A DNA stretch of 64,000 nucleotides, from the NCBI GenBank assembly GCA_947462535.1, contig CANHPN010000001.1:1-64000 (forward strand), read 5' to 3'. The notes below the pieces were generated by a model. That model was not told the DNA's origin and did no database searches. It worked only from the letters and a program-made list of their open reading frames with translations. Shown here in pieces: positions 1 through 64,000 of the stretch. Both the position numbers and the translations under genes were made by a program. The stretch comes from Akkermansiaceae bacterium (lineage in GTDB: Bacteria; Verrucomicrobiota; Verrucomicrobiia; Verrucomicrobiales; Akkermansiaceae). The stretch's first letter is position 1; the number at the start of each line of letters is the position of its first letter.

Positions 1-1667
1 CCTGAAACATCAAACTCGACGCCCGTTTCCATCGAAAGCAGCAGATTGCTGGCGATGTCATGGACTTCCTTGGAAATCTCGGTGCTTGTGGCGTTGTAGA
101 GGGTGGTGGTTCTGGTGCCTTGGGTGATGACGGGCTGCGTGAGCGTGCCGGTGCTGTTATCGCCGCGTGAAACCGTGATTTTCAACTGACCGTTGACGAG
201 GGCGTAGCTGATGGTCTCTGCGGTGCCATCGGCGAAGGTGCGGAAGATCGGGCGACCTGCTGCGGGGGTTTTGCTTGCTGAGGATTCGTAACAGGTGATC
301 TCATCGGCCCATGCGCTGCCATCCCACTTTGATTCCGTGTAGGTGAGGCGGCCGCTTACCTCATCTTTGGCGCTGTGATATTTTTCTTGGGAAACCTCTT
401 GGCCTTGGATGGTGACGGTGCGGAAAGCCTCGTTTTGGGTGATGCTGGTGGCCTCCTTGATGCCGTTCTGGTAGCTGGTGAATGGGACATCCTTCCATGA
501 GGAATACTTGGTTTCGTTGGCGATGAGGGAGTCTTTCGAATCGGCGTATTCCCAGTATTCCCATGAGCCATCTGGATTTCTTAGCGATTTCAAGCGGCCA
601 TTCACGTAGGAATTTGCCTTATCTAGATAGTAATCATAAGTGGTCGTCTGGGCTTGTGGTGTTCCGTAGGCGGTGGTTTTTCTGACCAGGCGCTTGCCGT
701 TTTTTTCGCCGCCACTCGCGATGAGTGAAAAGTCTTTGTAGGTTTCAAAGTTATGAAGAACCAAGCTCAAGCCGCCGATGAAGCCATTGGTGTTCGATGC
801 GCGCTCGATCTTTCTTTCAAACGAATAGTCCCATGGCCTCGCGCCGCGATTGCTGTATGTTAGGGTGAGGCGTTCCATGAGTTTCCCGGTAAGACCGACT
901 CCTTCATAGGTCTCCACGCTCATGGAATCAGGGTTTGTTTGGTTGTAGAGCTTGGTCTGGGAGTATGTGCCGTTTCCGGTGTAGTTTTCAGAGGAAGTGA
1001 TGACGAGCCGATTGATTTCGCTAGGGAAATCAGGGTTAGTGAACTTGGTGATCTTGATCGGAGCGTCGGCGGGTAGAACGTAGAGTTTGTTGACCTTTTT
1101 TTGATTGACCAGAGCGGAGATGTTCCATGTTTTTACCTCAAAGCCATTGGGAAGAATCTCGATGTTTGAAAAAGCAGTAAGAGTCCGGACTTGTTGAAGA
1201 ACGTCATTGCTTTTAAGAAACTCGGTGCCAGGTAGAGGCAAGTAGTCAAATACACTCGGGCTATAGAGCCTCTTATCAATCCGATCCTGCACCACGGTGA
1301 GGGAGAGCATTTGGGTATTTCGGTAATTGCTCGTATCCATGATGGATTTTCTCACGTCATCAAAGCTGCGGATGGAGCTTTTCCCGCCTTGTCCCTCGGC
1401 GATTCCTGTTCTGGACTGGGTGAGGAAATTTCCCGCACGTGCGACGTAGGCAGCACCCACACCCAGCGAGTAGTTAAAGCTCGATGGGCAGTCGTCATCC
1501 TGAGGGATTCGATTACTTGGGTCTTCACAAGTCGGACAAGGCTTTGTCGGATCGCAGTCTGGGTCGCCAGTGGGTGGGTTCGAGCCAAAAGCCGCGCCCG
1601 TAAGAAGCAGGCTGGAGGTGAGGAGCAGGGATGGGATTCGTAGATTCATTAAAAAGTTTCGCTTCAT
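1..1667 (-). CDS. YD/RHS-repeat secreted protein, N-terminal part (cut by left edge)
   Basis: Reading the minus strand from ATG at 1667 gives about 555 codons without a stop, running off the left edge. The first 28 residues (MKRNFLMNLRIPSLLLTSSL and on) look like a signal peptide. A short Cys-rich stretch follows, with spacing C-x4-C-x2-C. Later segments such as NGRLKSLRNPDGSWEYWEYA and GRPIFRTFADGTAETISYA match the YD/RHS repeat pattern GRLxxxxxxDGxxxxYxY. RHS proteins usually form a beta-cocoon around a variable C-terminal toxin or adhesin, but that end is outside the window, so no effector can be named. It lies 35 bp downstream of the HEAT gene and probably belongs to the same minus-strand operon. 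Family call is fairly sure; function unknown. Confidence 0.8.
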   Translation of the reverse strand, partial: MKRNFLMNLRIPSLLLTSSLLLTGAAFGSNPPTGDPDCDPTKPCPTCEDPSNRIPQDDDCPSSFNYSLGVGAAYVARAGNFLTQSRTGIAEGQGGKSSIRSFDDVRKSIMDTSNYRNTQMLSLTVVQDRIDKRLYSPSVFDYLPLPGTEFLKSNDVLQQVRTLTAFSNIEILPNGFEVKTWNISALVNQKKVNKLYVLPADAPIKITKFTNPDFPSEINRLVITSSENYTGNGTYSQTKLYNQTNPDSMSVETYEGVGLTGKLMERLTLTYSNRGARPWDYSFERKIERASNTNGFIGGLSLVLHNFETYKDFSLIASGGEKNGKRLVRKTTAYGTPQAQTTTYDYYLDKANSYVNGRLKSLRNPDGSWEYWEYADSKDSLIANETKYSSWKDVPFTSYQNGIKEATSITQNEAFRTVTIQGQEVSQEKYHSAKDEVSGRLTYTESKWDGSAWADEITCYESSASKTPAAGRPIFRTFADGTAETISYALVNGQLKITVSRGDNSTGTLTQPVITQGTRTTTLYNATSTEISKEVHDIASNLLLSMETGVEFDVS

Positions 1668-1702
1668 GAGAGTCGGAAGAAAAGGGATGTAGGGAGCAGC
1701 GG

Positions 1703-2647
1703 TTATTGTGAGATGGGGCGATTGCTTAGGTTCTGCAAAGCGGCGGTGGCGGCGTAGTGGTAGGCGGGGTCTTCGCTTAAGATAGTGAGGAGGGCTTTGT
1801 CGCCGGGGTTGCCGACTTTTCCGAGGGCCGCGATGGCGCTGAGCCGGAGGTCGGCGGGGCTTTGGGGATTTTGGGCCAGATCGAGGGATTTTTCTCGCAG
1901 CTCAGGAGCGTTGAGCTGGGCAGCGGCCTGCATGGCAGAGCTCCGGTTGAAAGTGGAAAAGGTGGGATCGGTTAGAACTTGCATGGCCTTTTCGATCAAG
2001 GCGGGGCGGTGGCTTTTCATTTCCTCAGAGCCGTTGCGGATGGCGTCTGCCATGGCTTGGAAGATGGTGCCGGAGAGGGTGAGCTGGGCGTTTGCAGGGT
2101 GGGCAGCTTCATCTAACATCATCTCGACGGCGCGGGGAATTTGGGTGGGGTCTGGCTCGGTGGCCTCGGGGCTGATGCCGGAAATCCATTGTGCGAGGTG
2201 TTGGGCGGCGTAATCGCGGATGACGGGATCGACGCTGGGGGTGGCGATGAGGTGACAGAGTTGGCGATTGTAGAGATGGGGCGAGAGGCTGCGCTTGCGG
2301 AGAATTTCCATGATCTCGTTGCAGACGAGGTAGCGATTTTCCTCGTTCTCATCATGCGGGGCGCTCAGGTAGGCGAAGAGGAAATCGATAGAGGCCTCGC
2401 CGAGTTGAGTCGGCAGGTCGCGGACGGCGGCGATGCGCTCTTCCCAGTGCAGGCCGGTATCGGTGATGAGAGAGATTTCTGGAGAAGGGCGCGGCTTGGG
2501 ACGGGGCTTTGAAGCGGTGAGTGGGGGGATTTTTTCAGCCGGGACTTTTGTGCTCGCGCTTTTCAGGCGGGTTTGTTGGTGAAATAGCAAGACCGCCCCT
2601 GCAAGAACGAGGAGTGCGAAGCTGGCGATGAGGGTGCTTGGTTTCAT
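1703..2647 (-). CDS. Membrane-anchored HEAT-repeat-like protein
   Basis: This 314-residue protein has a hydrophobic N-terminal segment at about residues 7-22, which could be a signal anchor. A Pro/Lys-rich linker follows, and then helical repeats: for example RIAAVRDLPTQLGEASIDFL and, near the end, DLRLSAIAALGKVGNPGDKA, which is typical of HEAT or PBS-lyase-like repeats. Such repeats form a scaffold for protein binding and carry no catalytic residues. The gene sits between the PA14 gene (26 bp gap) and the RHS gene (35 bp gap) on the same strand, so a role in presenting or assembling those two surface proteins is an inference from position only. Confidence 0.75.
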   Translation of the reverse strand: MKPSTLIASFALLVLAGAVLLFHQQTRLKSASTKVPAEKIPPLTASKPRPKPRPSPEISLITDTGLHWEERIAAVRDLPTQLGEASIDFLFAYLSAPHDENEENRYLVCNEIMEILRKRSLSPHLYNRQLCHLIATPSVDPVIRDYAAQHLAQWISGISPEATEPDPTQIPRAVEMMLDEAAHPANAQLTLSGTIFQAMADAIRNGSEEMKSHRPALIEKAMQVLTDPTFSTFNRSSAMQAAAQLNAPELREKSLDLAQNPQSPADLRLSAIAALGKVGNPGDKALLTILSEDPAYHYAATAALQNLSNRPISQ

Positions 2648-2673
2648 TTTTAGGAGCGGTGAAAAATGAGGGC

Positions 2674-5600
2674 TTAGCGGCGGCCAAGGTGACGACCAGC
2701 GGCATCATAGATATCCGTGTAGTGGCAGTAGCCGCCGGCCATGTGAGCAGGGTAGCGGAAGTCCACGTAGGCCACGCCGTTGCTGAAGTCTTCGGCGCGC
2801 AGCTCCGTGACGGTTGTGCCGTCCATAAAGGTCACACCGGCGCGGAAAATCGTCATGACCACTCTGCCACCGGGCGGCAAATCGGTGACCAACACTGGGG
2901 TGCGCAGGATGCGGAAGCCATCGGCGGTGGAGCCGACATACATCGTGGCATCATGGCGTAAAGCATCCGAGAAGCCGACAGTGGAAAACTCCGTGAGGGC
3001 GACGATGGCACCATTTTCTGGTAAGCGTGCCGCAATGCTGTGCCTTCCAGAGCGATCGGCGCGCAGCAGCACACTCTGGCCTGTGCCGGCAGCTGTTTTC
3101 GATTCCACGGCTAGCGAAGGCTCGCCGTCGATCCGTAAGCTCAAGGGCACATTCGGGAAGCTGCGCCAGCTTGGGGAAGATGCATAAAAAGCAGGAATCA
3201 CTCCGAAGTCCGCGCCCAGCACGGTGATGGTGGCTGCGGTGATTGCTGCCCCGTTATGCGTGACGGTGATCGGGTAAACGCCGGCTTGTGCGAAGTTTTT
3301 CACCATAAAACCATTGGCGGCAAGCGACTGCGTCTGGCCACCGATGGCAATGGTGACAGCGGTTGTATCCTGTGGAGAAAGCCATGCACCGATTTTGACT
3401 GAATCGCCCCGGCGGATGGTTAGGCCCGCTCCACCCAGGGCGTTCCACCGCGCCCACTCGATGCTTTGGGATTGAGTTTTGTTTTCGAAAACCACATCCA
3501 AGGAAGTAGGGCTGGCTGCTTGTAGTGGGATATTGGCAAACCAATGCAGATCTCCCAGCCCCCGCAGCACAGGCACGGCTTGCCCTGCGGCTATGGCAGC
3601 CACCGCGCCGAGGTGGCGGGCAGATCCTTCGATAAATAGCGGGGAAACCCAGGATTGGGCCGGAAGCGGCAGCACTGAATTGCCACCCGCAAGGATGGCA
3701 TCGAGCCAATCGGGCCTGCCGTTGCTATCACCATCATAGCCGCCTGCTTTGAGAACTTTTAGAGAGAGGATCTGCAGGTTCCGGCGGCCGATTTCATTGC
3801 GGATATCCAGCTCAAAGGTATGCGTTCCAGCCGTTAAGAAGTGAGTGATTACTTTCACTGACGCTGTGCCAGAGTTGAGGAAACGAGCTTTTTGCGGAGC
3901 GAGAGCTTTGCCATCAATGCGCAGGCCGAGATCGACTTCTTCGGAGGTTCTCAAAGTGCCGCGCAGGCGAGCGCTAAGATCGATGACCCACCAACCATCC
4001 GAGGGCACCGTAAAGCTCCACTCGATTTTGCCGCGGAATGAATCGGACATCAGGCCGCCATCAAGCATCTGCCAGTTTGCCGAGGTATTGGCAGCGTTGT
4101 AGTTTGCGAGAACGGGCGGGGGAACCTCGTGGCCGGTAATCGAATTGCTCTGGGTAGGCGCGGTTTTGAAATAGTGCACCTCATCGTAGTCCGACACCCC
4201 ATCGCCGTCGGTGTCGGAGTTGGCGGGGTCGGTGCCGAGGAGGTATTCTTCGAGGTTGGTGAGACCGTCGCCGTCATAGTCGCCGCGTTCTCCTTGGCGG
4301 GCCATGTCGGTGCGGCCGTTGTCTAGCGGACTGAGGCCGTATTGGATTTCCCATGCGTCTGGGAGGAAGTCGTCATCGGCGTCGTCGGGTGTGGCTATGT
4401 AGGATCCGACGACAGCGTCGGGTATGGGGGTGCGGGGGCCGCCGTCACGAGCCCATGCGAGGGATGAGTGGGGGGCGCCGGCGTGGCCGTTTTGGTGAAG
4501 GATTTCGAGGTAGTAGGTCTGGCCGGCTTCGAGGTAAATGGGTTCACTTTGTTGGGAGGCGAACTGATCCCAGAGGTTGGAGGCATTGCAGGGGATACCG
4601 TGGCCATGGCCGAGCTTGGAATCGATGGCGGCGATGCGGCGTTTGGCGTATTTGCCGAGGGTAGAGTCGGTGGAGAGCCAGAGTTCCGCGCTGTTGCGGG
4701 CGCTGATCCAGAAGGTGTGATGCCCGGAGACCTGCGGCTTGATGTATCCGCGCGTGCGGGTTCCGAAGTAGGCCCCAGTAAATTTGAGATTCGGAGGGGA
4801 TGCGAGGGAGCGGGAGGCGGGCGGGCCGTAGAAGGCGGGGTTTGCGACGAGCTCATCCACGCTGTAGCCGGGTATGTTCCAGCGCTCATGGAGGAGCCGC
4901 CCCGGAGCACGATCTGGCTCAAGCGGGTCGAGACCGAGCTGTGCCTCTTCCAGGTTAGAGAGGAGATCGCCGTCCGGATCCGCGTATTCACTGGCAGGAG
5001 CGCCATTTCCGGAGGGATTTGTGAGGTCGTATTGGGTTTCCCATGCATCGGGGAGGCTGTTGCCATCGGCATCCTCTGGATCGGGGATCTGGCTCTGCAA
5101 GGCGGTGGCGGGGACGACGGTGCGGCCGTTTGCAGAATGCAGTTCAAATGCTTGGACCTCCGCGAGAGACAAGAAGCCGTTGCCGGTGTTGTTGAGGCCG
5201 AGCAAGGAGATCCGGATATGGCGCGCTGCGACGGCTTGGGGAAGATCCCAGACCATGGAGACACCGGCATGGCCGCTGCCTGGTGGAAAGAAGTTTTCAC
5301 CGGCCAGCTCGATGCCTGAGGAGTTTGTGACGCTGATGCGGAAGTTGGAAAGGCGTTGACCCAAATTGGAGTCAGCCCGGTTCCATATGACGACGCGGTT
5401 GATCGTGCGTTGTTGTCCGAAATCAAGCTGCCACCATGAATTTTGCTGGTTCAGGGTGTGTGTGATCGAAGTGGCACTCCAAAAGCCGTTGGTGACGCCG
5501 TCGATGGCGCGGGATGGATCGCCGCCCCAGCCGATGCTACTCTGTGTGGCGGTGGTGCCATGGGATGCCACGGCCCAGTTGGGTGATTCATAAGCCCAGG

Positions 5601-6075
5601 CGACTGATACGTGATCACCTCCCCCGTATTCCTTGTGCAGGATCTCGAAGTAATAGGGAACTCCAGCCACGAGAGGAAGGAGATCGCTGCGCTGGGAAGA
5701 GTGAAAGTCGAAGGAGAGCGGGGACACCCAAGAGGATAGCTGGGCCACCCTGCGTTTTTCGGAGGATTTCCAGGACGGTGAAAGCCAAAGCTCGGCTTGG
5801 TCATCGCCAGCAATCCAGAAGCGCCAGTTGCCCGATAGAGGTGGGACGATGCTGCCGCTGATGCGTTGACCGTAGTAGTCCCCTCTCGAAGGGAGGCTCA
5901 AATCGCCCGCCCATGACGAGGATTCGCCAGGCGCGTGGGGATAGCTGGGTGCCGAGGTGAACTGCGAGAGACTACCCGGCATGTTCGACCAAATTTCGCG
6001 CTTGGGCGATTGGGCGGTCGCGCATTGGCAGGCGGCTGCGAGCACGGTTGTGTAGATGGAAATTCGTAATGACAT
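2674..6075 (-). CDS. Secreted PA14 / discoidin / PA14 carbohydrate-binding protein
   Basis: A 1133-residue secreted protein with signal peptide MSLRISIYTTVLAAACQCATAQ. Domains in order: PA14 (about 25-165, opening KREIWSNMPGSLSQF), F5/8-type discoidin (about 170-310, with WWQLDFGQQRTINRVVIWNR), a thrombospondin-3-like Asp-rich linker (about 330-390, ADGNSLPDAWE), a second PA14 (about 395-560), a second Asp-rich linker (about 565-640, DSDTDGDGVSDYDEV), then beta-rich regions to the end. PA14 and discoidin domains usually bind glycans, and the Asp-rich linkers bind calcium. No catalytic domain is recognised. It is the first gene of the minus-strand PA14-HEAT-RHS block, so an adhesin or matrix role is likely but inferred. 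Confidence 0.85.
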   Translation of the reverse strand: MSLRISIYTTVLAAACQCATAQSPKREIWSNMPGSLSQFTSAPSYPHAPGESSSWAGDLSLPSRGDYYGQRISGSIVPPLSGNWRFWIAGDDQAELWLSPSWKSSEKRRVAQLSSWVSPLSFDFHSSQRSDLLPLVAGVPYYFEILHKEYGGGDHVSVAWAYESPNWAVASHGTTATQSSIGWGGDPSRAIDGVTNGFWSATSITHTLNQQNSWWQLDFGQQRTINRVVIWNRADSNLGQRLSNFRISVTNSSGIELAGENFFPPGSGHAGVSMVWDLPQAVAARHIRISLLGLNNTGNGFLSLAEVQAFELHSANGRTVVPATALQSQIPDPEDADGNSLPDAWETQYDLTNPSGNGAPASEYADPDGDLLSNLEEAQLGLDPLEPDRAPGRLLHERWNIPGYSVDELVANPAFYGPPASRSLASPPNLKFTGAYFGTRTRGYIKPQVSGHHTFWISARNSAELWLSTDSTLGKYAKRRIAAIDSKLGHGHGIPCNASNLWDQFASQQSEPIYLEAGQTYYLEILHQNGHAGAPHSSLAWARDGGPRTPIPDAVVGSYIATPDDADDDFLPDAWEIQYGLSPLDNGRTDMARQGERGDYDGDGLTNLEEYLLGTDPANSDTDGDGVSDYDEVHYFKTAPTQSNSITGHEVPPPVLANYNAANTSANWQMLDGGLMSDSFRGKIEWSFTVPSDGWWVIDLSARLRGTLRTSEEVDLGLRIDGKALAPQKARFLNSGTASVKVITHFLTAGTHTFELDIRNEIGRRNLQILSLKVLKAGGYDGDSNGRPDWLDAILAGGNSVLPLPAQSWVSPLFIEGSARHLGAVAAIAAGQAVPVLRGLGDLHWFANIPLQAASPTSLDVVFENKTQSQSIEWARWNALGGAGLTIRRGDSVKIGAWLSPQDTTAVTIAIGGQTQSLAANGFMVKNFAQAGVYPITVTHNGAAITAATITVLGADFGVIPAFYASSPSWRSFPNVPLSLRIDGEPSLAVESKTAAGTGQSVLLRADRSGRHSIAARLPENGAIVALTEFSTVGFSDALRHDATMYVGSTADGFRILRTPVLVTDLPPGGRVVMTIFRAGVTFMDGTTVTELRAEDFSNGVAYVDFRYPAHMAGGYCHYTDIYDAAGRHLGRR

Positions 6076-6331
6076 GGGGGTGGAGCGGGGTTATTGTTAG
6101 ACAGGGGGTGTGGGTTTTCACCAAAGAACTAGAGGAACCCATGAGAGAGAGTAAGAAATCCGATGCCGGGAATGGGCAAAAGTGATGCGTGAAGGGGGGT
6201 GGACGTGCCAACGCGAGCCAATGTCCGGCGGCAGAGCGGAGGAGAGAAACCTACGCAAGATGCAAAGGGCGCGATAACACGCTGACTCGCAGGGTAAAAG
6301 GTTGCCTTGCGGAAAACCGGGTAGTTTACGG

Positions 6332-6380
6332 CAAGCGGCAAGCGACAAGCGGCAAGCGGCAAGCGGCAAGCGGCAAGCGG
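6332..6380. repeat. Seven tandem copies of heptamer CAAGCGG
   Basis: Seven head-to-tail copies of CAAGCGG occupy these bases; the second copy ends in A instead of G. The repeat lies in the 483-bp gap between the PA14 gene and the 3' end of argF. A 7-bp unit gives repetitive translations in every frame (LAACR... on the minus strand), so the overlapping reading frames here are artefacts. The rest of the gap holds an AT-rich patch (about 6420-6480) and two hairpins near argF, with no gene that I can support. Copy number of such a tract is likely to vary between strains. Confidence 0.9.
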
Positions 6381-6497
6381 CGCGAAATTCATGACCGCCA
6401 CAAATGAAGTGCAAGCAATGCCGTCAAACAGAAAAACAGAATTTTATCAGAAATATTTAACGACTGCTAGTTTCATCTCATTGTCACTTCTTGGACT

Positions 6498-6545
6498 GGG
6501 CGCTCTGCTATCGCCCTACCTTGCGGGGCTGATGTGTCGCCCCGC
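6498..6545 (-). terminator. Two hairpins downstream of argF, possible terminator
   Basis: Two inverted repeats follow the argF stop on its own strand: GCGGGGC/GCCCCGC at 6523-6529 and 6539-6545, and GGGCG/CGCCC at 6498-6502 and 6512-6516. Both stems are perfect. There is no clear U-run, so intrinsic termination is uncertain, but the position suits transcript end formation for the argD-argF unit. Confidence 0.45.
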
Positions 6546-6558
6546 GTTGTGCGCGGCT

Positions 6559-7452
6559 TTAGCGGGCGATCGCGACGAGGACGGCCTTCTGCGCGTGGAG
6601 CCGGTTTTCGGCTTGCTGGAAAATCGTGCCGGCGTGGAGCTCGAGCACTTCGTTGCTGATCTCCTTGCCGCGGTAGGCGGGCAGGCAGTGGAGGACGATG
6701 TGGCCCGGAGCGGCGTGCGAGAGCAGGCCCGCATCGACCTGAAACCCGGCGAATTCCTTTTCCTTTTCCTGCTGGCCTTCCTGACCCATGGAAAGCCAGA
6801 CGTCGGTGTTGATCACATGGGCACCCTCGGCGGCGGCTTCGGGATCGGAGGTGATGATGACGTTCGGCGCGTCGAGGTCCGCCATGAAACCGCGTGGCGG
6901 CTGGCAGGATGGCGGCGAGGCGACGACGAGCTTGAAGCCGAGGCGTTTCGCCGCCCACATCCACGAGCGCGTCATGTTGGAAAACCCGTCGCCGATGAAC
7001 GCGACTTTCTTACCTTCCCAGGTGCCGAGCTTTTCCTGGATGGTCAGCAGGTCCGCTAGAATCTGGCAGGGATGCTCGTCGTCGGTGAGCGCGTTGATCG
7101 TCGGGATGCCGGAGAACTCCGCGAAGTCCACGACGTCCTGCTGGGCGAAGGTGCGGATGATTACGCCATGCACCATGCGGCCGAGCACGCGCGCGGTGTC
7201 CTTGATCGGCTCGCCGCGACCGAGCTGGATGTCGTTGCCAGATAGAAACATCGGGAACCCGCCGAGCTCGCGGATGCCGACCTCGAACGAGACGCGTGTG
7301 CGGGTGGATGACTTGGTGAAGATGAGGGCCCAGGTCTGTCCGGCAAGCGGCTGGCCTTCGCGGCCGCGCTGCAGTTTCAAATGCGCGGCGGAGTCCAGCA
7401 GGTGCTGGATTTCCTTGGCACTGAGTTGCTCGATGGAGAGTAGGTGGGTCAT
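6559..7452 (-). CDS. argF: Ornithine carbamoyltransferase
   Basis: This enzyme joins ornithine and carbamoyl phosphate to give citrulline in cytosolic arginine synthesis. At 297 residues it is near the usual 300-310. The carbamoyl-phosphate site SSTRTR is at about 48-53, the HPCQ motif at about 126-129, and the ornithine-site motif HCLPAYRGKEI starts near 255; all are intact. It starts with ATG 8 bp after a small membrane-protein gene and is followed by hairpins. It is the last gene of the argD - small ORF - argF unit. No ARG-box operator was recognised. Confidence 0.95.
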   Translation of the reverse strand: MTHLLSIEQLSAKEIQHLLDSAAHLKLQRGREGQPLAGQTWALIFTKSSTRTRVSFEVGIRELGGFPMFLSGNDIQLGRGEPIKDTARVLGRMVHGVIIRTFAQQDVVDFAEFSGIPTINALTDDEHPCQILADLLTIQEKLGTWEGKKVAFIGDGFSNMTRSWMWAAKRLGFKLVVASPPSCQPPRGFMADLDAPNVIITSDPEAAAEGAHVINTDVWLSMGQEGQQEKEKEFAGFQVDAGLLSHAAPGHIVLHCLPAYRGKEISNEVLELHAGTIFQQAENRLHAQKAVLVAIAR

Positions 7453-7460
7453 AAAAGTAG

Positions 7461-7796
7461 TTATGGTTTAAGATGCAGCTTGAGCTCCTCAAGACTCTGC
7501 GGAGCTGCCGATTCGAACAGTTCGCGGACTTTGGAGTATCGCGATGATTGATAAATCATGTAGAATACTAAGGTAAAAATCATCAGACCGAGGCCCCAGC
7601 CAGGAATTCCATCCCAATCCTGACTAAGAGCCACTCTCACCAGCATCAGGCTGAAAAACATCATGGAGAATGCGCCGTCTCGGAGTGCGTTGTGCTGTTT
7701 CCTTGCCAGTTGGAGGTCTGTGAGACTGTCGTCATTACTCCATTTTCTGGCCTTCGCAAGAAGGCTCTCTGCTTGTTCGATCGTTATCTTAGCCAT
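7461..7796 (-). CDS. Small two-helix membrane protein of unknown function
   Basis: A 111-residue protein with a charged helical N-terminus (MAKITIEQAESLLAKARKWS) and two hydrophobic segments, at about 42-60 and 66-83, followed by a short cytosolic tail. I do not recognise the family. It sits between argD (12 bp gap) and argF (8 bp gap), so it must be co-transcribed with them. Its DNA is clearly more AT-rich and uses more T/A-ending codons than either neighbour, which suggests later insertion into an arginine operon. No arginine function should be assumed. Confidence 0.65.
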   Translation of the reverse strand: MAKITIEQAESLLAKARKWSNDDSLTDLQLARKQHNALRDGAFSMMFFSLMLVRVALSQDWDGIPGWGLGLMIFTLVFYMIYQSSRYSKVRELFESAAPQSLEELKLHLKP

Positions 7797-7808
7797 GGTT
7801 CTATCGAA

Positions 7809-9059
7809 TCAGAATTCTGAGAGCACGGAGTGGATGATGGCCAGCGCCTCGTCCACCTCGTCGTCGGTGACGTTGAGCGGCGGTAGCAGGCGAAAGGTGT
7901 TCGGGCCGGCGGGCGGGACGATCAGGCCGCGCTCCATCAGCTTGTTCACCACCACGAGCGCGGGGGTTTTGCCTTCTGGAGTGGGGATGAACGCGGGGTC
8001 GAGGGCGATGCCTAGCAGCAGTCCCTGGCCACGGACTTCGGTGACGACGGGAAGGTTCCACGAGCGCACGGTTTCGCGGATGCGGACTTCCTGGAGGATC
8101 GCGTTCATCGGCAGTTCCTGCTCGCGGATTTCCTTGAGCACCGCGAGCGAGGCGGCGCAGACGAGCGGGTTGCCGCCGTAGGTCGATCCGTGCGAGCCGG
8201 GACCTAGCAGCGACGACACCGCGGTGCCGTCGTGGTTGATCGCGCGGTCGCTGAGCCAGAACGCGCCGATCGGCACGCCGCCGCCCATGCCTTTGGCCCA
8301 GGAAATGCCGTCGGGTTCGATTTCCGGGGCGATCATGCGCCAGGCCATCGCGTCGCCGCAGCGGCCGAAGCCGGCCTGGACCTCGTCGAAAAATAACAGC
8401 AGGTCGTGTTTCTCACAGATTCCGGAGACCGCGCGAATGAACTCCGGCGTCGCGCAGTTCACGCCGCCCTCGCCTTGGATCGGCTCCAGCAGGATGGCCG
8501 CGGTCTCCGGGCGGATCGCGGCCTCGAGCGCGGCGATGTCGTTGAACGGCAGATGACGGAAGCCGGGCAGCAGCGGATCGAAGCCTTCCTGGATTTTCGC
8601 CTGGCCGGTGGCGGCCATCGAGCCGAGCGTGCGGCCGTGGAAGGATTGTAAAAACGTGAGCACCTCGTAGCGCTGCGAGCCGTCGGGCTGCGGGCGCTTC
8701 AGGCCGAAGCGGCGGGCGGCCTTGATCAGTCCGTCGTTAGCCTCGGCACCGGAGTTGGAGAAAAAGATTTTCCCGGGAAGGCGGACGTGGTGCTCGTTGA
8801 TTTCCTCCGCCAGCTCGGCCTGGAGCGGGTGTTGATAGAGATTGGAAACATGCATCAGCTCACCCGCCTGGTGGCGGATCGCCTCGACCAGCTTGGGGTG
8901 GCAATGGCCGAGCGAGCACACGGCGATGCCCATGCAGAAATCCAGGTAGCTCTTCCCCGCGTCGTCCCAGAGCCGACAGCCGGCACCGCGCACGGGGACC
9001 AGCGGGAACCGACCGTAAGTGGGTAGCACGTGTTTCGCGTAGAGATCGGGAGTGGTCAT
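7809..9059 (-). CDS. argD: Acetylornithine aminotransferase, class III PLP enzyme
   Basis: A class III aminotransferase of 416 residues from ATG at 9059 (MTTPDLYAKHVLPTYGRFPL). A longer frame begins at a TTG at 9107, but the family's start matches the ATG. Seen: KIFFSNSGAEANDGLIKAAR (PLP phosphate site), LLFFDEVQAGFGRCG (Asp that binds the pyridine nitrogen), ISWAKGMGGGVPIGAF (PLP lysine, AKGMGGG), and GSHGSTYGGNPL. ArgD converts N-acetylglutamate semialdehyde and glutamate to N-acetylornithine. Its pairing with argF supports that over a GABA or ornithine aminotransferase. Confidence 0.92.
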   Translation of the reverse strand: MTTPDLYAKHVLPTYGRFPLVPVRGAGCRLWDDAGKSYLDFCMGIAVCSLGHCHPKLVEAIRHQAGELMHVSNLYQHPLQAELAEEINEHHVRLPGKIFFSNSGAEANDGLIKAARRFGLKRPQPDGSQRYEVLTFLQSFHGRTLGSMAATGQAKIQEGFDPLLPGFRHLPFNDIAALEAAIRPETAAILLEPIQGEGGVNCATPEFIRAVSGICEKHDLLLFFDEVQAGFGRCGDAMAWRMIAPEIEPDGISWAKGMGGGVPIGAFWLSDRAINHDGTAVSSLLGPGSHGSTYGGNPLVCAASLAVLKEIREQELPMNAILQEVRIRETVRSWNLPVVTEVRGQGLLLGIALDPAFIPTPEGKTPALVVVNKLMERGLIVPPAGPNTFRLLPPLNVTDDEVDEALAIIHSVLSEF

Positions 9060-9158
9060 GGATTCGCGGGGAAGGGCGGAGCCTATCGCCGTTCGGCCAA
9101 ATGGCAAAGCGGGAAATTTTACGGTCCACGAGCCGATGGCGACCGCTGGGTGCCGGAC

Positions 9159-10442
9159 TCAGAACGGCTCGACGCTCATCGTGCCGGTCGTGATCGTCCA
9201 CGCGTCGGCGGCAGGCATGCGCTTGAGTTCGTGGCCGACTCCCCACGAATCGGAAAAGAGGATCTCGGCGGTTTTAGCGTTGTAGCCGATGATCAAGCGC
9301 ATGTGGCCGCCCGCGTTCTGGGGGATACCGGGTTCGGGCACTTTGCCGAGCATCACCGTCCATAACAGAGGAGTTCCCTCGTCGATGTGGGTTTGGACGG
9401 CGCGCTGGAAGCGGTTCAGGTCGGATTTGTTCTTGGTCCGCACTTCGCGAAGGACGTCCAGATTCATCGCGCGATAGATCTCGCCAAGGTCGATCATGCT
9501 GCCCTGCTCGGGCAGGGGCGGGGCGTCGGCGCGTTTGGCGGCCCGATTGTAATCGGTGATGAGTCCGAGGATTTGTTTGATGTCGGATTTTTCGACCTCA
9601 CGCACGCGCACCTTGAAGCGGGTGCTGAGTTTTTTAAGAACGCCTAACATCGCATCGCTGCTCGTGCCGCTTTGCGCGGAGCTGTTCGCGGCCTGCGCGA
9701 GTTCCTGCTGGTCCACGGAAATCCCGTAGTAGCGCATGACGCGCTCCGTGGTGGCGACAACGCAATAACCCTTCTGCCCCTGGTCCACCATCGGGACATT
9801 GCCGAGCCAAACGTCGCCACTGGCGGCGTCGCGCTTGACTTGTGCCGCGCCGGAAAATTTTGCGGCCGGTGTATTCCTCAACGAGGGGACTCGGTCCCCG
9901 GGCGCTTTCGGGGGCATAATTTCCAGCCTCACGAATTCCGCGCGAAACGGAATGTCGCGGCTCTTCACTTCCTTGGTAAAACTGAACTCGAGGAGATAGT
10001 GCGCCTTGTCCGTCTCCCAGATCAACCCGTCGGCTTTCACCGCGTTCGTCGAGTCCTTTCCCCTCGGGGTGAACTTGGTGTTAGTGACCTTGTTTAGCGT
10101 CTCGGCGGAAGTCCGGACGAGGGCGTCGAACTTGTCCTTGGGCAACTCCCCGGCATCGCCCCGGGCATAAAGCATGACGATGATTTCACTGGGTTTTCCG
10201 TCCTTGAAGCGGACGATGCTTTCAACTGCGGGGAGGCCGTAAGCGGTGAGCTCCGTCCCGGCCACGCGCAGCGAGTCCTGGGAGTTGGAAGTCCATCGGT
10301 AGTCGAGCGGAGCGGCAGCCGCGAAAAACCCGTCGGGCTTCTGCGCCCAGAGATCATCGGCTGATAGCAGCGAGTCGATGGGTTTGGCCAAAGCGGTCGG
10401 GACGAGCGCGATCACACCGAGGGCGAAAAGTAAGCGGATCAT
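9159..10442 (-). CDS. Secreted C39-like (papain-fold) cysteine peptidase
   Basis: A 427-residue protein with signal peptide MIRLLFALGVIALVPTALA. The N-terminal half (about 25-200) has no family I recognise. The C-terminal half fits a C39_2/papain-like fold: VDQGQKGYCVVATTERVMRY places the catalytic Cys at about 227 with the oxyanion Gln just before it, GGHMRLIIGYN gives His at about 380, and FSDSWG gives the third polar residue at about 398 as Asp rather than the common Asn. No ABC-exporter peptidase context or double-glycine substrate was found nearby. It is probably a stand-alone envelope or secreted peptidase; its substrate is unknown. Confidence 0.75.
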   Translation of the reverse strand: MIRLLFALGVIALVPTALAKPIDSLLSADDLWAQKPDGFFAAAAPLDYRWTSNSQDSLRVAGTELTAYGLPAVESIVRFKDGKPSEIIVMLYARGDAGELPKDKFDALVRTSAETLNKVTNTKFTPRGKDSTNAVKADGLIWETDKAHYLLEFSFTKEVKSRDIPFRAEFVRLEIMPPKAPGDRVPSLRNTPAAKFSGAAQVKRDAASGDVWLGNVPMVDQGQKGYCVVATTERVMRYYGISVDQQELAQAANSSAQSGTSSDAMLGVLKKLSTRFKVRVREVEKSDIKQILGLITDYNRAAKRADAPPLPEQGSMIDLGEIYRAMNLDVLREVRTKNKSDLNRFQRAVQTHIDEGTPLLWTVMLGKVPEPGIPQNAGGHMRLIIGYNAKTAEILFSDSWGVGHELKRMPAADAWTITTGTMSVEPF

Positions 10443-10608
10443 TGAAGAAGGCGATCAGCATAGCCTTCCAGTCCATCCTGCCAAGGGATTTGTTGGAGGC
10501 TGTCTCACCGGCGCAGATTCATGAAATTCTCACGTGATCCGCTAATGGGCGGCTACGTGGGAGTGAAACTCCCGCTGCTCATCGCGCTCGCTCGGTTGTA
10601 ATGGGTTA

Positions 10609-10735
10609 TTGAACGGGCTTCTCGGTCTGCTGCTCGGCACCGACCCGGAATACTGGCTCAACCTCCAGCAGATGCACGACGTCGCAGCCGCCCGTGAGGA
10701 ACAGGCCTCCGCGCTGGAGCGCATCGTGCCGATCA
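10609..10735 (+). pseudogene. Fragment resembling a HigA-family antitoxin
   Basis: About 40 codons read LGTDPEYWLNLQQMHDVAAA and on. This matches the segment after the helix-turn-helix in HigA/VapI antitoxins (consensus LGTSPEFWLNLQxxYDL). The helix-turn-helix part is absent and no HigB toxin flanks it. Reading continues in another frame (NNAAGIAHLIKEVTA), which I could not place. The whole 10443-11222 gap looks like gene debris: this fragment, the U32 fragment and no complete gene. Confidence 0.55.
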
Positions 10736-10943
10736 CGGCGATGTTCTCAAAGCCTCCTTCCCCGTGGAAAACAACGCGGCGGGTATCGCCCACCTCATCA
10801 AGGAAGTCACCGCCACCGCCCGCACCCGTCTCCACCTTCCGTCACGGATGCTAACATCCCGCAAGGTTCAGAATCAGCCCGGCCAAATCGAAAGTTACGA
10901 TCTGGCAAGCATCCTCACGCCCAAATTCGGCCTTCAGAAAAAA

Positions 10944-11138
10944 TCAAAAAACACCTTGTTTCGATATGATATTACTGACCCTCTCGACCGAGATCCGCGT
11001 CGATGAAATATCCGCGCACAGGCGGGCGTTGAAAAGCGGCAGGCCGAAATAGATGGCCCCGGCGGCGGCGCGGGCGCAATCCCAGTTTCCTGGGGGTGCG
11101 AGAAGTTCGGGAGTGGAATCAAGGTTGCGCGTTTGCAT
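10944..11138 (-). pseudogene. 5' remnant of a U32-family peptidase gene
   Basis: On the minus strand, ATG at 11138 opens MQTRNLDSTPELLAPPGNWD and then AIYFGLPLFNARL. This matches the start of U32 peptidases (PELLAPAGNWDCARAAVANGADAIYFGL... consensus), but with a small internal deletion replacing the VANGAD segment. The similarity ends after about 45 residues and a stop follows at 10944. Family members have 400 or more residues with a PF01136 core, all missing here. It is a dead fragment next to the DUF1800 promoter region. Confidence 0.65.
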
Positions 11139-11222
11139 GGCGGGAATGAATCACGGGCGGCGTTTGGAAAACAGGCGGGATTTTTTCAAGCAACTTTCGG
11201 TTTGCGGCAGGGTTTCCCATCC

Positions 11223-12743
11223 ATGCTAGCCCAAGCTGACGAAACCTGGACCATCTTCGAGGCCGCCCACCTCCTGAATCGCGCAGGTTTCGGCGGCAGC
11301 CCCGCGGAAATCAAATCCTTCCATGCACTCGGCCGGCAGAAGGCGGTGAATTCACTGGTGGCACCCGCCGAGCCGCTGGATGCATTCCCGCTTCCGGCTT
11401 GGAGTGTCGGCGATCAGGCGCTCGCCGCCATGCGCGAACGCCGCCAGCCTTTCCGCAGCAACCGAAAGGCGATGGAAGGTCTTTCTCCCGAGGAGGCGGA
11501 AAACGTCAAGCGCGAGGCCATCAAAAAAATCCAGCAGGAACGCCGTCAGCAAGCGCTTGAAGGCCAGGGCTGGTGGTTCCGCCGGATACTTAAAACGCAG
11601 GCTCCGCTGCGGGAGAAAATGACGCTCTTCTGGCACGACCACTTCGCCACCTCCATCCAGAAGGTGAATCAACCGGTCTTCATGATGCGCCAGAACGAGC
11701 TGTTCCGACGGAGTGCTTTCGGCAGCTTCAAGAACCTGACCCACGCGATTCTAATGGACCCGGCGATGGTGCTTTATCTCGACACCCAGAGTTCGAAGAA
11801 GAACATGCCAAACGAAAATTTCGCCCGCGAGGTGATGGAACTCTTCACCCTCGGCGAGGGCAACTACACCGAGCAGGACGTCCGCGAAGCCGCCCGCGCG
11901 TTCACCGGCTACTATCTGAATCAAGGCGAGGGGAAAGTCAGCCACGACAAGCGCAAATGGGACCCGGCCGATAAAACCATCTTCGGCAAAACCGGCCCCT
12001 TCGCCGGCAAGGACGTCATCGACCTCATCTTCGGGAAAAAGCAGGCCGCGCGCTTCATGGCGAAAAAACTCTGGGAGTTCTTCGTTTACGAAGATCCGTC
12101 GGAGCCCGCGCTCGACGCTCTCGCCGAGAGTTACCAGAAAGCGGATTTCCAGACCGGTTCCTTGCTGCGGGAAATTTTTCTATCCAAGGAATTCTACTCC
12201 GAGGCCGCCATCCGTTCGCAGATCAAATCGCCGGTCCAATACCTCATCGAGCTTCTCAAACAGCTTGAAATCACCGAGCCGCCCGTCGGATTTCCGGTCA
12301 TCGCGCAGCAGCAGTTAGGGCAGGTGTTGTTCATGCCGCCCAACGTCGCTGGCTGGGATTGGGGACAAGCATGGATCAACACCAACACCCTGCTCACCCG
12401 CTACAACCTCGCCGGATTTCTCACCAAGGGTGCCGGCGACACGGACAAATCCATGATGCCGGAACGGATGAAAACTCCCGGCATGGCGCCCGGCTCCAAG
12501 CGCATGGGCCGCGGCTGGGACGGCCCGGACTACGAGAAAATCGCCCCGCGCCTGCTGCGGGAGAATCCCACCGATCTCGTCGATTCACTCGTCTTCCGCT
12601 TCTTCCAATGCCCGCTTCCCGACAAGGCCCGCAAGTCGTTCATCGAATACGCGGTCACCAAAAAAGGTGCCGTTTTCACCGACAAGGAAACCGCTGAGCT
12701 CTGCCACCTGATGCTCAGCACTCCATACTATCAGCTATTCTAA
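11223..12743 (+). CDS. DUF1800 family protein
   Basis: 506 residues from ATG at 11223 (MLAQADETWTIFEAAHLLNR). A longer frame from 11133 adds 30 residues without family features. Hallmarks are AAHLLNRAGFGGSPAEI at the start, LFWHDHFATS in the middle, the highly conserved NFAREVMELFTLGEGNYTEQ, FTGYYL, and LLSTPYYQLF-like final residues (MLSTPYYQLF). DUF1800 proteins are common in Planctomycetes and Verrucomicrobia and almost always pair with a DUF1501 gene, as here 13 bp downstream. The biochemical role is not established; an envelope role is inferred from the exported partner. Confidence 0.9.
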   Translation: MLAQADETWTIFEAAHLLNRAGFGGSPAEIKSFHALGRQKAVNSLVAPAEPLDAFPLPAWSVGDQALAAMRERRQPFRSNRKAMEGLSPEEAENVKREAIKKIQQERRQQALEGQGWWFRRILKTQAPLREKMTLFWHDHFATSIQKVNQPVFMMRQNELFRRSAFGSFKNLTHAILMDPAMVLYLDTQSSKKNMPNENFAREVMELFTLGEGNYTEQDVREAARAFTGYYLNQGEGKVSHDKRKWDPADKTIFGKTGPFAGKDVIDLIFGKKQAARFMAKKLWEFFVYEDPSEPALDALAESYQKADFQTGSLLREIFLSKEFYSEAAIRSQIKSPVQYLIELLKQLEITEPPVGFPVIAQQQLGQVLFMPPNVAGWDWGQAWINTNTLLTRYNLAGFLTKGAGDTDKSMMPERMKTPGMAPGSKRMGRGWDGPDYEKIAPRLLRENPTDLVDSLVFRFFQCPLPDKARKSFIEYAVTKKGAVFTDKETAELCHLMLSTPYYQLF

Positions 12744-12756
12744 CCACCTTGATCCC

Positions 12757-14079
12757 ATGAAAACCCGCCGCGATTTCCTCCGCTCTACCGTCCTCGGTGC
12801 ATCCGCCACCTGGACGGTCCCCATGTTCGTCGAGCGCACCTTCGGCCAGCTCCATGAAGGTGCCCGCGACCTCGCCGTCCAGCCGGTCACCGGCAAGGAC
12901 GACACCATCCTCGTCGTCCTCCAGCTCGCCGGCGGCAACGACGGGCTCAACACGCTCGTGCCCTTCGCCGATGACGCCTATCACAAGGCCCGGCCGCGCC
13001 TCGCGAAGAAGGAGGGGGAAATCATCAAGCTCAGCGACCACGTCGGTCTGAACGCCTCGATGCCATTCCTCGGCTCCCTGTTCAAGGAAGGCAACCTCGG
13101 CATCGTCCAGGGCGTGGGCTATCCGAATCCGAACCGCTCCCACTTCGTCTCCACCTCCATCTGGGAAACCGCCGACACCACCAACCATTCCAACACCGGC
13201 TGGCTCGGCCGCTATTTCGACAACGCCTGCCCTGGCACCGACCCCACCGTGGGCATCAGCTTCAATAAGACCCAGCCCGAAAGCTTCGGAGCCTTGAAAA
13301 ACCCCGGCGTCTGCCTTAACTCGCCCGAGCTCTACCGCTGGATTCACAGCGGCGGAGACAAGGACCAGGCGGAACAATTCTTCGCCGACCTCAACAAGCC
13401 TAACATAGGAGTGGATCACGACGAGGACGAGCCCACCAGCGGCGGCTCCATCGCCATGGCCGCGGGCGGCAGGGTGGGCGGCATCACCGGCGAGGGAAAT
13501 CTCGCCTTCCTCGAACGCGTCGCCCTCGACGCCCGCGTCAGCTCGAAGACCATCCTCGAAATCGCCGCCAAGCATAAAACCCGCGTCAGCTACGACGGCT
13601 CCCCACTCGCCCGGAATCTCAACCTCGTCGCCCGCATGATCGCCGGCGGCATGCCGACCCGCGTTTACTACGTCAGCCACGGCGGCTTCGACACCCACAA
13701 CCAGCAGGTCAATTCCCACGACCGCCTGCTAGGCCAGCTCGACAGCGGACTGAAATCCTTCTTCGCCGACCTCAAGCAGCAGGGAAATGACAAGCGCGTC
13801 GTGCTCATGACCTTCTCCGAATTCGGCCGCCGCGTTTCGGAAAACGCCAGCGCCGGCACCGACCACGGCAAGGCATCCTGCCTGTTCCTCGCCGGCCCCG
13901 GCATCAAGGGCGGCCTCCACGGCACCCACCCCAGCCTCACCGACCTATCGGAAGGCGACATCAAGCACACCGTGGATTTCCGCAGCGTTTACGGCACCTT
14001 GCTCGGCGACTGGCTCAAGGCCCCGAACCTCAAGCCCATCCTCGGCGCGAACTATCCGAAGATGGGGCTCATCGGGTGA
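12757..14079 (+). CDS. DUF1501 family protein with Tat signal
   Basis: A 440-residue protein opening MKTRRDFLRSTVLGASATW, a twin-arginine (RRDFLR) signal that predicts folded export. The core shows VVLQLAGGNDGLNTLVPFAD, NPNRSHFVSTSIWET, YYVSHGGFDTHNQQ, LMTFSEFGRRVSENAS and GTDHGKASCLFLAGPGIKGG. These metal-ligand-like Asp/His motifs are shared with the alkaline-phosphatase/sulfatase fold, so phospho- or sulfo-ester hydrolysis is plausible but not shown. It follows the DUF1800 gene by 13 bp and is followed by two hairpins, so the pair is a two-gene operon. Confidence 0.92.
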   Translation: MKTRRDFLRSTVLGASATWTVPMFVERTFGQLHEGARDLAVQPVTGKDDTILVVLQLAGGNDGLNTLVPFADDAYHKARPRLAKKEGEIIKLSDHVGLNASMPFLGSLFKEGNLGIVQGVGYPNPNRSHFVSTSIWETADTTNHSNTGWLGRYFDNACPGTDPTVGISFNKTQPESFGALKNPGVCLNSPELYRWIHSGGDKDQAEQFFADLNKPNIGVDHDEDEPTSGGSIAMAAGGRVGGITGEGNLAFLERVALDARVSSKTILEIAAKHKTRVSYDGSPLARNLNLVARMIAGGMPTRVYYVSHGGFDTHNQQVNSHDRLLGQLDSGLKSFFADLKQQGNDKRVVLMTFSEFGRRVSENASAGTDHGKASCLFLAGPGIKGGLHGTHPSLTDLSEGDIKHTVDFRSVYGTLLGDWLKAPNLKPILGANYPKMGLIG

Positions 14080-14086
14080 ATGTGTT

Positions 14087-14138
14087 CCGACTGTCTCAGT
14101 CGGATTCCAAGGCTCCGCTCCCGGCTGAGGCAGCCGGG
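14087..14138 (+). terminator. Double hairpin after the DUF1501 gene
   Basis: Two perfect inverted repeats begin 7 bp after the stop: CCGACT/AGTCGG (14087-14092, 14098-14103, 5-nt loop) and CCCGGCTG/CAGCCGGG (14120-14127, 14131-14138, 3-nt loop). A short T-containing stretch follows. They are likely to end the DUF1800-DUF1501 transcript. The pair could also be a dispersed palindromic repeat; genome-wide copies would tell. Confidence 0.6.
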
Positions 14139-14242
14139 ACACTTTCTTGGGCGACCGCGGAGGGGATCTTGACTCAATCCGCTTGGCCGGATTTGCGGCT
14201 AATGCACAGGGCCGCCCATTCCTCAGCCTTTCTCAGACTCTT

Positions 14243-14429
14243 TCATGGCTCAGGGATTTCCAGTGCGCGGCAGATTTTTCGGGCCAGCAGGTCCGGGACT
14301 TCGGCATGTCGGGGAACGGGTTCCCGGCGTCCGGTTTTTGGATTCCAGTAAATCGAATGGGAACCGCCCTCACGTTTGAGTGAGGCAACCATTGGCTTCG
14401 AGGTGGCGGATCAACTCCTTGCGCTTCAT
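14243..14429 (-). pseudogene. hicA: HicA-type toxin gene with a frameshift
   Basis: The minus strand from ATG at 14429 reads MKRKELIRHLEANGC, the standard HicA opening, then stops in frame after five more codons. The next frame continues the family at once: REGGSHSIYWNPKTGRREPV, then PRHAEVPDLLARKICRALEI, ending in TGA at 14243. The catalytic His region (GGSHSIYW) is intact but reachable only by a frame change near 14380. Spacing to the family motif suggests one extra base. The ATG overlaps the hicB stop (ATGA), so the genes are translationally coupled in the order hicB-hicA. Either the toxin is dead or a slip restores it; the former is more likely. Confidence 0.75.
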
Positions 14430-14662
14430 GCAAGGGCGAGGGGAACCAGTTTCTCACCACTGCCCAAGCTGGCGCGGGCGTCCTCGCGGCGGTCCTCCAA
14501 CAGCAGCAGGATGGACTCGCGGAGCGATTCCGGCGCCTCCTCCTCGGTGAGTCCCTGGCCGTTGCCCTCGGGAAACTCCGGGGAGAATGCAACGAACCAT
14601 TCCCCATCGCGCAACACGCGGGCAGTGAACGTGGCGGGTGTTTTCATGCGCTCAATCTGCAT
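14426..14662 (-). CDS. hicB: HicB-family antitoxin
   Basis: A 78-residue protein (inner start MKTPATFTARVLRDGEWFVA at 14647) with the HicB partial RNase-H-like fold: WFVAFSPEFPEGNGQGLTEE followed by SLRESILLLLEDR. HicB binds and blocks the mRNA interferase HicA and often represses its own operon. Here it is complete while its partner, which overlaps its stop codon by two bases, is frameshifted. There is no obvious C-terminal DNA-binding domain, so this is the short form. Retention without an active toxin may reflect recent decay or an anti-addiction role. Confidence 0.82.
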   Translation of the reverse strand: MQIERMKTPATFTARVLRDGEWFVAFSPEFPEGNGQGLTEEEAPESLRESILLLLEDRREDARASLGSGEKLVPLALA

Positions 14663-14874
14663 CAGTCGGCAGCTTGCGGCAAGCGTGGATTGCCACCGCC
14701 AACGGGGCGAGGATGGCGAGCCATTTCAAGGCGGTGAGCGGTTGGGCGGGGAGCCGGGTCAACGGGACGGCGGGAATCTGGCAAAATGATTGGGAAATGG
14801 CACTACCAAATACACCAGGGCCGAGCGGCCAAGTTCTTCAGCGGATTTCTAGAAGCGCCGGCCCTGCCAAATCA

Positions 14875-15081
14875 TCAGTAGCCGATGATCAGCACCGTCG
14901 CCTTCTTCACGTCGTCCACCACCGCCTCGACCTTCTGCTCGTGGGTCTTCGCATCGGGCATTCCCGCGCTGGCTTCGGGGACGGCTTCGAGGAAATTGAG
15001 CGGATAGCTGCTCTTCAAGGCGTGGTTCACGTTCAGCGCCAGTGTGTCACCGATCCAGCCGCCAATGCTTGTTAGTCGGGA
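14875..15081 (-). pseudogene. C-terminal gene fragment of unknown family
   Basis: A minus-strand frame without a start codon, stopped at both ends, encodes GGWIGDTLALNVNHALKSSY, PLNFLEAVPEASAGMPDAKT and a hydrophobic end (ATVLIIGY). Codon use is like that of real genes here (C/G at third positions), and no overlapping gene competes. It looks like the tail of a decayed gene, but I do not recognise the family. Between it and hicB (14663-14874) I see nothing I can support. Confidence 0.4.
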
Positions 15082-15117
15082 CTAAAGCATTTCAGCGTTT
15101 CTCTTTGAGCATCGGCC

Positions 15118-17166
15118 TCACTTCGCAATGGTTATTTTTACTGGCGCGGTTTCGTTGAGAAACAAAAACAAAACCAGGTCGGTCCCTTCCAATCGTGTGA
15201 GGTGACCCACGCGTAGATCCTTGCCCGGCGACATCGTTCTTCCGTTGACGGAGACCACCACGCAGCCCTCGCCCCAGTTCTTGAACACGAAGGCCGGGTT
15301 ATGTAGGGGCGCTTCCGGTGAGGCTTCGAGTTGGATTTCGACGGGGCCTACGGTGCCATCGGCGAGTTCCAATTCGTAGGCGCGGCGCTGGGGCACGTAA
15401 GCGCCATGGATCGCGCCGTTTGCGGAGGGAGAGACCAGCGTCATCTTCGCCGGATTGAACCATGATCTGGCCACCGGGACCAATAACTCGGGACGCTGGT
15501 CGGTCATGCCGTAAAGGGCGCAGTCGCCGAGCGGGTCGCCCCAGGCGAGCGAGGAGTGCGAGGCGCGATCGGCCGCCTGGCAGTGGCGGCCATCGGAAGC
15601 GATCATGGCCACGGGCCAGTGGTTCCACCATGGAAAGATGGAGTATTCCGGCCGCCGCTCGGCGCGGAAAGTATCGATGCGCGAACCAGGCAGCATGGCG
15701 ATAAACGGCTTGAACCGCGACTTGAAATTGATGACCTGGATGGGCGCGTCGGTCCGTTTAAATGCGGGATAGTCTGAGGCCCAGGAATAGGTTTCAGTCT
15801 CCCCCTCCAGAGTGACCAAGGTCATTGCTCCCGCTTCCACGTTGTCTTCGGGGCGGGTGCCGGCAGCGTTGAGGAAAATGGTTTCCTGCCAGCCGCCTTC
15901 GCCGGGCAACACATGGCGGACTGCCACGCCGTCCGGATAAATGGTATATCTCTCGCGTCCCCAAAGCGGCCAGCCCTCGCGGTCCGGTTGGTAACGCAGC
16001 AGCGCGTCCATCTGCGCGTAAACCCACTCGACGACGACGCGGGCGGGGGTGTTTTCGATGATTTGAACGCGTGAGGAACGGCACTGGTTATCCTGCATGT
16101 GTTCAATGCACCCGGTAGGCTCATTCTGCCACGGGCGTTTGGCGTCCCAGTTGCCACCCGTCTCCCGGCTTTGGTCGGCTAACCATTTGTTGTTTTCGCT
16201 GACCCAACAGGGCGAATAGCGAGTGCCGCGCCAGAACACCACTTTCACCGGCAAAGCATCAAACGTTACCACCACGTCGGCGTGCTCCGTGACCTTGGTG
16301 TCCCACAACCGATCCCACTGCGGATAATACTTCAACGTGGTGGTAAAGGCACCGAATTTTGGCGGTCCCTTGGTCGTCACAGAGGGCCAATCCCTAGTGC
16401 CGAAGGGGGGAATGTTTTCGACCTTAACCGCAGCATGTGCGGCGGCGATCTCCTCCGCGCTCAATGGGTGATCGTAAACCTCCAACTCATCGAGGGCGCC
16501 ATCCAACGAATAGGGAGTGGCGAAGGTGGCCCAGGTGCGCACGGGATGTGAGGCTGGCAACGGATCCTTCGGCATGCCGCTCACGATGGGGTTGGTGGGG
16601 GCCATGACTCGGTTGCCGTGCGGTTCGAGCGGCAGGGATTTCACGAGCTGTCCGTCCCGGTAGATGGCGATTGCCTTGCCTGGCTCGAACACCGCTACGA
16701 GGTCATACCACTGACGGAGTTCCAAGTCCACCTTGGGGCCGGTCACGGATAGCAGTTCATCCCGGATTTCCGAGCGGCACTGAACCCATTGTTTACCCAA
16801 CTGCATCCCAAGTCCAAACCGGCCGTTGGAATCAATTCCGAATGAGAACCCCGTCTTGCCGAAAGTGCCCTGTTCAAGAATGGGTGCCCAGTTCCACGGA
16901 TAGGCCCCGAGCGACACCCAGGCTCGCAGGGTGAAACCTTTGCTGTGAGTCAAGGAATCCAGCAGGGCAGGACCGCCGCTGATGCCGGTGGTGAAGCCGT
17001 CGAGGTGAAGGCATTGCCCTTTCACGCCGGGCACGAAATCGTGGAAGCCGCGCAATTCGCCGGAGATATTGTTAAGGTTCTCGCACGTCCAATGAGCCGT
17101 TGGTTCCGCCGCCAAGCTGACGATGAGCAAACAAGCCATTGAGGTGCTCCATCTGCGGCAATTCAT
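15118..17166 (-). CDS. Secreted LamG-domain protein
   Basis: From ATG at 17166 this is 682 residues, beginning MNCRRWSTSMACLLIVSLAA, a plausible signal peptide. An upstream ATG at 17289 adds 41 residues that would bury the signal, so it is less likely. A LamG/concanavalin-A-like lectin domain spans about 25-250 (GFTLRAWVSLGAYPWNWAPI; LDGALDELEVYDHPLSAEEI). The rest has many Trp and Tyr residues (YPQWDRLWDTKVTEHADVVV; KRPWQNEPTGCIEHM) and ends in a beta-rich region. The large C-terminal part may be a glycan-active domain, but no known catalytic motif was recognised. The gene is alone between fragments and the rml genes. The 210-bp gap upstream shows no gene. Confidence 0.75.
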   Translation of the reverse strand: MNCRRWSTSMACLLIVSLAAEPTAHWTCENLNNISGELRGFHDFVPGVKGQCLHLDGFTTGISGGPALLDSLTHSKGFTLRAWVSLGAYPWNWAPILEQGTFGKTGFSFGIDSNGRFGLGMQLGKQWVQCRSEIRDELLSVTGPKVDLELRQWYDLVAVFEPGKAIAIYRDGQLVKSLPLEPHGNRVMAPTNPIVSGMPKDPLPASHPVRTWATFATPYSLDGALDELEVYDHPLSAEEIAAAHAAVKVENIPPFGTRDWPSVTTKGPPKFGAFTTTLKYYPQWDRLWDTKVTEHADVVVTFDALPVKVVFWRGTRYSPCWVSENNKWLADQSRETGGNWDAKRPWQNEPTGCIEHMQDNQCRSSRVQIIENTPARVVVEWVYAQMDALLRYQPDREGWPLWGRERYTIYPDGVAVRHVLPGEGGWQETIFLNAAGTRPEDNVEAGAMTLVTLEGETETYSWASDYPAFKRTDAPIQVINFKSRFKPFIAMLPGSRIDTFRAERRPEYSIFPWWNHWPVAMIASDGRHCQAADRASHSSLAWGDPLGDCALYGMTDQRPELLVPVARSWFNPAKMTLVSPSANGAIHGAYVPQRRAYELELADGTVGPVEIQLEASPEAPLHNPAFVFKNWGEGCVVVSVNGRTMSPGKDLRVGHLTRLEGTDLVLFLFLNETAPVKITIAK

Positions 17167-17501
17167 CGAGCCGAAGCGGCGATAGGGTAGGGAAGGGGTA
17201 AGTTCCTGGTTTTGACAACTCTCGTCGCATTGCGCTTTCAGAATTTCGTTAGGTCTTCCGCTGATCATGACGACAAAATTGTCCGTCAAAGGGTTCTTCC
17301 ACTCAACTCAAATACGGATCTTCAGCAAAATCTGTGGGTGAATTTAGGTTCGGGTAGATTCCCAAGTGCGTGATAAACCAAATTCAACCTCTGGCAAACC
17401 ATCGCTGTGCCGCCCACCAGCAAGCTCGGCTTGGAAAAAACCGCAGGCTTTCCGCACCGAGGCGAACCGCCAGGAAGCCGGTTTCCGGGCGGCTTGAACG
17501 G

Positions 17502-18452
17502 TTATTTCGCGGCCGTCCAGTTTTCCAAGGAGCTTCTGAGCGCCTCGTCCACCGTGGGGATATGGATGCCGGCCTCGTTGAGCTTGCTTGTATCCATGAT
17601 GCAGTTGGAGCGCGGAGTGAGGGCACCGGTGGCGTAGAAGTCCGCGTCGCTCTCCCAGAAAGTGAATTCGCGGGCGGGCTTGAGGATGGACTTGATCATA
17701 TCGAGAACCTGGGGGGTCGAGATATAACCGGGATTGGTGATGTTGTAGGTGCCGAAGGGGATTCGGTGAAGCCAGCTTTCCAGGCAGGCATTCACAAAGT
17801 CGGCGCGGTGGGAGAGGGAGTTGAAGTTGTTATAAACCTTGGGGTAGCGCAGGATTTTGGAGAGGTAGTTGCGCGGGTTGTCGATGCTGTCGAAGGGGAT
17901 GCGGAGGCGCCAGATGTAGTTCTGGCCGACGTCATGGATGGCTTCTTCGCCGAGCGCCTTGGTGCCGCTGTAGAAGCTGCACGGAAGATCCCGGAAGGTG
18001 AAATTGGGCGTCATCGTCTCGTCGAAGCCGCGGATCTTTTCCGGCGAGCTCGCGGCGACGGCGTGGAACTCCGGCCGGGTCATGTCTTTTTCGACCACCC
18101 AGCCGTCGCCGTAGTCCACGAGGCAACCGACAAAAACACAGCCGGAGGAAACGTGGCCAAAAGGAATGTCGAGGGCGGCGCAGGCGTGCGCGAGCGTCTG
18201 GGGAAAGAGCGTGTTGCCTTGCAGGGTGTCGGCCTTCGCGGCCTCGCAGGCGTCCACATTAGGCTTCCCGGTGTAGCCGGCGGCGTTGATGACGAAGCCG
18301 GGTCGGGTTTCCTTGAGAAATTGATAGAGAGGCCCGAAGCGGGTGTAGTCCACCTGGGCGCGGGAAAGGCTGCGGAAGGTTTCGCCACGCCGTTGCAACT
18401 CGCGTGCAAAGGCCTGGCCGATGTAGCCGCTGGCTCCGAGAAGTAGGATCAT
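17502..18452 (-). CDS. NDP-4-keto-6-deoxyglucose 3,5-epimerase/4-reductase-like enzyme
   Basis: A 316-residue short-chain (extended SDR) enzyme: LLGASGYIGQAF (NAD(P) site) and YSGTKALGE (catalytic Tyr/Lys). Its pattern follows the plant UER1/RHM C-terminal NRS/ER enzyme closely: NAAGYTGKPNVDACEAAKAD, SSGCVF, IDNPRNYLSKILRYPKVYNN, TYNITNPGYIS and LTPRSNCIMDTSKLNEAG line up with remembered plant motifs. That enzyme performs both 3,5-epimerisation and 4-reduction to give NDP-L-rhamnose. It is downstream of rmlA and rmlB (19 bp gap) where RmlC and RmlD would be expected, and RmlC is absent. Bifunctionality is inferred; a plain RmlD-like reductase remains possible. Confidence 0.8.
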   Translation of the reverse strand: MILLLGASGYIGQAFARELQRRGETFRSLSRAQVDYTRFGPLYQFLKETRPGFVINAAGYTGKPNVDACEAAKADTLQGNTLFPQTLAHACAALDIPFGHVSSGCVFVGCLVDYGDGWVVEKDMTRPEFHAVAASSPEKIRGFDETMTPNFTFRDLPCSFYSGTKALGEEAIHDVGQNYIWRLRIPFDSIDNPRNYLSKILRYPKVYNNFNSLSHRADFVNACLESWLHRIPFGTYNITNPGYISTPQVLDMIKSILKPAREFTFWESDADFYATGALTPRSNCIMDTSKLNEAGIHIPTVDEALRSSLENWTAAK

Positions 18453-18471
18453 GGTAGTGGGGGGGAATGAG

Positions 18472-19344
18472 TTAGCTGGCGCGGCCGACTTGCTCGATGA
18501 CGCATTGCAGGTAGGACCGGTATTCGCAGCGGGGCATGGCGTTTGCGATTTCCTCGAATTGGGAAATGCTCAAAAAGCCGCGGCGGTAGGCGGCTTCCTC
18601 CGGGCAGCCGACCTTGATTCCGGTGCGCTTTTCAATGGTCTGGACGTAGGCGCTGGCTTCGTGGAGCGAGGTGCTGGTCCCGGCGTCCAGCCATGCCATG
18701 CCGCGGTGGAGTTTTTCCACGCGGAGGGTGCCGCGAGTGAGATACTCCATGTTCACCGCAGTGATTTCCAGCTCGCCGCGGGCGGAGGGCTTGAGGTTCT
18801 TGGCGATGGCGACCACGTCGTTGTCATGGATATAGAGTCCCGGGACCGCGTGGTTGCTTTTGGGGGTCGCGGGTTTTTCCTCGATGGAGACGGCTTTGCC
18901 GGAGCCGTCGAACTCGACCACGCCGTAGCGTTCCGGGTCGAGCACTTGGTAACCGAAGATGGTCGCGCCGCGCTCGAAGTGGCCGAAGGCGGAGGCAAAG
19001 TCTGCGCCGTGGAAGATGTTGTCTCCGAGGATCAGGGCCACGGCGTCATTTCCGATGAAGGATTCCGCGATGAGAAACGCCTGCGCAATGCCTTCGGGTT
19101 TCGCCTGCTCGCGGTATTCGATGGAGATTCCCATGCGCGAGCCGTCGCCGAGAAGTTGTCGGAAGCGCGGCAGGTCGTGGGGCGTGGAGACGAGGCAGAT
19201 TTCCCGGATGCCGCCTTCGATCAAGGTGGTCAACGGGTGATAGATCATCGGCTTGTCATAAACCGGCTGCAGCTGCTTGCTCGCCACGAGGGTGAGCGGA
19301 TAGAGCCGCGAGCCGGCGCCGCCTGCGAGAATGATGCCTTTCAT
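18472..19344 (-). CDS. rmlA: Glucose-1-phosphate thymidylyltransferase
   Basis: RmlA makes dTDP-glucose from dTTP and glucose-1-phosphate. From ATG at 19344 the protein has 290 residues, the normal length; the longer open frame upstream belongs to the overlap with rmlB. The nucleotide site MKGIILAGGAGSRLYPLT is intact, followed by SKQLQPVYDKPMIYHPL, ALILGDNIFHG (metal Asp) and VEFDGSGKAVSIEEKPATPK. AWLDAGTSTSLHEA near the end is also canonical. It lies between rmlB (13 bp) and the reductase (19 bp). Confidence 0.96.
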   Translation of the reverse strand: MKGIILAGGAGSRLYPLTLVASKQLQPVYDKPMIYHPLTTLIEGGIREICLVSTPHDLPRFRQLLGDGSRMGISIEYREQAKPEGIAQAFLIAESFIGNDAVALILGDNIFHGADFASAFGHFERGATIFGYQVLDPERYGVVEFDGSGKAVSIEEKPATPKSNHAVPGLYIHDNDVVAIAKNLKPSARGELEITAVNMEYLTRGTLRVEKLHRGMAWLDAGTSTSLHEASAYVQTIEKRTGIKVGCPEEAAYRRGFLSISQFEEIANAMPRCEYRSYLQCVIEQVGRAS

Positions 19345-19357
19345 GGTGAGTCGGAAG

Positions 19358-20407
19358 TCAGGATTTCCCCAGTCGCTGCAACTGGTAGGTGCCGTCCAGA
19401 ATCTGCTGCCACCAGTCCTGGTTTTCGAGATACCACTGGATGGTCTTACGGAATCCGGTGTGGAAGGTTTCGCGGGGTTCCCAGCCGAGTTCGGTGCGGA
19501 TCTTGGTGGGATCGATGGCGTAGCGGAGGTCGTGGCCGGGGCGGTCGGTGACAAAAGTGATGAGGGAGGAGTAAGGCTGCCGACCGGGACGAAGCTCGTC
19601 TAGCAGAGCGCAGATGTGGCGGACCAGATCGAGGTTGGTCTGCTCGTTGTTGCCGCCGATGTTATAGGTTTCTCCGGGCGCGCCCTTTTCAAGGACGGTT
19701 CGGAGGGCGGCGCAGTGGTCGCCGACGTAGAGCCAGTCACGGATGTTTTCGCCTTTTCCGTAAACCGGGATGGGCTCGCTGCGGAGGCACTTGAGGATGA
19801 CGACGGGGATGAGCTTCTCGGGAAATTGATAGGGGCCGTAGTTGTTCGAGCAGTTCGTGACGAGCACGGGGAGGCCGTAGGTGTCGCACCAGGCGCGGGC
19901 GAGGTGGTCCGACGAGGCCTTGCTGGCGGAGTAGGGGGAATGCGGCGAATAGGGCGTGGTTTCCGAAAATCCAGGATCGTTCGCACCGAGCGAGCCGTAA
20001 ACCTCGTCAGTGGAGACATGGAGGAAACGGAAGGTTTCCTGTTGGGCGGGAGTGAGTCCGCGGTAGTGGGCGAGGGCGGCCTGTAACAGGTGATAGGTGC
20101 CGAGGATGTTAGTGTGGATGAAGTCGCCGGGACCATCGATCGAGCGATCCACATGGCTTTCCGCGGCGAGGTGCATCACGGCGTCCGGGCGGTGCTTGGC
20201 AAAGAGCGCGGTGAGCGCGGCGGGATCGCAGAGGTCGGCCTGGATGAAGGTGTGGCGTGGGTTTTCCAGATACCCATCCAGAGACGAGAGGTTTCCCGCG
20301 TAGGTGAGCTTGTCGAGGTTGACGACCTCGTGGGTGGTTTCATCAAGGATTTGCCTCACAAGGTTGGAACCAATGAAGCCAGCGCCGCCTGTGATCAGGA
20401 TTTTCAT
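19358..20407 (-). CDS. rmlB: dTDP-glucose 4,6-dehydratase
   Basis: RmlB oxidises C4, removes water from C5-C6 and gives dTDP-4-keto-6-deoxyglucose. The 349-residue protein opens [20 protein letters not shown] (NAD site) and has [28 protein letters not shown], the STDEVYGS active-site segment, [15 protein letters not shown] (Tyr/Lys pair) and [14 protein letters not shown]. All residues expected for catalysis are present. First gene of the minus-strand rml unit, it diverges from murG across a 228-bp gap. The product can serve rhamnose or amino sugars made in the EPS locus. Confidence 0.96.
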
Positions 20408-20635
20408 GAAATGAAGATGGAACGGAAATCCATGCGCACTGTATTCACGCGCATACCACGTTAGTCTGCCTTCCGCAGGAGCGTGCTGTCAAGGTCGGGG
20501 GGCTTGTTGTATTTTTCCCTAAATCCGGGCATTTTGAGGATTGCCGGATAATTAGGATTTATTTAGTTTTTCCCGAAAGCGTGTGGGAAATGAGTTTCCA
20601 TCGGCCATTTTTCACGCTTTTCCACCCTCTCATCC
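20408..20635. promoter_or_regulatory. Divergent control region between rmlB and murG
   Basis: This 228-bp gap separates the minus-strand rml unit from the plus-strand division cluster, so it must hold promoters for both. It becomes AT-rich towards murG (about 20500-20580; GGATAATTAGGATTTATTTA). A TTGAGG at 20534 followed by AT-rich sequence could be a murG promoter, but the -10 match is poor. No operator palindrome was recognised. Confidence 0.4.
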
Positions 20636-21733
20636 GTGTCCAAATCCCTGAAAATCCTCATCGCCTGTGGCGGTACCGGCGGCCACCTTTTTCCCGGAAT
20701 CGCCGTGGGAGAGGCGCTGCGCGCCCGCGGCCACGAGGTGATGCTGCTCATTTCGGAAAAGAAGGTGGATTTCGAGGCCTCCGCGAAATACACGCACCTG
20801 CGTTTCAAGACCGTGCCCGCTGTCGCGAAACCACCGACGCTCTCGCTGCGGATGTTGCCGTTTTTGTGGAAACTCTGGGGCTCGATCCACCAGTGCAAGG
20901 CGATCATCCGCGAGTTCGAGGCGGACGCCGTGCTCGGCATGGGCGGCTTCACCTCGCTGCCGCCAGTGTATGCCGGGCACAGGCTCGGGCTGAAGACTTT
21001 CATCCACGATTCCAACGCCCGCCCCGGCCGCGCGAACGTGATGACCAGCCGGTTCTGCACCCGCGTTTTCCTCGGGCTGGATGCCGCGAAGAAATTTTTC
21101 CCTAACCGCGAAACCGTCACCACTGGCACTCCGGTGCGCCCGGAAATCACGAATTTGCCATCCCGCGAAGACGCGGCGGCGCTCTTCGGGCTGGATCCTG
21201 CGCGGCCAACCGTCGTGGTGACCGGCGGCAGCCAGGGCGCGCGGCGATTGAATGAATTGAGCGCGCAGGCGGCGGCGAGTTTGCCGCCGGACACGCAGGT
21301 GCTACACATCGCCGGAGCCATGGATTTCCAGCGGGTTTGCGAAATCACGACCGGCCGCGCCGGTTACGAAGTGCTCGGGTTCTGCGACCAAATGCCGTCC
21401 GCGTATGCCATCGCCGATCTCGTCATCGCGCGGTCCGGCGCGTCGAGTCTGACGGAAATCGCCATCGCCGGCCACCCGTCGATTTTAGTCCCGTATCCCT
21501 ACGCCGCGGACGACCACCAGACGCGGAATGCCGAGGTCTTCGCCGAGGCCGGTGCCGCCGTGCTCGTCCATGAACGCGACCTCGACGCGGAAAAACTCGC
21601 TTCACTGGCGACTTCCATCCTGCAAGACTTGCCAACTTACAAGCGCATGGCAAAAGCAGCCCACGCACTCGCCGTCCCGGACGCCGCGGACCGGGTTTGC
21701 GCCGCCATCGAAGCCTCTCTCACGCCATCATGA
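20636..21733 (+). CDS. murG: Lipid II synthase (GlcNAc transferase)
   Basis: MurG adds GlcNAc to undecaprenyl-PP-MurNAc-pentapeptide on the inner face of the membrane. It starts at GTG 20636 and has 365 residues. ILIACGGTGGHLFPGIAVGE is the first glycine-rich loop; MGGFTSLPPVYAGHRLG and GGSQGARRLNELSAQA are the other canonical motifs, and ARSGASSLTEIAIAGHPSIL is the UDP-sugar site. The stop overlaps the murC start (ATGA at 21730-21733). It is the first gene of the plus-strand division cluster. Confidence 0.96.
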   Translation: MSKSLKILIACGGTGGHLFPGIAVGEALRARGHEVMLLISEKKVDFEASAKYTHLRFKTVPAVAKPPTLSLRMLPFLWKLWGSIHQCKAIIREFEADAVLGMGGFTSLPPVYAGHRLGLKTFIHDSNARPGRANVMTSRFCTRVFLGLDAAKKFFPNRETVTTGTPVRPEITNLPSREDAAALFGLDPARPTVVVTGGSQGARRLNELSAQAAASLPPDTQVLHIAGAMDFQRVCEITTGRAGYEVLGFCDQMPSAYAIADLVIARSGASSLTEIAIAGHPSILVPYPYAADDHQTRNAEVFAEAGAAVLVHERDLDAEKLASLATSILQDLPTYKRMAKAAHALAVPDAADRVCAAIEASLTPS

Positions 21734-24030
21734 TCGAACTCAGCAAACGCCTCACCGACCGGAGCGCCCCGCTCCAGATCCACCTCATCGGCGTGGCCGG
21801 ATCCGGCATGAGCGGACTTGCTTTGCTTCTGCTAGGCATGGGCCACAAGGTCAGCGGCTCGGACAAGGTCACCACCGCAGAAACCGAGCGGATGCAGGGC
21901 GTCGGCCTGGTTTTCTCGTCCCCGCCCAGCGCCGCCGCCGTGAAGAAGGTGGACATGGTCGTCTATTCCTCCGCCATCAAACCGACCAACCCCGCCTACG
22001 CCGCCGCCAAGAAAGCGAAGACACCGCTTTACCGCCGCGCCGAGTGCCTCGCCGCGATTCTCCACACGAAAAAAGGCATCATCATTTCCGGAACCCACGG
22101 GAAAACCACCACCTCGTCGATGACCGCCCACGTCCTGCGCGAGGCCGGCCAGAAGCCCAGTCACTACGTCGGCGCGGAAATCCCGATCCTCGGCGCGAAC
22201 GCGAAGTGGTCCGAAGACGGCGACCACATGGTCGCGGAAGGCGATGAAAGCGACGGCACGCTCGCCCTCTATCGGCCCGAACACGCCGTGATCCTCAACA
22301 TCGAGGCCGAGCACCTCGATTTCTATCGGGACATCGACCACATCAAGGAAGTCTTCACCCAGCTCGCCGACCAGACGACCGGGAAACTCGTTTACTGCGC
22401 CGAAGACCCAGTCGCGCTCGAAGTCTGCTCCGGCCGCGAAAACGGCGTTTCCTACGGCTGGGAAGACGCCGATTACACCGCCACCGACCTCCGCGATCTC
22501 AAGGGTTCTTCCGCGTTTACCGTGAAGAAAAACGGCGCGGTCCTCGGCGACGTCGAGCTCGGCATCCCGGGAAATCACAACGTCCTCAATGCCCTCGCCG
22601 CCATCGCACTGGCGGATAGTTGCGGCGCGGAGTTCGCACTCGTGGCCCGCGCGCTCGCCACCTTCGCCGGGGCCAAGCGCCGCTTCGAAACCAAATACCT
22701 CTCCGCGAACTATCGGATCATCGATGACTACGGCCACCATCCGTCCGAGCTCGCCGCCACGCTACAGACCGCGCGCTCGCTCAAATCCAAGCGGCTCGTC
22801 GTCTTTTTCCAACCGCACCGCTACACCCGCACCCAGGCGCTCGCCGATGATTTCGGGAGAGTCCTGCAAGAGGCTGATGTCGTCTTCATCACCGACGTTT
22901 ACGCCGCCTCGGAAAAGCCGATCAAAGGCATCTCCGGCCAGACACTCGTCGATGCGATGAAAGTCCACGGCGACATCCCCGCCACCTATCTGCCGGACCT
23001 CGCCACCGCGCACCATGAGATCGGCCACGCGCTCCAGCCCGGCGATCTGCTCATCACGCTCGGTGCCGGAAACGTCCACGAAGCCGGCACCCGCATCGCC
23101 GCCGACCTCAAGATCCTCGAGGAAATGCGCGCCCTCATGCCGCCCGGCGAGATCGACGGAAAACTCTACGAGCCGATGAGCCGCCACACGACTTTGTTAG
23201 TCGGCGGCCCCGCCCAATACTGGATCGAGCCGCACAGCTTCTACGGCTTCGCCTTCCTCGTCGATTACTGCCGCGAGCGCGGCATCCCGGTGCGCGTCGT
23301 CGGCCGCGGGTCTAACCTGCTAGTCCGCGACGGCGGCATCCGCGGCGCGGTCATCCATCCGACCGGCGGCGTTTTTTCCGAAGTCACCGTCGATGGCCGC
23401 GGCAACGTCACCGCCGGAGCGGGCGTGCGCTTGAAGAAACTCGCCAGCGTGGCAGGAGGCAGCGGCATCGGCGGCTTCGAGTGGATGGAAGGCATCCCCG
23501 GCAACGTCGGCGGCGCGCTGCGCATGAACGCCGGCGCGATGGGCATTGAAACCTTTGACCAAGTCGTCCGCGTCACCTTCCTCGACGAAGACGGCGTGAT
23601 CCGCACCCGCGAGCGGGATGAAATCGTCGCCAGCTATCGCAACGTCGCCGAGCTCCGCCGGAATTTCGCGCTGCAAGCCGTCTTCAAGGGCAAGAACGAC
23701 AGCGCCGCTAACATCAAAGAGCGCTGGGACGCCTCGCGTGAAAAGCGTAAGACCTCCCAGCCGATCGCCGCCTCCGCCGGCTGCACTTTCAGAAATCCCG
23801 AAGACGTCCCTGCCGGCCGCGTCATCGATTCGCTCGGCCTCAAAGGCACCACCTGCGGCCACGCGGCGGTTTCGGAAGTCCACGGGAATTTCGTCGTCAA
23901 CCAAGGCGGCGCGACCGCGCTGGAAATTCTAACACTCATCGAGTTCATCCAGGAAAAAGCCCGCACCGAGCGCAACGTCGAACTTGAAACCGAAATCAAA
24001 ATCCTCGGCGACGACGAAGCTTCATTCTGA
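21730..24030 (+). CDS. murC-murB: MurC-MurB fusion (UDP-MurNAc-Ala ligase / MurNAc reductase)
   Basis: From ATG at 21730 (MIELSKRLTDRSAPLQIHLI) the protein has 766 residues. MurC (about 1-470) shows GVAGSGMSGLALLLLGMGH, the ATP loop GTHGKTTTSSM near 120 and the GDESDG segment. MurB starts at about 483 (MSRHTTLLVGGPAQYW), with the FAD-site GRGSNLLVRDGGIRG and GIPGNVGGALRMNAGA. The proton-donor position, usually Ser in SAGSTF, is Cys685 (SAGCTFRNP); Cys there occurs in some MurB lineages. MurB makes the substrate of MurA-MurC steps, so the fusion joins two consecutive cytosolic reactions. The start overlaps murG. Confidence 0.95.
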   Translation: MIELSKRLTDRSAPLQIHLIGVAGSGMSGLALLLLGMGHKVSGSDKVTTAETERMQGVGLVFSSPPSAAAVKKVDMVVYSSAIKPTNPAYAAAKKAKTPLYRRAECLAAILHTKKGIIISGTHGKTTTSSMTAHVLREAGQKPSHYVGAEIPILGANAKWSEDGDHMVAEGDESDGTLALYRPEHAVILNIEAEHLDFYRDIDHIKEVFTQLADQTTGKLVYCAEDPVALEVCSGRENGVSYGWEDADYTATDLRDLKGSSAFTVKKNGAVLGDVELGIPGNHNVLNALAAIALADSCGAEFALVARALATFAGAKRRFETKYLSANYRIIDDYGHHPSELAATLQTARSLKSKRLVVFFQPHRYTRTQALADDFGRVLQEADVVFITDVYAASEKPIKGISGQTLVDAMKVHGDIPATYLPDLATAHHEIGHALQPGDLLITLGAGNVHEAGTRIAADLKILEEMRALMPPGEIDGKLYEPMSRHTTLLVGGPAQYWIEPHSFYGFAFLVDYCRERGIPVRVVGRGSNLLVRDGGIRGAVIHPTGGVFSEVTVDGRGNVTAGAGVRLKKLASVAGGSGIGGFEWMEGIPGNVGGALRMNAGAMGIETFDQVVRVTFLDEDGVIRTRERDEIVASYRNVAELRRNFALQAVFKGKNDSAANIKERWDASREKRKTSQPIAASAGCTFRNPEDVPAGRVIDSLGLKGTTCGHAAVSEVHGNFVVNQGGATALEILTLIEFIQEKARTERNVELETEIKILGDDEASF

Positions 24031-24050
24031 AACTCCCACTTCAAAACAAC

Positions 24051-24971
24051 ATGCTGAGCGGAAAAAAAATCGCAGTCCTGATGGGCGGTCCGGGATCAGA
24101 GCGCGAGGTCTCGCTCGCCTCGGGAAAAGCCGTGCTCAAGGCGCTGCTAGGACTCGGACTTGATGCGGTGGCAGTCGATGTCACCACCACTCAAATCGAT
24201 CTACCCGAAGGCACGGACCTCGCCTTCAACGTGATCCACGGCACCTTCGGCGAGGACGGGCAGTTGCAGGACGCGCTCGAAAAACTCGGCGTCCCCTACA
24301 CCGGTGCCGGCTCCGCCAGCAGCAAACTCGCGTTCGACAAGAATTTGGCAAAAGAAAGATTTATCGCGGCAGGCGTGCCGACCCCACTCTCGGAAATTGT
24401 AGATCTTTCGGCCGGCTCGATGATTCCCATCTATGTTGAACCTCCCTTGGTCATCAAACCGCCTCGTGAAGGTTCTAGCGTCGGAATTCAGATTGTCCGA
24501 TCATCAGAACAATTGGATGCCGCGATGCAAAAAGCCGCAGCTTCTTACGATGAAGTCCTGGTTGAAAGCTTCATCGAAGGCAAGGAGCTCACCGTCGGCA
24601 TCCTTGACGGCGGTGCGCTGCCGATCGTCCACATCGCCCCGCCCGACGGCGTCTATGACATGGCGAGCAAATACCCGTGGCTCAGCGGCGCGCAGGGCAG
24701 CGAGTATTTCTGCCCGGCGGATCTCGACCTGGAAACCACCATGGCCGTGCAAGCCGCCGCCGTCGCCGCGCACCACTCGCTCGGCGTGGAAATCTACTCC
24801 CGCGTCGATGTCCTGTTGGATTCGCAAAACCGTCCCTTCGTCCTCGAAGCCAACACGATCCCCGGCATGACAGAGACCAGCCTGCTCCCCAAGGCCGCCG
24901 CCGCCACCGGAATTTCCTTCCCAGAGTTGTGTAAAACCATCGCCGAGCTGTCACTCAAACTCCGTTCCTGA
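24051..24971 (+). CDS. ddl: D-alanine--D-alanine ligase
   Basis: Ddl makes the D-Ala-D-Ala end of the pentapeptide. The 306-residue ATP-grasp protein has VLMGGPGSEREVSLASGKAV, NVIHGTFGEDGQLQDALEKL, GVPYTGAGSASSKLAFDK, VIKPPREGSSVGIQIV and the metal-site end LEANTIPGMTETSLLPKAAA. It follows murC-murB by 20 bp and ends 1 bp before ftsQ. Within about 24340-24590 third-codon positions turn more T/A-rich than in the flanks (for example ATCTATGTTGAACCTCC), perhaps a recombination patch. Confidence 0.95.
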   Translation: MLSGKKIAVLMGGPGSEREVSLASGKAVLKALLGLGLDAVAVDVTTTQIDLPEGTDLAFNVIHGTFGEDGQLQDALEKLGVPYTGAGSASSKLAFDKNLAKERFIAAGVPTPLSEIVDLSAGSMIPIYVEPPLVIKPPREGSSVGIQIVRSSEQLDAAMQKAAASYDEVLVESFIEGKELTVGILDGGALPIVHIAPPDGVYDMASKYPWLSGAQGSEYFCPADLDLETTMAVQAAAVAAHHSLGVEIYSRVDVLLDSQNRPFVLEANTIPGMTETSLLPKAAAATGISFPELCKTIAELSLKLRS

Positions 24972-24972
24972 C

Positions 24973-25956
24973 ATGTCCAGACGCCGCGCCACAAAGCCTA
25001 ACCACCGCTCGCGCCCGCAAGTGCTCGAAGTCCGCGTCATGTCGCCGCGCATCGCCTGGCTCGGCTTTCTCAGCTTCGCCGGCAAGCTCGCCAAGCTGGC
25101 CTGCATCCTCGCCGTGGTCACCGGCATCGGCTGGGGTGTTTGGCAGGGAATCCAGCGCGCATTCTATAAAAATCCCGATTTCCGCCTGCAAGTCATCGAC
25201 CTGAATCCCAACCCGGTCATCGACGAAGCCGGCCTCGCGGAAGCCGCCGGCATCGACCTAACCGCCAGCCTGTTCGACATTGATGTCGAAATGGTGACCG
25301 CCAGATTGAAAGCGTTGCCCGCCATCGCAAATGTCCGTGCGGCGCGCCATCTGCCCGGCACGCTGATGGTGCGCGTCGTTCCCCGGAACCCGCGGGCATG
25401 GATCTCTTGTCCGGAGGCGGGTCTATCCGAAGTGCGCCGCGCGGGAGCGATGCTGGTGGACCAAGACTCCGTGGCTTATCCCTGCCCCGAGATGCAATTG
25501 GAGTCCGCGATGAAGCTCCCCGCCATCCAGCTTCCACTGTCTGAAAAGAGTCCCATCACCGCAGGTCAGCATCTCGACCATCCGGAGCTTGCCCATTGCT
25601 TCCGCTTGCTGGACTCGGCCCGCAAGGCCGATCCGGAAGCCATCCATTGGATCGAGTCGGTGAAACAAGTGAACGAGTGGTCGTTGCTGCTCGTCACCCG
25701 CGAGGGCACGGCGGCCACCTTCGGACTCGGTGACCACGAGCGGCAAATCCGTAGCCTCCGCGCGGCGATGGACCACTCGAGTCAGAAAGGCGATTCGATC
25801 CACACGATCAATCTCATTCCCAGACGCAATATTCCCATTACCCTGCGCGACGGAGCGGCCGCTCCACGCGCGATCCCAGTCTCCGAGCCAAGTCCCGGAG
25901 AGATTCGCGAAGACCGGCGCGCCCGCGACCTCAGCATCCTCCTCAATCGCAACTGA
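24973..25956 (+). CDS. ftsQ: Cell division protein FtsQ/DivIB
   Basis: FtsQ is a bitopic divisome scaffold. The 327-residue protein has a basic cytosolic N-terminus (MSRRRATKPNHRSRPQ), one membrane helix at about 37-56 (LACILAVVTGIGWGVW) and a periplasmic POTRA domain (about 65-140; ATARxxxLPAIANVRAARHL-like, LMVRVVPRNPRAWI) followed by the beta domain. It starts one base after ddl and is 16 bp upstream of ftsA, the usual cluster order. The sequence is weakly conserved as in all FtsQ, so the call rests on topology, POTRA motif and position. Confidence 0.88.
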   Translation: MSRRRATKPNHRSRPQVLEVRVMSPRIAWLGFLSFAGKLAKLACILAVVTGIGWGVWQGIQRAFYKNPDFRLQVIDLNPNPVIDEAGLAEAAGIDLTASLFDIDVEMVTARLKALPAIANVRAARHLPGTLMVRVVPRNPRAWISCPEAGLSEVRRAGAMLVDQDSVAYPCPEMQLESAMKLPAIQLPLSEKSPITAGQHLDHPELAHCFRLLDSARKADPEAIHWIESVKQVNEWSLLLVTREGTAATFGLGDHERQIRSLRAAMDHSSQKGDSIHTINLIPRRNIPITLRDGAAAPRAIPVSEPSPGEIREDRRARDLSILLNRN

Positions 25957-25972
25957 TAGATTATCCAAGCTC

Positions 25973-27187
25973 ATGGCACGTCGCACTAAAATTCACGTCG
26001 GACTCGAGATCGGCACCAGCAAGACCTGCATCGTCGTCGGCGAGGTGAAGGCGGACAGCGCCGTCAAGATTCTCGGCATCGGCGTCACGAAGACCGCCGG
26101 CGTCCGCAAGGGCGAGATTTATGATTTCGCCCAGGCCCGCGCCTGTCTCAAGGACGCCATCGCCAAGGCGGAAGACGCCAGCGACGTGGAAATCGGCAGC
26201 GTCTTTCTAGCCGTTACCGGCTGCCATATCCAGGGCGTCAACAACCGCGGCACCTTTCGTTTGCCCGATGGCGAGCCGACCGTGGCACCCGAGCACGTCG
26301 AGGAGGCGCGCACCATCGCCCGCGAGGTCCACATCCCCCAGGACCACGTCTATCTGCACCCGATCATCCGGAACTACTGGCTTGACGGCCTCGAGCATTC
26401 CACCACTCCGGTCGGCCTTTTCGGCAAGACGGTCGAGGCGGATTTCCACATCGTCCACGGCATCGGCAACCGCTTCCAGAATAGTATCAAGCTCGTCCGG
26501 GAAATGCCGCTGGAGATCGATGACATCGTTTTCTCTCCCATCGCCACCGCCCAGATGGCGCTCGACCGCGAGCAACGCGAACGCGGCGCGCTGGTCATCG
26601 ACATCGGCGGCGGCACCACCGACTACGCGCTCTATCTCAACGGAGCGATCGCCGCGTCCGGCTGCATTCCCGTCGGTGGCGACCACGTCACCAACGACAT
26701 CCACCTCGTCACCGGCTTGCCGTTTTCCAAGGCGGACCGGCTCAAAATCATGGAAGGCGACGCCTCGGCCGATCCCGTCCGCTCGGTCGGCACCGCCAAA
26801 CTAACCGACGACCGCGGCTTCGCCGAAGTCGAAGTCGGACGCGGCATCCTTAATGAAATCATCCGCCAGCGCCTTGAGGAAACCCTCAAGCTCGTGCGCG
26901 ACCGGCTGCCTCCCGGCTCGGTCCAGTTCATCGGAGCCGGCGTCTTCCTCACCGGCGGCACCAGCCTGATGCGCGGCTTCAGCGAGCTCGCCTTCGAAGT
27001 CTTCGGCCGTGACATTTACCGCCCCGATCCGCCAGAAGCCAGCGGGGTTCAGGCGAATTTCAAGGACCCTCACTATGCCACGGCGATCGGCCTGATCCGC
27101 TATGCCCAGATTCTCGAAACCGAGCGGGCGAGACCGCCCGGTATTTTTGGGAAAGTCGGCCGCATGTTCTGGCCCTTTGGAAAATAA
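25973..27187 (+). CDS. ftsA: Cell division protein FtsA
   Basis: FtsA is the actin-like membrane tether of FtsZ. From ATG at 25973 (MARRTKIHVGLEIGTSKTCI) it has 404 residues; a longer frame from 25730 overlaps ftsQ and is not used. Seen are the phosphate-1 loop GLEIGTSK, the SHS2/1C region (DVEIGSVFLAVTGCHIQGVN), phosphate-2 VIDIGGGTTDYALYLNG and the adenosine site GVFLTGGTSLMRGFSELA. The end PGIFGKVGRMFWPFGK is an amphipathic membrane-targeting helix. ftsZ follows after 23 bp. Confidence 0.95.
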   Translation: MARRTKIHVGLEIGTSKTCIVVGEVKADSAVKILGIGVTKTAGVRKGEIYDFAQARACLKDAIAKAEDASDVEIGSVFLAVTGCHIQGVNNRGTFRLPDGEPTVAPEHVEEARTIAREVHIPQDHVYLHPIIRNYWLDGLEHSTTPVGLFGKTVEADFHIVHGIGNRFQNSIKLVREMPLEIDDIVFSPIATAQMALDREQRERGALVIDIGGGTTDYALYLNGAIAASGCIPVGGDHVTNDIHLVTGLPFSKADRLKIMEGDASADPVRSVGTAKLTDDRGFAEVEVGRGILNEIIRQRLEETLKLVRDRLPPGSVQFIGAGVFLTGGTSLMRGFSELAFEVFGRDIYRPDPPEASGVQANFKDPHYATAIGLIRYAQILETERARPPGIFGKVGRMFWPFGK

Positions 27188-27210
27188 GAATCCCTACTCT
27201 CACATTCATC

Positions 27211-28752
27211 ATGATTTCCTACACTCGCGATCCCCGGCAAACGATTCCCGCCCCTTCCGTGAAAATCATCGGCCTCGGCGGTGCCGGAGCTAACATGTTG
27301 GAGCGTGTTGCGCTCGACGGCATGGAAGGCTCCGAATTACTCGCCCTCAACACCGACCTCCGGACGCTTTCCGCCTGCCTAGCCGTGGAGAAAATCCAGC
27401 TCGGCGTGAGCCTGACAAGGGGTCTCGGCTCGGGTGGAGATCCCGAGATCGGCCACCAGGCGGTGCTGGAGGCGGAAGACCAGATCCGCGCCTCGATCAA
27501 GGACAGCCGGATCGTATTCCTTTGCACCGGTCTGGGCGGCGGCACCGGTTCGGGCGCGGCACCCATCGTCACCCGCATCGCCCGGGAGGAAGGAGCCTTC
27601 GTGGTGGTTTTCGCCACCATGCCCTTCGCCTTCGAGGGCAAGCGCCGGCGCGACCAGGCGGAAACCGCGCTCAACGAGCTCGCCGTTCTATCCAACGCGC
27701 TGGTCGCCTTCGACAACAACCGCATGGGCGAGCTCGTCCTCGCCAAGCAAGGCATCCACGAGGCCTTCTCCGCCGCCGACCACATGATTTGTGAGTCGAT
27801 CAAAGCCGTCATCCGCCTCGTTGTCCGCCCCGGCCTGATCAATGTCGGGCTCGACGAACTCATGAGCGCGCTGCGCACCAACCGTTCCCGCTGCCTCTTC
27901 GGTTCCGGCCTAGCCGACGGCAAGGACCGTGCCGCCAAGGCCTTGAAGAACGCCCTCAACAGTCCGCTGTTAGATCAAGGCGCGCTCCTCAAGGACGCCC
28001 AGACCGTGCTCGTCCACCTTTCCGGAGGCGAGGATCTCACATTGTTCGAGATCGAACTTCTAATGCAGCGCTTGCAGAAATTCATCCCGGAAAACGCCCA
28101 CGTCCTCTTCGGCGCGGCCATCGATCCGGCGATGGGCGACTCGCTTTCCATCACCCTCATCAGCGCGCTTCCCGAGGATTCGCTCTCCATGGTGCCACGG
28201 GAATCCCTCAGCCAACACTCGCCGGAAAATCCCATTCTCGATCCGAGTCAGGGATTCACCCCGCCACCTGTGAAGGCCGCGGAAATCGTCGCCGCACCGG
28301 AATCGTTAGTCGCGCCGGAACCCGTTCTGGAAGACCCGCCCGTCTCCCTGTTCGGCAAGGCCGGGCCCGAAATCGCCGCCACCGCCGCGCCCTCGCTCTT
28401 CGACAACGAGCGCCCCTTCTCCGAGCCCGAAGTCGCCGCCGCCGAGCGGCACATGGCCGCCTTCACCTTCACGGAACCCGAGCCGGAAATCGCCCCCCCA
28501 GAGCCTGAGGCCGAGGTGGAGGTGGACGCGCCCGAACCCGTCGCGGCACCTAACATCCCAATCGAGTCCGCCGCGATCGCCCCGTCGTCAGATACCGAGC
28601 CGCCTAAGCTCAAGCTCGGCATCAAGTCCTCCGGCCCGCAAAGCGAGCTCTCGCTCGACTCCGCGCCCCGCGGCCGTTTCGAAGGCGAGACACCCAACGT
28701 CTTCGAAGGCGAGGACCTCGATCTCCCGCCCTTCCTGCGAAAGAAGAAATAA
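27211..28752 (+). CDS. ftsZ: Cell division protein FtsZ with altered T7 loop and long linker
   Basis: FtsZ forms the GTP-dependent division ring. The 513-residue protein has the G-box GLGGAGANML, the tubulin signature GLGGGTGSGAAP near 105-116 and a long Pro/Glu-rich linker (about 345-495) ending in the conserved peptide DLPPFLRKKK for FtsA contact. The synergy (T7) loop, usually NVDFAD with two key acids, reads N211-V-G-L-D-E216 here: the first Asp is Gly and the second is Glu. That loop completes the neighbour's GTPase site, so kinetics may differ. It follows ftsA by 23 bp. Confidence 0.95.
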   Translation: MISYTRDPRQTIPAPSVKIIGLGGAGANMLERVALDGMEGSELLALNTDLRTLSACLAVEKIQLGVSLTRGLGSGGDPEIGHQAVLEAEDQIRASIKDSRIVFLCTGLGGGTGSGAAPIVTRIAREEGAFVVVFATMPFAFEGKRRRDQAETALNELAVLSNALVAFDNNRMGELVLAKQGIHEAFSAADHMICESIKAVIRLVVRPGLINVGLDELMSALRTNRSRCLFGSGLADGKDRAAKALKNALNSPLLDQGALLKDAQTVLVHLSGGEDLTLFEIELLMQRLQKFIPENAHVLFGAAIDPAMGDSLSITLISALPEDSLSMVPRESLSQHSPENPILDPSQGFTPPPVKAAEIVAAPESLVAPEPVLEDPPVSLFGKAGPEIAATAAPSLFDNERPFSEPEVAAAERHMAAFTFTEPEPEIAPPEPEAEVEVDAPEPVAAPNIPIESAAIAPSSDTEPPKLKLGIKSSGPQSELSLDSAPRGRFEGETPNVFEGEDLDLPPFLRKKK

Positions 28753-28758
28753 CATCTT

Positions 28759-29286
28759 ATGCGCAATCCAACCGATTGGGAAATCCCCGGCCACGTTGAA
28801 TTCCTTGTTACCGTCGCGGAGAGCCTGACCATGGAGTTCGCTGTCGAAATTAATCGCGACAGGGATTCCAGCCTCAAAACCTGCCTCCACACCTATTTCC
28901 AAATCAGCGGCATCGACGCCATGTCGATCACCGGCCTGGAGGGAATCCGCTATCAGGACAAAGTCGCAGGCCCGACCGAGACGGAAACCGCCGCCGTCCG
29001 GATCGCAGGCGAGGTGGACCGCGCCTATTTCGACACCGCCACCACCGAAATCGAAGGCTCCGGATACAACCGCAAGATCCGCGTCGCAAAATCCTGCTCT
29101 AACTCCGCCGTCGTCTGGAACCCGTGGACCGAAAAATCCGAGCGCATGCCTGACTTCGCCGACGACGAATATCCGCAAGTGGTCTGCGTGGAATCCGGCA
29201 ACGTCGGTAAAAACCAAACCACCCTCCCGCACGGCAGCCGCGCCGTGATGCAGGTGGAAATCACCAGCGGGCCGCTGCCCTCCTGA
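28759..29286 (+). CDS. Half-length D-hexose-6-phosphate mutarotase-like protein
   Basis: The 175 residues match only the C-terminal half of YeaD/aldose-1-epimerase-type mutarotases: LKTCLHTYFQISGIDAM, VTGLxGxxYxDK-like ITGLEGIRYQDKVAG, GEVDRAYFD, AVVWNPWTEKSERMPDFADD and QVVCVESGNV (the catalytic Glu). Full proteins have about 270-300 residues; the N-terminal half with the GGIPICWPWFG/HGFAR segment and its catalytic His is missing. It starts 6 bp after ftsZ and its stop overlaps the murJ start, so translation is coupled. It may be a remnant kept for coupling, or a protein with only the half fold. Confidence 0.75.
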   Translation: MRNPTDWEIPGHVEFLVTVAESLTMEFAVEINRDRDSSLKTCLHTYFQISGIDAMSITGLEGIRYQDKVAGPTETETAAVRIAGEVDRAYFDTATTEIEGSGYNRKIRVAKSCSNSAVVWNPWTEKSERMPDFADDEYPQVVCVESGNVGKNQTTLPHGSRAVMQVEITSGPLPS

Positions 29287-30881
29287 TGTCCGCCAAAGCC
29301 ACTTGGAAAGTCAGCGCCGCCGTGATGGCGAGCCGGGTGCTCGGGCTGGCGCGGGAAATGATGTTCGCCGGGCTCTTCGGCGGCAGCAAATGGATGGACT
29401 GTTTCTATCTGGCCTTCAAGGTGCCCAACCTGCTTCGTGACTTGTTCGCGGAGGGGGCGCTGTCGCAGGCGTTCGTCACGACGTTTTCCAAAAAGCTGAA
29501 AACCGAGGGCGAGGAATCCGCCTGGGCCCTGGCACACAAGATGATGACGCTCGCCGCGGTTTTCATGAGCGGCGTGACTTTGTTAGGAATTCTGGTAGCA
29601 CCGTGGATCGTCGATCTGCTGACGTCCCTCTCGCGCGGTGGTTCGTCGCCGCGGGTTTACAATCCGGCGGAAATCGCGCTGACGGTGACGATGGTGCGGG
29701 TGATGTATCCGTTCATCCTATTAGTCTCGCTGGCCGCGCTGGTGATGGGGATGCTGAATGCGAAAAACGTCTTCGGCATGCCGGCGCTCTCGTCGTGTTT
29801 TTTCAACCTCGGCTCGATGATCGGCGGCGCGGCGCTCGGTTACTGGATGGATCCGGCGTGGGGACCGCAGAGCTTGATCGGGTTCTCCATCGGAGTGGTG
29901 ATCGGCGGGTTGGCGCAGTTGGCCTGCCAGTTTCCGGCGTTGAAAGCGGTGGGTTACCGGTTCGCGGCGGATTTTAACTGGAAGGATTCCGGCGTCCGGC
30001 AGATTTTAAAACTCATGGGTCCGGCGGTGATCGCCGCCTCGGTGGTGCAGATCAACGTGGTGGTGAACGCGATGTTCGCTTACGGCGTCGGCGAGGGCGC
30101 GGTGAGCTGGCTGAGCTACGCGTTCCGCCTGATGCAGTTGCCCATCGGCGTGTTCGGCGTGGCGGTGGCGACGGTGACGCTGCCGGCTCTATCAAGGGCG
30201 GCGGTGAGTGGAGTCGGCGAGGATTTCCGGCCAACGCTGATGAAGGGGCTGCGGCTGGTGGCGTTCCTCGTGCTGCCGTCCACGCTCGGGCTGGTGCTGC
30301 TGGCGGAGCCGATCGTGAGCGTGCTTTACGAGCGCGGGGCCTTCGACGTGACGGACCGCTTGCAGACGGCGGGTGCGCTGCGGGCGTATAGCTACGGCCT
30401 GTTATTTTACGCATGGCTCAAGGTCTTGCAGCCGGCGTTCTACGCCATCGACAAGCGCTGGCTGCCGATGATCGTGAGCTTCTTCGCCTTGGCGCTGAAC
30501 CTCGGCTTCAACTATTTTTTCGTGTTCATCATGAAGTGGGGCCACGAGTCGCTGGCTTTAACTACAAGCATCGTGGCCTCGGTGAACTTCATCATCCTGT
30601 TTCTCGCGATGCGTAAATTCGCGGGCGATCTCGGGACCGGAGAGCTGCTGATTTTACTCGGGAAACTCCTGCTCGCCGGGGCGGTGATGGGCGGCGTCTG
30701 CCTGCTGGCAAATCGTTTCCTGTTCGCCGATCTGGCAGCGACGCGGTTTCTAATCAAAGTAATTCACCTCGGTCTCACCATCGGCGTGGCGTCCACGGTT
30801 TACTTCGTGGCGGCTAAGCTGATGCGGGTCGCGGAAGCCCGCGAAGCGCTCGGGATGATCACCCGCAAGCTGTGGGGGTAA
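29286..30881 (+). CDS. murJ: Lipid II flippase MurJ
   Basis: MurJ moves lipid II across the inner membrane. The 531-residue protein opens with the family motif SRVLGLAREMMFAGLFG and KVPNLLRDLFAEGALSQAFV. About 14 hydrophobic helices are visible, including FILLVSLAALVMGMLNAKNV and FRLMQLPIGVFGVAVATVTL, which is the conserved central motif. Its ATG lies inside the stop of the mutarotase-like gene (TGATG). A polysaccharide flippase of the same superfamily is possible, but the motifs and cluster position support MurJ. Confidence 0.95.
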   Translation: MSAKATWKVSAAVMASRVLGLAREMMFAGLFGGSKWMDCFYLAFKVPNLLRDLFAEGALSQAFVTTFSKKLKTEGEESAWALAHKMMTLAAVFMSGVTLLGILVAPWIVDLLTSLSRGGSSPRVYNPAEIALTVTMVRVMYPFILLVSLAALVMGMLNAKNVFGMPALSSCFFNLGSMIGGAALGYWMDPAWGPQSLIGFSIGVVIGGLAQLACQFPALKAVGYRFAADFNWKDSGVRQILKLMGPAVIAASVVQINVVVNAMFAYGVGEGAVSWLSYAFRLMQLPIGVFGVAVATVTLPALSRAAVSGVGEDFRPTLMKGLRLVAFLVLPSTLGLVLLAEPIVSVLYERGAFDVTDRLQTAGALRAYSYGLLFYAWLKVLQPAFYAIDKRWLPMIVSFFALALNLGFNYFFVFIMKWGHESLALTTSIVASVNFIILFLAMRKFAGDLGTGELLILLGKLLLAGAVMGGVCLLANRFLFADLAATRFLIKVIHLGLTIGVASTVYFVAAKLMRVAEAREALGMITRKLWG

Positions 30882-30884
30882 ATC

Positions 30885-32090
30885 CTATTTCAGCTCCCGG
30901 CGCATTTCCACGATGCTGTCTCGGATTTCAAACGCGGTGCTACGGATGTGCTCGAGAGCGGCTCTTCGGTCGGGGTCGCGCTCCATTTCCATCAGCTTCT
31001 GGCAGGCACCGACCGCCTCGTTGAGCCAGCTCAGGCAGCGCTTCAGCACGGCCAGCACGAAGCCGGTCTCCGGCTGATAGCCGCTCCCGCTGCCGTGGAG
31101 CGCGCCCGCGAGCTTGCCGCTCACTTGCAGGAGGTTGGTGATTAGCTGATAGGAAGGCGTGCCGGGCCCCGCGTCGCGCTCGATCACGTCCATCGCCCGC
31201 GTCGCGAGTTCCTGGGCCTTCGCTTGTAGCGGGTGGTCCTCCTCGTCGTCATCGAAAGACTCGTCGTCCGGATCCCTGTAATCATCGCCGTCGTCATCGC
31301 CGTCGTCATCGAATTCCAGAGACTCGTCCTCCATCGCCCCGTAGCTTCTGTCATCCCCCGGAAAATCATCCTCGCCCGCTTCGTCGCGCTCGGCGAGAGC
31401 ATCGAGCAAGCCGTCCCAGCCCATGACGAACGCTTCCTTCTGCTCGCTGTCGGAGTCCTCCATGTATTTCTCCAGCACTTCCTGATAAGCGTCCGTCAGC
31501 CGGTCGGATTCCTTCAGGCGCTCCTCCCAGGCGAATTCATCGAGCTCCTCGCAAATCTCCGGCTCCGGCCCTTCCGAGTCGCGGCGGCGGATCACCTGGG
31601 CCATGAAATCCCGCATCGAGTTCAGGTTGGCCAGCTTTTGCGCCTCCTCGGCATCCTCGTCCATCGCCCACTCGTGCGGCGAGATCGTCAGCGCGTAGTC
31701 CGCGGTCTCGATGACCACCCGGCCGTTGATCTCGCTGAACCACTCCAGATAGAGCGTGTTCCGCCACTCATGAGGAATCTCCAGATGATTCTGATAGAGC
31801 TGGTGGCATTCCTCCTCGCTGACCGTCGGCACCTTGTTTTTACGCGAGGCCGTCATGTCGCCTACGATTCCCGCCTGGTCCACATCCAGCGCGTCCGAGT
31901 CCGCCATCACCTTCGGCGCGGGATTCTCGAACCGCAGCCGCGTGCCCGCCAGGTCGCGCCAGCAATCGCCGTCGAGCGAGAGGATCAACGGCTCGTCGCG
32001 CCCCGCGAGCCAGATGCGGCCCGTCGTGTGACCCTCGATGGTGTTGTCAATTTCGCCGTAAGCGACCGCGTCTTCAATCCTCCATGCCAT
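30885..32090 (-). CDS. Acidic hypothetical protein
   Basis: I do not recognise this family. From ATG at 32090 (MAWRIEDAVAYGEIDNTIEG) the protein has 401 residues; a frame from 32108 adds six residues. The N-terminal third is mixed alpha/beta with a readable segment GRIWLAGRDEPLILSLDGDC, the middle is very acidic with Asp runs coded by a 12-bp repeat (31282-31311, about 2.5 copies), and the C-terminal third is helical. No signal or membrane segment. It is tail-to-tail with murJ, so it is not in that operon. Probably a lineage-specific cytosolic protein. Confidence 0.7.
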   Translation of the reverse strand: MAWRIEDAVAYGEIDNTIEGHTTGRIWLAGRDEPLILSLDGDCWRDLAGTRLRFENPAPKVMADSDALDVDQAGIVGDMTASRKNKVPTVSEEECHQLYQNHLEIPHEWRNTLYLEWFSEINGRVVIETADYALTISPHEWAMDEDAEEAQKLANLNSMRDFMAQVIRRRDSEGPEPEICEELDEFAWEERLKESDRLTDAYQEVLEKYMEDSDSEQKEAFVMGWDGLLDALAERDEAGEDDFPGDDRSYGAMEDESLEFDDDGDDDGDDYRDPDDESFDDDEEDHPLQAKAQELATRAMDVIERDAGPGTPSYQLITNLLQVSGKLAGALHGSGSGYQPETGFVLAVLKRCLSWLNEAVGACQKLMEMERDPDRRAALEHIRSTAFEIRDSIVEMRRELK

Positions 32091-32433
32091 GGTCGGTAGT
32101 TTCCGCACTCCCGGGGCCGTGCGTCAAGCAAGCGTGTCAGTGGATTTTCAGCCGCTCCGGGGCGGCTTGCCGGGCCACCACCGGCGGCTGTCAATCACGC
32201 GATCGAGGGCGGATTTCCCCGCTGGCAGCCCGCAGAACGCCAAAATTGTTACTAGAAATTTACAATCAGGCACCCCATAGTGAGCCTCAAATCAATGGAA
32301 AGTTCCGTCTTCGTGGGTGATTACGGCTCCGGGGAACAAACCCGGATGAGCGTGTCGGACTAATGAGAACTAATGAGATTGACACAAAACGCCCGATGTC
32401 TTAATGATGGATTTGCTTTCTCAAAAAGCGCCT

Positions 32434-33684
32434 ATGTCCAATTCCCCCCGAATTTTCAGCAACAAGTTAGCGAGCGCTTGGGCGATTGCCACCATCGGCA
32501 TGTGCGTCCCAGTGGACTGCTCACTGCGGGCGGCGAGCTTCGCCAGCCGGATCGCGGACTCGGAGACTGTGGGGATCAATGCGATTTCACCTATCGCGGA
32601 AGTATTCGAGTCAACCACCGGCCGGGGGTTCAAGGGCGGCTTCGAATACGGGCTGGGGGTGGATTCCGTTTACGATTCGAACTTCTTCCTCACGGAGAAC
32701 GACCCCGAGAGTGAGCTCGGCGTCAATTTCACACCGTGGATGGGTTATGGCACCGATCCCGAAGGGGGGGCTGACGTTTCTTTCACTGCCAACTATCGAC
32801 CGGTCATTCGGACTTATATGGAAAACCCGGATTTCAACGAAGTTGACCATTCGGGCGGTGTTTCGATGAGAATCAAAGGCTCGAAAACGTTGATTTCAGC
32901 CCATGTCAATTATGGCCAGAGTTCGGGAGCCGATCGAATCATCGGGGAATTCGTCAATGAATCGATGTTCAGCGCCGGCATTGAGGGCTCTTACCAGATC
33001 GCCCCGAGAACGTCTCTCTCCGCCAGCGTGACGGCCGCGATTTCGGATTATGATAACAACTCGATCGTAGGCTCGGACATTTATACGGCTTACATCGGCG
33101 GCCACTGGTCCGCCACGGAGCGAATCAGCGTGGGACCGGCGATCCGCTATGTCACGTCGAATTCCGATAATACGGGTATCCGGGATTCATGGCAGTTCCT
33201 GATGCAGTGCCAGTACCGGCTGCGTGAAAAAATCCGACTCTCAGCCTCGCTCGGCGTGGAATACGCAACAAACTCTCGCGACGAAGGAAATGGCTCGGCA
33301 GGGCTCACGGGCAGCCTCGCCGCCAGCTATTCTATCAGTGAAAAACTAGGATGGGTTACCTCCATCCGCTACGTCACCGTGCCATCGCCTTCAGAGGTGG
33401 ATTACGTAATCAATCACCTTATGATATCAACAGCTTTGAGCCGTCAGCTACTGAAGGGTTCCATCGGTCTCGGGCTTGATTTGAATACAGCGAATTACGA
33501 GCGGGTCGGGGCGGCATCCACCACGCTGGAAGATGACAACAGTATGGGCGTTTTTTTATCCTATCAACGCACTTTTCTGCTAGACCGACTCGATTTCCAG
33601 TCCAGGATTTATTATGTGATCAACAACGGCCAGGAGGATTGGTCTCAGGTTCAAGTCTCCATCGGACTTGGGATTCAATTCTGA
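32434..33684 (+). CDS. Outer-membrane beta-barrel protein of the EPS locus
   Basis: From ATG at 32434 (an alternative ATG at 32404 adds ten residues) the protein has 416 residues with a signal peptide (MSNSPRIFSNKLASAWAIAT... ending near SLRAAS). The mature part shows alternating hydrophobic beta strands with aromatic girdles (GLGVDSVYDSNFFLTEN; QYRLREKIRLSASLGVEYAT) and ends VQVSIGLGIQF with a C-terminal Phe, as outer-membrane barrels do. Proteins of this kind open EPS loci in related bacteria and may be export pores, but no polysaccharide-secretin motif was recognised. Confidence 0.75.
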   Translation: MSNSPRIFSNKLASAWAIATIGMCVPVDCSLRAASFASRIADSETVGINAISPIAEVFESTTGRGFKGGFEYGLGVDSVYDSNFFLTENDPESELGVNFTPWMGYGTDPEGGADVSFTANYRPVIRTYMENPDFNEVDHSGGVSMRIKGSKTLISAHVNYGQSSGADRIIGEFVNESMFSAGIEGSYQIAPRTSLSASVTAAISDYDNNSIVGSDIYTAYIGGHWSATERISVGPAIRYVTSNSDNTGIRDSWQFLMQCQYRLREKIRLSASLGVEYATNSRDEGNGSAGLTGSLAASYSISEKLGWVTSIRYVTVPSPSEVDYVINHLMISTALSRQLLKGSIGLGLDLNTANYERVGAASTTLEDDNSMGVFLSYQRTFLLDRLDFQSRIYYVINNGQEDWSQVQVSIGLGIQF

Positions 33685-34096
33685 GCGCGATCCAGTTCTT
33701 CAGCTCGTTTGCACGCATATTTGAGGCCCGTGATGAAATTTAATTAGGTTCCCCGTATTTTATTGGAGGCCGATTAACGTATCTCCGAACATTGGTAATT
33801 CACCTTGAAACTGCCGGCGGACCTCCTGAAAACATAGGTTCTTTCGGGGCCCTCTTTTTCCTGAGAGCCAACGTCGGGAGCGAATCTATTTAAAAATGAT
33901 GAAACTACCGTTTTCATCTTGACCGAGTGTCTCGGAATTGTTTTTAGTGATATAAGCGTTCGTCGACCAGGGGCGGCAGCGTATTCACCCCTGACGCTGA
34001 CTTATCATTACAAAACCATTACCTAAATTTGAAAACTATGGTATAAATGGTATAACTACCGGTAGCTGCGTTTATCTCCTTCATTTCCCCCCCCCC
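33685..34096 (+). promoter_or_regulatory. 412-bp EPS leader with terminator, overlapping hairpins, direct repeat and C-tract
   Basis: No gene is present. A short terminator-like hairpin CCGAG/CTCGG (33923-33927, 33931-33935) is followed by AATTGTTTTTAG. Two stems then compete for the same bases: CAGGGG/CCCCTG (33968-33973, 33988-33993) and CAGCGT/ACGCTG (33977-33982, 33994-33999). ATGGTATA occurs twice with a 1-bp gap (34038-34045, 34047-34054), next to the palindrome CTACCGGTAG (34056-34065). Ten Cs (34087-34096) touch the ATG of the next gene. The mutually exclusive stems resemble an attenuator; regulator binding to the repeat is possible. Function is inferred. Confidence 0.5.
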
Positions 34097-35008
34097 ATGA
34101 CCACGGCATTCGAATTTAGTACTGCTAGAAAAAAGGCGCTTGGTTCTTTAAGCCCGGGATTCCTCCGCGTTGGCGGCACTCCGCCTCAAAAGAAGGTTTC
34201 CGCCGCGACTTTGGGCGGCTTGCTCGCGAGTGGCGGGACATTCGCAAGCAGGGACGAAGGCCGGGCGGCAGCCGTTCCGACGATACTTGGTTGGAAGCGC
34301 GGTTTGGACGTCTTGTGCGTCACGATCAGCCTCCCATTGGTGCTGCCGTTGATGGCCATGATCGTGTTCTGGATCCGGCTCGTTTCCCGCGGCCCCGCAC
34401 TGTTTCGCCAGGAGCGCATCGGGCAGGATGGCAAGCGCTTCGTGCTCTATAAGTTCCGCAGCATGAAGACGGGTTGCGGCACGGGCGGGCATGAAGCGTA
34501 TCTCAAGCATCTCGTCGCCTCCAACAGCCCGTTGATCAAACTGGATGTTCTTTGCGACACAAGGGTGATCCCGGGTGGCTGCCTGCTGAGGGCGGCGGGT
34601 CTTGATGAATTGCCGCAGCTCATGAATGTGCTCCGGGGAGAAATGAGCCTAGTAGGGCCGCGGCCTTGCCTGCCCGGTGAATATCGGTTCTTTTCCTCGG
34701 ACCAAAGGGAACGGTTCAAGGCGCTCCCCGGCATTACGGGCAGTTGGCAGGCCCATGGCAAGCACCGGACCACCTTCACCGAGATGAACTTCATGGATGT
34801 GGACTACGTGAAAAACGCGTCGCTGGCCTTGGATCTCAGCATCATGATGAGGACTCCGTCCGCATTGCTACTTCAAATGTGGCAGGTATTCCAACATAAG
34901 GCGGCTCGCAAACAAGATGCTCATTTTCAGACGCCTACGGGTGACCCCAGCCCGCAGCACTCCTTAACGGCCACGGCATATGAAATGAAATCCGCGGCGG
35001 GCTGCTGA
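34097..35008 (+). CDS. Phosphoglycosyl transferase (bacterial sugar transferase), short form
   Basis: A 303-residue membrane enzyme that links sugar-1-phosphate to undecaprenyl phosphate to start a glycan. After an unusual Ala/Gly-rich 70-residue N-terminus comes the membrane helix with the Bac_transf family core: LYKFRSMKT, GLDELPQLMNVLRGEMSLVG with the catalytic Asp-Glu pair, and VGPRPCLPGEY. It lacks the long CoA-like domain of WcaJ types, unlike the second one at 39175. A ten-C tract touches its ATG and replaces the usual ribosome-binding region, which may make expression variable. Confidence 0.88.
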   Translation: MTTAFEFSTARKKALGSLSPGFLRVGGTPPQKKVSAATLGGLLASGGTFASRDEGRAAAVPTILGWKRGLDVLCVTISLPLVLPLMAMIVFWIRLVSRGPALFRQERIGQDGKRFVLYKFRSMKTGCGTGGHEAYLKHLVASNSPLIKLDVLCDTRVIPGGCLLRAAGLDELPQLMNVLRGEMSLVGPRPCLPGEYRFFSSDQRERFKALPGITGSWQAHGKHRTTFTEMNFMDVDYVKNASLALDLSIMMRTPSALLLQMWQVFQHKAARKQDAHFQTPTGDPSPQHSLTATAYEMKSAAGC

Positions 35009-35061
35009 GATTTCATGCCGCCGACGAACCACTCACAGAGGTAACTCGTTTAAAAAAACAC

Positions 35062-35562
35062 ATGAGCGAAGGCAATCCCGAGGGTCTCCGGTTGGCGTCG
35101 GACGTCAGCCTCGGCGCAGGAGTCAGGCTTTTCGGCTTCGTAAATTTGTATGGTTGCAAGATCGGCGATCAAACAAGAATCGGTTGCTTCGTAGAAATTC
35201 AATGTGGAGCCAGAGTGGGTGCCCGGTGCAAAATTTCGAGCCATACTTTCATTTGTGAAGGCGTGATCATCGAAGATGAGGTTTTTGTCGGTCACGGTGT
35301 GATGTTCACTAATGACCGCCGACCCAAGGCCGTCGCCGAGAATGGCGGGATTATTACTAACGATGATTGGCAATGCCAGCCGACACGGGTGAAAGCAGGC
35401 GCGTCGATCGGCTCAGGCTCCACCATCTTGAGCGGACTCGTGATCGGCGAAAACGCGATGGTCGGTGCGGGCAGCGTGGTCACTCGTGATGTCCCGGCGG
35501 GCACGACCGTCGTCGGAAACCCGGCGAGGTCTATCGAGCAATCCAATAGAAACTACCCGTGA
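35062..35562 (+). CDS. Left-handed beta-helix sugar N-acyltransferase
   Basis: A 166-residue LbH protein with hexapeptide turns (GASIGSGSTILSGLVIGENA; MVGAGSVVTRDVPAGTTVVG) and the loop ICEGVIIEDEVFVGHGVMFT. The fold and length match 3-amino-sugar N-acetyltransferases (WlbB/WbpD, QdtC/FdtC groups), which use acetyl-CoA. The next gene, a sugar aminotransferase, overlaps its stop codon (GTGA), which is the standard partner order. The exact sugar cannot be read; dTDP-3-amino-3,6-dideoxyhexose or a UDP-3-amino-uronate are the likely types. Confidence 0.85.
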   Translation: MSEGNPEGLRLASDVSLGAGVRLFGFVNLYGCKIGDQTRIGCFVEIQCGARVGARCKISSHTFICEGVIIEDEVFVGHGVMFTNDRRPKAVAENGGIITNDDWQCQPTRVKAGASIGSGSTILSGLVIGENAMVGAGSVVTRDVPAGTTVVGNPARSIEQSNRNYP

Positions 35563-36686
35563 CGCTTCCCTTTTTCGAAATCAAAACGCGCACCGCTCCT
35601 TTGCGAGAAGAGTTTATGCAGGCCATTGGGGAAGTCATCGATTCCGGGGCCTTCTCCGGAGGGCCTTTCGTAGAGCGGTTTGAAGACTATTTCGCCGCAT
35701 ACTGCGGTACGCAACATGCGCTTGGCGTGGGCAGTGGAACGGAGGCTTTGTGGCTGACCTTACTGGCGATGGGAATCGGAACCGGCGACGAGGTGATCAC
35801 CGTGCCGATGACCTTCGCCGCTACGTGCGAGGCCATCTGCCTCACAGGTGCCAAACCAGTTTTCGTCGATGTTGAGGAGCGGACTTACACGATGAATCCG
35901 GAAGCTCTCGAGAGCGTGCGGACCCGGAAAACGAAGGCAATTATCCCCGTCCATTTGTTCGGCCAGACCGCCGACATGGATCCGGTTCTCGAATTCGCAT
36001 GCAAGCATGGCTTGCGCGTGATCGAGGACGCCGCCCAGGCACACGGCGCGGAATACAAGGGACGCAAAGCAGGATCCATCGGAGATGTCGGCTGCTTTAG
36101 TTTTTACCCCGGAAAAAACCTCGGCGCGCTCGGCGAGGGTGGAGCCATCGTCACGGACAACGATCAATTCGCGGAAAAAATCCGGATGCTTGGAAACCAC
36201 GGGCAGTCCCGCAAGAACGTGCATTCCCTAGTGGGATGGAACAGCCGGTTGGATGCCATCCAGGCTGCGGTGTTACTCATCAAGTTGCGACATCTCGACA
36301 AAGATAACAGTATGCGCCGGGATCACGCGTTGCGCTACAACCGCGCCCTCGCGGGCATTCCCGGACTCGTCCTGCCGATAGCGGCGGATGACAGAACCCA
36401 CGTTTTCCATATATACGCGTTGAGGGCTCCTGACAGGCGGGGCTTGATTGCCGCGCTTGAGGCAAAGCAAATCGGTTGTGGCATTCACTATCCAGTTCCA
36501 GTCCATCTCCAGCCGGCCTATCGATACCTCGGATACAAGCGGGGCGACTTCCCGGTTTCCGAACAGAGCGCGAACAATCTGGTTTCGTTGCCCATGTTTC
36601 CGGAGATGACCCCGGACCAAGTCGCCTTCGTCACAACCGCTGTCTCGGAGTCCGTCGCCAGCCGCCTCACCGCGGGAATCGCCTGA
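35559..36686 (+). CDS. DegT/DnrJ/EryC1-family sugar aminotransferase
   Basis: A PLP enzyme that aminates a keto-sugar nucleotide. Starts with GTG at 35559, overlapping the acyltransferase stop; 375 residues. FAATCEAICLTGAKPVFVDV, VIPVHLFGQTADMDPVLEF-like segment, VIEDAAQAHGAEYKGRK and CFSFYPGKNLGALGEGGAIV (PLP lysine in PGKNLG) are intact, as is GWNSRLDAIQAAVLL. The pair with the upstream LbH enzyme is typical for 3-acylamino sugars. Its substrate could come from RmlB's keto-sugar, but no ketoisomerase (QdtA/FdtA) is in the window. Confidence 0.92.
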   Translation: MTLPFFEIKTRTAPLREEFMQAIGEVIDSGAFSGGPFVERFEDYFAAYCGTQHALGVGSGTEALWLTLLAMGIGTGDEVITVPMTFAATCEAICLTGAKPVFVDVEERTYTMNPEALESVRTRKTKAIIPVHLFGQTADMDPVLEFACKHGLRVIEDAAQAHGAEYKGRKAGSIGDVGCFSFYPGKNLGALGEGGAIVTDNDQFAEKIRMLGNHGQSRKNVHSLVGWNSRLDAIQAAVLLIKLRHLDKDNSMRRDHALRYNRALAGIPGLVLPIAADDRTHVFHIYALRAPDRRGLIAALEAKQIGCGIHYPVPVHLQPAYRYLGYKRGDFPVSEQSANNLVSLPMFPEMTPDQVAFVTTAVSESVASRLTAGIA

Positions 36687-36707
36687 AACCCCCGTCTTCC
36701 CAAGATC

Positions 36708-38975
36708 ATGCAAAAACCACCATCAAAAGTCTCTGCGGAGACGTTCGGCGTGCAGGATGCGTTGTATGTGTTGTTCAAACACAAATGGCTCATCGCCCTG
36801 CTTTCGGCACTGGGCCTCGGTGCCGCCGCCGCCGTGTATTTCAACAGGACCCCGATCTATCAATCCGAAGCAAGGCTGCTCGTCCGCTACGTCCTCGAAA
36901 GGGCTTCGGTTGATCCGGTCCAGTATCCGGCACGCCCGAATATCCTGACTGGAGACAGTGTCATCAATACAGAAATCGAAATTATAACAAGCACAGATCT
37001 GGCATTGGCAGTCGCCGACAAAATCGGCACCAATGTCCTGTACCCCGAAATTGTGGGAGAGGTCTTGCTGTCCGATGCTGCATACGGCATTATCGAAGAC
37101 ATGGAAGTTGGAATCGGGCAGAGCCGCAACGTTCTTCACGTGATGTACAGAAATCCGGACCCGAAACTATCAAAGAGAGTGTTAAGGGAGATCGTCGCGC
37201 GCTATTTCGAAAAGCACCTGGAGATCCACCGCTCGGCAGCGGCGTTTGACTTGGTCGCGCAACAGGCTGAAGAAGTGCGTGAGCGCTTGAAAGAAACCGA
37301 GCGGCAGTTGAACAAGCTAAGAACCGACTCGGGGATCTTGTCACTGGCAGATTCCACCAGCGCGCTCTCATCCCAGCGAGCGAAGACCCAGGCAGACCTG
37401 ATGGACGCCAAGGCCGAGTTCGCCGAGCGCAACGCGAGCATTGAATCGCTCGGCAAAACCTTCGCTGCGGAGGACGATTCCTCCATGAGGGGAGAATCCT
37501 CCGATCGTGCGCCGTCCTCCAAGGAAGAGCGCGATCCACTGCCGGCCCAGGTGATCACGGAATACCGCACGGTCATGGAAATGCTCATGCTATTACAAAA
37601 GCGGGAAATGGACCTGCGCCTCAAATTCAAATCAGGAAACCTTCTGCTGTCGAACAACCAACAGCATATCAGCACCTATGATCGGCAGCGTCGGGACCTG
37701 GTTTCGAAATACCCGGACCTCGCCGCAGAGGCGGACGCCATGGAGAAGAACACTGTTGATAATCCCAAATGGAATCTGATCATGGAGAAGGCCCGGCTCG
37801 CGTCGGCCCGTGCTAAAATCGGAATGCTCGAATCCCACCTGCAGGAAATTGCCGAGCAGTTCGGTCGGCAATATGCAATCGGCGCGGAAATCGAGGAGAT
37901 CGACCGTCGCAAACAGATGGAAGACGCGGAATACCGCTCGCTTGAGGCGAATCTGAAAAACGCCACGGTTGACCAGGCCCTCGACCCGTCAAGGATGCCG
38001 AACATCACGGTGGTTCAACAGCCAACCGAACCTGTCAAGACCTATGACAGGATGGTCCACAAAATCATTCTCGGGCTGGCTGGCGGGGGAATAATGATTG
38101 GAGTGGGTCTCGCGTTCATAATCGAACTGCTCTTCGATCGCAGGATCAAACGACCCATCGAAATCCAGACCCGCCTTCAGTTGCCACTTCTATTGTCGAT
38201 CCCATACATCCGGGCGAAAAACCGTGGAGGACTGATGCTCTGCCATGAATCCGGGGCACCCCGAATCGGACAGGGCGGGAATTCAGACCTTTCCGCTGTG
38301 ATCGACGAGCATGCTTCCGAAGCCCATGTGAGAAAGGCGAATCACTTCATGTTGCCTTATTCGGAAGCAATCCGCGACCGAATCATCTTCAATTTTGAAA
38401 TCAACAATGTAATCCACAAACCCAAGCTCGTGGCCGTCACCGGCCTTTCGGAAGGTGCCGGTGCATCAACGATCGCCACAGGCCTAGCAAAATCGTTCTC
38501 GGAAATCGCGGGCGCAAAAGTCCTACTCGTCGATCTAAACTCATATCATTCTGAAGACAGTCCGCTGCTAAGAAATTTTCCCCGGCACTCGCTCAACGGG
38601 GCCTTGCGGCTTGCAAACCATACCAGCTTCAAGGAGGGCGGGCAAAGACTCTATTACGCGAGTGCCATGGCCCGGAAAGATGAAGGCGAATTGGTGGCAT
38701 TTACGCCACACCATCTTTATGAACTAATGCCCGAGTTGCAAGCCAGCAAATTTGACTATATCATATTTGACATGCCGCCGGTTGACCAGACGAGCCGCAC
38801 GCTCACCATGGCGGGTCTGATGGATAAGGTGATTCTGGTTCTGGACGCAGAGAACACCAGTCGCGATGCGCTGAAGTGGGGATACTCCGAGCTCGTCAAG
38901 GGAAGAGCGGATGTCTCTTGTGTCTTTAATAAGACACGTTCACACGCTCCTAGCTGGGTGATCGGTAGAACATAA
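36708..38975 (+). CDS. Wzz / BY-kinase-like polysaccharide co-polymerase lacking Walker A Lys
   Basis: A 755-residue Wzz-kinase fusion. Membrane helix 1 is at about 28-46, a large coiled-coil periplasmic region follows (about 60-440), and the second helix with its Pro-rich motif is at about 445-475. The cytosolic end resembles BY-kinases: KPKLVAVTGLSEGAGASTIA, VLLVDLN (Walker A') and YIIFDMPPVDQTS (Walker B). The Walker A lysine position is Ala586 (G-A-G-A-S-T), and the C-terminus has no Tyr cluster. ATP hydrolysis and autophosphorylation are thus doubtful; chain-length control may persist. It is 21 bp after the aminotransferase. Confidence 0.9.
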   Translation: MQKPPSKVSAETFGVQDALYVLFKHKWLIALLSALGLGAAAAVYFNRTPIYQSEARLLVRYVLERASVDPVQYPARPNILTGDSVINTEIEIITSTDLALAVADKIGTNVLYPEIVGEVLLSDAAYGIIEDMEVGIGQSRNVLHVMYRNPDPKLSKRVLREIVARYFEKHLEIHRSAAAFDLVAQQAEEVRERLKETERQLNKLRTDSGILSLADSTSALSSQRAKTQADLMDAKAEFAERNASIESLGKTFAAEDDSSMRGESSDRAPSSKEERDPLPAQVITEYRTVMEMLMLLQKREMDLRLKFKSGNLLLSNNQQHISTYDRQRRDLVSKYPDLAAEADAMEKNTVDNPKWNLIMEKARLASARAKIGMLESHLQEIAEQFGRQYAIGAEIEEIDRRKQMEDAEYRSLEANLKNATVDQALDPSRMPNITVVQQPTEPVKTYDRMVHKIILGLAGGGIMIGVGLAFIIELLFDRRIKRPIEIQTRLQLPLLLSIPYIRAKNRGGLMLCHESGAPRIGQGGNSDLSAVIDEHASEAHVRKANHFMLPYSEAIRDRIIFNFEINNVIHKPKLVAVTGLSEGAGASTIATGLAKSFSEIAGAKVLLVDLNSYHSEDSPLLRNFPRHSLNGALRLANHTSFKEGGQRLYYASAMARKDEGELVAFTPHHLYELMPELQASKFDYIIFDMPPVDQTSRTLTMAGLMDKVILVLDAENTSRDALKWGYSELVKGRADVSCVFNKTRSHAPSWVIGRT

Positions 38976-39174
38976 ATTCCGCTAAATCGAGGTGTGGACA
39001 TAGCTCATTTAATTAAGTGTTTACAGAAGCAAACGAAGAGAACGAGGTATGTTTTAGCCCCCCATTCTCAATTCCTCCGCGATGGAATCGAAGGTGTGAG
39101 GTTGCACCTTCCCCGGAACATCCGTCCTACGGAGAGATACTCAGGAACTCTCATCCTCTTGATTTCATTAATTC

Positions 39175-40617
39175 ATGATCAGGCTTCGTCATAAGTTGTT
39201 GATTTACATGTTCCGGCTGTTCGATCAGCTGGTCCTGATGGCTACCGCTGTGATCATCATCTTCTTCCTTCCGAAAATTATGATGCAGGAAGTGAGCCAT
39301 ATTCTCGACGCGACCTTCCAGATCAAAGATGCGATCGGCGTGCTCATTCTTACCGTCGGATGGATCGGGATTTTCGACTACTTCATCCGCTACAAGGCGG
39401 ATCGCCTGGTGGCGCTAAACACCCAGTTGAAAAACCTGATAAAAGCAACGGCTGTGGCCACGTTTTGGTTGATGATTATCTGCACGGCGTTTTCGGTCAA
39501 GAGCCTCAATATCTTCAATGCACTGATCTTTTTTGCAGTGATCACCGCAGTTGGTATCGTAAGCCGGCTCTTTCTTCGCCTGCTTCTGTTAAGTGCCAGG
39601 CGATCAGGTTATAATTCCCGCTATTTGCTTTTCATCGGTGCGAGCGAGCGCGCCATCCAGGCGGCTATCAAGATCAATAAAATGCCGGAGCTCGGGTACA
39701 AAATCGTCGGATTTGTGGCTGAAACGTCGGAGGTGATGGCGGATTGGGAGTCGAAAGAGCATGGGAAATGGGAGGGGCTCGGCCTCCTTGAGGACCTGCG
39801 CGACATCTTGATGGCGGAGCAGGTTGACGAAATCATCGTCTGCCTCCCCGTGGACGCCCGATTCAGTGATATTACGATGATCGTGCGACACGCCCGTGAT
39901 CTGGGAATTGTGGTTCGCCTGATGCCAGATATCACAGACGGAAACTTGTTAAGTAACATGCACGTGGAGGAATTCGGGGATGAGTATGTGGTGACCTTGT
40001 TCAGGGAGCAAATGCTGGTGCAGTTGCTGGTAAAGCGATTCATCGACGCGACCGTCTCGCTCGCCGTGCTGGTGGTCTTGTTTCCTCTTCTGGTAGTTGT
40101 GGCGATACTAATCAAACTAACCAGCTGCGGGCCCGTGTTGTTCACGCAGAACCGGGTAGGCATGAACCAGCGTCTGTTCAAGCTTTACAAGTTTCGCTCG
40201 ATGGTGGTTGACGCCGAGGAGCGTAAATCGGCGCTTCAGCATTTGAACGAACAAGATGGCCCCGTGTTCAAGATCCAGAACGACCCCCGCACTACCCGGA
40301 TCGGCAGGTTTATTCGCAAGACGAGCATTGACGAACTGCCCCAGTTGTTCAACGTGTTGTGTGGGGAAATGAGCCTTGTGGGCCCTCGCCCGCCGCTGCC
40401 CGAGGAAGTGAGGTGCTACGAGTGGCTGTTCCGCAAGCGGCTGTCCGTCAAACCCGGCGTGACCTGCATTTGGCAGGTCAGTGGCCGAAACAAGGTGTCC
40501 TTCGACCGCTGGATGGAGATGGACCATGAATATGTCGAGAACTGGTCGCTGTGGTTGGATCTTAAGATACTCCTAGTGACCATCCCCGCGGTTCTGTTCA
40601 GCCGGGGTGCGTCTTGA
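39175..40617 (+). CDS. Polyprenyl glycosylphosphotransferase, WcaJ/WbaP type
   Basis: A 480-residue membrane enzyme with the long form of the family: several N-terminal helices (about 15-145), a CoA-binding-like domain (about 150-260; YLLFIGASERAIQAAIKINK) and a C-terminal catalytic domain with FTQNRVGMNQRLFKLYKFRS, TSIDELPQLFNVLCGEMSLV (Asp-Glu) and GRNKVSFDRWMEMDHEYVEN. It attaches the first sugar-phosphate to undecaprenyl phosphate. A second, shorter enzyme of the same reaction is at 34097; two initiators in one locus suggest two glycans or alternative first sugars. The 199-bp gap upstream may carry its own promoter. Confidence 0.93.
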   Translation: MIRLRHKLLIYMFRLFDQLVLMATAVIIIFFLPKIMMQEVSHILDATFQIKDAIGVLILTVGWIGIFDYFIRYKADRLVALNTQLKNLIKATAVATFWLMIICTAFSVKSLNIFNALIFFAVITAVGIVSRLFLRLLLLSARRSGYNSRYLLFIGASERAIQAAIKINKMPELGYKIVGFVAETSEVMADWESKEHGKWEGLGLLEDLRDILMAEQVDEIIVCLPVDARFSDITMIVRHARDLGIVVRLMPDITDGNLLSNMHVEEFGDEYVVTLFREQMLVQLLVKRFIDATVSLAVLVVLFPLLVVVAILIKLTSCGPVLFTQNRVGMNQRLFKLYKFRSMVVDAEERKSALQHLNEQDGPVFKIQNDPRTTRIGRFIRKTSIDELPQLFNVLCGEMSLVGPRPPLPEEVRCYEWLFRKRLSVKPGVTCIWQVSGRNKVSFDRWMEMDHEYVENWSLWLDLKILLVTIPAVLFSRGAS

Positions 40618-40643
40618 TAAAGATTAACCACTAATTCCAACGT

Positions 40644-41345
40644 ATGAAAACAATAGCACTTGCGGATTACAAGGACCCGGGCTCCCTCGGTTCCCGCTTC
40701 AGGGTGAAGCGAATGGCTCCCCTGATTGATCTGATGGACCGGGTCTATGAGGAGAACGGCTCGATCAACGTTTTGGATGTTGGCGGCCGCCGTGCTTACT
40801 GGTTGGCGCTGCCCGAGGGATTCCTTCGCGACAAGAAAGTGACGGTAACCATCCTGAACCTGGCCTCCGACCTTCAGGGGGAAGACGATTCCATCTTCAA
40901 GCACGTTTTGGGCGACGCGTGCAAAATGCCCGAATTTACTAATAACCAGTTTGATATTGTCCATTCTAACTCGGTGATAGAGCACGTGGGAAATTGGGAT
41001 AAGATTAAGGAGTTCGCGGAGGAAGTCCGAAGAGTTGCCCCGAATCTTTTCGTGCAAACCCCTTATTTCTGGTTTCCGATAGAACCCCACTTCATCAAGC
41101 TTGGGCACCATTGGTTGCCCAAGCCGCTCCGGATGTCGATGTGGATGTGGTTCAAGATGGGACAGCGGGGGATGGCGAGCAACATCGACGAGGCGATGTC
41201 CCGGTTGGACGAAGAACCTTATTTACTGGATATGAGAATGTATCGGTTCTTGTTTCCCGACTGTCGCATCATCAGGGAGCGTTTTTTCCTGCTCACCAAG
41301 TCGATGGTTGCATTCAGGGAGAGAGCAAATGGCGTTCGGCCCTAG
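40644..41345 (+). CDS. SAM-dependent methyltransferase-like protein
   Basis: A 233-residue class I methyltransferase: NVLDVGGRRAYWLALPEGFL (motif I, VLDVGG), VTILNLASDLQG (acidic loop), CKMPEFTNNQFDIVHSNSVI and EHVGNWDKIKEFAEEVRRVA (motif IV/V). LFVQTPYFWFPIEPHFIKLG is a common segment in methyltransferases of EPS loci. It may methylate a sugar of the repeat unit, perhaps its capping end, given the downstream Wzt extension. 26 bp after the glycosylphosphotransferase. Confidence 0.82.
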   Translation: MKTIALADYKDPGSLGSRFRVKRMAPLIDLMDRVYEENGSINVLDVGGRRAYWLALPEGFLRDKKVTVTILNLASDLQGEDDSIFKHVLGDACKMPEFTNNQFDIVHSNSVIEHVGNWDKIKEFAEEVRRVAPNLFVQTPYFWFPIEPHFIKLGHHWLPKPLRMSMWMWFKMGQRGMASNIDEAMSRLDEEPYLLDMRMYRFLFPDCRIIRERFFLLTKSMVAFRERANGVRP

Positions 41346-41399
41346 GGATTGGTTGTCAATTCAGCGTGAAGTGAAGAAGACAAAAAGCGTAATACTGGT

Positions 41400-41858
41400 A
41401 TGCCACAAGAAAAGCCCAGATTGTTGGCGATCTCCTCAGGTGGAGGACACTGGGTCCAACTGCTCCGCTTACAGCCTGCCTTCGCGGGCTGTGACGTGAT
41501 TTACGCGACCGTTAGAGATGGGGTCCGTGGGGATGTCGGTGAGGCCGATTTTCACGTGATCCGCGACGCGAACCGCTGGAGCAAACTCAACCTGGTTCGC
41601 TCGGCGCTAGGAATCCTTTGTCTCCTGTTGAGCGTCAGGCCCGACATCGTGATCACGACCGGAGCTGCTCCCGGGTATTTCGGAGCGAGATTCGGGAAGT
41701 GGATGGGAGCCCGCGTGATTTGGGTGGATAGCGTGGCAAATGCCGGGGAGCTCTCGATGTCCGGCGAAAAGGCCGGTGCATTCTCCGACTTGTGGTTGAC
41801 GCAGTGGGCGCATTTGGCGCGTGAGAAAGGCCCGCGATTTTTCGGAAGTGTTTTATGA
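41400..41858 (+). CDS. PssD/Alg14-like glycosyltransferase subunit
   Basis: A 152-residue protein matching Alg14/PssD, the membrane-recruiting half of a split GT28-type transferase. RLLAISSGGGHWVQLLRLQP is the glycine-rich acceptor loop; VRPDIVITTGAAPGYFGARF and ARVIWVDSVANAGELSMSG follow. The donor-binding half is the overlapping next gene (stop/start overlap of 4 bp), as in rhizobial pssDE (glucuronosyltransferase). The linked sugar cannot be read from sequence. Confidence 0.88.
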   Translation: MPQEKPRLLAISSGGGHWVQLLRLQPAFAGCDVIYATVRDGVRGDVGEADFHVIRDANRWSKLNLVRSALGILCLLLSVRPDIVITTGAAPGYFGARFGKWMGARVIWVDSVANAGELSMSGEKAGAFSDLWLTQWAHLAREKGPRFFGSVL

Positions 41859-42340
41859 TACTCGTCACCGTTGGAACAGACCTGCCATTCGATCGGATGA
41901 TTAGGGTGGTGGATGATTGGGCCGGCGAGACCGGCCGGCAGGACCTGTTCGCCCAGATTGGCAAGGGCGGCTGGGAACCGCGGTACATGCGCTTCGCCCA
42001 GTTCCTGCCCCCAAAACAGTTCGCTGAATATTTCACTTCGGCCGGCGTGATTGTGTCGCACGCGGGGATGGGGACAATTCTCAGCGCGTTGTATCAAAGG
42101 AAGCCGATTTTGGTGATGCCGAAGAAGGCAAGTCTCGGGGAGCACCGGAACGAGCACCAGACTGCCACCGCCCTCCGATTGGTGGAGGTTGGCGGCGTGA
42201 ATGTGGCGTTTGACGAGCAGGAGCTTCGCGCAAAGCTCGATCATCTGGATGAATTGTCAATCGGCCGGAAGATCGGCGACTTCGCCAGCGACAGCCTGTT
42301 GTCAGGCATCCGTGATTTCATTTTCTCCAGCAAGAGCTGA
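41855..42340 (+). CDS. PssE/Alg13-like glycosyltransferase catalytic subunit
   Basis: The 161-residue GT28 C-terminal half: MILVTVGTDLPFDRMIRVVD, AGVIVSHAGMGTILSALYQR (nucleotide-sugar site) and KPILVMPKKASLGEHRNEHQ with Q/H acceptor residues. It pairs with the upstream Alg14-like subunit to form one active enzyme; neither half would work alone. Both resemble a split MurG-like fold. It acts on the lipid-linked glycan at the inner face of the membrane. Confidence 0.88.
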   Translation: MILVTVGTDLPFDRMIRVVDDWAGETGRQDLFAQIGKGGWEPRYMRFAQFLPPKQFAEYFTSAGVIVSHAGMGTILSALYQRKPILVMPKKASLGEHRNEHQTATALRLVEVGGVNVAFDEQELRAKLDHLDELSIGRKIGDFASDSLLSGIRDFIFSSKS

Positions 42341-42363
42341 GCCCTTGAATTCCTGCTTTTATC

Positions 42364-42912
42364 ATGAAAGGTTACGCGTGGATCAATGCGATCGCATCGG
42401 TGTGCGATCCACGGTCTTATCTTCACTTCTTCCGTTTGATCCATTATTACGGATACAGCCATGTGCGGCCGCGGCGGCGGTTGCATGCGGGTGAGGGCAC
42501 CGGGATCGCGCCGAATGTTTCGTTCCGCAACGGCGAGCGTATCCGGATCGGCCGCGGGTGTCGTATTGGGGAGCGTTGTTTTCTGTGGGCGGGCGATACC
42601 ACGGGCCGCATCGAGATCGGCGATCATGTCTCGCTCGCTCCCGGCGTTTTCATCACCGCTTCCGATTATCGATTCATGGCCGGCAGGCCGTTTCGTGAGC
42701 AGCCCAAACGCGAGCTCCATGTGCGGCTCGGCAACGACGTCTGGCTTGGTGCCGGGGTCGTGGTCACCGCCGGCGTGACGGTCGGTGACGGCTGCATCGT
42801 CGGTGCTGGCGCGGTCGTCACCGGGGACCTGCCTTCCGGCTGCATCGCTGCCGGGGTGCCCGCTCGCGTGATCGGGCAACGGCCTGAAATGTCAGAATCT
42901 ACAACCCCATGA
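42364..42912 (+). CDS. Left-handed beta-helix O-acyltransferase
   Basis: A 182-residue LbH acyltransferase: hexapeptide turns RIRIGRGCRIGERCFLWAGD, RIEIGDHVSLAPGVFITASD and VRLGNDVWLGAGVVVTAGVT, GDGCIVGAGAVVTGDLPSGC and the end ATG-overlap with the next gene. It resembles maltose/galactoside- and WcaF-type acetyltransferases. It most likely O-acetylates the polysaccharide or a lipid-linked intermediate. It is the second of three LbH enzymes in this locus (also 35062 and 52134). Confidence 0.85.
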   Translation: MKGYAWINAIASVCDPRSYLHFFRLIHYYGYSHVRPRRRLHAGEGTGIAPNVSFRNGERIRIGRGCRIGERCFLWAGDTTGRIEIGDHVSLAPGVFITASDYRFMAGRPFREQPKRELHVRLGNDVWLGAGVVVTAGVTVGDGCIVGAGAVVTGDLPSGCIAAGVPARVIGQRPEMSESTTP

Positions 42913-43841
42913 AAGCTGAGGTCACCATTGTCATCGTCACCTATAATTCCGAAGGGCAGATTCGGACCTGCCTTGAGAGTGTGTTCGCGCAGCGGAAGCA
43001 GATCACCCAGCAGGTCATCGTGGTGGACAACCACTCGTGCGACGGCACCGTGGCCCTCCTGCGCGAGCATTTTCCCGAAGTGGAACTCATCCTTCCCGGC
43101 GCGAACCTCGGCTTTGCGAAGGGCGTGAACCTCGGAGTGCGGCATGCGGACGCGGAGTTCGTCTTGTTGCTCAATCCGGATACCGAAATCCTCGATCACG
43201 CGGTGGATGTGATTGTTGATTTCGCGACGGAGAATCCCGGCCACGGCCTCTATGGCGGAAGGACCCTTAAACCGGACGGCAGTTTGGAGCCCTCTTCATG
43301 CTGGGGCGAACCCACACTTTGGAGCATGGCGATGTTTGCCCTTGGGATGACGACTTTCATGCCGGGAAACCGCTGGCTCGATCCAGAATCGTTAGGTCAT
43401 TGGCAGCGCGACACCGTGCGGGAAGTCGGGGTCATCACCGGTTGCTTTCTCCTTGCCTCAAAGGCCGTGTGGCACGAACTCGGCGGCCTCGACGAGCGTT
43501 TTTTCATGTATGGTGAGGACGTGGACCTCGCGATCCGGGCCCGCCGTGCCAGATGGCGCCCGGTTCTTTGTCCCGCTGCGGAGTTGATCCATGAGGTCGG
43601 GAAATCCTCTGAAACACCGGCGCACAAGACCTTGCTCCTTTATCGGGGAAAAGCCAGTTTAATACGAACTCATTGGAAGGGGCCCGCCAAGTGGCTAGGA
43701 CTGTTTTTTCTCGCCGCCGGGACCGGACTGCGGGCGATGTTTTCCGGAATTTCAGGATGGTTCCGCCGCGACGGCCGTGCGGGGCGTTGGCAAACTCTTT
43801 GGCGTGAGCGGCGGACCTGGCTTAAAGGATACGCAACATGA
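42909..43841 (+). CDS. GT2 glycosyltransferase, rhamnosyltransferase-like
   Basis: A 310-residue GT-A enzyme with EVTIVIVTYNSEGQIRTCLE (nucleotide site), VVDNHSCDGT, LLLNPDTEILDHAV (metal DxD as NPDTE), SSCWGEPTLWSMAMF and CFLLASKAVWHELGGLDERF, the acceptor segment FMYGEDVDLAIRARRARW, as in WbbL-type rhamnosyltransferases. The dTDP-rhamnose genes upstream (rml) fit that reading, but the donor is inferred. Its start overlaps the LbH gene and its stop overlaps the next gene (ATGA). Confidence 0.9.
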   Translation: MKAEVTIVIVTYNSEGQIRTCLESVFAQRKQITQQVIVVDNHSCDGTVALLREHFPEVELILPGANLGFAKGVNLGVRHADAEFVLLLNPDTEILDHAVDVIVDFATENPGHGLYGGRTLKPDGSLEPSSCWGEPTLWSMAMFALGMTTFMPGNRWLDPESLGHWQRDTVREVGVITGCFLLASKAVWHELGGLDERFFMYGEDVDLAIRARRARWRPVLCPAAELIHEVGKSSETPAHKTLLLYRGKASLIRTHWKGPAKWLGLFFLAAGTGLRAMFSGISGWFRRDGRAGRWQTLWRERRTWLKGYAT

Positions 43842-44848
43842 AATCTAGAGAAGACATTTTCATCATCTGGGGACGCGAGGTCAAATTGAGCCAATATCTG
43901 GCCGAAGCTCTGGATGCACGGCCCGTCCAAGTCTATTACGATCGGTGGCTTGGCCTGAGGATTCCTTGGGCCATGCGCTACGCGATGCAAACTCTTGGCA
44001 CATGGTATGAGTTATGCAAGTCCAGGCCAAAGATCGTGTATGTGCAAAATCCTCCTGTGATCGCACCATTGGCTTGTTTGGCGTATTGCAAACTCTTCCG
44101 CGCGAAATTGGCGATAGACTCACATACCGCCGCATTCCTGGAAGACAAGTGGACCCGCTTCGACCGGCTCTTTCGCTTTGTCGCCAAACGAGGGGATTTA
44201 AATACTTGCCATAACTACAAGAATCTCGAAATTTTGCGGGGTTGGAATTTAAATCCGATCATGACATTGCAGTTCTTCAATCCTTACTTTGATGAATCAG
44301 AACTCAGAAAACCCTTGTCGAACCCAAGGCTTGAGGCTGTCGTCAAACAAGAAACCCCGATGGTTTTGATGGTGAATCGATTTGCTTCAGACGACGACTA
44401 TTTGACAGTCATCGAGACTGCGAGAATTGCTCCGGAGATAAATTTTTTTATTGTTGGAAACAGTGATGAAGTCACCGACATGCCGAAAGATCTTCCAAGC
44501 AACATTTACCTGACCGGTTACGTGGCACATGCGGAATTCATGAAATTGATGTATTGCTCCCAGGTGGTCCTGGCGTTCACCCGAAGGGTTGACACGGTGT
44601 TGTGGTCGATAAGGGAGATATTGGCGCTTCGCAAACCGTTTGTGACCGTTGACAGCGAAGTGATGCGCTACTATTTCAGTGATGTAGCCTTGTTCGCGAA
44701 GTCGGATGCGGATGAAATAAGGAAGCAAACAATTGCCGCCATGAACAACAAGGAAACCATGTCGGCAAAGTTCGAAAAATTCCTGATCAGGGACCGTGAG
44801 CGGTGGAACAGTGACATACAGCAAGTTAGAGAAATATTACATTCTTGA
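43838..44848 (+). CDS. GT4-like glycosyltransferase
   Basis: A 336-residue protein with GT-B style: IFIIWGREVKLSQYLAEALD at the start, KIVYVQNPPVIAPLACLAYC, HTAAFLEDKWTRFDRLFRFV, and a C-terminal donor half with VLMVNRFASDDDYLTVIETA, FIVGNSDE and GYVAHAEFMKLMYCSQVVLA, AFTRRVDTVLWSIREILALR. The Glu-x7-Glu retaining motif is not clear. Codon use is visibly more AT-rich than in the flanking genes, pointing to separate transfer. The start overlaps the previous gene. Confidence 0.82.
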   Translation: MKSREDIFIIWGREVKLSQYLAEALDARPVQVYYDRWLGLRIPWAMRYAMQTLGTWYELCKSRPKIVYVQNPPVIAPLACLAYCKLFRAKLAIDSHTAAFLEDKWTRFDRLFRFVAKRGDLNTCHNYKNLEILRGWNLNPIMTLQFFNPYFDESELRKPLSNPRLEAVVKQETPMVLMVNRFASDDDYLTVIETARIAPEINFFIVGNSDEVTDMPKDLPSNIYLTGYVAHAEFMKLMYCSQVVLAFTRRVDTVLWSIREILALRKPFVTVDSEVMRYYFSDVALFAKSDADEIRKQTIAAMNNKETMSAKFEKFLIRDRERWNSDIQQVREILHS

Positions 44849-45003
44849 ACCGCTGCCACCTTCAAAACAAGGGCGGATAACATTAAAGGAAAGGCGAGCC
44901 ATCAAGGTTCGTCATGGGCTGATCAGGAATATTCCAAAAGATTGATTATTCACAACTCGGAATAAATCGGAATATGGAAAGTGGAGGCGGACCAATTCGC
45001 TTG

Positions 45004-45037
45004 ATTCCGACTTGACATGAATTCGATGCCGGAATCC
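45004..45037 (+). promoter_or_regulatory. Inverted repeat and TTGACA before a secreted protein gene
   Basis: GATTCCG (45004-45010) and CGGAATC (45031-45037) are perfect 7-bp arms about 20 bp apart. TTGACA (about 45013) lies inside the loop, but no good -10 follows at 17 bp. The repeat ends 7 bp before the ATG at 45045. A regulator site or RNA hairpin is possible; this is suggestive only. The gap 44849-45003 shows nothing else. Confidence 0.35.
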
Positions 45038-45044
45038 TGTAGTC

Positions 45045-47336
45045 ATGATTAAATACATTTACATTATTGCCGCTGCTTTTTGGCAGTTCGCTGAGCTTCG
45101 TGCCTTTTCCGCGACTTCGGTATCGCAGTTTGGCGTCACGTGGAGCTTTTCCCAGGACCGTCCCGTGGGTCAGTTTGCCAATGGCGATTGGTGGGTTGTC
45201 GGTCCGGTCACGATCACCGGGATCACCCCCGGAACCACCAATGATCAAAGCGGCACGATGGTTAACCCGTCAATAGGCAACGAAAACGGATGGGATTCCA
45301 GGATCAAATCGGGGATCTACTCTTCAAGTCTCAACATTGCCAAGAGTCTTCCCGCGTCGGTAGCGCCCGGGACGTCGGTCATGTCCAGCGTGAGTTTTGT
45401 GGACAACGCCACATTGGATAACCCGCAACTCGAATCGATCACGGTTTTGACAGTTCTGGGTTCCGCCGCCCCTGCCGGATCGTTTCGGCCTCCCTATCAG
45501 GGAAGTGACAAGTCTCTGAAATGGAATGTATCCCAGATGAATTTCGGCGTCTTGCGTCGTTTGGCTCCGACGGCCAGCACGCCGCTCTTGAGTAAGGTCG
45601 AAAGCTATTTCGAGCGACCATGGATTGAAAAGGAGGATGGATGGAGCGGAAGGTATTTCCACCCGAGGCTCAATCATCCATTTCAGGACCGTGGACTGGT
45701 GGGGTCATATGGTCGTGAAATGGCTCACACCGCCGCAGACGGTTTGCTCTCATTGCAGATCAACTATAGTGATGAACAGAAAAGAAAGTTGTTGATCCGT
45801 ATGGTCCAGGTTGGCATTGATATTTACGGAGCGGCGCGCCTGGGGGCAAGGTGGGCGGATGGAGGTGGACATAATCAGGGGCGCAAGATGCCGTTGCTCC
45901 TGGCCGGCATGGTATTGGGGGATTCAGACATGCTTAGGTATGCGGATACCGCGCAGAAAAAGATCTTTCAGGAGGACTTACAAACGTTCTATGTGACTTC
46001 TTCAGACGTCGCGCTGAAGCATATCGGCGTTAATAACTCTGCCGTTGAGCAGTATTCTCTTAGCGATATCGGGATGCCGGAATGGGGTTTTAATCATCAG
46101 GACCAACCGCAATACGACAACAAGCTTTGGGGGTGTCTTTATCGAAATGTAACAGGTCCATGCACGATGGGACACGTGCTCACTGCAATTTTGATGGGGG
46201 CCAAATCCAAATGGAACAATCCGGCATGCTTTGATTATTACGACCGGTTTTATGGAATCGAGTCGGGAAACGTTTCTACGGGGACAAACAGCATCCAACC
46301 ATTTGTTTCAGAAATGTGGAAAGCCTACAGGGGGGTGGCACCACCTGCCGTCACGATCTCGACCCCGGCGTTCACTCCGGATGGCGGCTCCTATGCCGAT
46401 GTTCAGAATGTCACGATCACCTGCGCCACTCCGGGGACATCCATCCGGTATACCACGAACGGAAGCGCTCCTACCGCAACCAGTGGAACAGTTTACGGCG
46501 GGCCGGTCGCGCTTGGCGTGGGAACCACTACACTCAGCGCCATCGCCTATGACGCAACCGGTGTGCAAAGCGCGGTGAGGTCCGCAAACTATGCTATTTC
46601 CGGAGTCAATCAGGTCGCCACTCCGACCGCCTCGCCATCGGGTGGGGCATTCCTGGTCTCCCAGTCGGTGTCCCTCGCCACACCGACTCTTGGCGCGACG
46701 ATCCGTTATACGGTCAACGGCGCGATTCCAGACGGGACCAGTCCGGTTTACGCCGGGCCCTTCACGGTGGCTTCGAACACCACAGTTCGGGCGATGGCCA
46801 TCAAGTCGGGCATGACAAACAGTCCGATCATGGACGCGGTTTTCACGATCGGCTCGGTCACCGTCGGTAATCAGTGGAGCAACCTGCCAATCTCGCCGCA
46901 GACCGGGGTCTTCAGTTTTTCAATCGATGCGGTGCCATCCGCAGCGGGAATTGACGCCGTCATGGGCCTCTCTACGAGCACCGCCGCGAATTTCAGCGAC
47001 CTGGCCGCGATCGTCCGCTTCTCGCCAAATGGCGTCATCGACGCCCGTGACGATGGAGCCTACGCAGCCGCGAACGTCCTGACCTATATGCCGGGAACGA
47101 AATACCACGTCGCCTTCGTCGTCGATGTGCCGAAACGTCGTTATTCGGCGACGGTCACGGTTCCCGGAGGGACGCCAGTGATCATTGCGAACAACTATGC
47201 ATTCCGTACCGAACAGGCCGCCGTTACCTCCATCACAAACCTTGCGATGTTCGCTACAAGCGGCTCCTCCACGTTCTCGGCACCCTTGGTTGGCAGCCGG
47301 CCTCCTCCGCCGCGCAATGTGAGAGTCGGCCAGTAA
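45045..47336 (+). CDS. Secreted glycan-associated protein with chitobiase C-terminal repeats
   Basis: A 763-residue exported protein (signal MIKYIYIIAAAFWQFAELRA). Residues about 20-440 have no family I recognise but are helical with WADGGGHNQGRKMPLLLAGM and many Trp, suggesting a glycan-active toroid. Two chitobiase/hexosaminidase C-terminal-like repeats follow (about 440-520 and 524-602; IRYTTNGSAPTATSGTVYGG; IRYTVNGAIPDGTSPVYAGP), and the last about 150 residues (SNLPISPQTGVFSFSIDAVP) resemble an end module of secreted lyases. A lyase or hydrolase that trims the locus's own polysaccharide is plausible but not shown. Confidence 0.75.
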   Translation: MIKYIYIIAAAFWQFAELRAFSATSVSQFGVTWSFSQDRPVGQFANGDWWVVGPVTITGITPGTTNDQSGTMVNPSIGNENGWDSRIKSGIYSSSLNIAKSLPASVAPGTSVMSSVSFVDNATLDNPQLESITVLTVLGSAAPAGSFRPPYQGSDKSLKWNVSQMNFGVLRRLAPTASTPLLSKVESYFERPWIEKEDGWSGRYFHPRLNHPFQDRGLVGSYGREMAHTAADGLLSLQINYSDEQKRKLLIRMVQVGIDIYGAARLGARWADGGGHNQGRKMPLLLAGMVLGDSDMLRYADTAQKKIFQEDLQTFYVTSSDVALKHIGVNNSAVEQYSLSDIGMPEWGFNHQDQPQYDNKLWGCLYRNVTGPCTMGHVLTAILMGAKSKWNNPACFDYYDRFYGIESGNVSTGTNSIQPFVSEMWKAYRGVAPPAVTISTPAFTPDGGSYADVQNVTITCATPGTSIRYTTNGSAPTATSGTVYGGPVALGVGTTTLSAIAYDATGVQSAVRSANYAISGVNQVATPTASPSGGAFLVSQSVSLATPTLGATIRYTVNGAIPDGTSPVYAGPFTVASNTTVRAMAIKSGMTNSPIMDAVFTIGSVTVGNQWSNLPISPQTGVFSFSIDAVPSAAGIDAVMGLSTSTAANFSDLAAIVRFSPNGVIDARDDGAYAAANVLTYMPGTKYHVAFVVDVPKRRYSATVTVPGGTPVIIANNYAFRTEQAAVTSITNLAMFATSGSSTFSAPLVGSRPPPPRNVRVGQ

Positions 47337-47424
47337 GGTTTCGGGCGGGTCCTCGCTCCCTGGCGCGCACGGTAATATCGTGCGCGTCCTCCCGGTTCAC
47401 ACCGAAGGCGTGCACACGTGCATC

Positions 47425-48837
47425 ATGAATCCAATCGCGCTCGCTCTCTTTCTTGCCTGCGCTGCGGCCCTTCTGACGGTCCCGCGGAAGTGGGCACCCG
47501 TGCCGCTTCTGCTCGGTTGCACCTACATGACGCTTGGCCAAGGCATCAACCTCGGAGGGATCTCGCTGCCGGTCTATCGGATGTTACTGCTCGTCGGGAC
47601 CATCCGCGTGGTCTTCAAGGGCGAGTTGCTGCCGGGAGGCCTGAACCTGATCGACAAGCTGATGATCGTATGGGGAGCATGGATGCTTTTCGCGAGTTTT
47701 TTCCACGATCCTGCGAGAGCGGGGCCCGTTACTGCGGGCGGCGTGGTTTTCAACCAAACACTCATTTACTTCCTGATTCGCATATGGTGTGCCGACCTCG
47801 AGGAGGTCGGGGACGTGATCCGGATCGTCGCACTGCTATTGGTGCCGATCTCGATGGAAATGCTGGCCGAGAAATTCACTGGCAGGAACATGTTTGCGAT
47901 CTTCGGCGGTGTTCCCGAGTGGGTCCTCGTCCGGGAAGGAAAACTCCGCGCGCAGGGCCCCTTCCGCCATCCCATTCTGGCAGGAACCGTGGGGGCCACC
48001 TGCATCCCGCTGTTTGTGGGCATTCTGAAGCGCCACCGCCTTGCGGCGATGGCCGGAATCTCCGCAGGGCTGGTCATGGTGTTAACTTCGGCATCCAGCG
48101 GACCGGTGATGAGCCTGCTCGCCGGGGTTGCCGCGCTGATGCTGTGGCGCGCCAAGGTTCATATGAAGGCCCTGCGCGTGTGTGGCGTCCTGCTCTATCT
48201 GGCGCTGATGGTGGTGATGACAAGACCGCCGTACTACCTGATCTCCCGCATCGATATTTCCGGCGGCAGCACCGGCTGGCACCGTTCGTTCCTAATTGAT
48301 CAGACCTTTAAACATCTTTCCGAATGGTGGCTTTTTGGAACGGACGTGACGCGACACTGGATGCCTAACCAGGGAATTGCGCGCGATCCCCAACACACGG
48401 ACATCACCAACTATTACATTGGTTTCGGCGTATCAGGAGGGCTGTTAGCAATGCTGCTGGTAATTTGTATGTTGCTGGTGGCCTTCCGTTGGGTCGGGCG
48501 GATTCATGACTACCGCCTAGAGAAGTGGCCGCCCCAGAGCTTCATGATCTGGTGCGTCGGGGCTTGTTTGTTTGCCCACGCCGTGACCAGCGTTTCCGTG
48601 GCCTACTTCGATCAGTCGATGCTCTATTTCTGGCTGAGCATCGCGGTGATCAGCTCGGTTTTCTCTGTTGTACGGCTGGACGAGGGTTCCGGGGGATCCC
48701 CGCCGGAGGCGCTTGAAGCCCACGAAGAAGACCACGACGATGCCGCCGCGGTCGCTCTGGCCAACGCCGAGTGGCGTCGTAAAATCAGGGATCGAATGGC
48801 CGGGAATTCGGTCGTCAAGCCCGGCGAACTCCTCTGA
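47425..48837 (+). CDS. Wzy/WaaL-like O-antigen polymerase or ligase
   Basis: From ATG at 47425 (MNPIALALFLACAAALLTVP) 470 residues with 10-12 hydrophobic helices. The O-antigen polymerase-like core shows GPFRHPILAGTVGATCIPLF, VLTSASSGPVMSLLAGVAAL and GGSTGWHRSFLIDQTFKHL. A longer frame starts at 47380. Wzy polymerises flippase-exported units, whereas WaaL ligases use the same fold; since the locus also carries an ABC exporter, either role is possible. The acidic C-terminal tail (EAHEEDHDDAAAVALANAEW) is cytosolic. Confidence 0.85.
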   Translation: MNPIALALFLACAAALLTVPRKWAPVPLLLGCTYMTLGQGINLGGISLPVYRMLLLVGTIRVVFKGELLPGGLNLIDKLMIVWGAWMLFASFFHDPARAGPVTAGGVVFNQTLIYFLIRIWCADLEEVGDVIRIVALLLVPISMEMLAEKFTGRNMFAIFGGVPEWVLVREGKLRAQGPFRHPILAGTVGATCIPLFVGILKRHRLAAMAGISAGLVMVLTSASSGPVMSLLAGVAALMLWRAKVHMKALRVCGVLLYLALMVVMTRPPYYLISRIDISGGSTGWHRSFLIDQTFKHLSEWWLFGTDVTRHWMPNQGIARDPQHTDITNYYIGFGVSGGLLAMLLVICMLLVAFRWVGRIHDYRLEKWPPQSFMIWCVGACLFAHAVTSVSVAYFDQSMLYFWLSIAVISSVFSVVRLDEGSGGSPPEALEAHEEDHDDAAAVALANAEWRRKIRDRMAGNSVVKPGELL

Positions 48838-48905
48838 TTTTCCAGCCAGCTTCGCCATGATCTAGGAGGTCGTGTCGAAGGTTGAGATGGGCTTTGCCAA
48901 TCGAT

Positions 48906-49913
48906 ATGATCATTGAAAAATCAGACGGGGTTTCGGTAATCATACCGACTTACAACCGGGAGAGTGTGGTGCAACGTGCCATCGACAGTGCTTTGGAACA
49001 GACTTACCGGAACCTCGAGGTGATCGTTGTCGATGACGGATCGACGGATGGGACAAGCGAAGTTCTTGGGAATTACGGCGAGCGGATTCGGGTGATTCGT
49101 CAAACGAACGCGGGACCATCGGCAGCTAGGAATCGCGGGGCCACCGAGGCCGCGGGCGAGGTGCTGGCGTTCTTGGACTCGGACGACAGGTGGCTTCCGG
49201 CAAAGATCGAACGCCAGATGGAGGTGTTACGGAGAGGTGGAGTTGGTATGAGCTGTTGTATTTGCAACGCAAGACTCCGGTCCTCCACCGGCAAAGAGAC
49301 CACTTCGTTTAAGGCAGCTGGCATCAAGAGTCCGCCGGCAGCGGGGATCTTGCGGAATCCGGCGCGGATTTTCGCTTCGAGATTCATGCTTTTCAACCAA
49401 GTGGTGGCGGTCCGGAAAAGCGCTTTTGAATATGTAGGCGGTTTTGACGAGGATCTCTGGCTGTTGGAGGATCACGATCTCGCGATCCGCCTCGCGGTGC
49501 TGGGTCCATGGGGAATCGTCGGGAATCCCATGGTGGAGAAATTCGAGGAGGACGACAGCCTGGGCGGTGCAGCACGCAAGGATCCGGCGAGCCATCTCGG
49601 GGCGATCGAGAGGGTGCTGACTTTGTTTCTAGCAAGCCGGGACGAGATCGCCCCGGCGCTCTACCACGAGGTGGAAAACGAACGCGAACGCTTGCTGCGG
49701 TCGATTCGCGGCCATCGCCTGGCAGGATCGGATTCGTTCGTTTCCGCTCAGTATGGCAGGTTGCTTCTATTGAGCCTTCGCCTGCGGAACGCGATTCGAA
49801 GAAGGTCTCCCGCTTGGCCACAGGCCGACATAGAAAGTCAGGATATCGGCGCGGTGGGCGACCCGGGCTTTTTGACAGGCACTGCCAACCGCATAGGTGG
49901 CGGGAACGCTTAG
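48906..49913 (+). CDS. GT2 glycosyltransferase
   Basis: From ATG at 48906 (MIIEKSDGVSVIIPTYNRES) 335 residues; an in-frame TTG at 48882 would add eight. The donor site VSVIIPTYNRE, VVDDGSTDGTSEVL, the GPSAARNRGATEAAG segment and the metal motif FLDSDDRWLP are intact; LWLLEDHDLAIRLAVLGPWG is the acceptor/catalytic ED(x)D segment. It adds one sugar to the lipid-linked glycan. The end overlaps the possible early start of the permease gene, but coding overlap is not needed. Confidence 0.9.
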   Translation: MIIEKSDGVSVIIPTYNRESVVQRAIDSALEQTYRNLEVIVVDDGSTDGTSEVLGNYGERIRVIRQTNAGPSAARNRGATEAAGEVLAFLDSDDRWLPAKIERQMEVLRRGGVGMSCCICNARLRSSTGKETTSFKAAGIKSPPAAGILRNPARIFASRFMLFNQVVAVRKSAFEYVGGFDEDLWLLEDHDLAIRLAVLGPWGIVGNPMVEKFEEDDSLGGAARKDPASHLGAIERVLTLFLASRDEIAPALYHEVENERERLLRSIRGHRLAGSDSFVSAQYGRLLLLSLRLRNAIRRRSPAWPQADIESQDIGAVGDPGFLTGTANRIGGGNA

Positions 49914-49944
49914 GATTGACAACCAACGTAATATCGTGAAGGAA

Positions 49945-50751
49945 ATGACCATTGAAGCGGGGCGCTCCGAGCGCCAGTATTGGCTGGATTTGTGGCGCTA
50001 TCGCGAGCTTTTCTACTTCCTGGCGTGGCGGGACATCCTGGTCCGTTACAAACAGACCGTCGTCGGGGTGGCCTGGGCGGTGATTCGGCCTTTGCTCACG
50101 ATGCTGGTCCTGACATTTATCTTCGGCAAGCTGGCGAAGATGGGTTCCGGCGGGGTGCCTTATCCGATTCTAGTGTTTTGCGGCATGCTGCCGTGGCAGT
50201 TCTTCGCCACCGCCTTCGCAGAGAGTGGCAACAGCCTCGTTTCCAACTCGGGGATGATCTCCAAGGTCTATTTTCCGCGGATGGTGGTTCCGGCCAGCAG
50301 CGTGATCACCAGCTTCGTGGACTTCCTGATTTCAGCGGTCCTGATGGCATTGATGATGGTTTACTATGGTTACCTCCCTGGCGCGTCGATCCTCATGCTG
50401 CCGTTCTTCGTGATGCTGGCCTTCGGCACGGCGTTCGGCACGGGGCTGTGGATTTCTGCGCTCATGGTGCGCTACCGTGACTTCCGCTTCATCGTTCCCT
50501 TCATCGTCCAGTTCGGATTGTATGTATCTCCGGTCGGGTTCAGCAGCAGCGTGGTTCCAAAAGAGTGGCGCTGGCTGTATTCCTTGAATCCGATGGTGGG
50601 CGTGATTGATGGCTTCCGGTGGACGATTTTAGGCGAGCGGAACCTCTACTGGCCGGGCTTGGGGATTTCGGTTGTAGCTGTGATATGGGTCATCATCTCC
50701 GGCATTTGGTACTTCCGGCGAACCGAACGAACGTTCGCTGACGTGATCTGA
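49945..50751 (+). CDS. wzm: Polysaccharide ABC exporter permease (Wzm)
   Basis: Wzm forms the membrane channel that exports finished polysaccharide chains. From ATG at 49945 (MTIEAGRSERQYWLDLWRYR) 268 residues; a GTG at 49897 would add 16. AAGGA lies just before the ATG. Six helices are visible, and motifs RYKQTVVGVAWAVIRPLLTM, VFCGMLPWQFFATAFAESGN and SKVYFPRMVVPASSVITSFV match ABC-2 polysaccharide exporters. It directly precedes wzt (24 bp). Chains exported this way are polymerised in the cytosol. Confidence 0.93.
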   Translation: MTIEAGRSERQYWLDLWRYRELFYFLAWRDILVRYKQTVVGVAWAVIRPLLTMLVLTFIFGKLAKMGSGGVPYPILVFCGMLPWQFFATAFAESGNSLVSNSGMISKVYFPRMVVPASSVITSFVDFLISAVLMALMMVYYGYLPGASILMLPFFVMLAFGTAFGTGLWISALMVRYRDFRFIVPFIVQFGLYVSPVGFSSSVVPKEWRWLYSLNPMVGVIDGFRWTILGERNLYWPGLGISVVAVIWVIISGIWYFRRTERTFADVI

Positions 50752-50775
50752 TCGGCTCGATTGACTAGAAAGTAG

Positions 50776-52128
50776 ATGTTAAATTTAGTGATAATGAGTA
50801 ATTCAATTATTTCCGTCGAAAATCTATCGAAACTTTACCTGATTGGCCGCCAAGCTGAGAAAGGGGATGGCTTGCGGCATGTCTTGGAGCGGGCGATGCG
50901 CTCGCCATTTGGCTGGATGGGTTCCGGGAAGGACGGAAAGCAGGCGAAGACTAAGGAGTTTTGGGCGCTTCGCGACCTCCACTTCGAGGTAAATCAAGGC
51001 GAGGTCGTGGGCATCATCGGGCGCAACGGCGCGGGCAAATCTACTCTGCTCAAGATCCTGAGCCGGATCACCGAGCCCACCCAGGGCCGGATCCGCCTGC
51101 GAGGCCGTGTGGCCAGCCTTCTTGAGGTCGGGACCGGTTTTCATCCGGAGCTCACGGGTCGCGAAAACATTTATTTGAATGGCGCGATCCTTGGAATGGG
51201 AAGGGTGGAGATCAAACGCAAGTTTGACGAGATCGTCGCCTTTGCGGGGCTCGAAACGTTCCTTGACACGCCGGTGAAGCGCTACAGCAGCGGAATGTAT
51301 GTCCGCCTGGGATTCGCCGTCGCGGCCCACCTGGAACCGGAAATTCTAATAGTCGATGAAGTGCTTGCTGTGGGGGATGCTGAGTTCCAGAAGAAATGCC
51401 TACGTAAAATGGGTGATGTTGCGCACGGTGGGCGAACGGTGTTGTTCGTGTCGCACAATATGCAAGCGGTGACCCGCCTGTGCCCGCGTTGTATCCTGCT
51501 CAACGAAGGACGGATCAAACTCGACGGACCGTCGGCCCAGGTGGCGAATGCCTATTTGAATTCGGGTGTCTCGACCGCAGCCGCCCGAGAGTGGCCCGAC
51601 ATCTCCACGGCTCCTGGCGACGAGGTCGCGCGATTCCGCGCGGTCCGGGTGCGCTCGGGCGGGGGCGGGGTGATTGAGTCGATCGATGCCCGGGAGCCGG
51701 TGGGGATCGAACTGGAATTTGAGATTCTGACACCCGGCCGAAGATTCCTGCCGCACTTCGCGCTGTGGAATCAGGATGGCACTGTGCTGTTTGTGGCGGT
51801 CGATGTGGACCCTGAATGGAGGGGCCACCGCCGGCCGCCGGGTCGGTATGTTAGCACAGGGTGGATTCCCGGCAACATGCTGGCGGAAGGCTTGATCTAC
51901 GTTCAAGCGGTGCTCATTTCACTGGATCCGGAAACGGTTCACGCCATCGTGGAGGAGGCGGTCGCGTTCCGGGTACTGGACGACATGACGGCCACCACCA
52001 CGGCGAGAGGCGACTATCCTAACCCGATACCTGGGGTCTTGCGGCCGTTGCTGGAGTGGACGACTTCCTTCGTGCCGCGACAAGGCGACACGGAAAACGC
52101 AGCGCGGCCCGTTAGTATCGCTGTATAG
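50776..52128 (+). CDS. wzt: Polysaccharide ABC exporter ATPase with C-terminal Wzt extension
   Basis: Wzt powers Wzm. The 450-residue protein has Walker A GRNGAGKSTLLKILSRITEP, signature YSSGMYVRLGFAVAAHLEPE (variant of LSGGQ) and Walker B EILIVDEVLAVGDAEFQKKC, HDNMQ-like SHNMQAVTRL. Residues about 265-450 form a beta-sandwich extension (FRAVRVRSGGGGVIESIDAR; HFALWNQDGTVLFVAVDVDP) like the domain that in E. coli O9a/O8 Wzt binds the capped chain end. That implies a terminal modification such as a methyl group, and a methyltransferase (40644) is nearby. ATG at 50794 is an alternative start. Confidence 0.94.
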   Translation: MLNLVIMSNSIISVENLSKLYLIGRQAEKGDGLRHVLERAMRSPFGWMGSGKDGKQAKTKEFWALRDLHFEVNQGEVVGIIGRNGAGKSTLLKILSRITEPTQGRIRLRGRVASLLEVGTGFHPELTGRENIYLNGAILGMGRVEIKRKFDEIVAFAGLETFLDTPVKRYSSGMYVRLGFAVAAHLEPEILIVDEVLAVGDAEFQKKCLRKMGDVAHGGRTVLFVSHNMQAVTRLCPRCILLNEGRIKLDGPSAQVANAYLNSGVSTAAAREWPDISTAPGDEVARFRAVRVRSGGGGVIESIDAREPVGIELEFEILTPGRRFLPHFALWNQDGTVLFVAVDVDPEWRGHRRPPGRYVSTGWIPGNMLAEGLIYVQAVLISLDPETVHAIVEEAVAFRVLDDMTATTTARGDYPNPIPGVLRPLLEWTTSFVPRQGDTENAARPVSIAV

Positions 52129-52133
52129 GTAGA

Positions 52134-52871
52134 GTGTTTCGCGTGCCCGCCAGACAGAACCACCAGCTCATGCGCCGCATTGTAAGAAAGCTTGTCAGGC
52201 GTTGGAGGGTTTTTTGGCTCTCACGGGCAGGATATGGTTTTTGGGGAAGGATCGGCTCCCGTCTGGCGGGTTTCAGGATGGGTGGCTACCGGACCCAGGC
52301 CACCTTGGCATGGATGACCCGGAAAGGCTTTATTTCGCCTGACGCGGAAATCGATGTCGATCTGATACGCGGCTCGAATGTGTATGTCGCTGACGGGGCG
52401 GTGATTCTGCGGTCGGGTGGAGACGGAATCATCGAGTTGCACGATGGTGTGCAAATCAACCGGGACTGCACGCTGGAAATCTTCGAGGGTGGATCGATCA
52501 CGATTGGGCAGCACGTCGGGCTGCAACGAGGCTGCATGCTCATCGCCGCCGAGCAGCCGATCATTATCGGACGACACGCGGAAATCGCGCCTTACTGTGC
52601 CATTTTTTCGTATGATCACCGTACTGCGACAGGTATGGAAATCTTCGGTCAGCCGCTCACGTCCAAAGGGCCTGTAATCATTGGTGAAGATGCGTGGCTG
52701 GGAACGCGGGTGACGGTGTTATCCGGGGTCACTATCGGACGAGGAGCTGTCATAGGCGCGGGTTCCGTGGTCGTATGTGACATTCCGGATAATGCGATAG
52801 CGGCAGGCGTCCCCGCCCGTGTGACCAAGTATAGGAGTGACGCGGCGGCCGGAGGCAACGCCGGCACGTGA
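52134..52871 (+). CDS. Left-handed beta-helix acyltransferase
   Basis: A 245-residue LbH protein. The frame opens with GTG at 52134, five bases after wzt; ATG at 52170 is an alternative start. The first 40 residues are very basic (RRIVRKLVRRWRVFWLSRAG). Hexapeptide turns start around 90 (GVQINRDCTLEIFEGGSITI; IGQHVGLQRGCMLIAAEQPI; AWLGTRVTVLSGVTIGRGAV; IGAGSVVVCDIPDNAIAAGV). Third acyltransferase of this kind in the locus. Likely O-acetylation of the glycan; substrate not known. Confidence 0.82.
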   Translation: MFRVPARQNHQLMRRIVRKLVRRWRVFWLSRAGYGFWGRIGSRLAGFRMGGYRTQATLAWMTRKGFISPDAEIDVDLIRGSNVYVADGAVILRSGGDGIIELHDGVQINRDCTLEIFEGGSITIGQHVGLQRGCMLIAAEQPIIIGRHAEIAPYCAIFSYDHRTATGMEIFGQPLTSKGPVIIGEDAWLGTRVTVLSGVTIGRGAVIGAGSVVVCDIPDNAIAAGVPARVTKYRSDAAAGGNAGT

Positions 52872-52940
52872 TTCCTGCCGGCGGTTGGTATCGCAATTGC
52901 GACACCACCCCGCCTTACCAGCCCCTGAACTCAATCACTC

Positions 52941-53873
52941 ATGACAAAGCTGCAAGAACCAAAATATGTGTATATGGGCGGTGGTCTTCGCTCATGGGAT
53001 GAGGCGACCCTCCACATTGGCTGCGAAGCAGTCACGCGAAGCTTGAATGTCTTCGAGGGCCTCAAGGGCTATTGGCAAGCAGCCGGACCGTTCGGAATTG
53101 TGCAGCTTCGCTACCATTATGAGCGACTCCGGCGCTCCGCCCGGTTGCTTCATATCCCTTTTGATACCACTTTTTATGAGTATCAGGGAGCGCTCGCCCT
53201 ACTCGTCGAAGCGCTGCTCGAGCCGGATCGAGATATGTGGTTTCGCACGACTCTCTACGCCGTTGAGGGACACTGGGGAGAAGACACAGTCGCCGATCTG
53301 GTAATTACCGGGTACCATCAGGAGATGCGGGCTCCCGATCCCATCGCCCTTGGCGTGAGCACCTGGCGGCGGAGCCCCGACACATCTCTTCCGGCACGCA
53401 TCAAGGCAGGGAGCAACTATCAGGTTGCGCGGCTGGCTCGCATGGAAGGCCGGGTTCTCGGGTGTCAGGATATGGTTCTCCTCAACCATTCCGGTCGCGT
53501 CGCCGAGGCTACCGGATCATGTATTGTGATGGTTCGCGAGGGAGTCATTTACACTCCACCCGCGACAGAGGGAGCCCTTGAAAGTATTACGTTGGATATT
53601 GTCGAGGCTCTGGCCAAGTCGATGGATATTCCCTTCGCCCGGCGCCCCATTGACCGAACCGAGCTTTTGGTGGCCGACGAGATCGCCCTCTGTGGCACTC
53701 TCGCCGAGTTGATCCTTGTCACGTCGATCGAAGGGCTGCCGCTCAACGGCGAGGCACCGTTATTGCGCGCTCTTCAAGCACGATACTTCCGCGCTGTCCG
53801 CAACATCGAGCCCCATCCGTTCGTCGAGCTATCAGTCCTAAACTCCAGGAAAGCGGCCGGCCCGGGAGCGTGA
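52941..53873 (+). CDS. Class IV aminotransferase (branched-chain type)
   Basis: A 310-residue PLP class IV enzyme: RSLNVFEGLKGYWQAAGPFG near 33-52 (like SVFEGIRAY), YHYERLRRSARLL, the Schiff-base segment ARIKAGSNYQVARLARMEGR (Lys), VAEATGSCIVMVREGVIYTP (like EGTGxNIF) and ITLDIVEALAK. Members transaminate branched-chain amino acids or D-amino acids, or act as lyases. Inside an EPS locus it may make an amino acid or keto acid that the next gene, an Eis-like acetyltransferase, attaches or modifies. That is a context inference. Confidence 0.85.
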   Translation: MTKLQEPKYVYMGGGLRSWDEATLHIGCEAVTRSLNVFEGLKGYWQAAGPFGIVQLRYHYERLRRSARLLHIPFDTTFYEYQGALALLVEALLEPDRDMWFRTTLYAVEGHWGEDTVADLVITGYHQEMRAPDPIALGVSTWRRSPDTSLPARIKAGSNYQVARLARMEGRVLGCQDMVLLNHSGRVAEATGSCIVMVREGVIYTPPATEGALESITLDIVEALAKSMDIPFARRPIDRTELLVADEIALCGTLAELILVTSIEGLPLNGEAPLLRALQARYFRAVRNIEPHPFVELSVLNSRKAAGPGA

Positions 53874-53927
53874 CGGTGCGATGTTGTCTGAAAAGCCCGA
53901 TGGAACGAACCCACAGCGGAACCGGCC

Positions 53928-55265
53928 ATGCCAACTCATTCTATTCCTAGCCAGATGCTGGTTAGTTGCGGCGATAACCTCGCTCTTCGGCTTGCAGGTC
54001 CAGATGACTTGGCGGCGTTGATCGACTTCAACACCCGGATTTTCGACGAGCGGATCACCGATTGGGCCGCTGATTTGGCAGGCGGCCGGCATCCGACGGT
54101 CCAAACGTGTGATTTCACCGTGGTGGAGGATCTCCGGGACAAGAAAATCGTCTCCTCGGTGTGCCTCATTTCGCAAACCTGGCAGTATGACGGCATTCCG
54201 TTTCAGGTTGGGCGTCCTGAACTCGTGGCCACCGACCCGGATTACCGGCGACGGGGATTGGTGCGAAAGCAGTTTGAAGCCATCCATGCCCGCAGTGCGG
54301 CCAAGGGCGAACTGTTGCAGGTGATCACGGGCGTTGACTGGTTTTACCGCCAGTTTGGCTATGAAATGGGAGTCAAACTATGGGGCAGCCGATGCGTGAA
54401 CGGAATGGATGTTCCAAAATTGAAGGAAGGCGAAACCGAAGTGTATCACTTGCGACCAGCGACCTCCGGGGACCACGAATTCATTCGGGATGTTTACGAT
54501 CAGGCGGCTCGCGGCCAGTTGTTTGCGGCATTGCGTTCGCCCGAGGAATGGGATTACGAGTTCACCGGACGCTCCAAGGCAAATACCCGGCGTCGTGAGT
54601 GGCTGGTTCTAGCGGACAGCGAAGGGGAGCGCTTGGGTTATGTACAATACCTGGCCTGCCTTCCGTTACCGCACCTGCCGCTGTTTCGCATCTCTCAAGT
54701 CGAGCTCAAAGTGGGCGTGGGATATCTCAATGTGATGCCAAGCTTGTTGCGTGGACTGTGGGAGAAGGCCCAGGCCATGTATGCGAGCGGTGAGCTTCCA
54801 TGCAGGGAAATCCACGGATTGGAGTTGGCTTTGGAGCGGGATCATCCGTTGTACCGCGCCATCCCGAAGAACCTGGTCCGCGACCTCAAGCCGAGTCCTT
54901 GGTATATTCGCATTCCGGACATGATCGCCTTCTTGAGCAAGATCCGGCCCGCACTTGAAGGGCATCTTGTCGGCACGGTAGCGGAGGGATACAACGGCGA
55001 ATTGAAGCTGAATTTTTTCCGGTCCGGGATACAGTTGGTCTTCGATAGTGGCCGGATTTCGGCGATCGAGAAATGGCAGCCCGGCGAGGCGTGGCAAGGG
55101 GACGCGCGTTTTCCCGACGCCTCATTCTTGGAGTTGGTCTGCGGTTGGCGACGGTTCGAGGAGATGAGCGAGAGTTTCGCGGATTGCTGGGGAACCCACG
55201 AGGCGGCGGTGTTGCTGGACTGCCTGTTTCCTCCGTTCCACGGGAAGGTCTGGGTATTGGCTTAA
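53928..55265 (+). CDS. Eis-like GNAT acetyltransferase
   Basis: A 445-residue protein with an N-terminal GNAT domain: NLALRLAGPDDLAALIDFNT, ELVATDPDYRRRGLVRKQFE (acetyl-CoA R-R-x-G motif) and WFYRQFGYEMGVKLWGS. A second GNAT-like half (about 160-320; VYHLRPATSGDHEFIRDVYD) and a C-terminal SCP2-like region (about 340-445; YNGELKLNFFRSGIQLVFDS) give the Eis-type three-part layout. Eis acylates aminoglycosides and protein lysines. Here, 54 bp downstream of the class IV aminotransferase, an amino-group acylation in the glycan pathway is a possible role. Confidence 0.8.
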   Translation: MPTHSIPSQMLVSCGDNLALRLAGPDDLAALIDFNTRIFDERITDWAADLAGGRHPTVQTCDFTVVEDLRDKKIVSSVCLISQTWQYDGIPFQVGRPELVATDPDYRRRGLVRKQFEAIHARSAAKGELLQVITGVDWFYRQFGYEMGVKLWGSRCVNGMDVPKLKEGETEVYHLRPATSGDHEFIRDVYDQAARGQLFAALRSPEEWDYEFTGRSKANTRRREWLVLADSEGERLGYVQYLACLPLPHLPLFRISQVELKVGVGYLNVMPSLLRGLWEKAQAMYASGELPCREIHGLELALERDHPLYRAIPKNLVRDLKPSPWYIRIPDMIAFLSKIRPALEGHLVGTVAEGYNGELKLNFFRSGIQLVFDSGRISAIEKWQPGEAWQGDARFPDASFLELVCGWRRFEEMSESFADCWGTHEAAVLLDCLFPPFHGKVWVLA

Positions 55266-55382
55266 ACGGCCCTTTCGCGGAACGCTCGCTGACACGACCG
55301 GGTCCATTCCCACGGGGCATGGAATCCATCTTGCCTCTAGGGGTCAAACTCCCGGCAAATGTAAACACATAACATACGTCCT

Positions 55383-56174
55383 ATGAAAGTCGTCATACTC
55401 GCCGGTGGTTTCGGCACCCGCATCACAGAGGAAAGCGCGACGAAGCCGAAGCCGATGGTTGAAATCGGGGGACGCCCGATCCTGTGGCATATCATGAAGA
55501 TTTACAGCCACTACGGACTAACCGACTTTGTGATTTGCCTCGGATACAAGGGCTACATCATCAAGGAGTTTTTCGCCAACTACTTCCTTAACAATTCCGA
55601 TGTGCGCTTCGACCTCAAGACGAACAAGGTTGAATTTCTCAACAACGGGAGCGAGCCTTGGACGATCACGCTGGTTGACACGGGCGAGAAGAGCATGACC
55701 GGCGGCCGGTTACGCCGGATCAAGGACTACCTCGGCGACGAATCCTTTTGCATGACCTACGGCGACGGCGTCACAGACCTCGACATCCCGAAGGTGATTG
55801 AGTTTCACCGGGAACACAAAGGACTCGCGACGCTCGCGGCCATGCAGCCTCCCGGTCGCTACGGCGCGTTCACGCTTCAAAAGGGCCAGAAGCGGATTGA
55901 TAACTTCGCCGAAAAACCGCTGGGCGACGGTGCTTGGGTCAACGGCGGGTTTTTCGTACTCGAACCCAAGGTGATTGACTACATCGACGGCGACCTGGTC
56001 ACCTGGGAGCAGGAGCCGATGCAAAACCTCGCCCGCGACGGCAATCTTTTCGCTTTTCCACATTCCGGATTCTGGCACGCGATGGACAGTCTGCGTGACA
56101 AAATGGTGCTTGAGGAGATGTGGGCCAAGGGCAACGCCCCGTGGAAAATCTGGGACGATTCGAAAATCAGGTGA
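55383..56174 (+). CDS. rfbF: Glucose-1-phosphate cytidylyltransferase
   Basis: RfbF makes CDP-glucose from CTP and glucose-1-phosphate, the entry to CDP-3,6-dideoxyhexoses. The 263 residues are full length with MKVVILAGGFGTRITEESAT (nucleotide site), KPKPMVEIGGRPILWHIMKI, MTYGDGVTDLDIPKVIEFHR (metal Asp) and MQPPGRYGAFTLQKGQKRID. The next enzyme of the pathway, CDP-glucose 4,6-dehydratase (RfbG), does not follow; the next gene is a secreted giant instead. RfbG may lie past the right edge or elsewhere, or CDP-glucose may be used directly. Confidence 0.95.
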   Translation: MKVVILAGGFGTRITEESATKPKPMVEIGGRPILWHIMKIYSHYGLTDFVICLGYKGYIIKEFFANYFLNNSDVRFDLKTNKVEFLNNGSEPWTITLVDTGEKSMTGGRLRRIKDYLGDESFCMTYGDGVTDLDIPKVIEFHREHKGLATLAAMQPPGRYGAFTLQKGQKRIDNFAEKPLGDGAWVNGGFFVLEPKVIDYIDGDLVTWEQEPMQNLARDGNLFAFPHSGFWHAMDSLRDKMVLEEMWAKGNAPWKIWDDSKIR

Positions 56175-56232
56175 GAGTCCCGTTGACAGGACCGGCCTAT
56201 CCAAACTGAGCGGAGCCGTTTTCGCATGACAT

Positions 56233-56238
56233 TATAAT
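56233..56238 (+). promoter_or_regulatory. Possible -10 element before the giant secreted protein
   Basis: A perfect TATAAT sits 103 bp before the ATG at 56341, in the 166-bp gap after rfbF. No good -35 is visible about 17 bp upstream, so this is weak. It would give the 2103-residue gene its own promoter. Confidence 0.3.
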
Positions 56239-56340
56239 AATCTCGCAGTGATTGGCGGCGGCAGCGGCCTGCTCTCCACGGAGATTTCATACGCTTGCGT
56301 GCCGCGTCTACTTTAAAATCAAACCTAGGAATCTAATATC

Positions 56341-59300
56341 ATGGTTCAGTCACGACTAACGAATATGTTTAAAGTTTTACTCGTTGTCACGGGTCTCGTC
56401 ACGGCGCTCGTGTGCTGGGGAATTTCGGGTAGAGTCATTGGCTCCATCGCCTCCGAGAATGCCCTGACCGGAAACTTGCCGAGCGAATGGGACGTCAATG
56501 GAATCGGAGATCCGAGCATCCAGGGCTTTGCCACTGACTTCAGCGTGAACTGCGGCCAGACGGTGCAGTTCAAGATCAATACCACTGCTACTGCTTACTG
56601 GATTGACATCTATCGGCTCGGGTATTACGGCGGCCGCGGGGCGCGCAAGGTGGCTACGATCAATCCGTCGGCCAGCCTGCCTCAGAACCAGCCGGCATTC
56701 GTCAGTGACGCGGCGACGGGCCTGGTCGATTGCGGCAACTGGGCGGTTTCCGCCAGTTGGGCGGTGCCGTCCACCGCCACTTCGGGAGTTTACATCGCAC
56801 GGCCGGTCCGCACCGACACCGGCGGCGCGAGCCACATTGTGTTCATCGTGCGCGACGATGCGGGACAATCCGATTTCCTGTTCCAAACTGCCGACACGAC
56901 CTGGCAGGCTTACAACAACTACGGCGGCATTAACCTGTATCGCTACCGCACGACTCCACCGTACCGGGCTTACAAGGTCAGCTATAACCGTCCGTTCAAC
57001 AATCGTGGCGCGACTCAATTCGCCGAACGGGAGAGCTTTTTGTTCAACTCCGAGTATCCGATGATTCGCTGGATGGAGGCTAACGGCTACAACGTCAGTT
57101 ATGCCTCCGGAATAGACACGGATCGCCTCGGATCGGCGGCGTTGCTCTCCCACAAGGTCTTTCTTTCCGTCGGTCATGACGAATATTGGTCCGGTCAGCA
57201 GCGTGCGAACGTGGAGGTTGCCCGCGCCAGTGGGGTACATCTGGGCTTTTTCAGCGCTAACGAGATGTTTTGGAAAACGCGCTGGGAAAACAGCATCGCC
57301 GGCACTAGCACGGCCTACCGGACCTTGGTTTGCTATAAGGAGACCCGGGCGAATGCCAAAATCGATCCATCCACCGAGTGGACAGGCACCTGGCGGGATC
57401 CGCGCTTCAGTCCGCCGTCTGACGGTGGCCGGCCTGAAAACGCGGTGACGGGCCAATTCTGGGTGGTGGACGCATTTCGCAATGATCCGATCGATATCTC
57501 CTCCAGCGAGGGCAAGATGCGGTTTTGGCGTAACACGTCGATTGCCGCGCTTGCTGCCGGCCAGAGCGCCCAGTTGCCGGTCGGCGTGCTGGGCTTCGAG
57601 TGGAATGAGGTTAGAGACAATGGATTCCTGCCGCCCGGGTTGGGTCGCATGTCCACGACGACCTTTGCGGTGGACGGCTACATGCAGGACTATGGATCGA
57701 CAGTTGCCCCAGGCATTGCCACTCACAGTCTGACGCTCTATCGGCATGGCAGCGGGGCGTTGGTCTTCGGCGCGGGCACCATCCAGTGGCCGTGGGGGCT
57801 GGACGCGACCCACGATTTTGCGGGGACGCCTACGGATGTCCGGATGCAACAGGCGACGGTGAACCTGTTCGCGGACATGGGAGTTCAGCCGGCGACTTTG
57901 CAAGTGGGCTTGCTTGCCGCGACCGCGTCCACCGACACCATCGCCCCCACGTCGGTGATTCAGATGTCGCCTGCCGCGACGCTCCCTGCGGGCTATCCGG
58001 CGACGATCTTTGGGACTGCCACCGATAGTGGCGGAGGAGTGCCGGCAGGCGTGGAGTTTTCGTACGACGGAGGCGTGACCTGGCATTTGGCAACCGGTTC
58101 GTCGAACTGGAGCGGCACGTGGACGCCATACGAACCAGGCGTAGTCACCTTAAAAAGCCGCGCGGTGGACGACAGTGGCATGATTGAGAATCCAGGCCCC
58201 GGTATCAACGCCACGGTCGTTGGGGGCTTGATCAACGGCAGTTTCGAATCCGATTTCACGGGTTGGACGGCAACCGGAAATGTTGTCACCGGGCCCGCGA
58301 ATGGCGTGGCGTCCGATGGGAGTAAAATCGTCGCATTCAACGGTAGCGATCTGGTCCCCGACGGGGTGATTTCCCAGACTTTTGCCACAACAGCCGGACA
58401 GACCTACACGCTTACTTTTGATCAGGGGGTTTTAGCCTACAACAGGAACTCGCAAACCCTGCAGGTGACGGTCACCGGCAGCGGCAGCGGCAGCCTGCTT
58501 TCGCAATCCGTGACGATCAACGGCCTGGGTGGCGGAGCTATCAGTTGGGTGCCACGGAGTTTCACCTTCGTGGCTAACAACGACTCGTCCACCCTGACCT
58601 TGCGCGACCAATCCGCGACGACCCGCAGTCTCGACATGCTCCTCGACAAGGTGCGGGTGATCGCGGCCACACTGACTCAAGCCGCCACACCGACCTTCAA
58701 TCCAGCAGGTGGAAATTACAGCGCCGCGCAGTCGGTGACGCTTTCGAGCACGAGCCCCGGAGCCGCTATCTATTACACTACTAACGGCAGCACGCCGACC
58801 ACGTTATCGACGTTCTACACCACGCCGGTCACCGTCGCGGCCACGACCACGATCAAGGCAATCGCCGTCATGCCAGGGTTACTCAACAGTGCGGTGGCCA
58901 GCGCCACTTACACGATTCAATCGGCTCTCCCCGAGGCCCCCGGCAACCTGACGGCGACGGCGGCCTCGGCGAACCGAATCGATCTCGTTTGGACGGACAA
59001 TTCTAACAACGAAACGGAATTCAAGATCGAACGGAAATCCGGTGCTGGTGGCACCTACGCGCAAATCGCCACGGTTGGTGCCAATGAGGCCAGTTATGCC
59101 AACACCGGCCTGACTGCGGGCGCGACCTATTTCTACCGGGTGCGTGCGACCAACGCCATCGCGGATTCCGCCTATTCGCCCGAGGCCAGCGCCACAACTG
59201 CCGCCGCGCCCGCGCTGTTGACCAATGGCAGCTTTGAATCCAACTTCACCGGATGGACCGTGACCGGGAACGCGTTCATCGAAACGACGCCCAACTATAC

Positions 59301-62300
59301 GCCGACCGACGGGGTGAAACTGGCCACATTCAATGGGACCAGCACCAGTGACGTGCCACCCACCGGAGTGCTCTCACAAACCATCACGACGGCACCCGGA
59401 ACGACCTACACGCTGGCGTTTGACATGGGCGTGATTGGCGCGGCCGTTATGCAGCAAAAACTCCGGGTCACGGTTGATGGAACAGGTAATCTCCTGACAC
59501 AAGATGTCGCGAAGACCAGCAACGGAACTTTCACCTCCCAATGGACTGCGAATAGCTCCACCTTCGTGGCCAACAGCACGACGTCAACCCTGACCTTCCG
59601 CGACATCTCCACGGTCACCGACGGCATCGATGCCTTACTCGACAACGTGCGGGTGACCGGACCATCTAGTGGCCAGCCGGTAGTGGCGAATGATTCCGCC
59701 ACCATTCATTCCAGCCAGAAAGTTCGGCTCGCGGTGCTCGCTAACGATTCCGGCGCGATCGATCCGAACACGGTGGAGATCGTTTCCCCGCCAACGACCG
59801 GCACCGCCACGGTAGAATCTTCCGGTGAAATCCTCTACACCCATCCAGGGACAAGCATGGAGCCGGTGAGCTTCACCTACCGGGTTTCGGGCACCGGCGG
59901 GCCATCGGCGGTCGCCACGGTCAGTATCACGATTTCCGACGCGCTGCGCATTTCTAACAACACTTTCAACATGCCTGCCGAGCCGCCACCGACGGCGGTG
60001 CAGGTGGTGCAGGCCTACCCGGGCGTGACTTTCACGAACCCGATCTGCTTCGTCAGCCCGCCGGGCGACACGAAACGCCTCTTCGTCTGCGAACTCGGCG
60101 GCAAGATCAAGGTCATCCCCGATGTGACGGCGGCTAACCCGACATCCTCGCTGCTGCTCGACCTGGCCCAAGTCATCACGACACCACCCCGGATTCCGGC
60201 CGAGACCTGGGTTCCGGGTTCCGATGGCGAGGCGGGTCTGCTAGGCCTCGCGTTCCATCCGGACTATGCGACGAACGGTTACTTCTACGTGGCCTATATG
60301 GTCGTGAAAGCCACGGACTCCTCCGTTTGGTATCACAGGCTCTCGCGCTTCACCGTGCCCGCCGCGCAGATCGGTCAGCCAACTCCGGTGGCGGATTCTT
60401 CTTCGGAAAGGATCCTTATCGAGCAACGAGACCGCGATTTCGGCCTCAACGGCGGGGACCTGCATTTCGGCGCGGACGGCTATCTATACTGGCCGATCGG
60501 GGACGAAGGTTATACTGATGGATTGACCAACGATTCGCAGCGCATTGACCTGAATTTCTTCGGTGCGATGCTGCGGATCGATGTGGATAAGAAGCCCGGA
60601 AACCTGGAGCCAAACGCCCACCCGAATCCCGCCGCAGCGGGGCTGGGACTCAGCTCGGTAAACGCCATTCCGCGCGATGAAATCCCGGTCGGCTCGGGAC
60701 AATTCTTCGCCCGCTACAGCATTCCGATCGACAACCCGTTCGTCTCTACCAGCCAGGGCGGCACTTGGAACGGCACCTTCAATGGCAGTGCGGTCACCTC
60801 TGCGGACCGGCCGTATGTCCGCTCGGAATTCTGGGCGGTCGGGCTGCGCAGCCCGTGGCGCTTTTCCATCGATGCACCGACGGGGGACATCTGGCTCGGC
60901 GATGTTGGGCTGCACACTTATGAGGAGCTGGACATCATCACCAAAGCTGGGAACTACGGATGGGGGTTCCGGGAGGGAGCCCATGCCAGACCGTTTACTC
61001 CACCATCGGGCTTCACCTCGACCGATCCGCTTTACGAATACGCCCACAACGACCAGCCCGGTGATTCGACCTTCAAGGGCAACTCGATCATCGGCGGAGT
61101 GGTCTATCGCGGCAGCCGGTTTGCCAGCCTCACGGGCGCTTACATTTTCGGCGACCATATCTCCGGGCACATCTGGGCGCTGACGCGTCCTGGTGGAGTG
61201 ACCACCGTGCAGCGGATCGCCGGGCAAGCCGGGGTGGCCAATTTTGGTGTGGATCCGTCCAATGGCGATGTCCTGCTTTCCGACTACTTTGGCGGACGCA
61301 TCATGCGGATTGTGACGACGACACCGACCACCGATTTTCCGACCACGCTCAGCGCGACCGGGCTTTTCGCTGACCTCACCGACCTTTCTCCCGCGCCGGG
61401 GCTATTGCCCTACACGCCGAATCTTGCGTTCTGGAGCGACTACGCGGTCAAACGCCGCTGGTTTTCCATCCCAGACGCGATCAGCAAAATGACGTGGTCC
61501 CGCGACGCTTCGTGGACGTTCCCGACCGGCCAGATCTGGGTGAAACATTTCGATCTGGAAAGCGAGCGCGGTAATCCGGCATCGCCCAAGAAACGGATAG
61601 AAACCCGCGTGCTCGTGAAAAATGCCAGCGGCGGTTACGGCGTGAGCTATCGCTGGAACGAAGCAGGCACCGAGGCCACGCTTGTGGAAGACGGCGGCGA
61701 GGATGTCGCCGTCAATATCACCGTCGGCGGTACGCCATACACCCAACAGTGGAACATCCCCAGCCGCTCGCAATGCATTGGCTGCCACTCGCCGCAGGCC
61801 GGGCACGCGTTGTCGTTCAACACCCGTCAGCTCAATTTAACAAACACGATCAACGGCTTCACCGGCAACCAGATCGATCTGTTGCACAACCACGGCTATT
61901 TCTCAAACATTCCGGAATCCTCCAACCTCCTGCCGCGGCATCTGCGTCCGGATGAACCCCAATACCCACTCGAAGCCCGGGTGCGTTCTTATCTGGCAGT
62001 GAACTGCTCCTACTGCCACGCCGGCGCTGCGGGCACCGCTCCCCCGGCCTGGGATGGCCGTCACGAACTGACGCTGGATCAAACCGGCCTCATCAACGGC
62101 GCCACCAACCAAGCCGGCGACCCGTTCCGACTCATCGTCCCCGGTGACACCACACACTCGGTGGCGCTGCAACGGATGGCAGGCACAGGCGGCTTCACCC
62201 GGATGCCGCCGCTGGGGAGCCATGAAATCGATCCTGTGAACATCCAGTTGGTCACGGATTGGATCAACCAATCGCTGCCCGGTCGCGTCACCTACGACCA

Positions 62301-62652
62301 GTGGAGATTGGAGACGTTCGCTTCCGCAAGCTCCCCGGAAGGAGAGCCGGGCGAGGATCCGGACAGTGACGGCTTTTCCAACCACGCTGAATTCCTCGCT
62401 GGCACGCTCGCATGGAACGGCAGCAGTTTCCTGATTCCGGGTGTGAGCTTGTCGGACTCGAACGTGTTCCTCAATTTCACCATTCCCGCGAACCGTTCCG
62501 TGCAAGTCGAGTCATCGGGAAACCTTGCCGACTGGTCGTTGTGGGATATTCCCGCGAACAACGGCATAGCGCTGCCCGGCGGCAACACCACCTTCAGCGG
62601 CCCCGGCACCTATTCTAACCAATTCTACCGTCTCCTAATCCGGGAGCGCTGA
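56341..62652 (+). CDS. 2103-residue secreted fusion: dimethylformamidase-like, lectin-like, PQQ sugar dehydrogenase-like, di-heme cytochrome
   Basis: A giant exported protein with an N-terminal signal/anchor (residues about 8-30). Modules by position: about 40-520 resembles the N,N-dimethylformamidase beta subunit (VGHDEYWSGQQRANVEVARA); about 630-777 and 960-1110 are two similar lectin-like modules (NGSFESxFTGWT opening); about 780-860 chitobiase C-terminal-like; about 864-957 FN3; about 1113-1200 Ig-like; about 1220-1660 glucose/sorbosone dehydrogenase-type propeller (GEAGLLGLAFHPDYATNGYF); about 1664-1985 SO_2930-type cytochrome with heme sites C1812-I-G-C-H and C1889-S-Y-C-H; then an Asp-rich tail. 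This could oxidise a sugar and pass electrons to its own hemes. The role is inferred. Confidence 0.85.
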   Translation: MVQSRLTNMFKVLLVVTGLVTALVCWGISGRVIGSIASENALTGNLPSEWDVNGIGDPSIQGFATDFSVNCGQTVQFKINTTATAYWIDIYRLGYYGGRGARKVATINPSASLPQNQPAFVSDAATGLVDCGNWAVSASWAVPSTATSGVYIARPVRTDTGGASHIVFIVRDDAGQSDFLFQTADTTWQAYNNYGGINLYRYRTTPPYRAYKVSYNRPFNNRGATQFAERESFLFNSEYPMIRWMEANGYNVSYASGIDTDRLGSAALLSHKVFLSVGHDEYWSGQQRANVEVARASGVHLGFFSANEMFWKTRWENSIAGTSTAYRTLVCYKETRANAKIDPSTEWTGTWRDPRFSPPSDGGRPENAVTGQFWVVDAFRNDPIDISSSEGKMRFWRNTSIAALAAGQSAQLPVGVLGFEWNEVRDNGFLPPGLGRMSTTTFAVDGYMQDYGSTVAPGIATHSLTLYRHGSGALVFGAGTIQWPWGLDATHDFAGTPTDVRMQQATVNLFADMGVQPATLQVGLLAATASTDTIAPTSVIQMSPAATLPAGYPATIFGTATDSGGGVPAGVEFSYDGGVTWHLATGSSNWSGTWTPYEPGVVTLKSRAVDDSGMIENPGPGINATVVGGLINGSFESDFTGWTATGNVVTGPANGVASDGSKIVAFNGSDLVPDGVISQTFATTAGQTYTLTFDQGVLAYNRNSQTLQVTVTGSGSGSLLSQSVTINGLGGGAISWVPRSFTFVANNDSSTLTLRDQSATTRSLDMLLDKVRVIAATLTQAATPTFNPAGGNYSAAQSVTLSSTSPGAAIYYTTNGSTPTTLSTFYTTPVTVAATTTIKAIAVMPGLLNSAVASATYTIQSALPEAPGNLTATAASANRIDLVWTDNSNNETEFKIERKSGAGGTYAQIATVGANEASYANTGLTAGATYFYRVRATNAIADSAYSPEASATTAAAPALLTNGSFESNFTGWTVTGNAFIETTPNYTPTDGVKLATFNGTSTSDVPPTGVLSQTITTAPGTTYTLAFDMGVIGAAVMQQKLRVTVDGTGNLLTQDVAKTSNGTFTSQWTANSSTFVANSTTSTLTFRDISTVTDGIDALLDNVRVTGPSSGQPVVANDSATIHSSQKVRLAVLANDSGAIDPNTVEIVSPPTTGTATVESSGEILYTHPGTSMEPVSFTYRVSGTGGPSAVATVSITISDALRISNNTFNMPAEPPPTAVQVVQAYPGVTFTNPICFVSPPGDTKRLFVCELGGKIKVIPDVTAANPTSSLLLDLAQVITTPPRIPAETWVPGSDGEAGLLGLAFHPDYATNGYFYVAYMVVKATDSSVWYHRLSRFTVPAAQIGQPTPVADSSSERILIEQRDRDFGLNGGDLHFGADGYLYWPIGDEGYTDGLTNDSQRIDLNFFGAMLRIDVDKKPGNLEPNAHPNPAAAGLGLSSVNAIPRDEIPVGSGQFFARYSIPIDNPFVSTSQGGTWNGTFNGSAVTSADRPYVRSEFWAVGLRSPWRFSIDAPTGDIWLGDVGLHTYEELDIITKAGNYGWGFREGAHARPFTPPSGFTSTDPLYEYAHNDQPGDSTFKGNSIIGGVVYRGSRFASLTGAYIFGDHISGHIWALTRPGGVTTVQRIAGQAGVANFGVDPSNGDVLLSDYFGGRIMRIVTTTPTTDFPTTLSATGLFADLTDLSPAPGLLPYTPNLAFWSDYAVKRRWFSIPDAISKMTWSRDASWTFPTGQIWVKHFDLESERGNPASPKKRIETRVLVKNASGGYGVSYRWNEAGTEATLVEDGGEDVAVNITVGGTPYTQQWNIPSRSQCIGCHSPQAGHALSFNTRQLNLTNTINGFTGNQIDLLHNHGYFSNIPESSNLLPRHLRPDEPQYPLEARVRSYLAVNCSYCHAGAAGTAPPAWDGRHELTLDQTGLINGATNQAGDPFRLIVPGDTTHSVALQRMAGTGGFTRMPPLGSHEIDPVNIQLVTDWINQSLPGRVTYDQWRLETFASASSPEGEPGEDPDSDGFSNHAEFLAGTLAWNGSSFLIPGVSLSDSNVFLNFTIPANRSVQVESSGNLADWSLWDIPANNGIALPGGNTTFSGPGTYSNQFYRLLIRER

Positions 62653-62692
62653 GAACAGGATCGTCGCAGGTCTAGCCAGTGCTTGAAATACG

Positions 62693-63751
62693 ATGCCCCC
62701 GCTGAATTTCGTGACCCACCGTAGCAACATGCTCATGCAAACAAATGTTCCAAAGCTCGTCACCATCGCGCTTCCTATCTACAAGCGGCTTGAATACCTA
62801 CCGCATGTCCTCGGAATCGTGGCGTCACAGGACTACCCGAATATCGAGTTGATTGTTTCCGATAACGGAACCAACGGAACCCGCGTCCGCGAAATTGTCG
62901 AGACCTGCTATCCGCAGCCATGCCGGTTCCGCCAGAACCCCGAGACCGTGAACATCTCCTATCATTTCAATCAGTTGATAGGTGAGGCGACGGGTGAATA
63001 CTTCGTGATTCTCTGTGACGACGATGAAATCAGTTCCAACTACGTATCGGAATTGGTCGCCTCACTGGAAGTGTATCCCGACGCATCCGTGGCGATCGCA
63101 AGGCAGGAAATGCTGGCGACCAACGGGGCCGTTGTCCGGAAATCGAGTGCAACCATGCCACCCGTGATTTCCGGTGAGGATTTCATTTCGGCCACATGGC
63201 GTGACTATGCCTATGGCATGGAGATGGTCGGGACATTCCTCGCGCGAACGGAGAAGCTCAGAGGCTGTGGCGGATACCCTGATTTCTGCCGTGGCACGGG
63301 CATCGACAACGCATTGCTTCTCAAGCTCGTCCTGGGCGGAAGCGTCGGGTTGAATTCCCGGTGCGCGTTCCGCTGGCGGCTGGATGACGCCAGCTTCGGC
63401 TGGTCTGTCAGCGCTGCGGAACTGGCCCTGGCGAGCCGGGAGTTTTTGAACTTCCTAGATACCGATCCAGCGATCCGGGAATATGCAGTGGCGCGTCCGG
63501 AGCAATGGCTGAGGATCAAGGCCAGCCTGGTAAAGATGACTTGGCAGACTTATTTGGGACGGTGGGATGAGATCTACCGAGGGAGATTGTCGTGGCTGCC
63601 ATGGGTGAAATCCGCGTTCGCGATACCGTTTATCGCGGACTATTACAAGATGATCGCCCGCCATTTTTATGCCGATGCGAAAAGCCTGTTCAAGAAGCGG
63701 ACGCTGTATGAAAGGACTCCGCCCTGTGCCAATGAATTTCCTCGGATTTGA
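62693..63751 (+). CDS. GT2 glycosyltransferase
   Basis: A 352-residue GT-A enzyme; ATGs at 62729 and 62735 are possible later starts (MLMQTNVPKLVTIALPIYKR). VTIALPIYKRLEYLPHVLGI, LIVSDNGTNGTRVREIVETC and FVILCDDDEISSNYVSELVA (metal DDD) are visible; GTGIDNALLLKLVLGGSVGL and the basic C-terminal half follow. It adds a sugar to the lipid-linked unit. It lies 40 bp after the giant fusion, so both probably share the EPS transcript. Confidence 0.87.
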   Translation: MPPLNFVTHRSNMLMQTNVPKLVTIALPIYKRLEYLPHVLGIVASQDYPNIELIVSDNGTNGTRVREIVETCYPQPCRFRQNPETVNISYHFNQLIGEATGEYFVILCDDDEISSNYVSELVASLEVYPDASVAIARQEMLATNGAVVRKSSATMPPVISGEDFISATWRDYAYGMEMVGTFLARTEKLRGCGGYPDFCRGTGIDNALLLKLVLGGSVGLNSRCAFRWRLDDASFGWSVSAAELALASREFLNFLDTDPAIREYAVARPEQWLRIKASLVKMTWQTYLGRWDEIYRGRLSWLPWVKSAFAIPFIADYYKMIARHFYADAKSLFKKRTLYERTPPCANEFPRI

Positions 63752-63813
63752 GGAGGTGAAGCGCGTTGGGCCCAAAGAAAGCCGGAATCACTCAACATGA
63801 AGGCGAACAAGCG

Positions 63814-64000
63814 GTGAAAATCGTCCACGTTAACACTTTTGACACCCTCGGAGGCGCGGCGCGTTCCGCGTATCGGCTGCACCAGGGACTCCGGGCGATG
63901 GGCGAGGATTCCACGATGTTCGTCCGCCAGGCAGACAGCGACGATCCCAACGTGACCGAAATGCGTTCCTCGCGGCGCATCCTCGACCGGGTGCGCCGGC
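63814..64000 (+). CDS. GT4-type glycosyltransferase, N-terminal part (cut by right edge)
   Basis: GTG at 63814 opens VKIVHVNTFDTLGGAARSAY, then RLHQGLRAMGEDSTMFVRQA, and the frame stays open to the window end. The pattern (HVNTFDxxGGAAR-x-A-x-RLHxGL) is the N-terminal acceptor half of EPS-locus GT4 enzymes. Only 62 residues are visible. It shows the locus goes on past the right edge. Confidence 0.8.
   Translation, partial: MKIVHVNTFDTLGGAARSAYRLHQGLRAMGEDSTMFVRQADSDDPNVTEMRSSRRILDRVRR

Follow-up and report, generated by a model that had tools for sequence, protein, structure and literature searches.

What does a single 2103-residue chain do in a bacterial polysaccharide gene cluster, when it joins an amidohydrolase-like module, carbohydrate-binding modules, a sugar dehydrogenase-type propeller and a di-heme cytochrome? 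The chain is encoded in the window analyzed here, a stretch of 64,000 nucleotides from an Akkermansiaceae bacterium (GenBank assembly GCA_947462535.1, contig CANHPN010000001.1, positions 1 to 64,000, forward strand). An initial annotation proposed a self-wired extracellular sugar oxidase, possibly acting on the polysaccharide made at the locus, and presented it as a candidate undescribed system. The modules and their union in one chain stand, but there is reason to doubt that this copy works as a sugar oxidase. The unusual element is the N-terminal N,N-dimethylformamidase (DMFase)-like DMFA module, and the fusion itself is a singleton.

Architecture and genomic setting

As first described, the frame is initiated by ATG and free of internal stops; it lies in a stop-free stretch of 2107 codons on a contig of 195,714 bp (Table 1). 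GC is uniform over all modules, as is GC3 along the frame (0.71-0.75), and the whole frame has a single match over its full length in its genome, which is 95% complete with 0.03% contamination. Its placement in a polysaccharide (EPS/O-antigen-like) cluster is borne out by the surrounding genes, which encode Wzz, a sugar transferase, glycosyltransferases, Wzm/Wzt, a glucose-1-phosphate cytidylyltransferase, an aminotransferase and a GNAT protein. The giant chain is apparently secreted.

Table 1. Features of the chain and their coordinates in the window
Feature	Residues	Coordinates	Strand	Basis
Whole reading frame	2103 aa	56341..62652	+	open frame, whole-length match
Hydrophobic N-terminal segment, likely signal peptide/export signal		56365..56433	+	translation
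DMFase-like (DMFA2_C) amidohydrolase module	36-489	56446..57807	+	PF20254, predicted fold
Tyr191, at the aligned position of Paracoccus DMFase Fe ligand Y399	191	56911..56913	+	profile alignment
Tyr200/Tyr202, region of Fe ligand Y440 (either tyrosine)	200/202	56938..56946	+	profile alignment
His279-Asp-Glu281, equivalents of catalytic H519 and Fe ligand E521	279-281	57175..57183	+	profile alignment
Ig-like domain, sulfite-oxidase-dimerisation type	~528-627	57922..58221	+	profile match, fold match
First DUF642/choice-of-anchor-C module	approx. 630-780	58228..58680	+	second DUF642 stretch; limits approximate
CHB_HEX_C_1 (chitobiase C-terminal) module	788-853	58702..58899	+	Pfam
Fibronectin type III (fn3) module	866-950	58936..59190	+	Pfam
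Second DUF642 module	966-1103 (best stretch)	59236..59649	+	Pfam, NCBIfam
Big_9 Ig-like module; opens widespread Verrucomicrobiota unit	1112-1197	59674..59931	+	Pfam
GSDH-type six-bladed propeller	about 1215-1660	59983..61320	+	Pfam, model, fold
Leu1369 (CTC), position of sGDH catalytic base His144	1369	60445..60447	+	alignment
SO2930-like di-heme cytochrome region	1667-1977	61339..62271	+	TIGR03806
CxxCH heme site 1	1812-1816	61774..61788	+	motif; invariant in 33/33
CxxCH heme site 2	1889-1893	62005..62019	+	motif; invariant in 33/33
C-terminal domain common with relatives, without Pfam match; possible sorting domain		62296..62649	+	

Pfam matches recovered the DMFase-beta-like, chitobiase C-terminal and FN3/Ig modules named in the initial annotation, while its two 'lectin-like' modules are real but are DUF642/choice-of-anchor-C domains. 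The Ig-like domain that follows the DMFA module resembles sulfite oxidases in fold comparison (Z ~14). The linker modules resemble proteins of the same genus, where they recur in other shuffled proteins.

The DMFase-like module and its relatives

The N-terminal module matches DMFA2_C (PF20254) over residues 88-489 (E 2.3e-101, 340 bits). Its predicted fold is shared over ~415 residues, at 18% identity and Z ~31, with N-acetyl-(R)-beta-phenylalanine acylase (8huy, Z 31.6) and the large subunit of DMFase (6lvb, Z 30.5). Paracoccus DMFase is an alpha2beta2 enzyme with Fe ligands Y399, Y440 and E521 and catalytic H519, and its large subunit by itself is reported to be inactive (PMC7686228). As judged by aligning profiles with 6lvb and by conservation within the family, the present module keeps the two-Tyr, one-Glu iron-site residues and the catalytic His, and just a few of 141 near-invariant positions are altered in it. 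The present chain differs from 6lvb and 8huy in its apparent export, in its attachment to carbohydrate-binding and redox modules, and in being encoded in a polysaccharide locus.

In the tree, the module falls inside a 37-row clade (100/100) with members from Actinobacteria, Acidobacteria and Proteobacteria, apart from other Verrucomicrobiota DMFA2 proteins. Its own genome excepted, no match was found among 387 genomes of the order at E<=1e-50, or among 388 genomes of the phylum at E<=1e-60. The module thus appears foreign to the phylum, and the tree suggests horizontal acquisition from this EPS-associated family, the probable direction of transfer.

Polysaccharide genes are present at 19 of 34 loci of DMFA relatives. 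Glycosyltransferases occur in 15 and a DegT amino-sugar aminotransferase in 12, although the DegT probes were taken from three of the counted loci and several actinobacterial loci are closely related, so that the number of independent cases is smaller, at about five lineages. By contrast, no polysaccharide genes were found beside GSDH-cytochrome relatives (0/24 loci) or at control loci (0/23). It is the DMFase-like module, not the GSDH-cytochrome unit, that is linked to polysaccharide genes, and the proposed action of the latter on the locus polysaccharide finds no support here. Nor is the module order kept in other Verrucomicrobiota EPS loci: 0 of the 24 GSDH-cytochrome loci have EPS genes, and the N-terminal module was found at this similarity in no second genome among the 387 of the order and 388 of the phylum. 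Sharing loci with a module need not mean sharing its substrate.

The GSDH-type propeller and di-heme cytochrome

The propeller is recognized by the GSDH profile (PF07995, 70.3 bits versus 25) in two stretches, the best being residues 1285-1424, and its AlphaFold model (pLDDT 86.5) resembles 3a9g (Z 37.6) and sGDH (Z ~31). The GSDH and DMFase profile searches suggested in the initial annotation were positive, and comparison of predicted models confirmed both folds. The closest solved sequence relative of the GSDH part is the hedgehog-interacting protein HHIP, an animal receptor protein without a heme domain, whose propeller shows fold kinship only. The chain shares the six-bladed propeller and the Arg228 equivalent (Arg1503, invariant in the family) with sGDH (1cq1), Asd (2g8s) and 3a9g. 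Unlike these PQQ-dependent proteins, it has Leu for His144, Ser for Asn229 and no RxRDV. The residue aligned with His144 is His in 48/48 aligned relatives and Leu1369 in the present chain, and Ser1504 replaces Asx at the N229 position, where Ser occurs in 5 relatives and His in 4. The RxRDV motif (aligned to IRDV of 2g8s), whose arginines anchor the PQQ carboxylates in sGDH (R406/R408), is absent from this chain and from the whole GSDH-cytochrome family.

PQQ can be taken up rather than made. PqqE was above cut-off in 0/73 genus genomes. Its profile also picks up generic radical-SAM proteins throughout, giving matches in 14 of 14 controls, so this result means only that none lies above the cut-off. 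Near-invariant positions are altered at 3/69 in the GSDH part versus 1/70 in the cytochrome. On this sequence evidence the propeller in the present copy is probably degenerate as a PQQ sugar dehydrogenase, and its sugar-oxidase function is doubtful because of Leu1369, the family-wide lack of RxRDV and the lack of PqqE above cut-off in the genus. H1369L needs a single base change (CAC to CTC) and may reflect an error or a recent event.

The region first described as SO_2930-like gives a full-length match to TIGR03806 (E 6.3e-56) and contains the two CxxCH motifs noted at residues 1812 and 1889, but its score of 189.8 bits is under the curated cut-off of 313.3, as is that of the relative L006 (205.6). 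Cytochrome_CBB3 matches weakly at residues 1886-1975, below cut-off. H1736 and M1955, invariant in 33/33, are candidate distal ligands. A sequence search of the PDB gave no match for the di-heme part, and the fold-search matches for the propeller-cytochrome part cover the propeller only. In the joint model (pTM 0.86), propeller and cytochrome appear to be fixed relative to each other.

Residues ~1108-2102 are a direct member of a common single-chain fusion in Verrucomicrobiota, with Big_9, GSDH, cytochrome and C-terminal domain in the same order and about 49-61% identity. Two scanned relatives, L006 and L010, have a Laminin_G_3 front end, unlike the present chain, and the GSDH-di-heme relatives keep the His and stand outside EPS loci. 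Given how widespread this unit is in Verrucomicrobiota, and that its other copies lie away from polysaccharide genes, the wired propeller is not new and has no link to EPS. The full fusion of DMFA with GSDH-di-heme was found in no other genome searched.

Possible functions of the chain

The reading we tentatively favor is a secreted, carbohydrate-binding iron amidohydrolase for EPS N-acyl groups, in one chain with a degenerate propeller and a di-heme carrier. The DMFase-superfamily module would act as an Fe(III), two-Tyr/one-Glu amidohydrolase cleaving N-acyl or amide groups of the cluster polysaccharide, with the DUF642, CHB_HEX and FN3 modules anchoring the chain to carbohydrate. The incoming DMFA module would have been added to an already resident GSDH-di-heme unit, which normally carries a LamG-type front end, and the di-heme part, with its heme sites retained, may still carry electrons despite the degenerate propeller. 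A broader version, in which a DMFase-fold iron amidase N-deacylates EPS in a single-chain machine with a di-heme carrier and the whole clade consists of extracellular EPS-associated amidases in several phyla, is somewhat doubtful. DMFase-fold proteins that retain the iron site and lie near glycosyltransferase and amino-sugar genes, in Actinobacteria, Acidobacteria and other groups, are perhaps a general pattern; should they prove to be polysaccharide amidases, an unexplained group would gain a function and a new class of EPS-modifying enzyme would be defined. Limited literature searches found no described function for this clade, and no paper on DMFase with exopolysaccharide or on GSDH in Verrucomicrobia or Planctomycetes.

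The recurrence of the linker modules within the genus, the singleton fusion and the eroded GSDH active site would also suit a neutral mosaic, formed by domain shuffling among secreted repeat proteins and serving as an adhesin or matrix protein with both enzyme modules idle. We consider this unlikely, as the DMFA active site and heme sites are intact and the long frame is still open. A self-wired PQQ oxidase that oxidizes EPS and passes electrons through its own two hemes is distinctly unlikely. The clear GSDH fold, the invariant Arg1503, hemes, H1736 and M1955, the modeled propeller-cytochrome arrangement and the cytochrome-assembly proteins encoded in the genome are consistent with it, but the residue replacements, missing RxRDV, PqqE result, HHIP kinship and lack of an EPS link among GSDH-cytochrome relatives argue against it. 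This mechanism gives the DMFase-like module no role. With the usual catalytic residue lost, the chain is better described as a unique mosaic than as an established self-wired sugar oxidase.

Coupling of both activities, in which the wired propeller would oxidize the product once the amidase had released amino groups or monomers, is very improbable: its precedent is an acidobacterial locus (L056) in which a DMFA gene is directly followed on the same strand by a separate GSDH gene, close to carbamoyltransferase, glycosyltransferase and epimerase genes, but this adjacency occurs in 1/34 DMFA loci, the L056 GSDH protein is without CxxCH, and the present chain has Leu1369. An assembly or binning chimera, which would fit a DMFA module foreign to the phylum and a unique fusion, is hardly credible, and misassembly, which the initial annotation had also considered, was rejected because the composition is uniform, the 195-kb contig long and the frame open through all modules; the low contamination and the same-genus resemblance of the linker modules also speak against it.

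A works-like analogue of the chain is the fungal quinohemoprotein pyranose dehydrogenase CcPDH (AA8-AA12-CBM1), which combines a dehydrogenase of the propeller type with a heme domain and a carbohydrate-binding module in one secreted chain but differs in its N-terminal b-type heme, retained catalytic His363 and lack of an amidase module (PMC6881789, PMC4332668). A striking multi-domain chain can mislead, as the wired propeller is a common part whose catalytic residue is lost here. In fungal AA12, Leu is also frequent at the position equivalent to Leu1369.

Modular architecture and predicted folds

The large chain is encoded by an uninterrupted 2103-codon frame on a 195,714 bp contig of a genome with 95% completeness and 0.03% contamination. 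The modules listed in the initial annotation are all present. DMFA2_C (PF20254) and GSDH (PQQ-type sugar dehydrogenase propeller, PF07995), the two Pfam profiles named there as a check, pass the Pfam cut-offs, as do CHB_HEX_C_1, fn3 and Big_9, and the chain also contains an SO2930-like region and CxxCH sites at residues 1812 and 1889. The SO2930-type profile TIGR03806 is covered over its full length, with a score below the curated cut-off. Two similar modules do exist where lectin-like ones had been described, and are identified as DUF642/choice-of-anchor-C domains. Structure comparison of AlphaFold models recovers the DMFase fold for residues 36-630 (mean pLDDT 83.6, pTM 0.89; N-acetyl-(R)-beta-phenylalanine acylase 8huy, Z 31.6, rmsd 3.0, 414 aligned; N,N-dimethylformamidase large subunit 6lvb, Z 30.5), and the PQQ sugar dehydrogenase fold for residues 1200-2000 (pLDDT 86.5, pTM 0.86; 3a9g, Z 37.6, rmsd 2.6, 324 aligned; soluble glucose dehydrogenase, sGDH, Z ~31).

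Separate histories of the two halves

The N-terminal module and the C-terminal half differ in their history. For the C-terminal half (about 1108-2102), relatives with propeller and cytochrome in a single chain are numerous in Verrucomicrobiota (about 49-61% identity), and the GSDH-di-heme fusion is a common protein of this phylum; in both long relatives examined by Pfam scan (n=2), the front end is Laminin_G_3. The best relatives of the N-terminal module (36-630), 50-64% identical, are from Actinobacteria, Acidobacteria and one Methylibium, and a maximum-likelihood tree places it in a 37-row clade (100/100), the DMFA clade, separate from other Verrucomicrobiota DMFA2 proteins. Besides its own genome, the module is found in none of 387 genomes of the order at E<=1e-50 and in none of 388 of the phylum at E<=1e-60; DMFA2_C occurs in 13 of the 388, outside the window in frames of 393-793 codons. 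A scan of 84,980 species genomes by six peptide patterns, which limit its reach, found no full-length homologue. GC3 is uniform over all modules (0.71-0.75), which argues against a recent chimera or misassembly.

Polysaccharide gene context

The large chain lies in a one-strand cluster encoding Wzz, a sugar transferase, glycosyltransferases, Wzm/Wzt, a branched-chain-type aminotransferase, a GNAT protein, glucose-1-phosphate cytidylyltransferase and, by a weak match, a Wzy-like protein; the cluster extends further downstream. The aminotransferase and GNAT pair suggests N-acylated residues in the cluster's product.

Flanks of relatives were searched by Pfam and with the window's own EPS proteins plus flank-derived DegT, WecG and carbamoyltransferase proteins. 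Probe-matching polysaccharide genes occur near DMFA-clade members at 19 of 34 loci (12 with DegT aminotransferase, 15 with glycosyltransferase/WcaJ). This count includes loci from which three DegT probes were drawn, as well as several closely related loci, and represents about five independent lineages. By contrast, the same probes match none of 24 loci of GSDH-cytochrome relatives, and none of 23 fn3 control loci. The polysaccharide link thus attaches to the DMFase-like module, and the polysaccharide context proposed for the GSDH-cytochrome part does not extend to its relatives at the 24 loci searched. In Arthrobacter, a DMFA module is fused to DUF4082.

Features of the large chain, its cluster and related loci
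Feature	Location	Remarks
Large chain	window 56341-62652 (+)	
GSDH part of large chain	window 60010-61310	among solved structures, best sequence match is human hedgehog-interacting protein, not a bacterial enzyme
763-aa protein, same cluster	window 45045-47336	two CHB_HEX_C_1/Fn3_assoc repeats, 44-46% identity to large-chain residues 772-862
First Wzm/Wzt-like exporter pair	window 49897-52128	named from translations
Branched-chain-type aminotransferase, then GNAT acetyltransferase	window 52941-55265	
Second Wzm/Wzt-like ABC exporter pair	L121:14929-16985 (G000:C1:76929-78985)	downstream of window, same cluster; named from translations
Second, canonical GSDH protein, same genome	L133:583-2529 (G000:C16:19603-20592)	649 codons, PF07995 E 4e-119
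Tandem GSDH-cytochrome genes, single Akkermansiaceae contig	L010:1-3426 and 3441-8951	neighbouring copies likewise in another genome (G049)
Ice-binding-like + DUF4082 protein, Microbispora	L034:5697-7817	near DMFA-clade gene
DMFA2_C-LamG and LamG-Big_5-GSDH-PKD-Calx-beta genes, Acidobacterium gp6	L056:5984-17466	directly adjacent, same strand

Active sites and proposed function

In DMFase, iron is bound by Y399, Y440 and E521, and H519 is required in catalysis (PMC7686228). In a profile alignment with 6lvb, H279-D-E281 coincides with H519-P-E521 and Y191 with Y399, and either Y200 or Y202 is the Y440 counterpart, so that the predicted amidase site is complete.

In the propeller, the position of sGDH His144 (K142-D143-H144 segment located in 1c9u), the best candidate base (PMC6881810), is Leu1369 (codon CTC); all 48 other relatives have His there (32/32 in the model alignment). 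The Asn229 counterpart is Ser, that of Arg228 is retained, and the RxRDV motif is absent from the aligned propeller and its whole family. Of the near-invariant positions, 3 of 69 are altered here in GSDH, compared with 1 of 70 for the cytochrome. All 33 aligned rows share both CxxCH sites, H1736 and M1955. Cytochrome-assembly proteins are encoded in the genome. PqqE is above cut-off in none of 73 genus genomes; the window's genome carries a canonical GSDH protein although it has no such PqqE.

What the analysis shows for the large chain is its architecture, its folds, the residues of its active sites, its relatives and the gene neighbourhoods. In the preferred, still tentative reading, the chain would be exported, anchored to carbohydrate by its DUF642/CHB/FN3 modules, and act as an iron amidase on amide groups of the polysaccharide, N-acyl or other. 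The propeller would have weak or altered dehydrogenase activity at best, and electron transfer through the di-heme part may persist. The self-wired extracellular PQQ sugar oxidase possibly acting on EPS, as originally proposed, is unlikely, and keeps some probability because Leu does occur at the His144 position among AA12 proteins and because one changed base, either of recent origin or erroneous, may account for Leu1369. In fungal AA12, Leu is frequent at this position, and modular, heme-bearing members retain His at a higher rate (PMC6881810). Fungal CcPDH, a quinohemoprotein pyranose dehydrogenase, is a precedent in that it is secreted and self-wired and combines a propeller sugar dehydrogenase and a carbohydrate-binding module (PMC4332668, PMC6881789), but retains His363 at the catalytic-base position, unlike Leu1369 here. 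What is new is a foreign, intact DMFase-fold module joined to a GSDH-di-heme protein inside an EPS cluster.

In the acidobacterial locus L056, the two putative activities of the large chain are found as separate neighbour genes, a single case that offers a lead for joint function. Its GSDH protein retains the His and has no CxxCH, and the pair lies near GT, DegT-like, epimerase and carbamoyltransferase genes.
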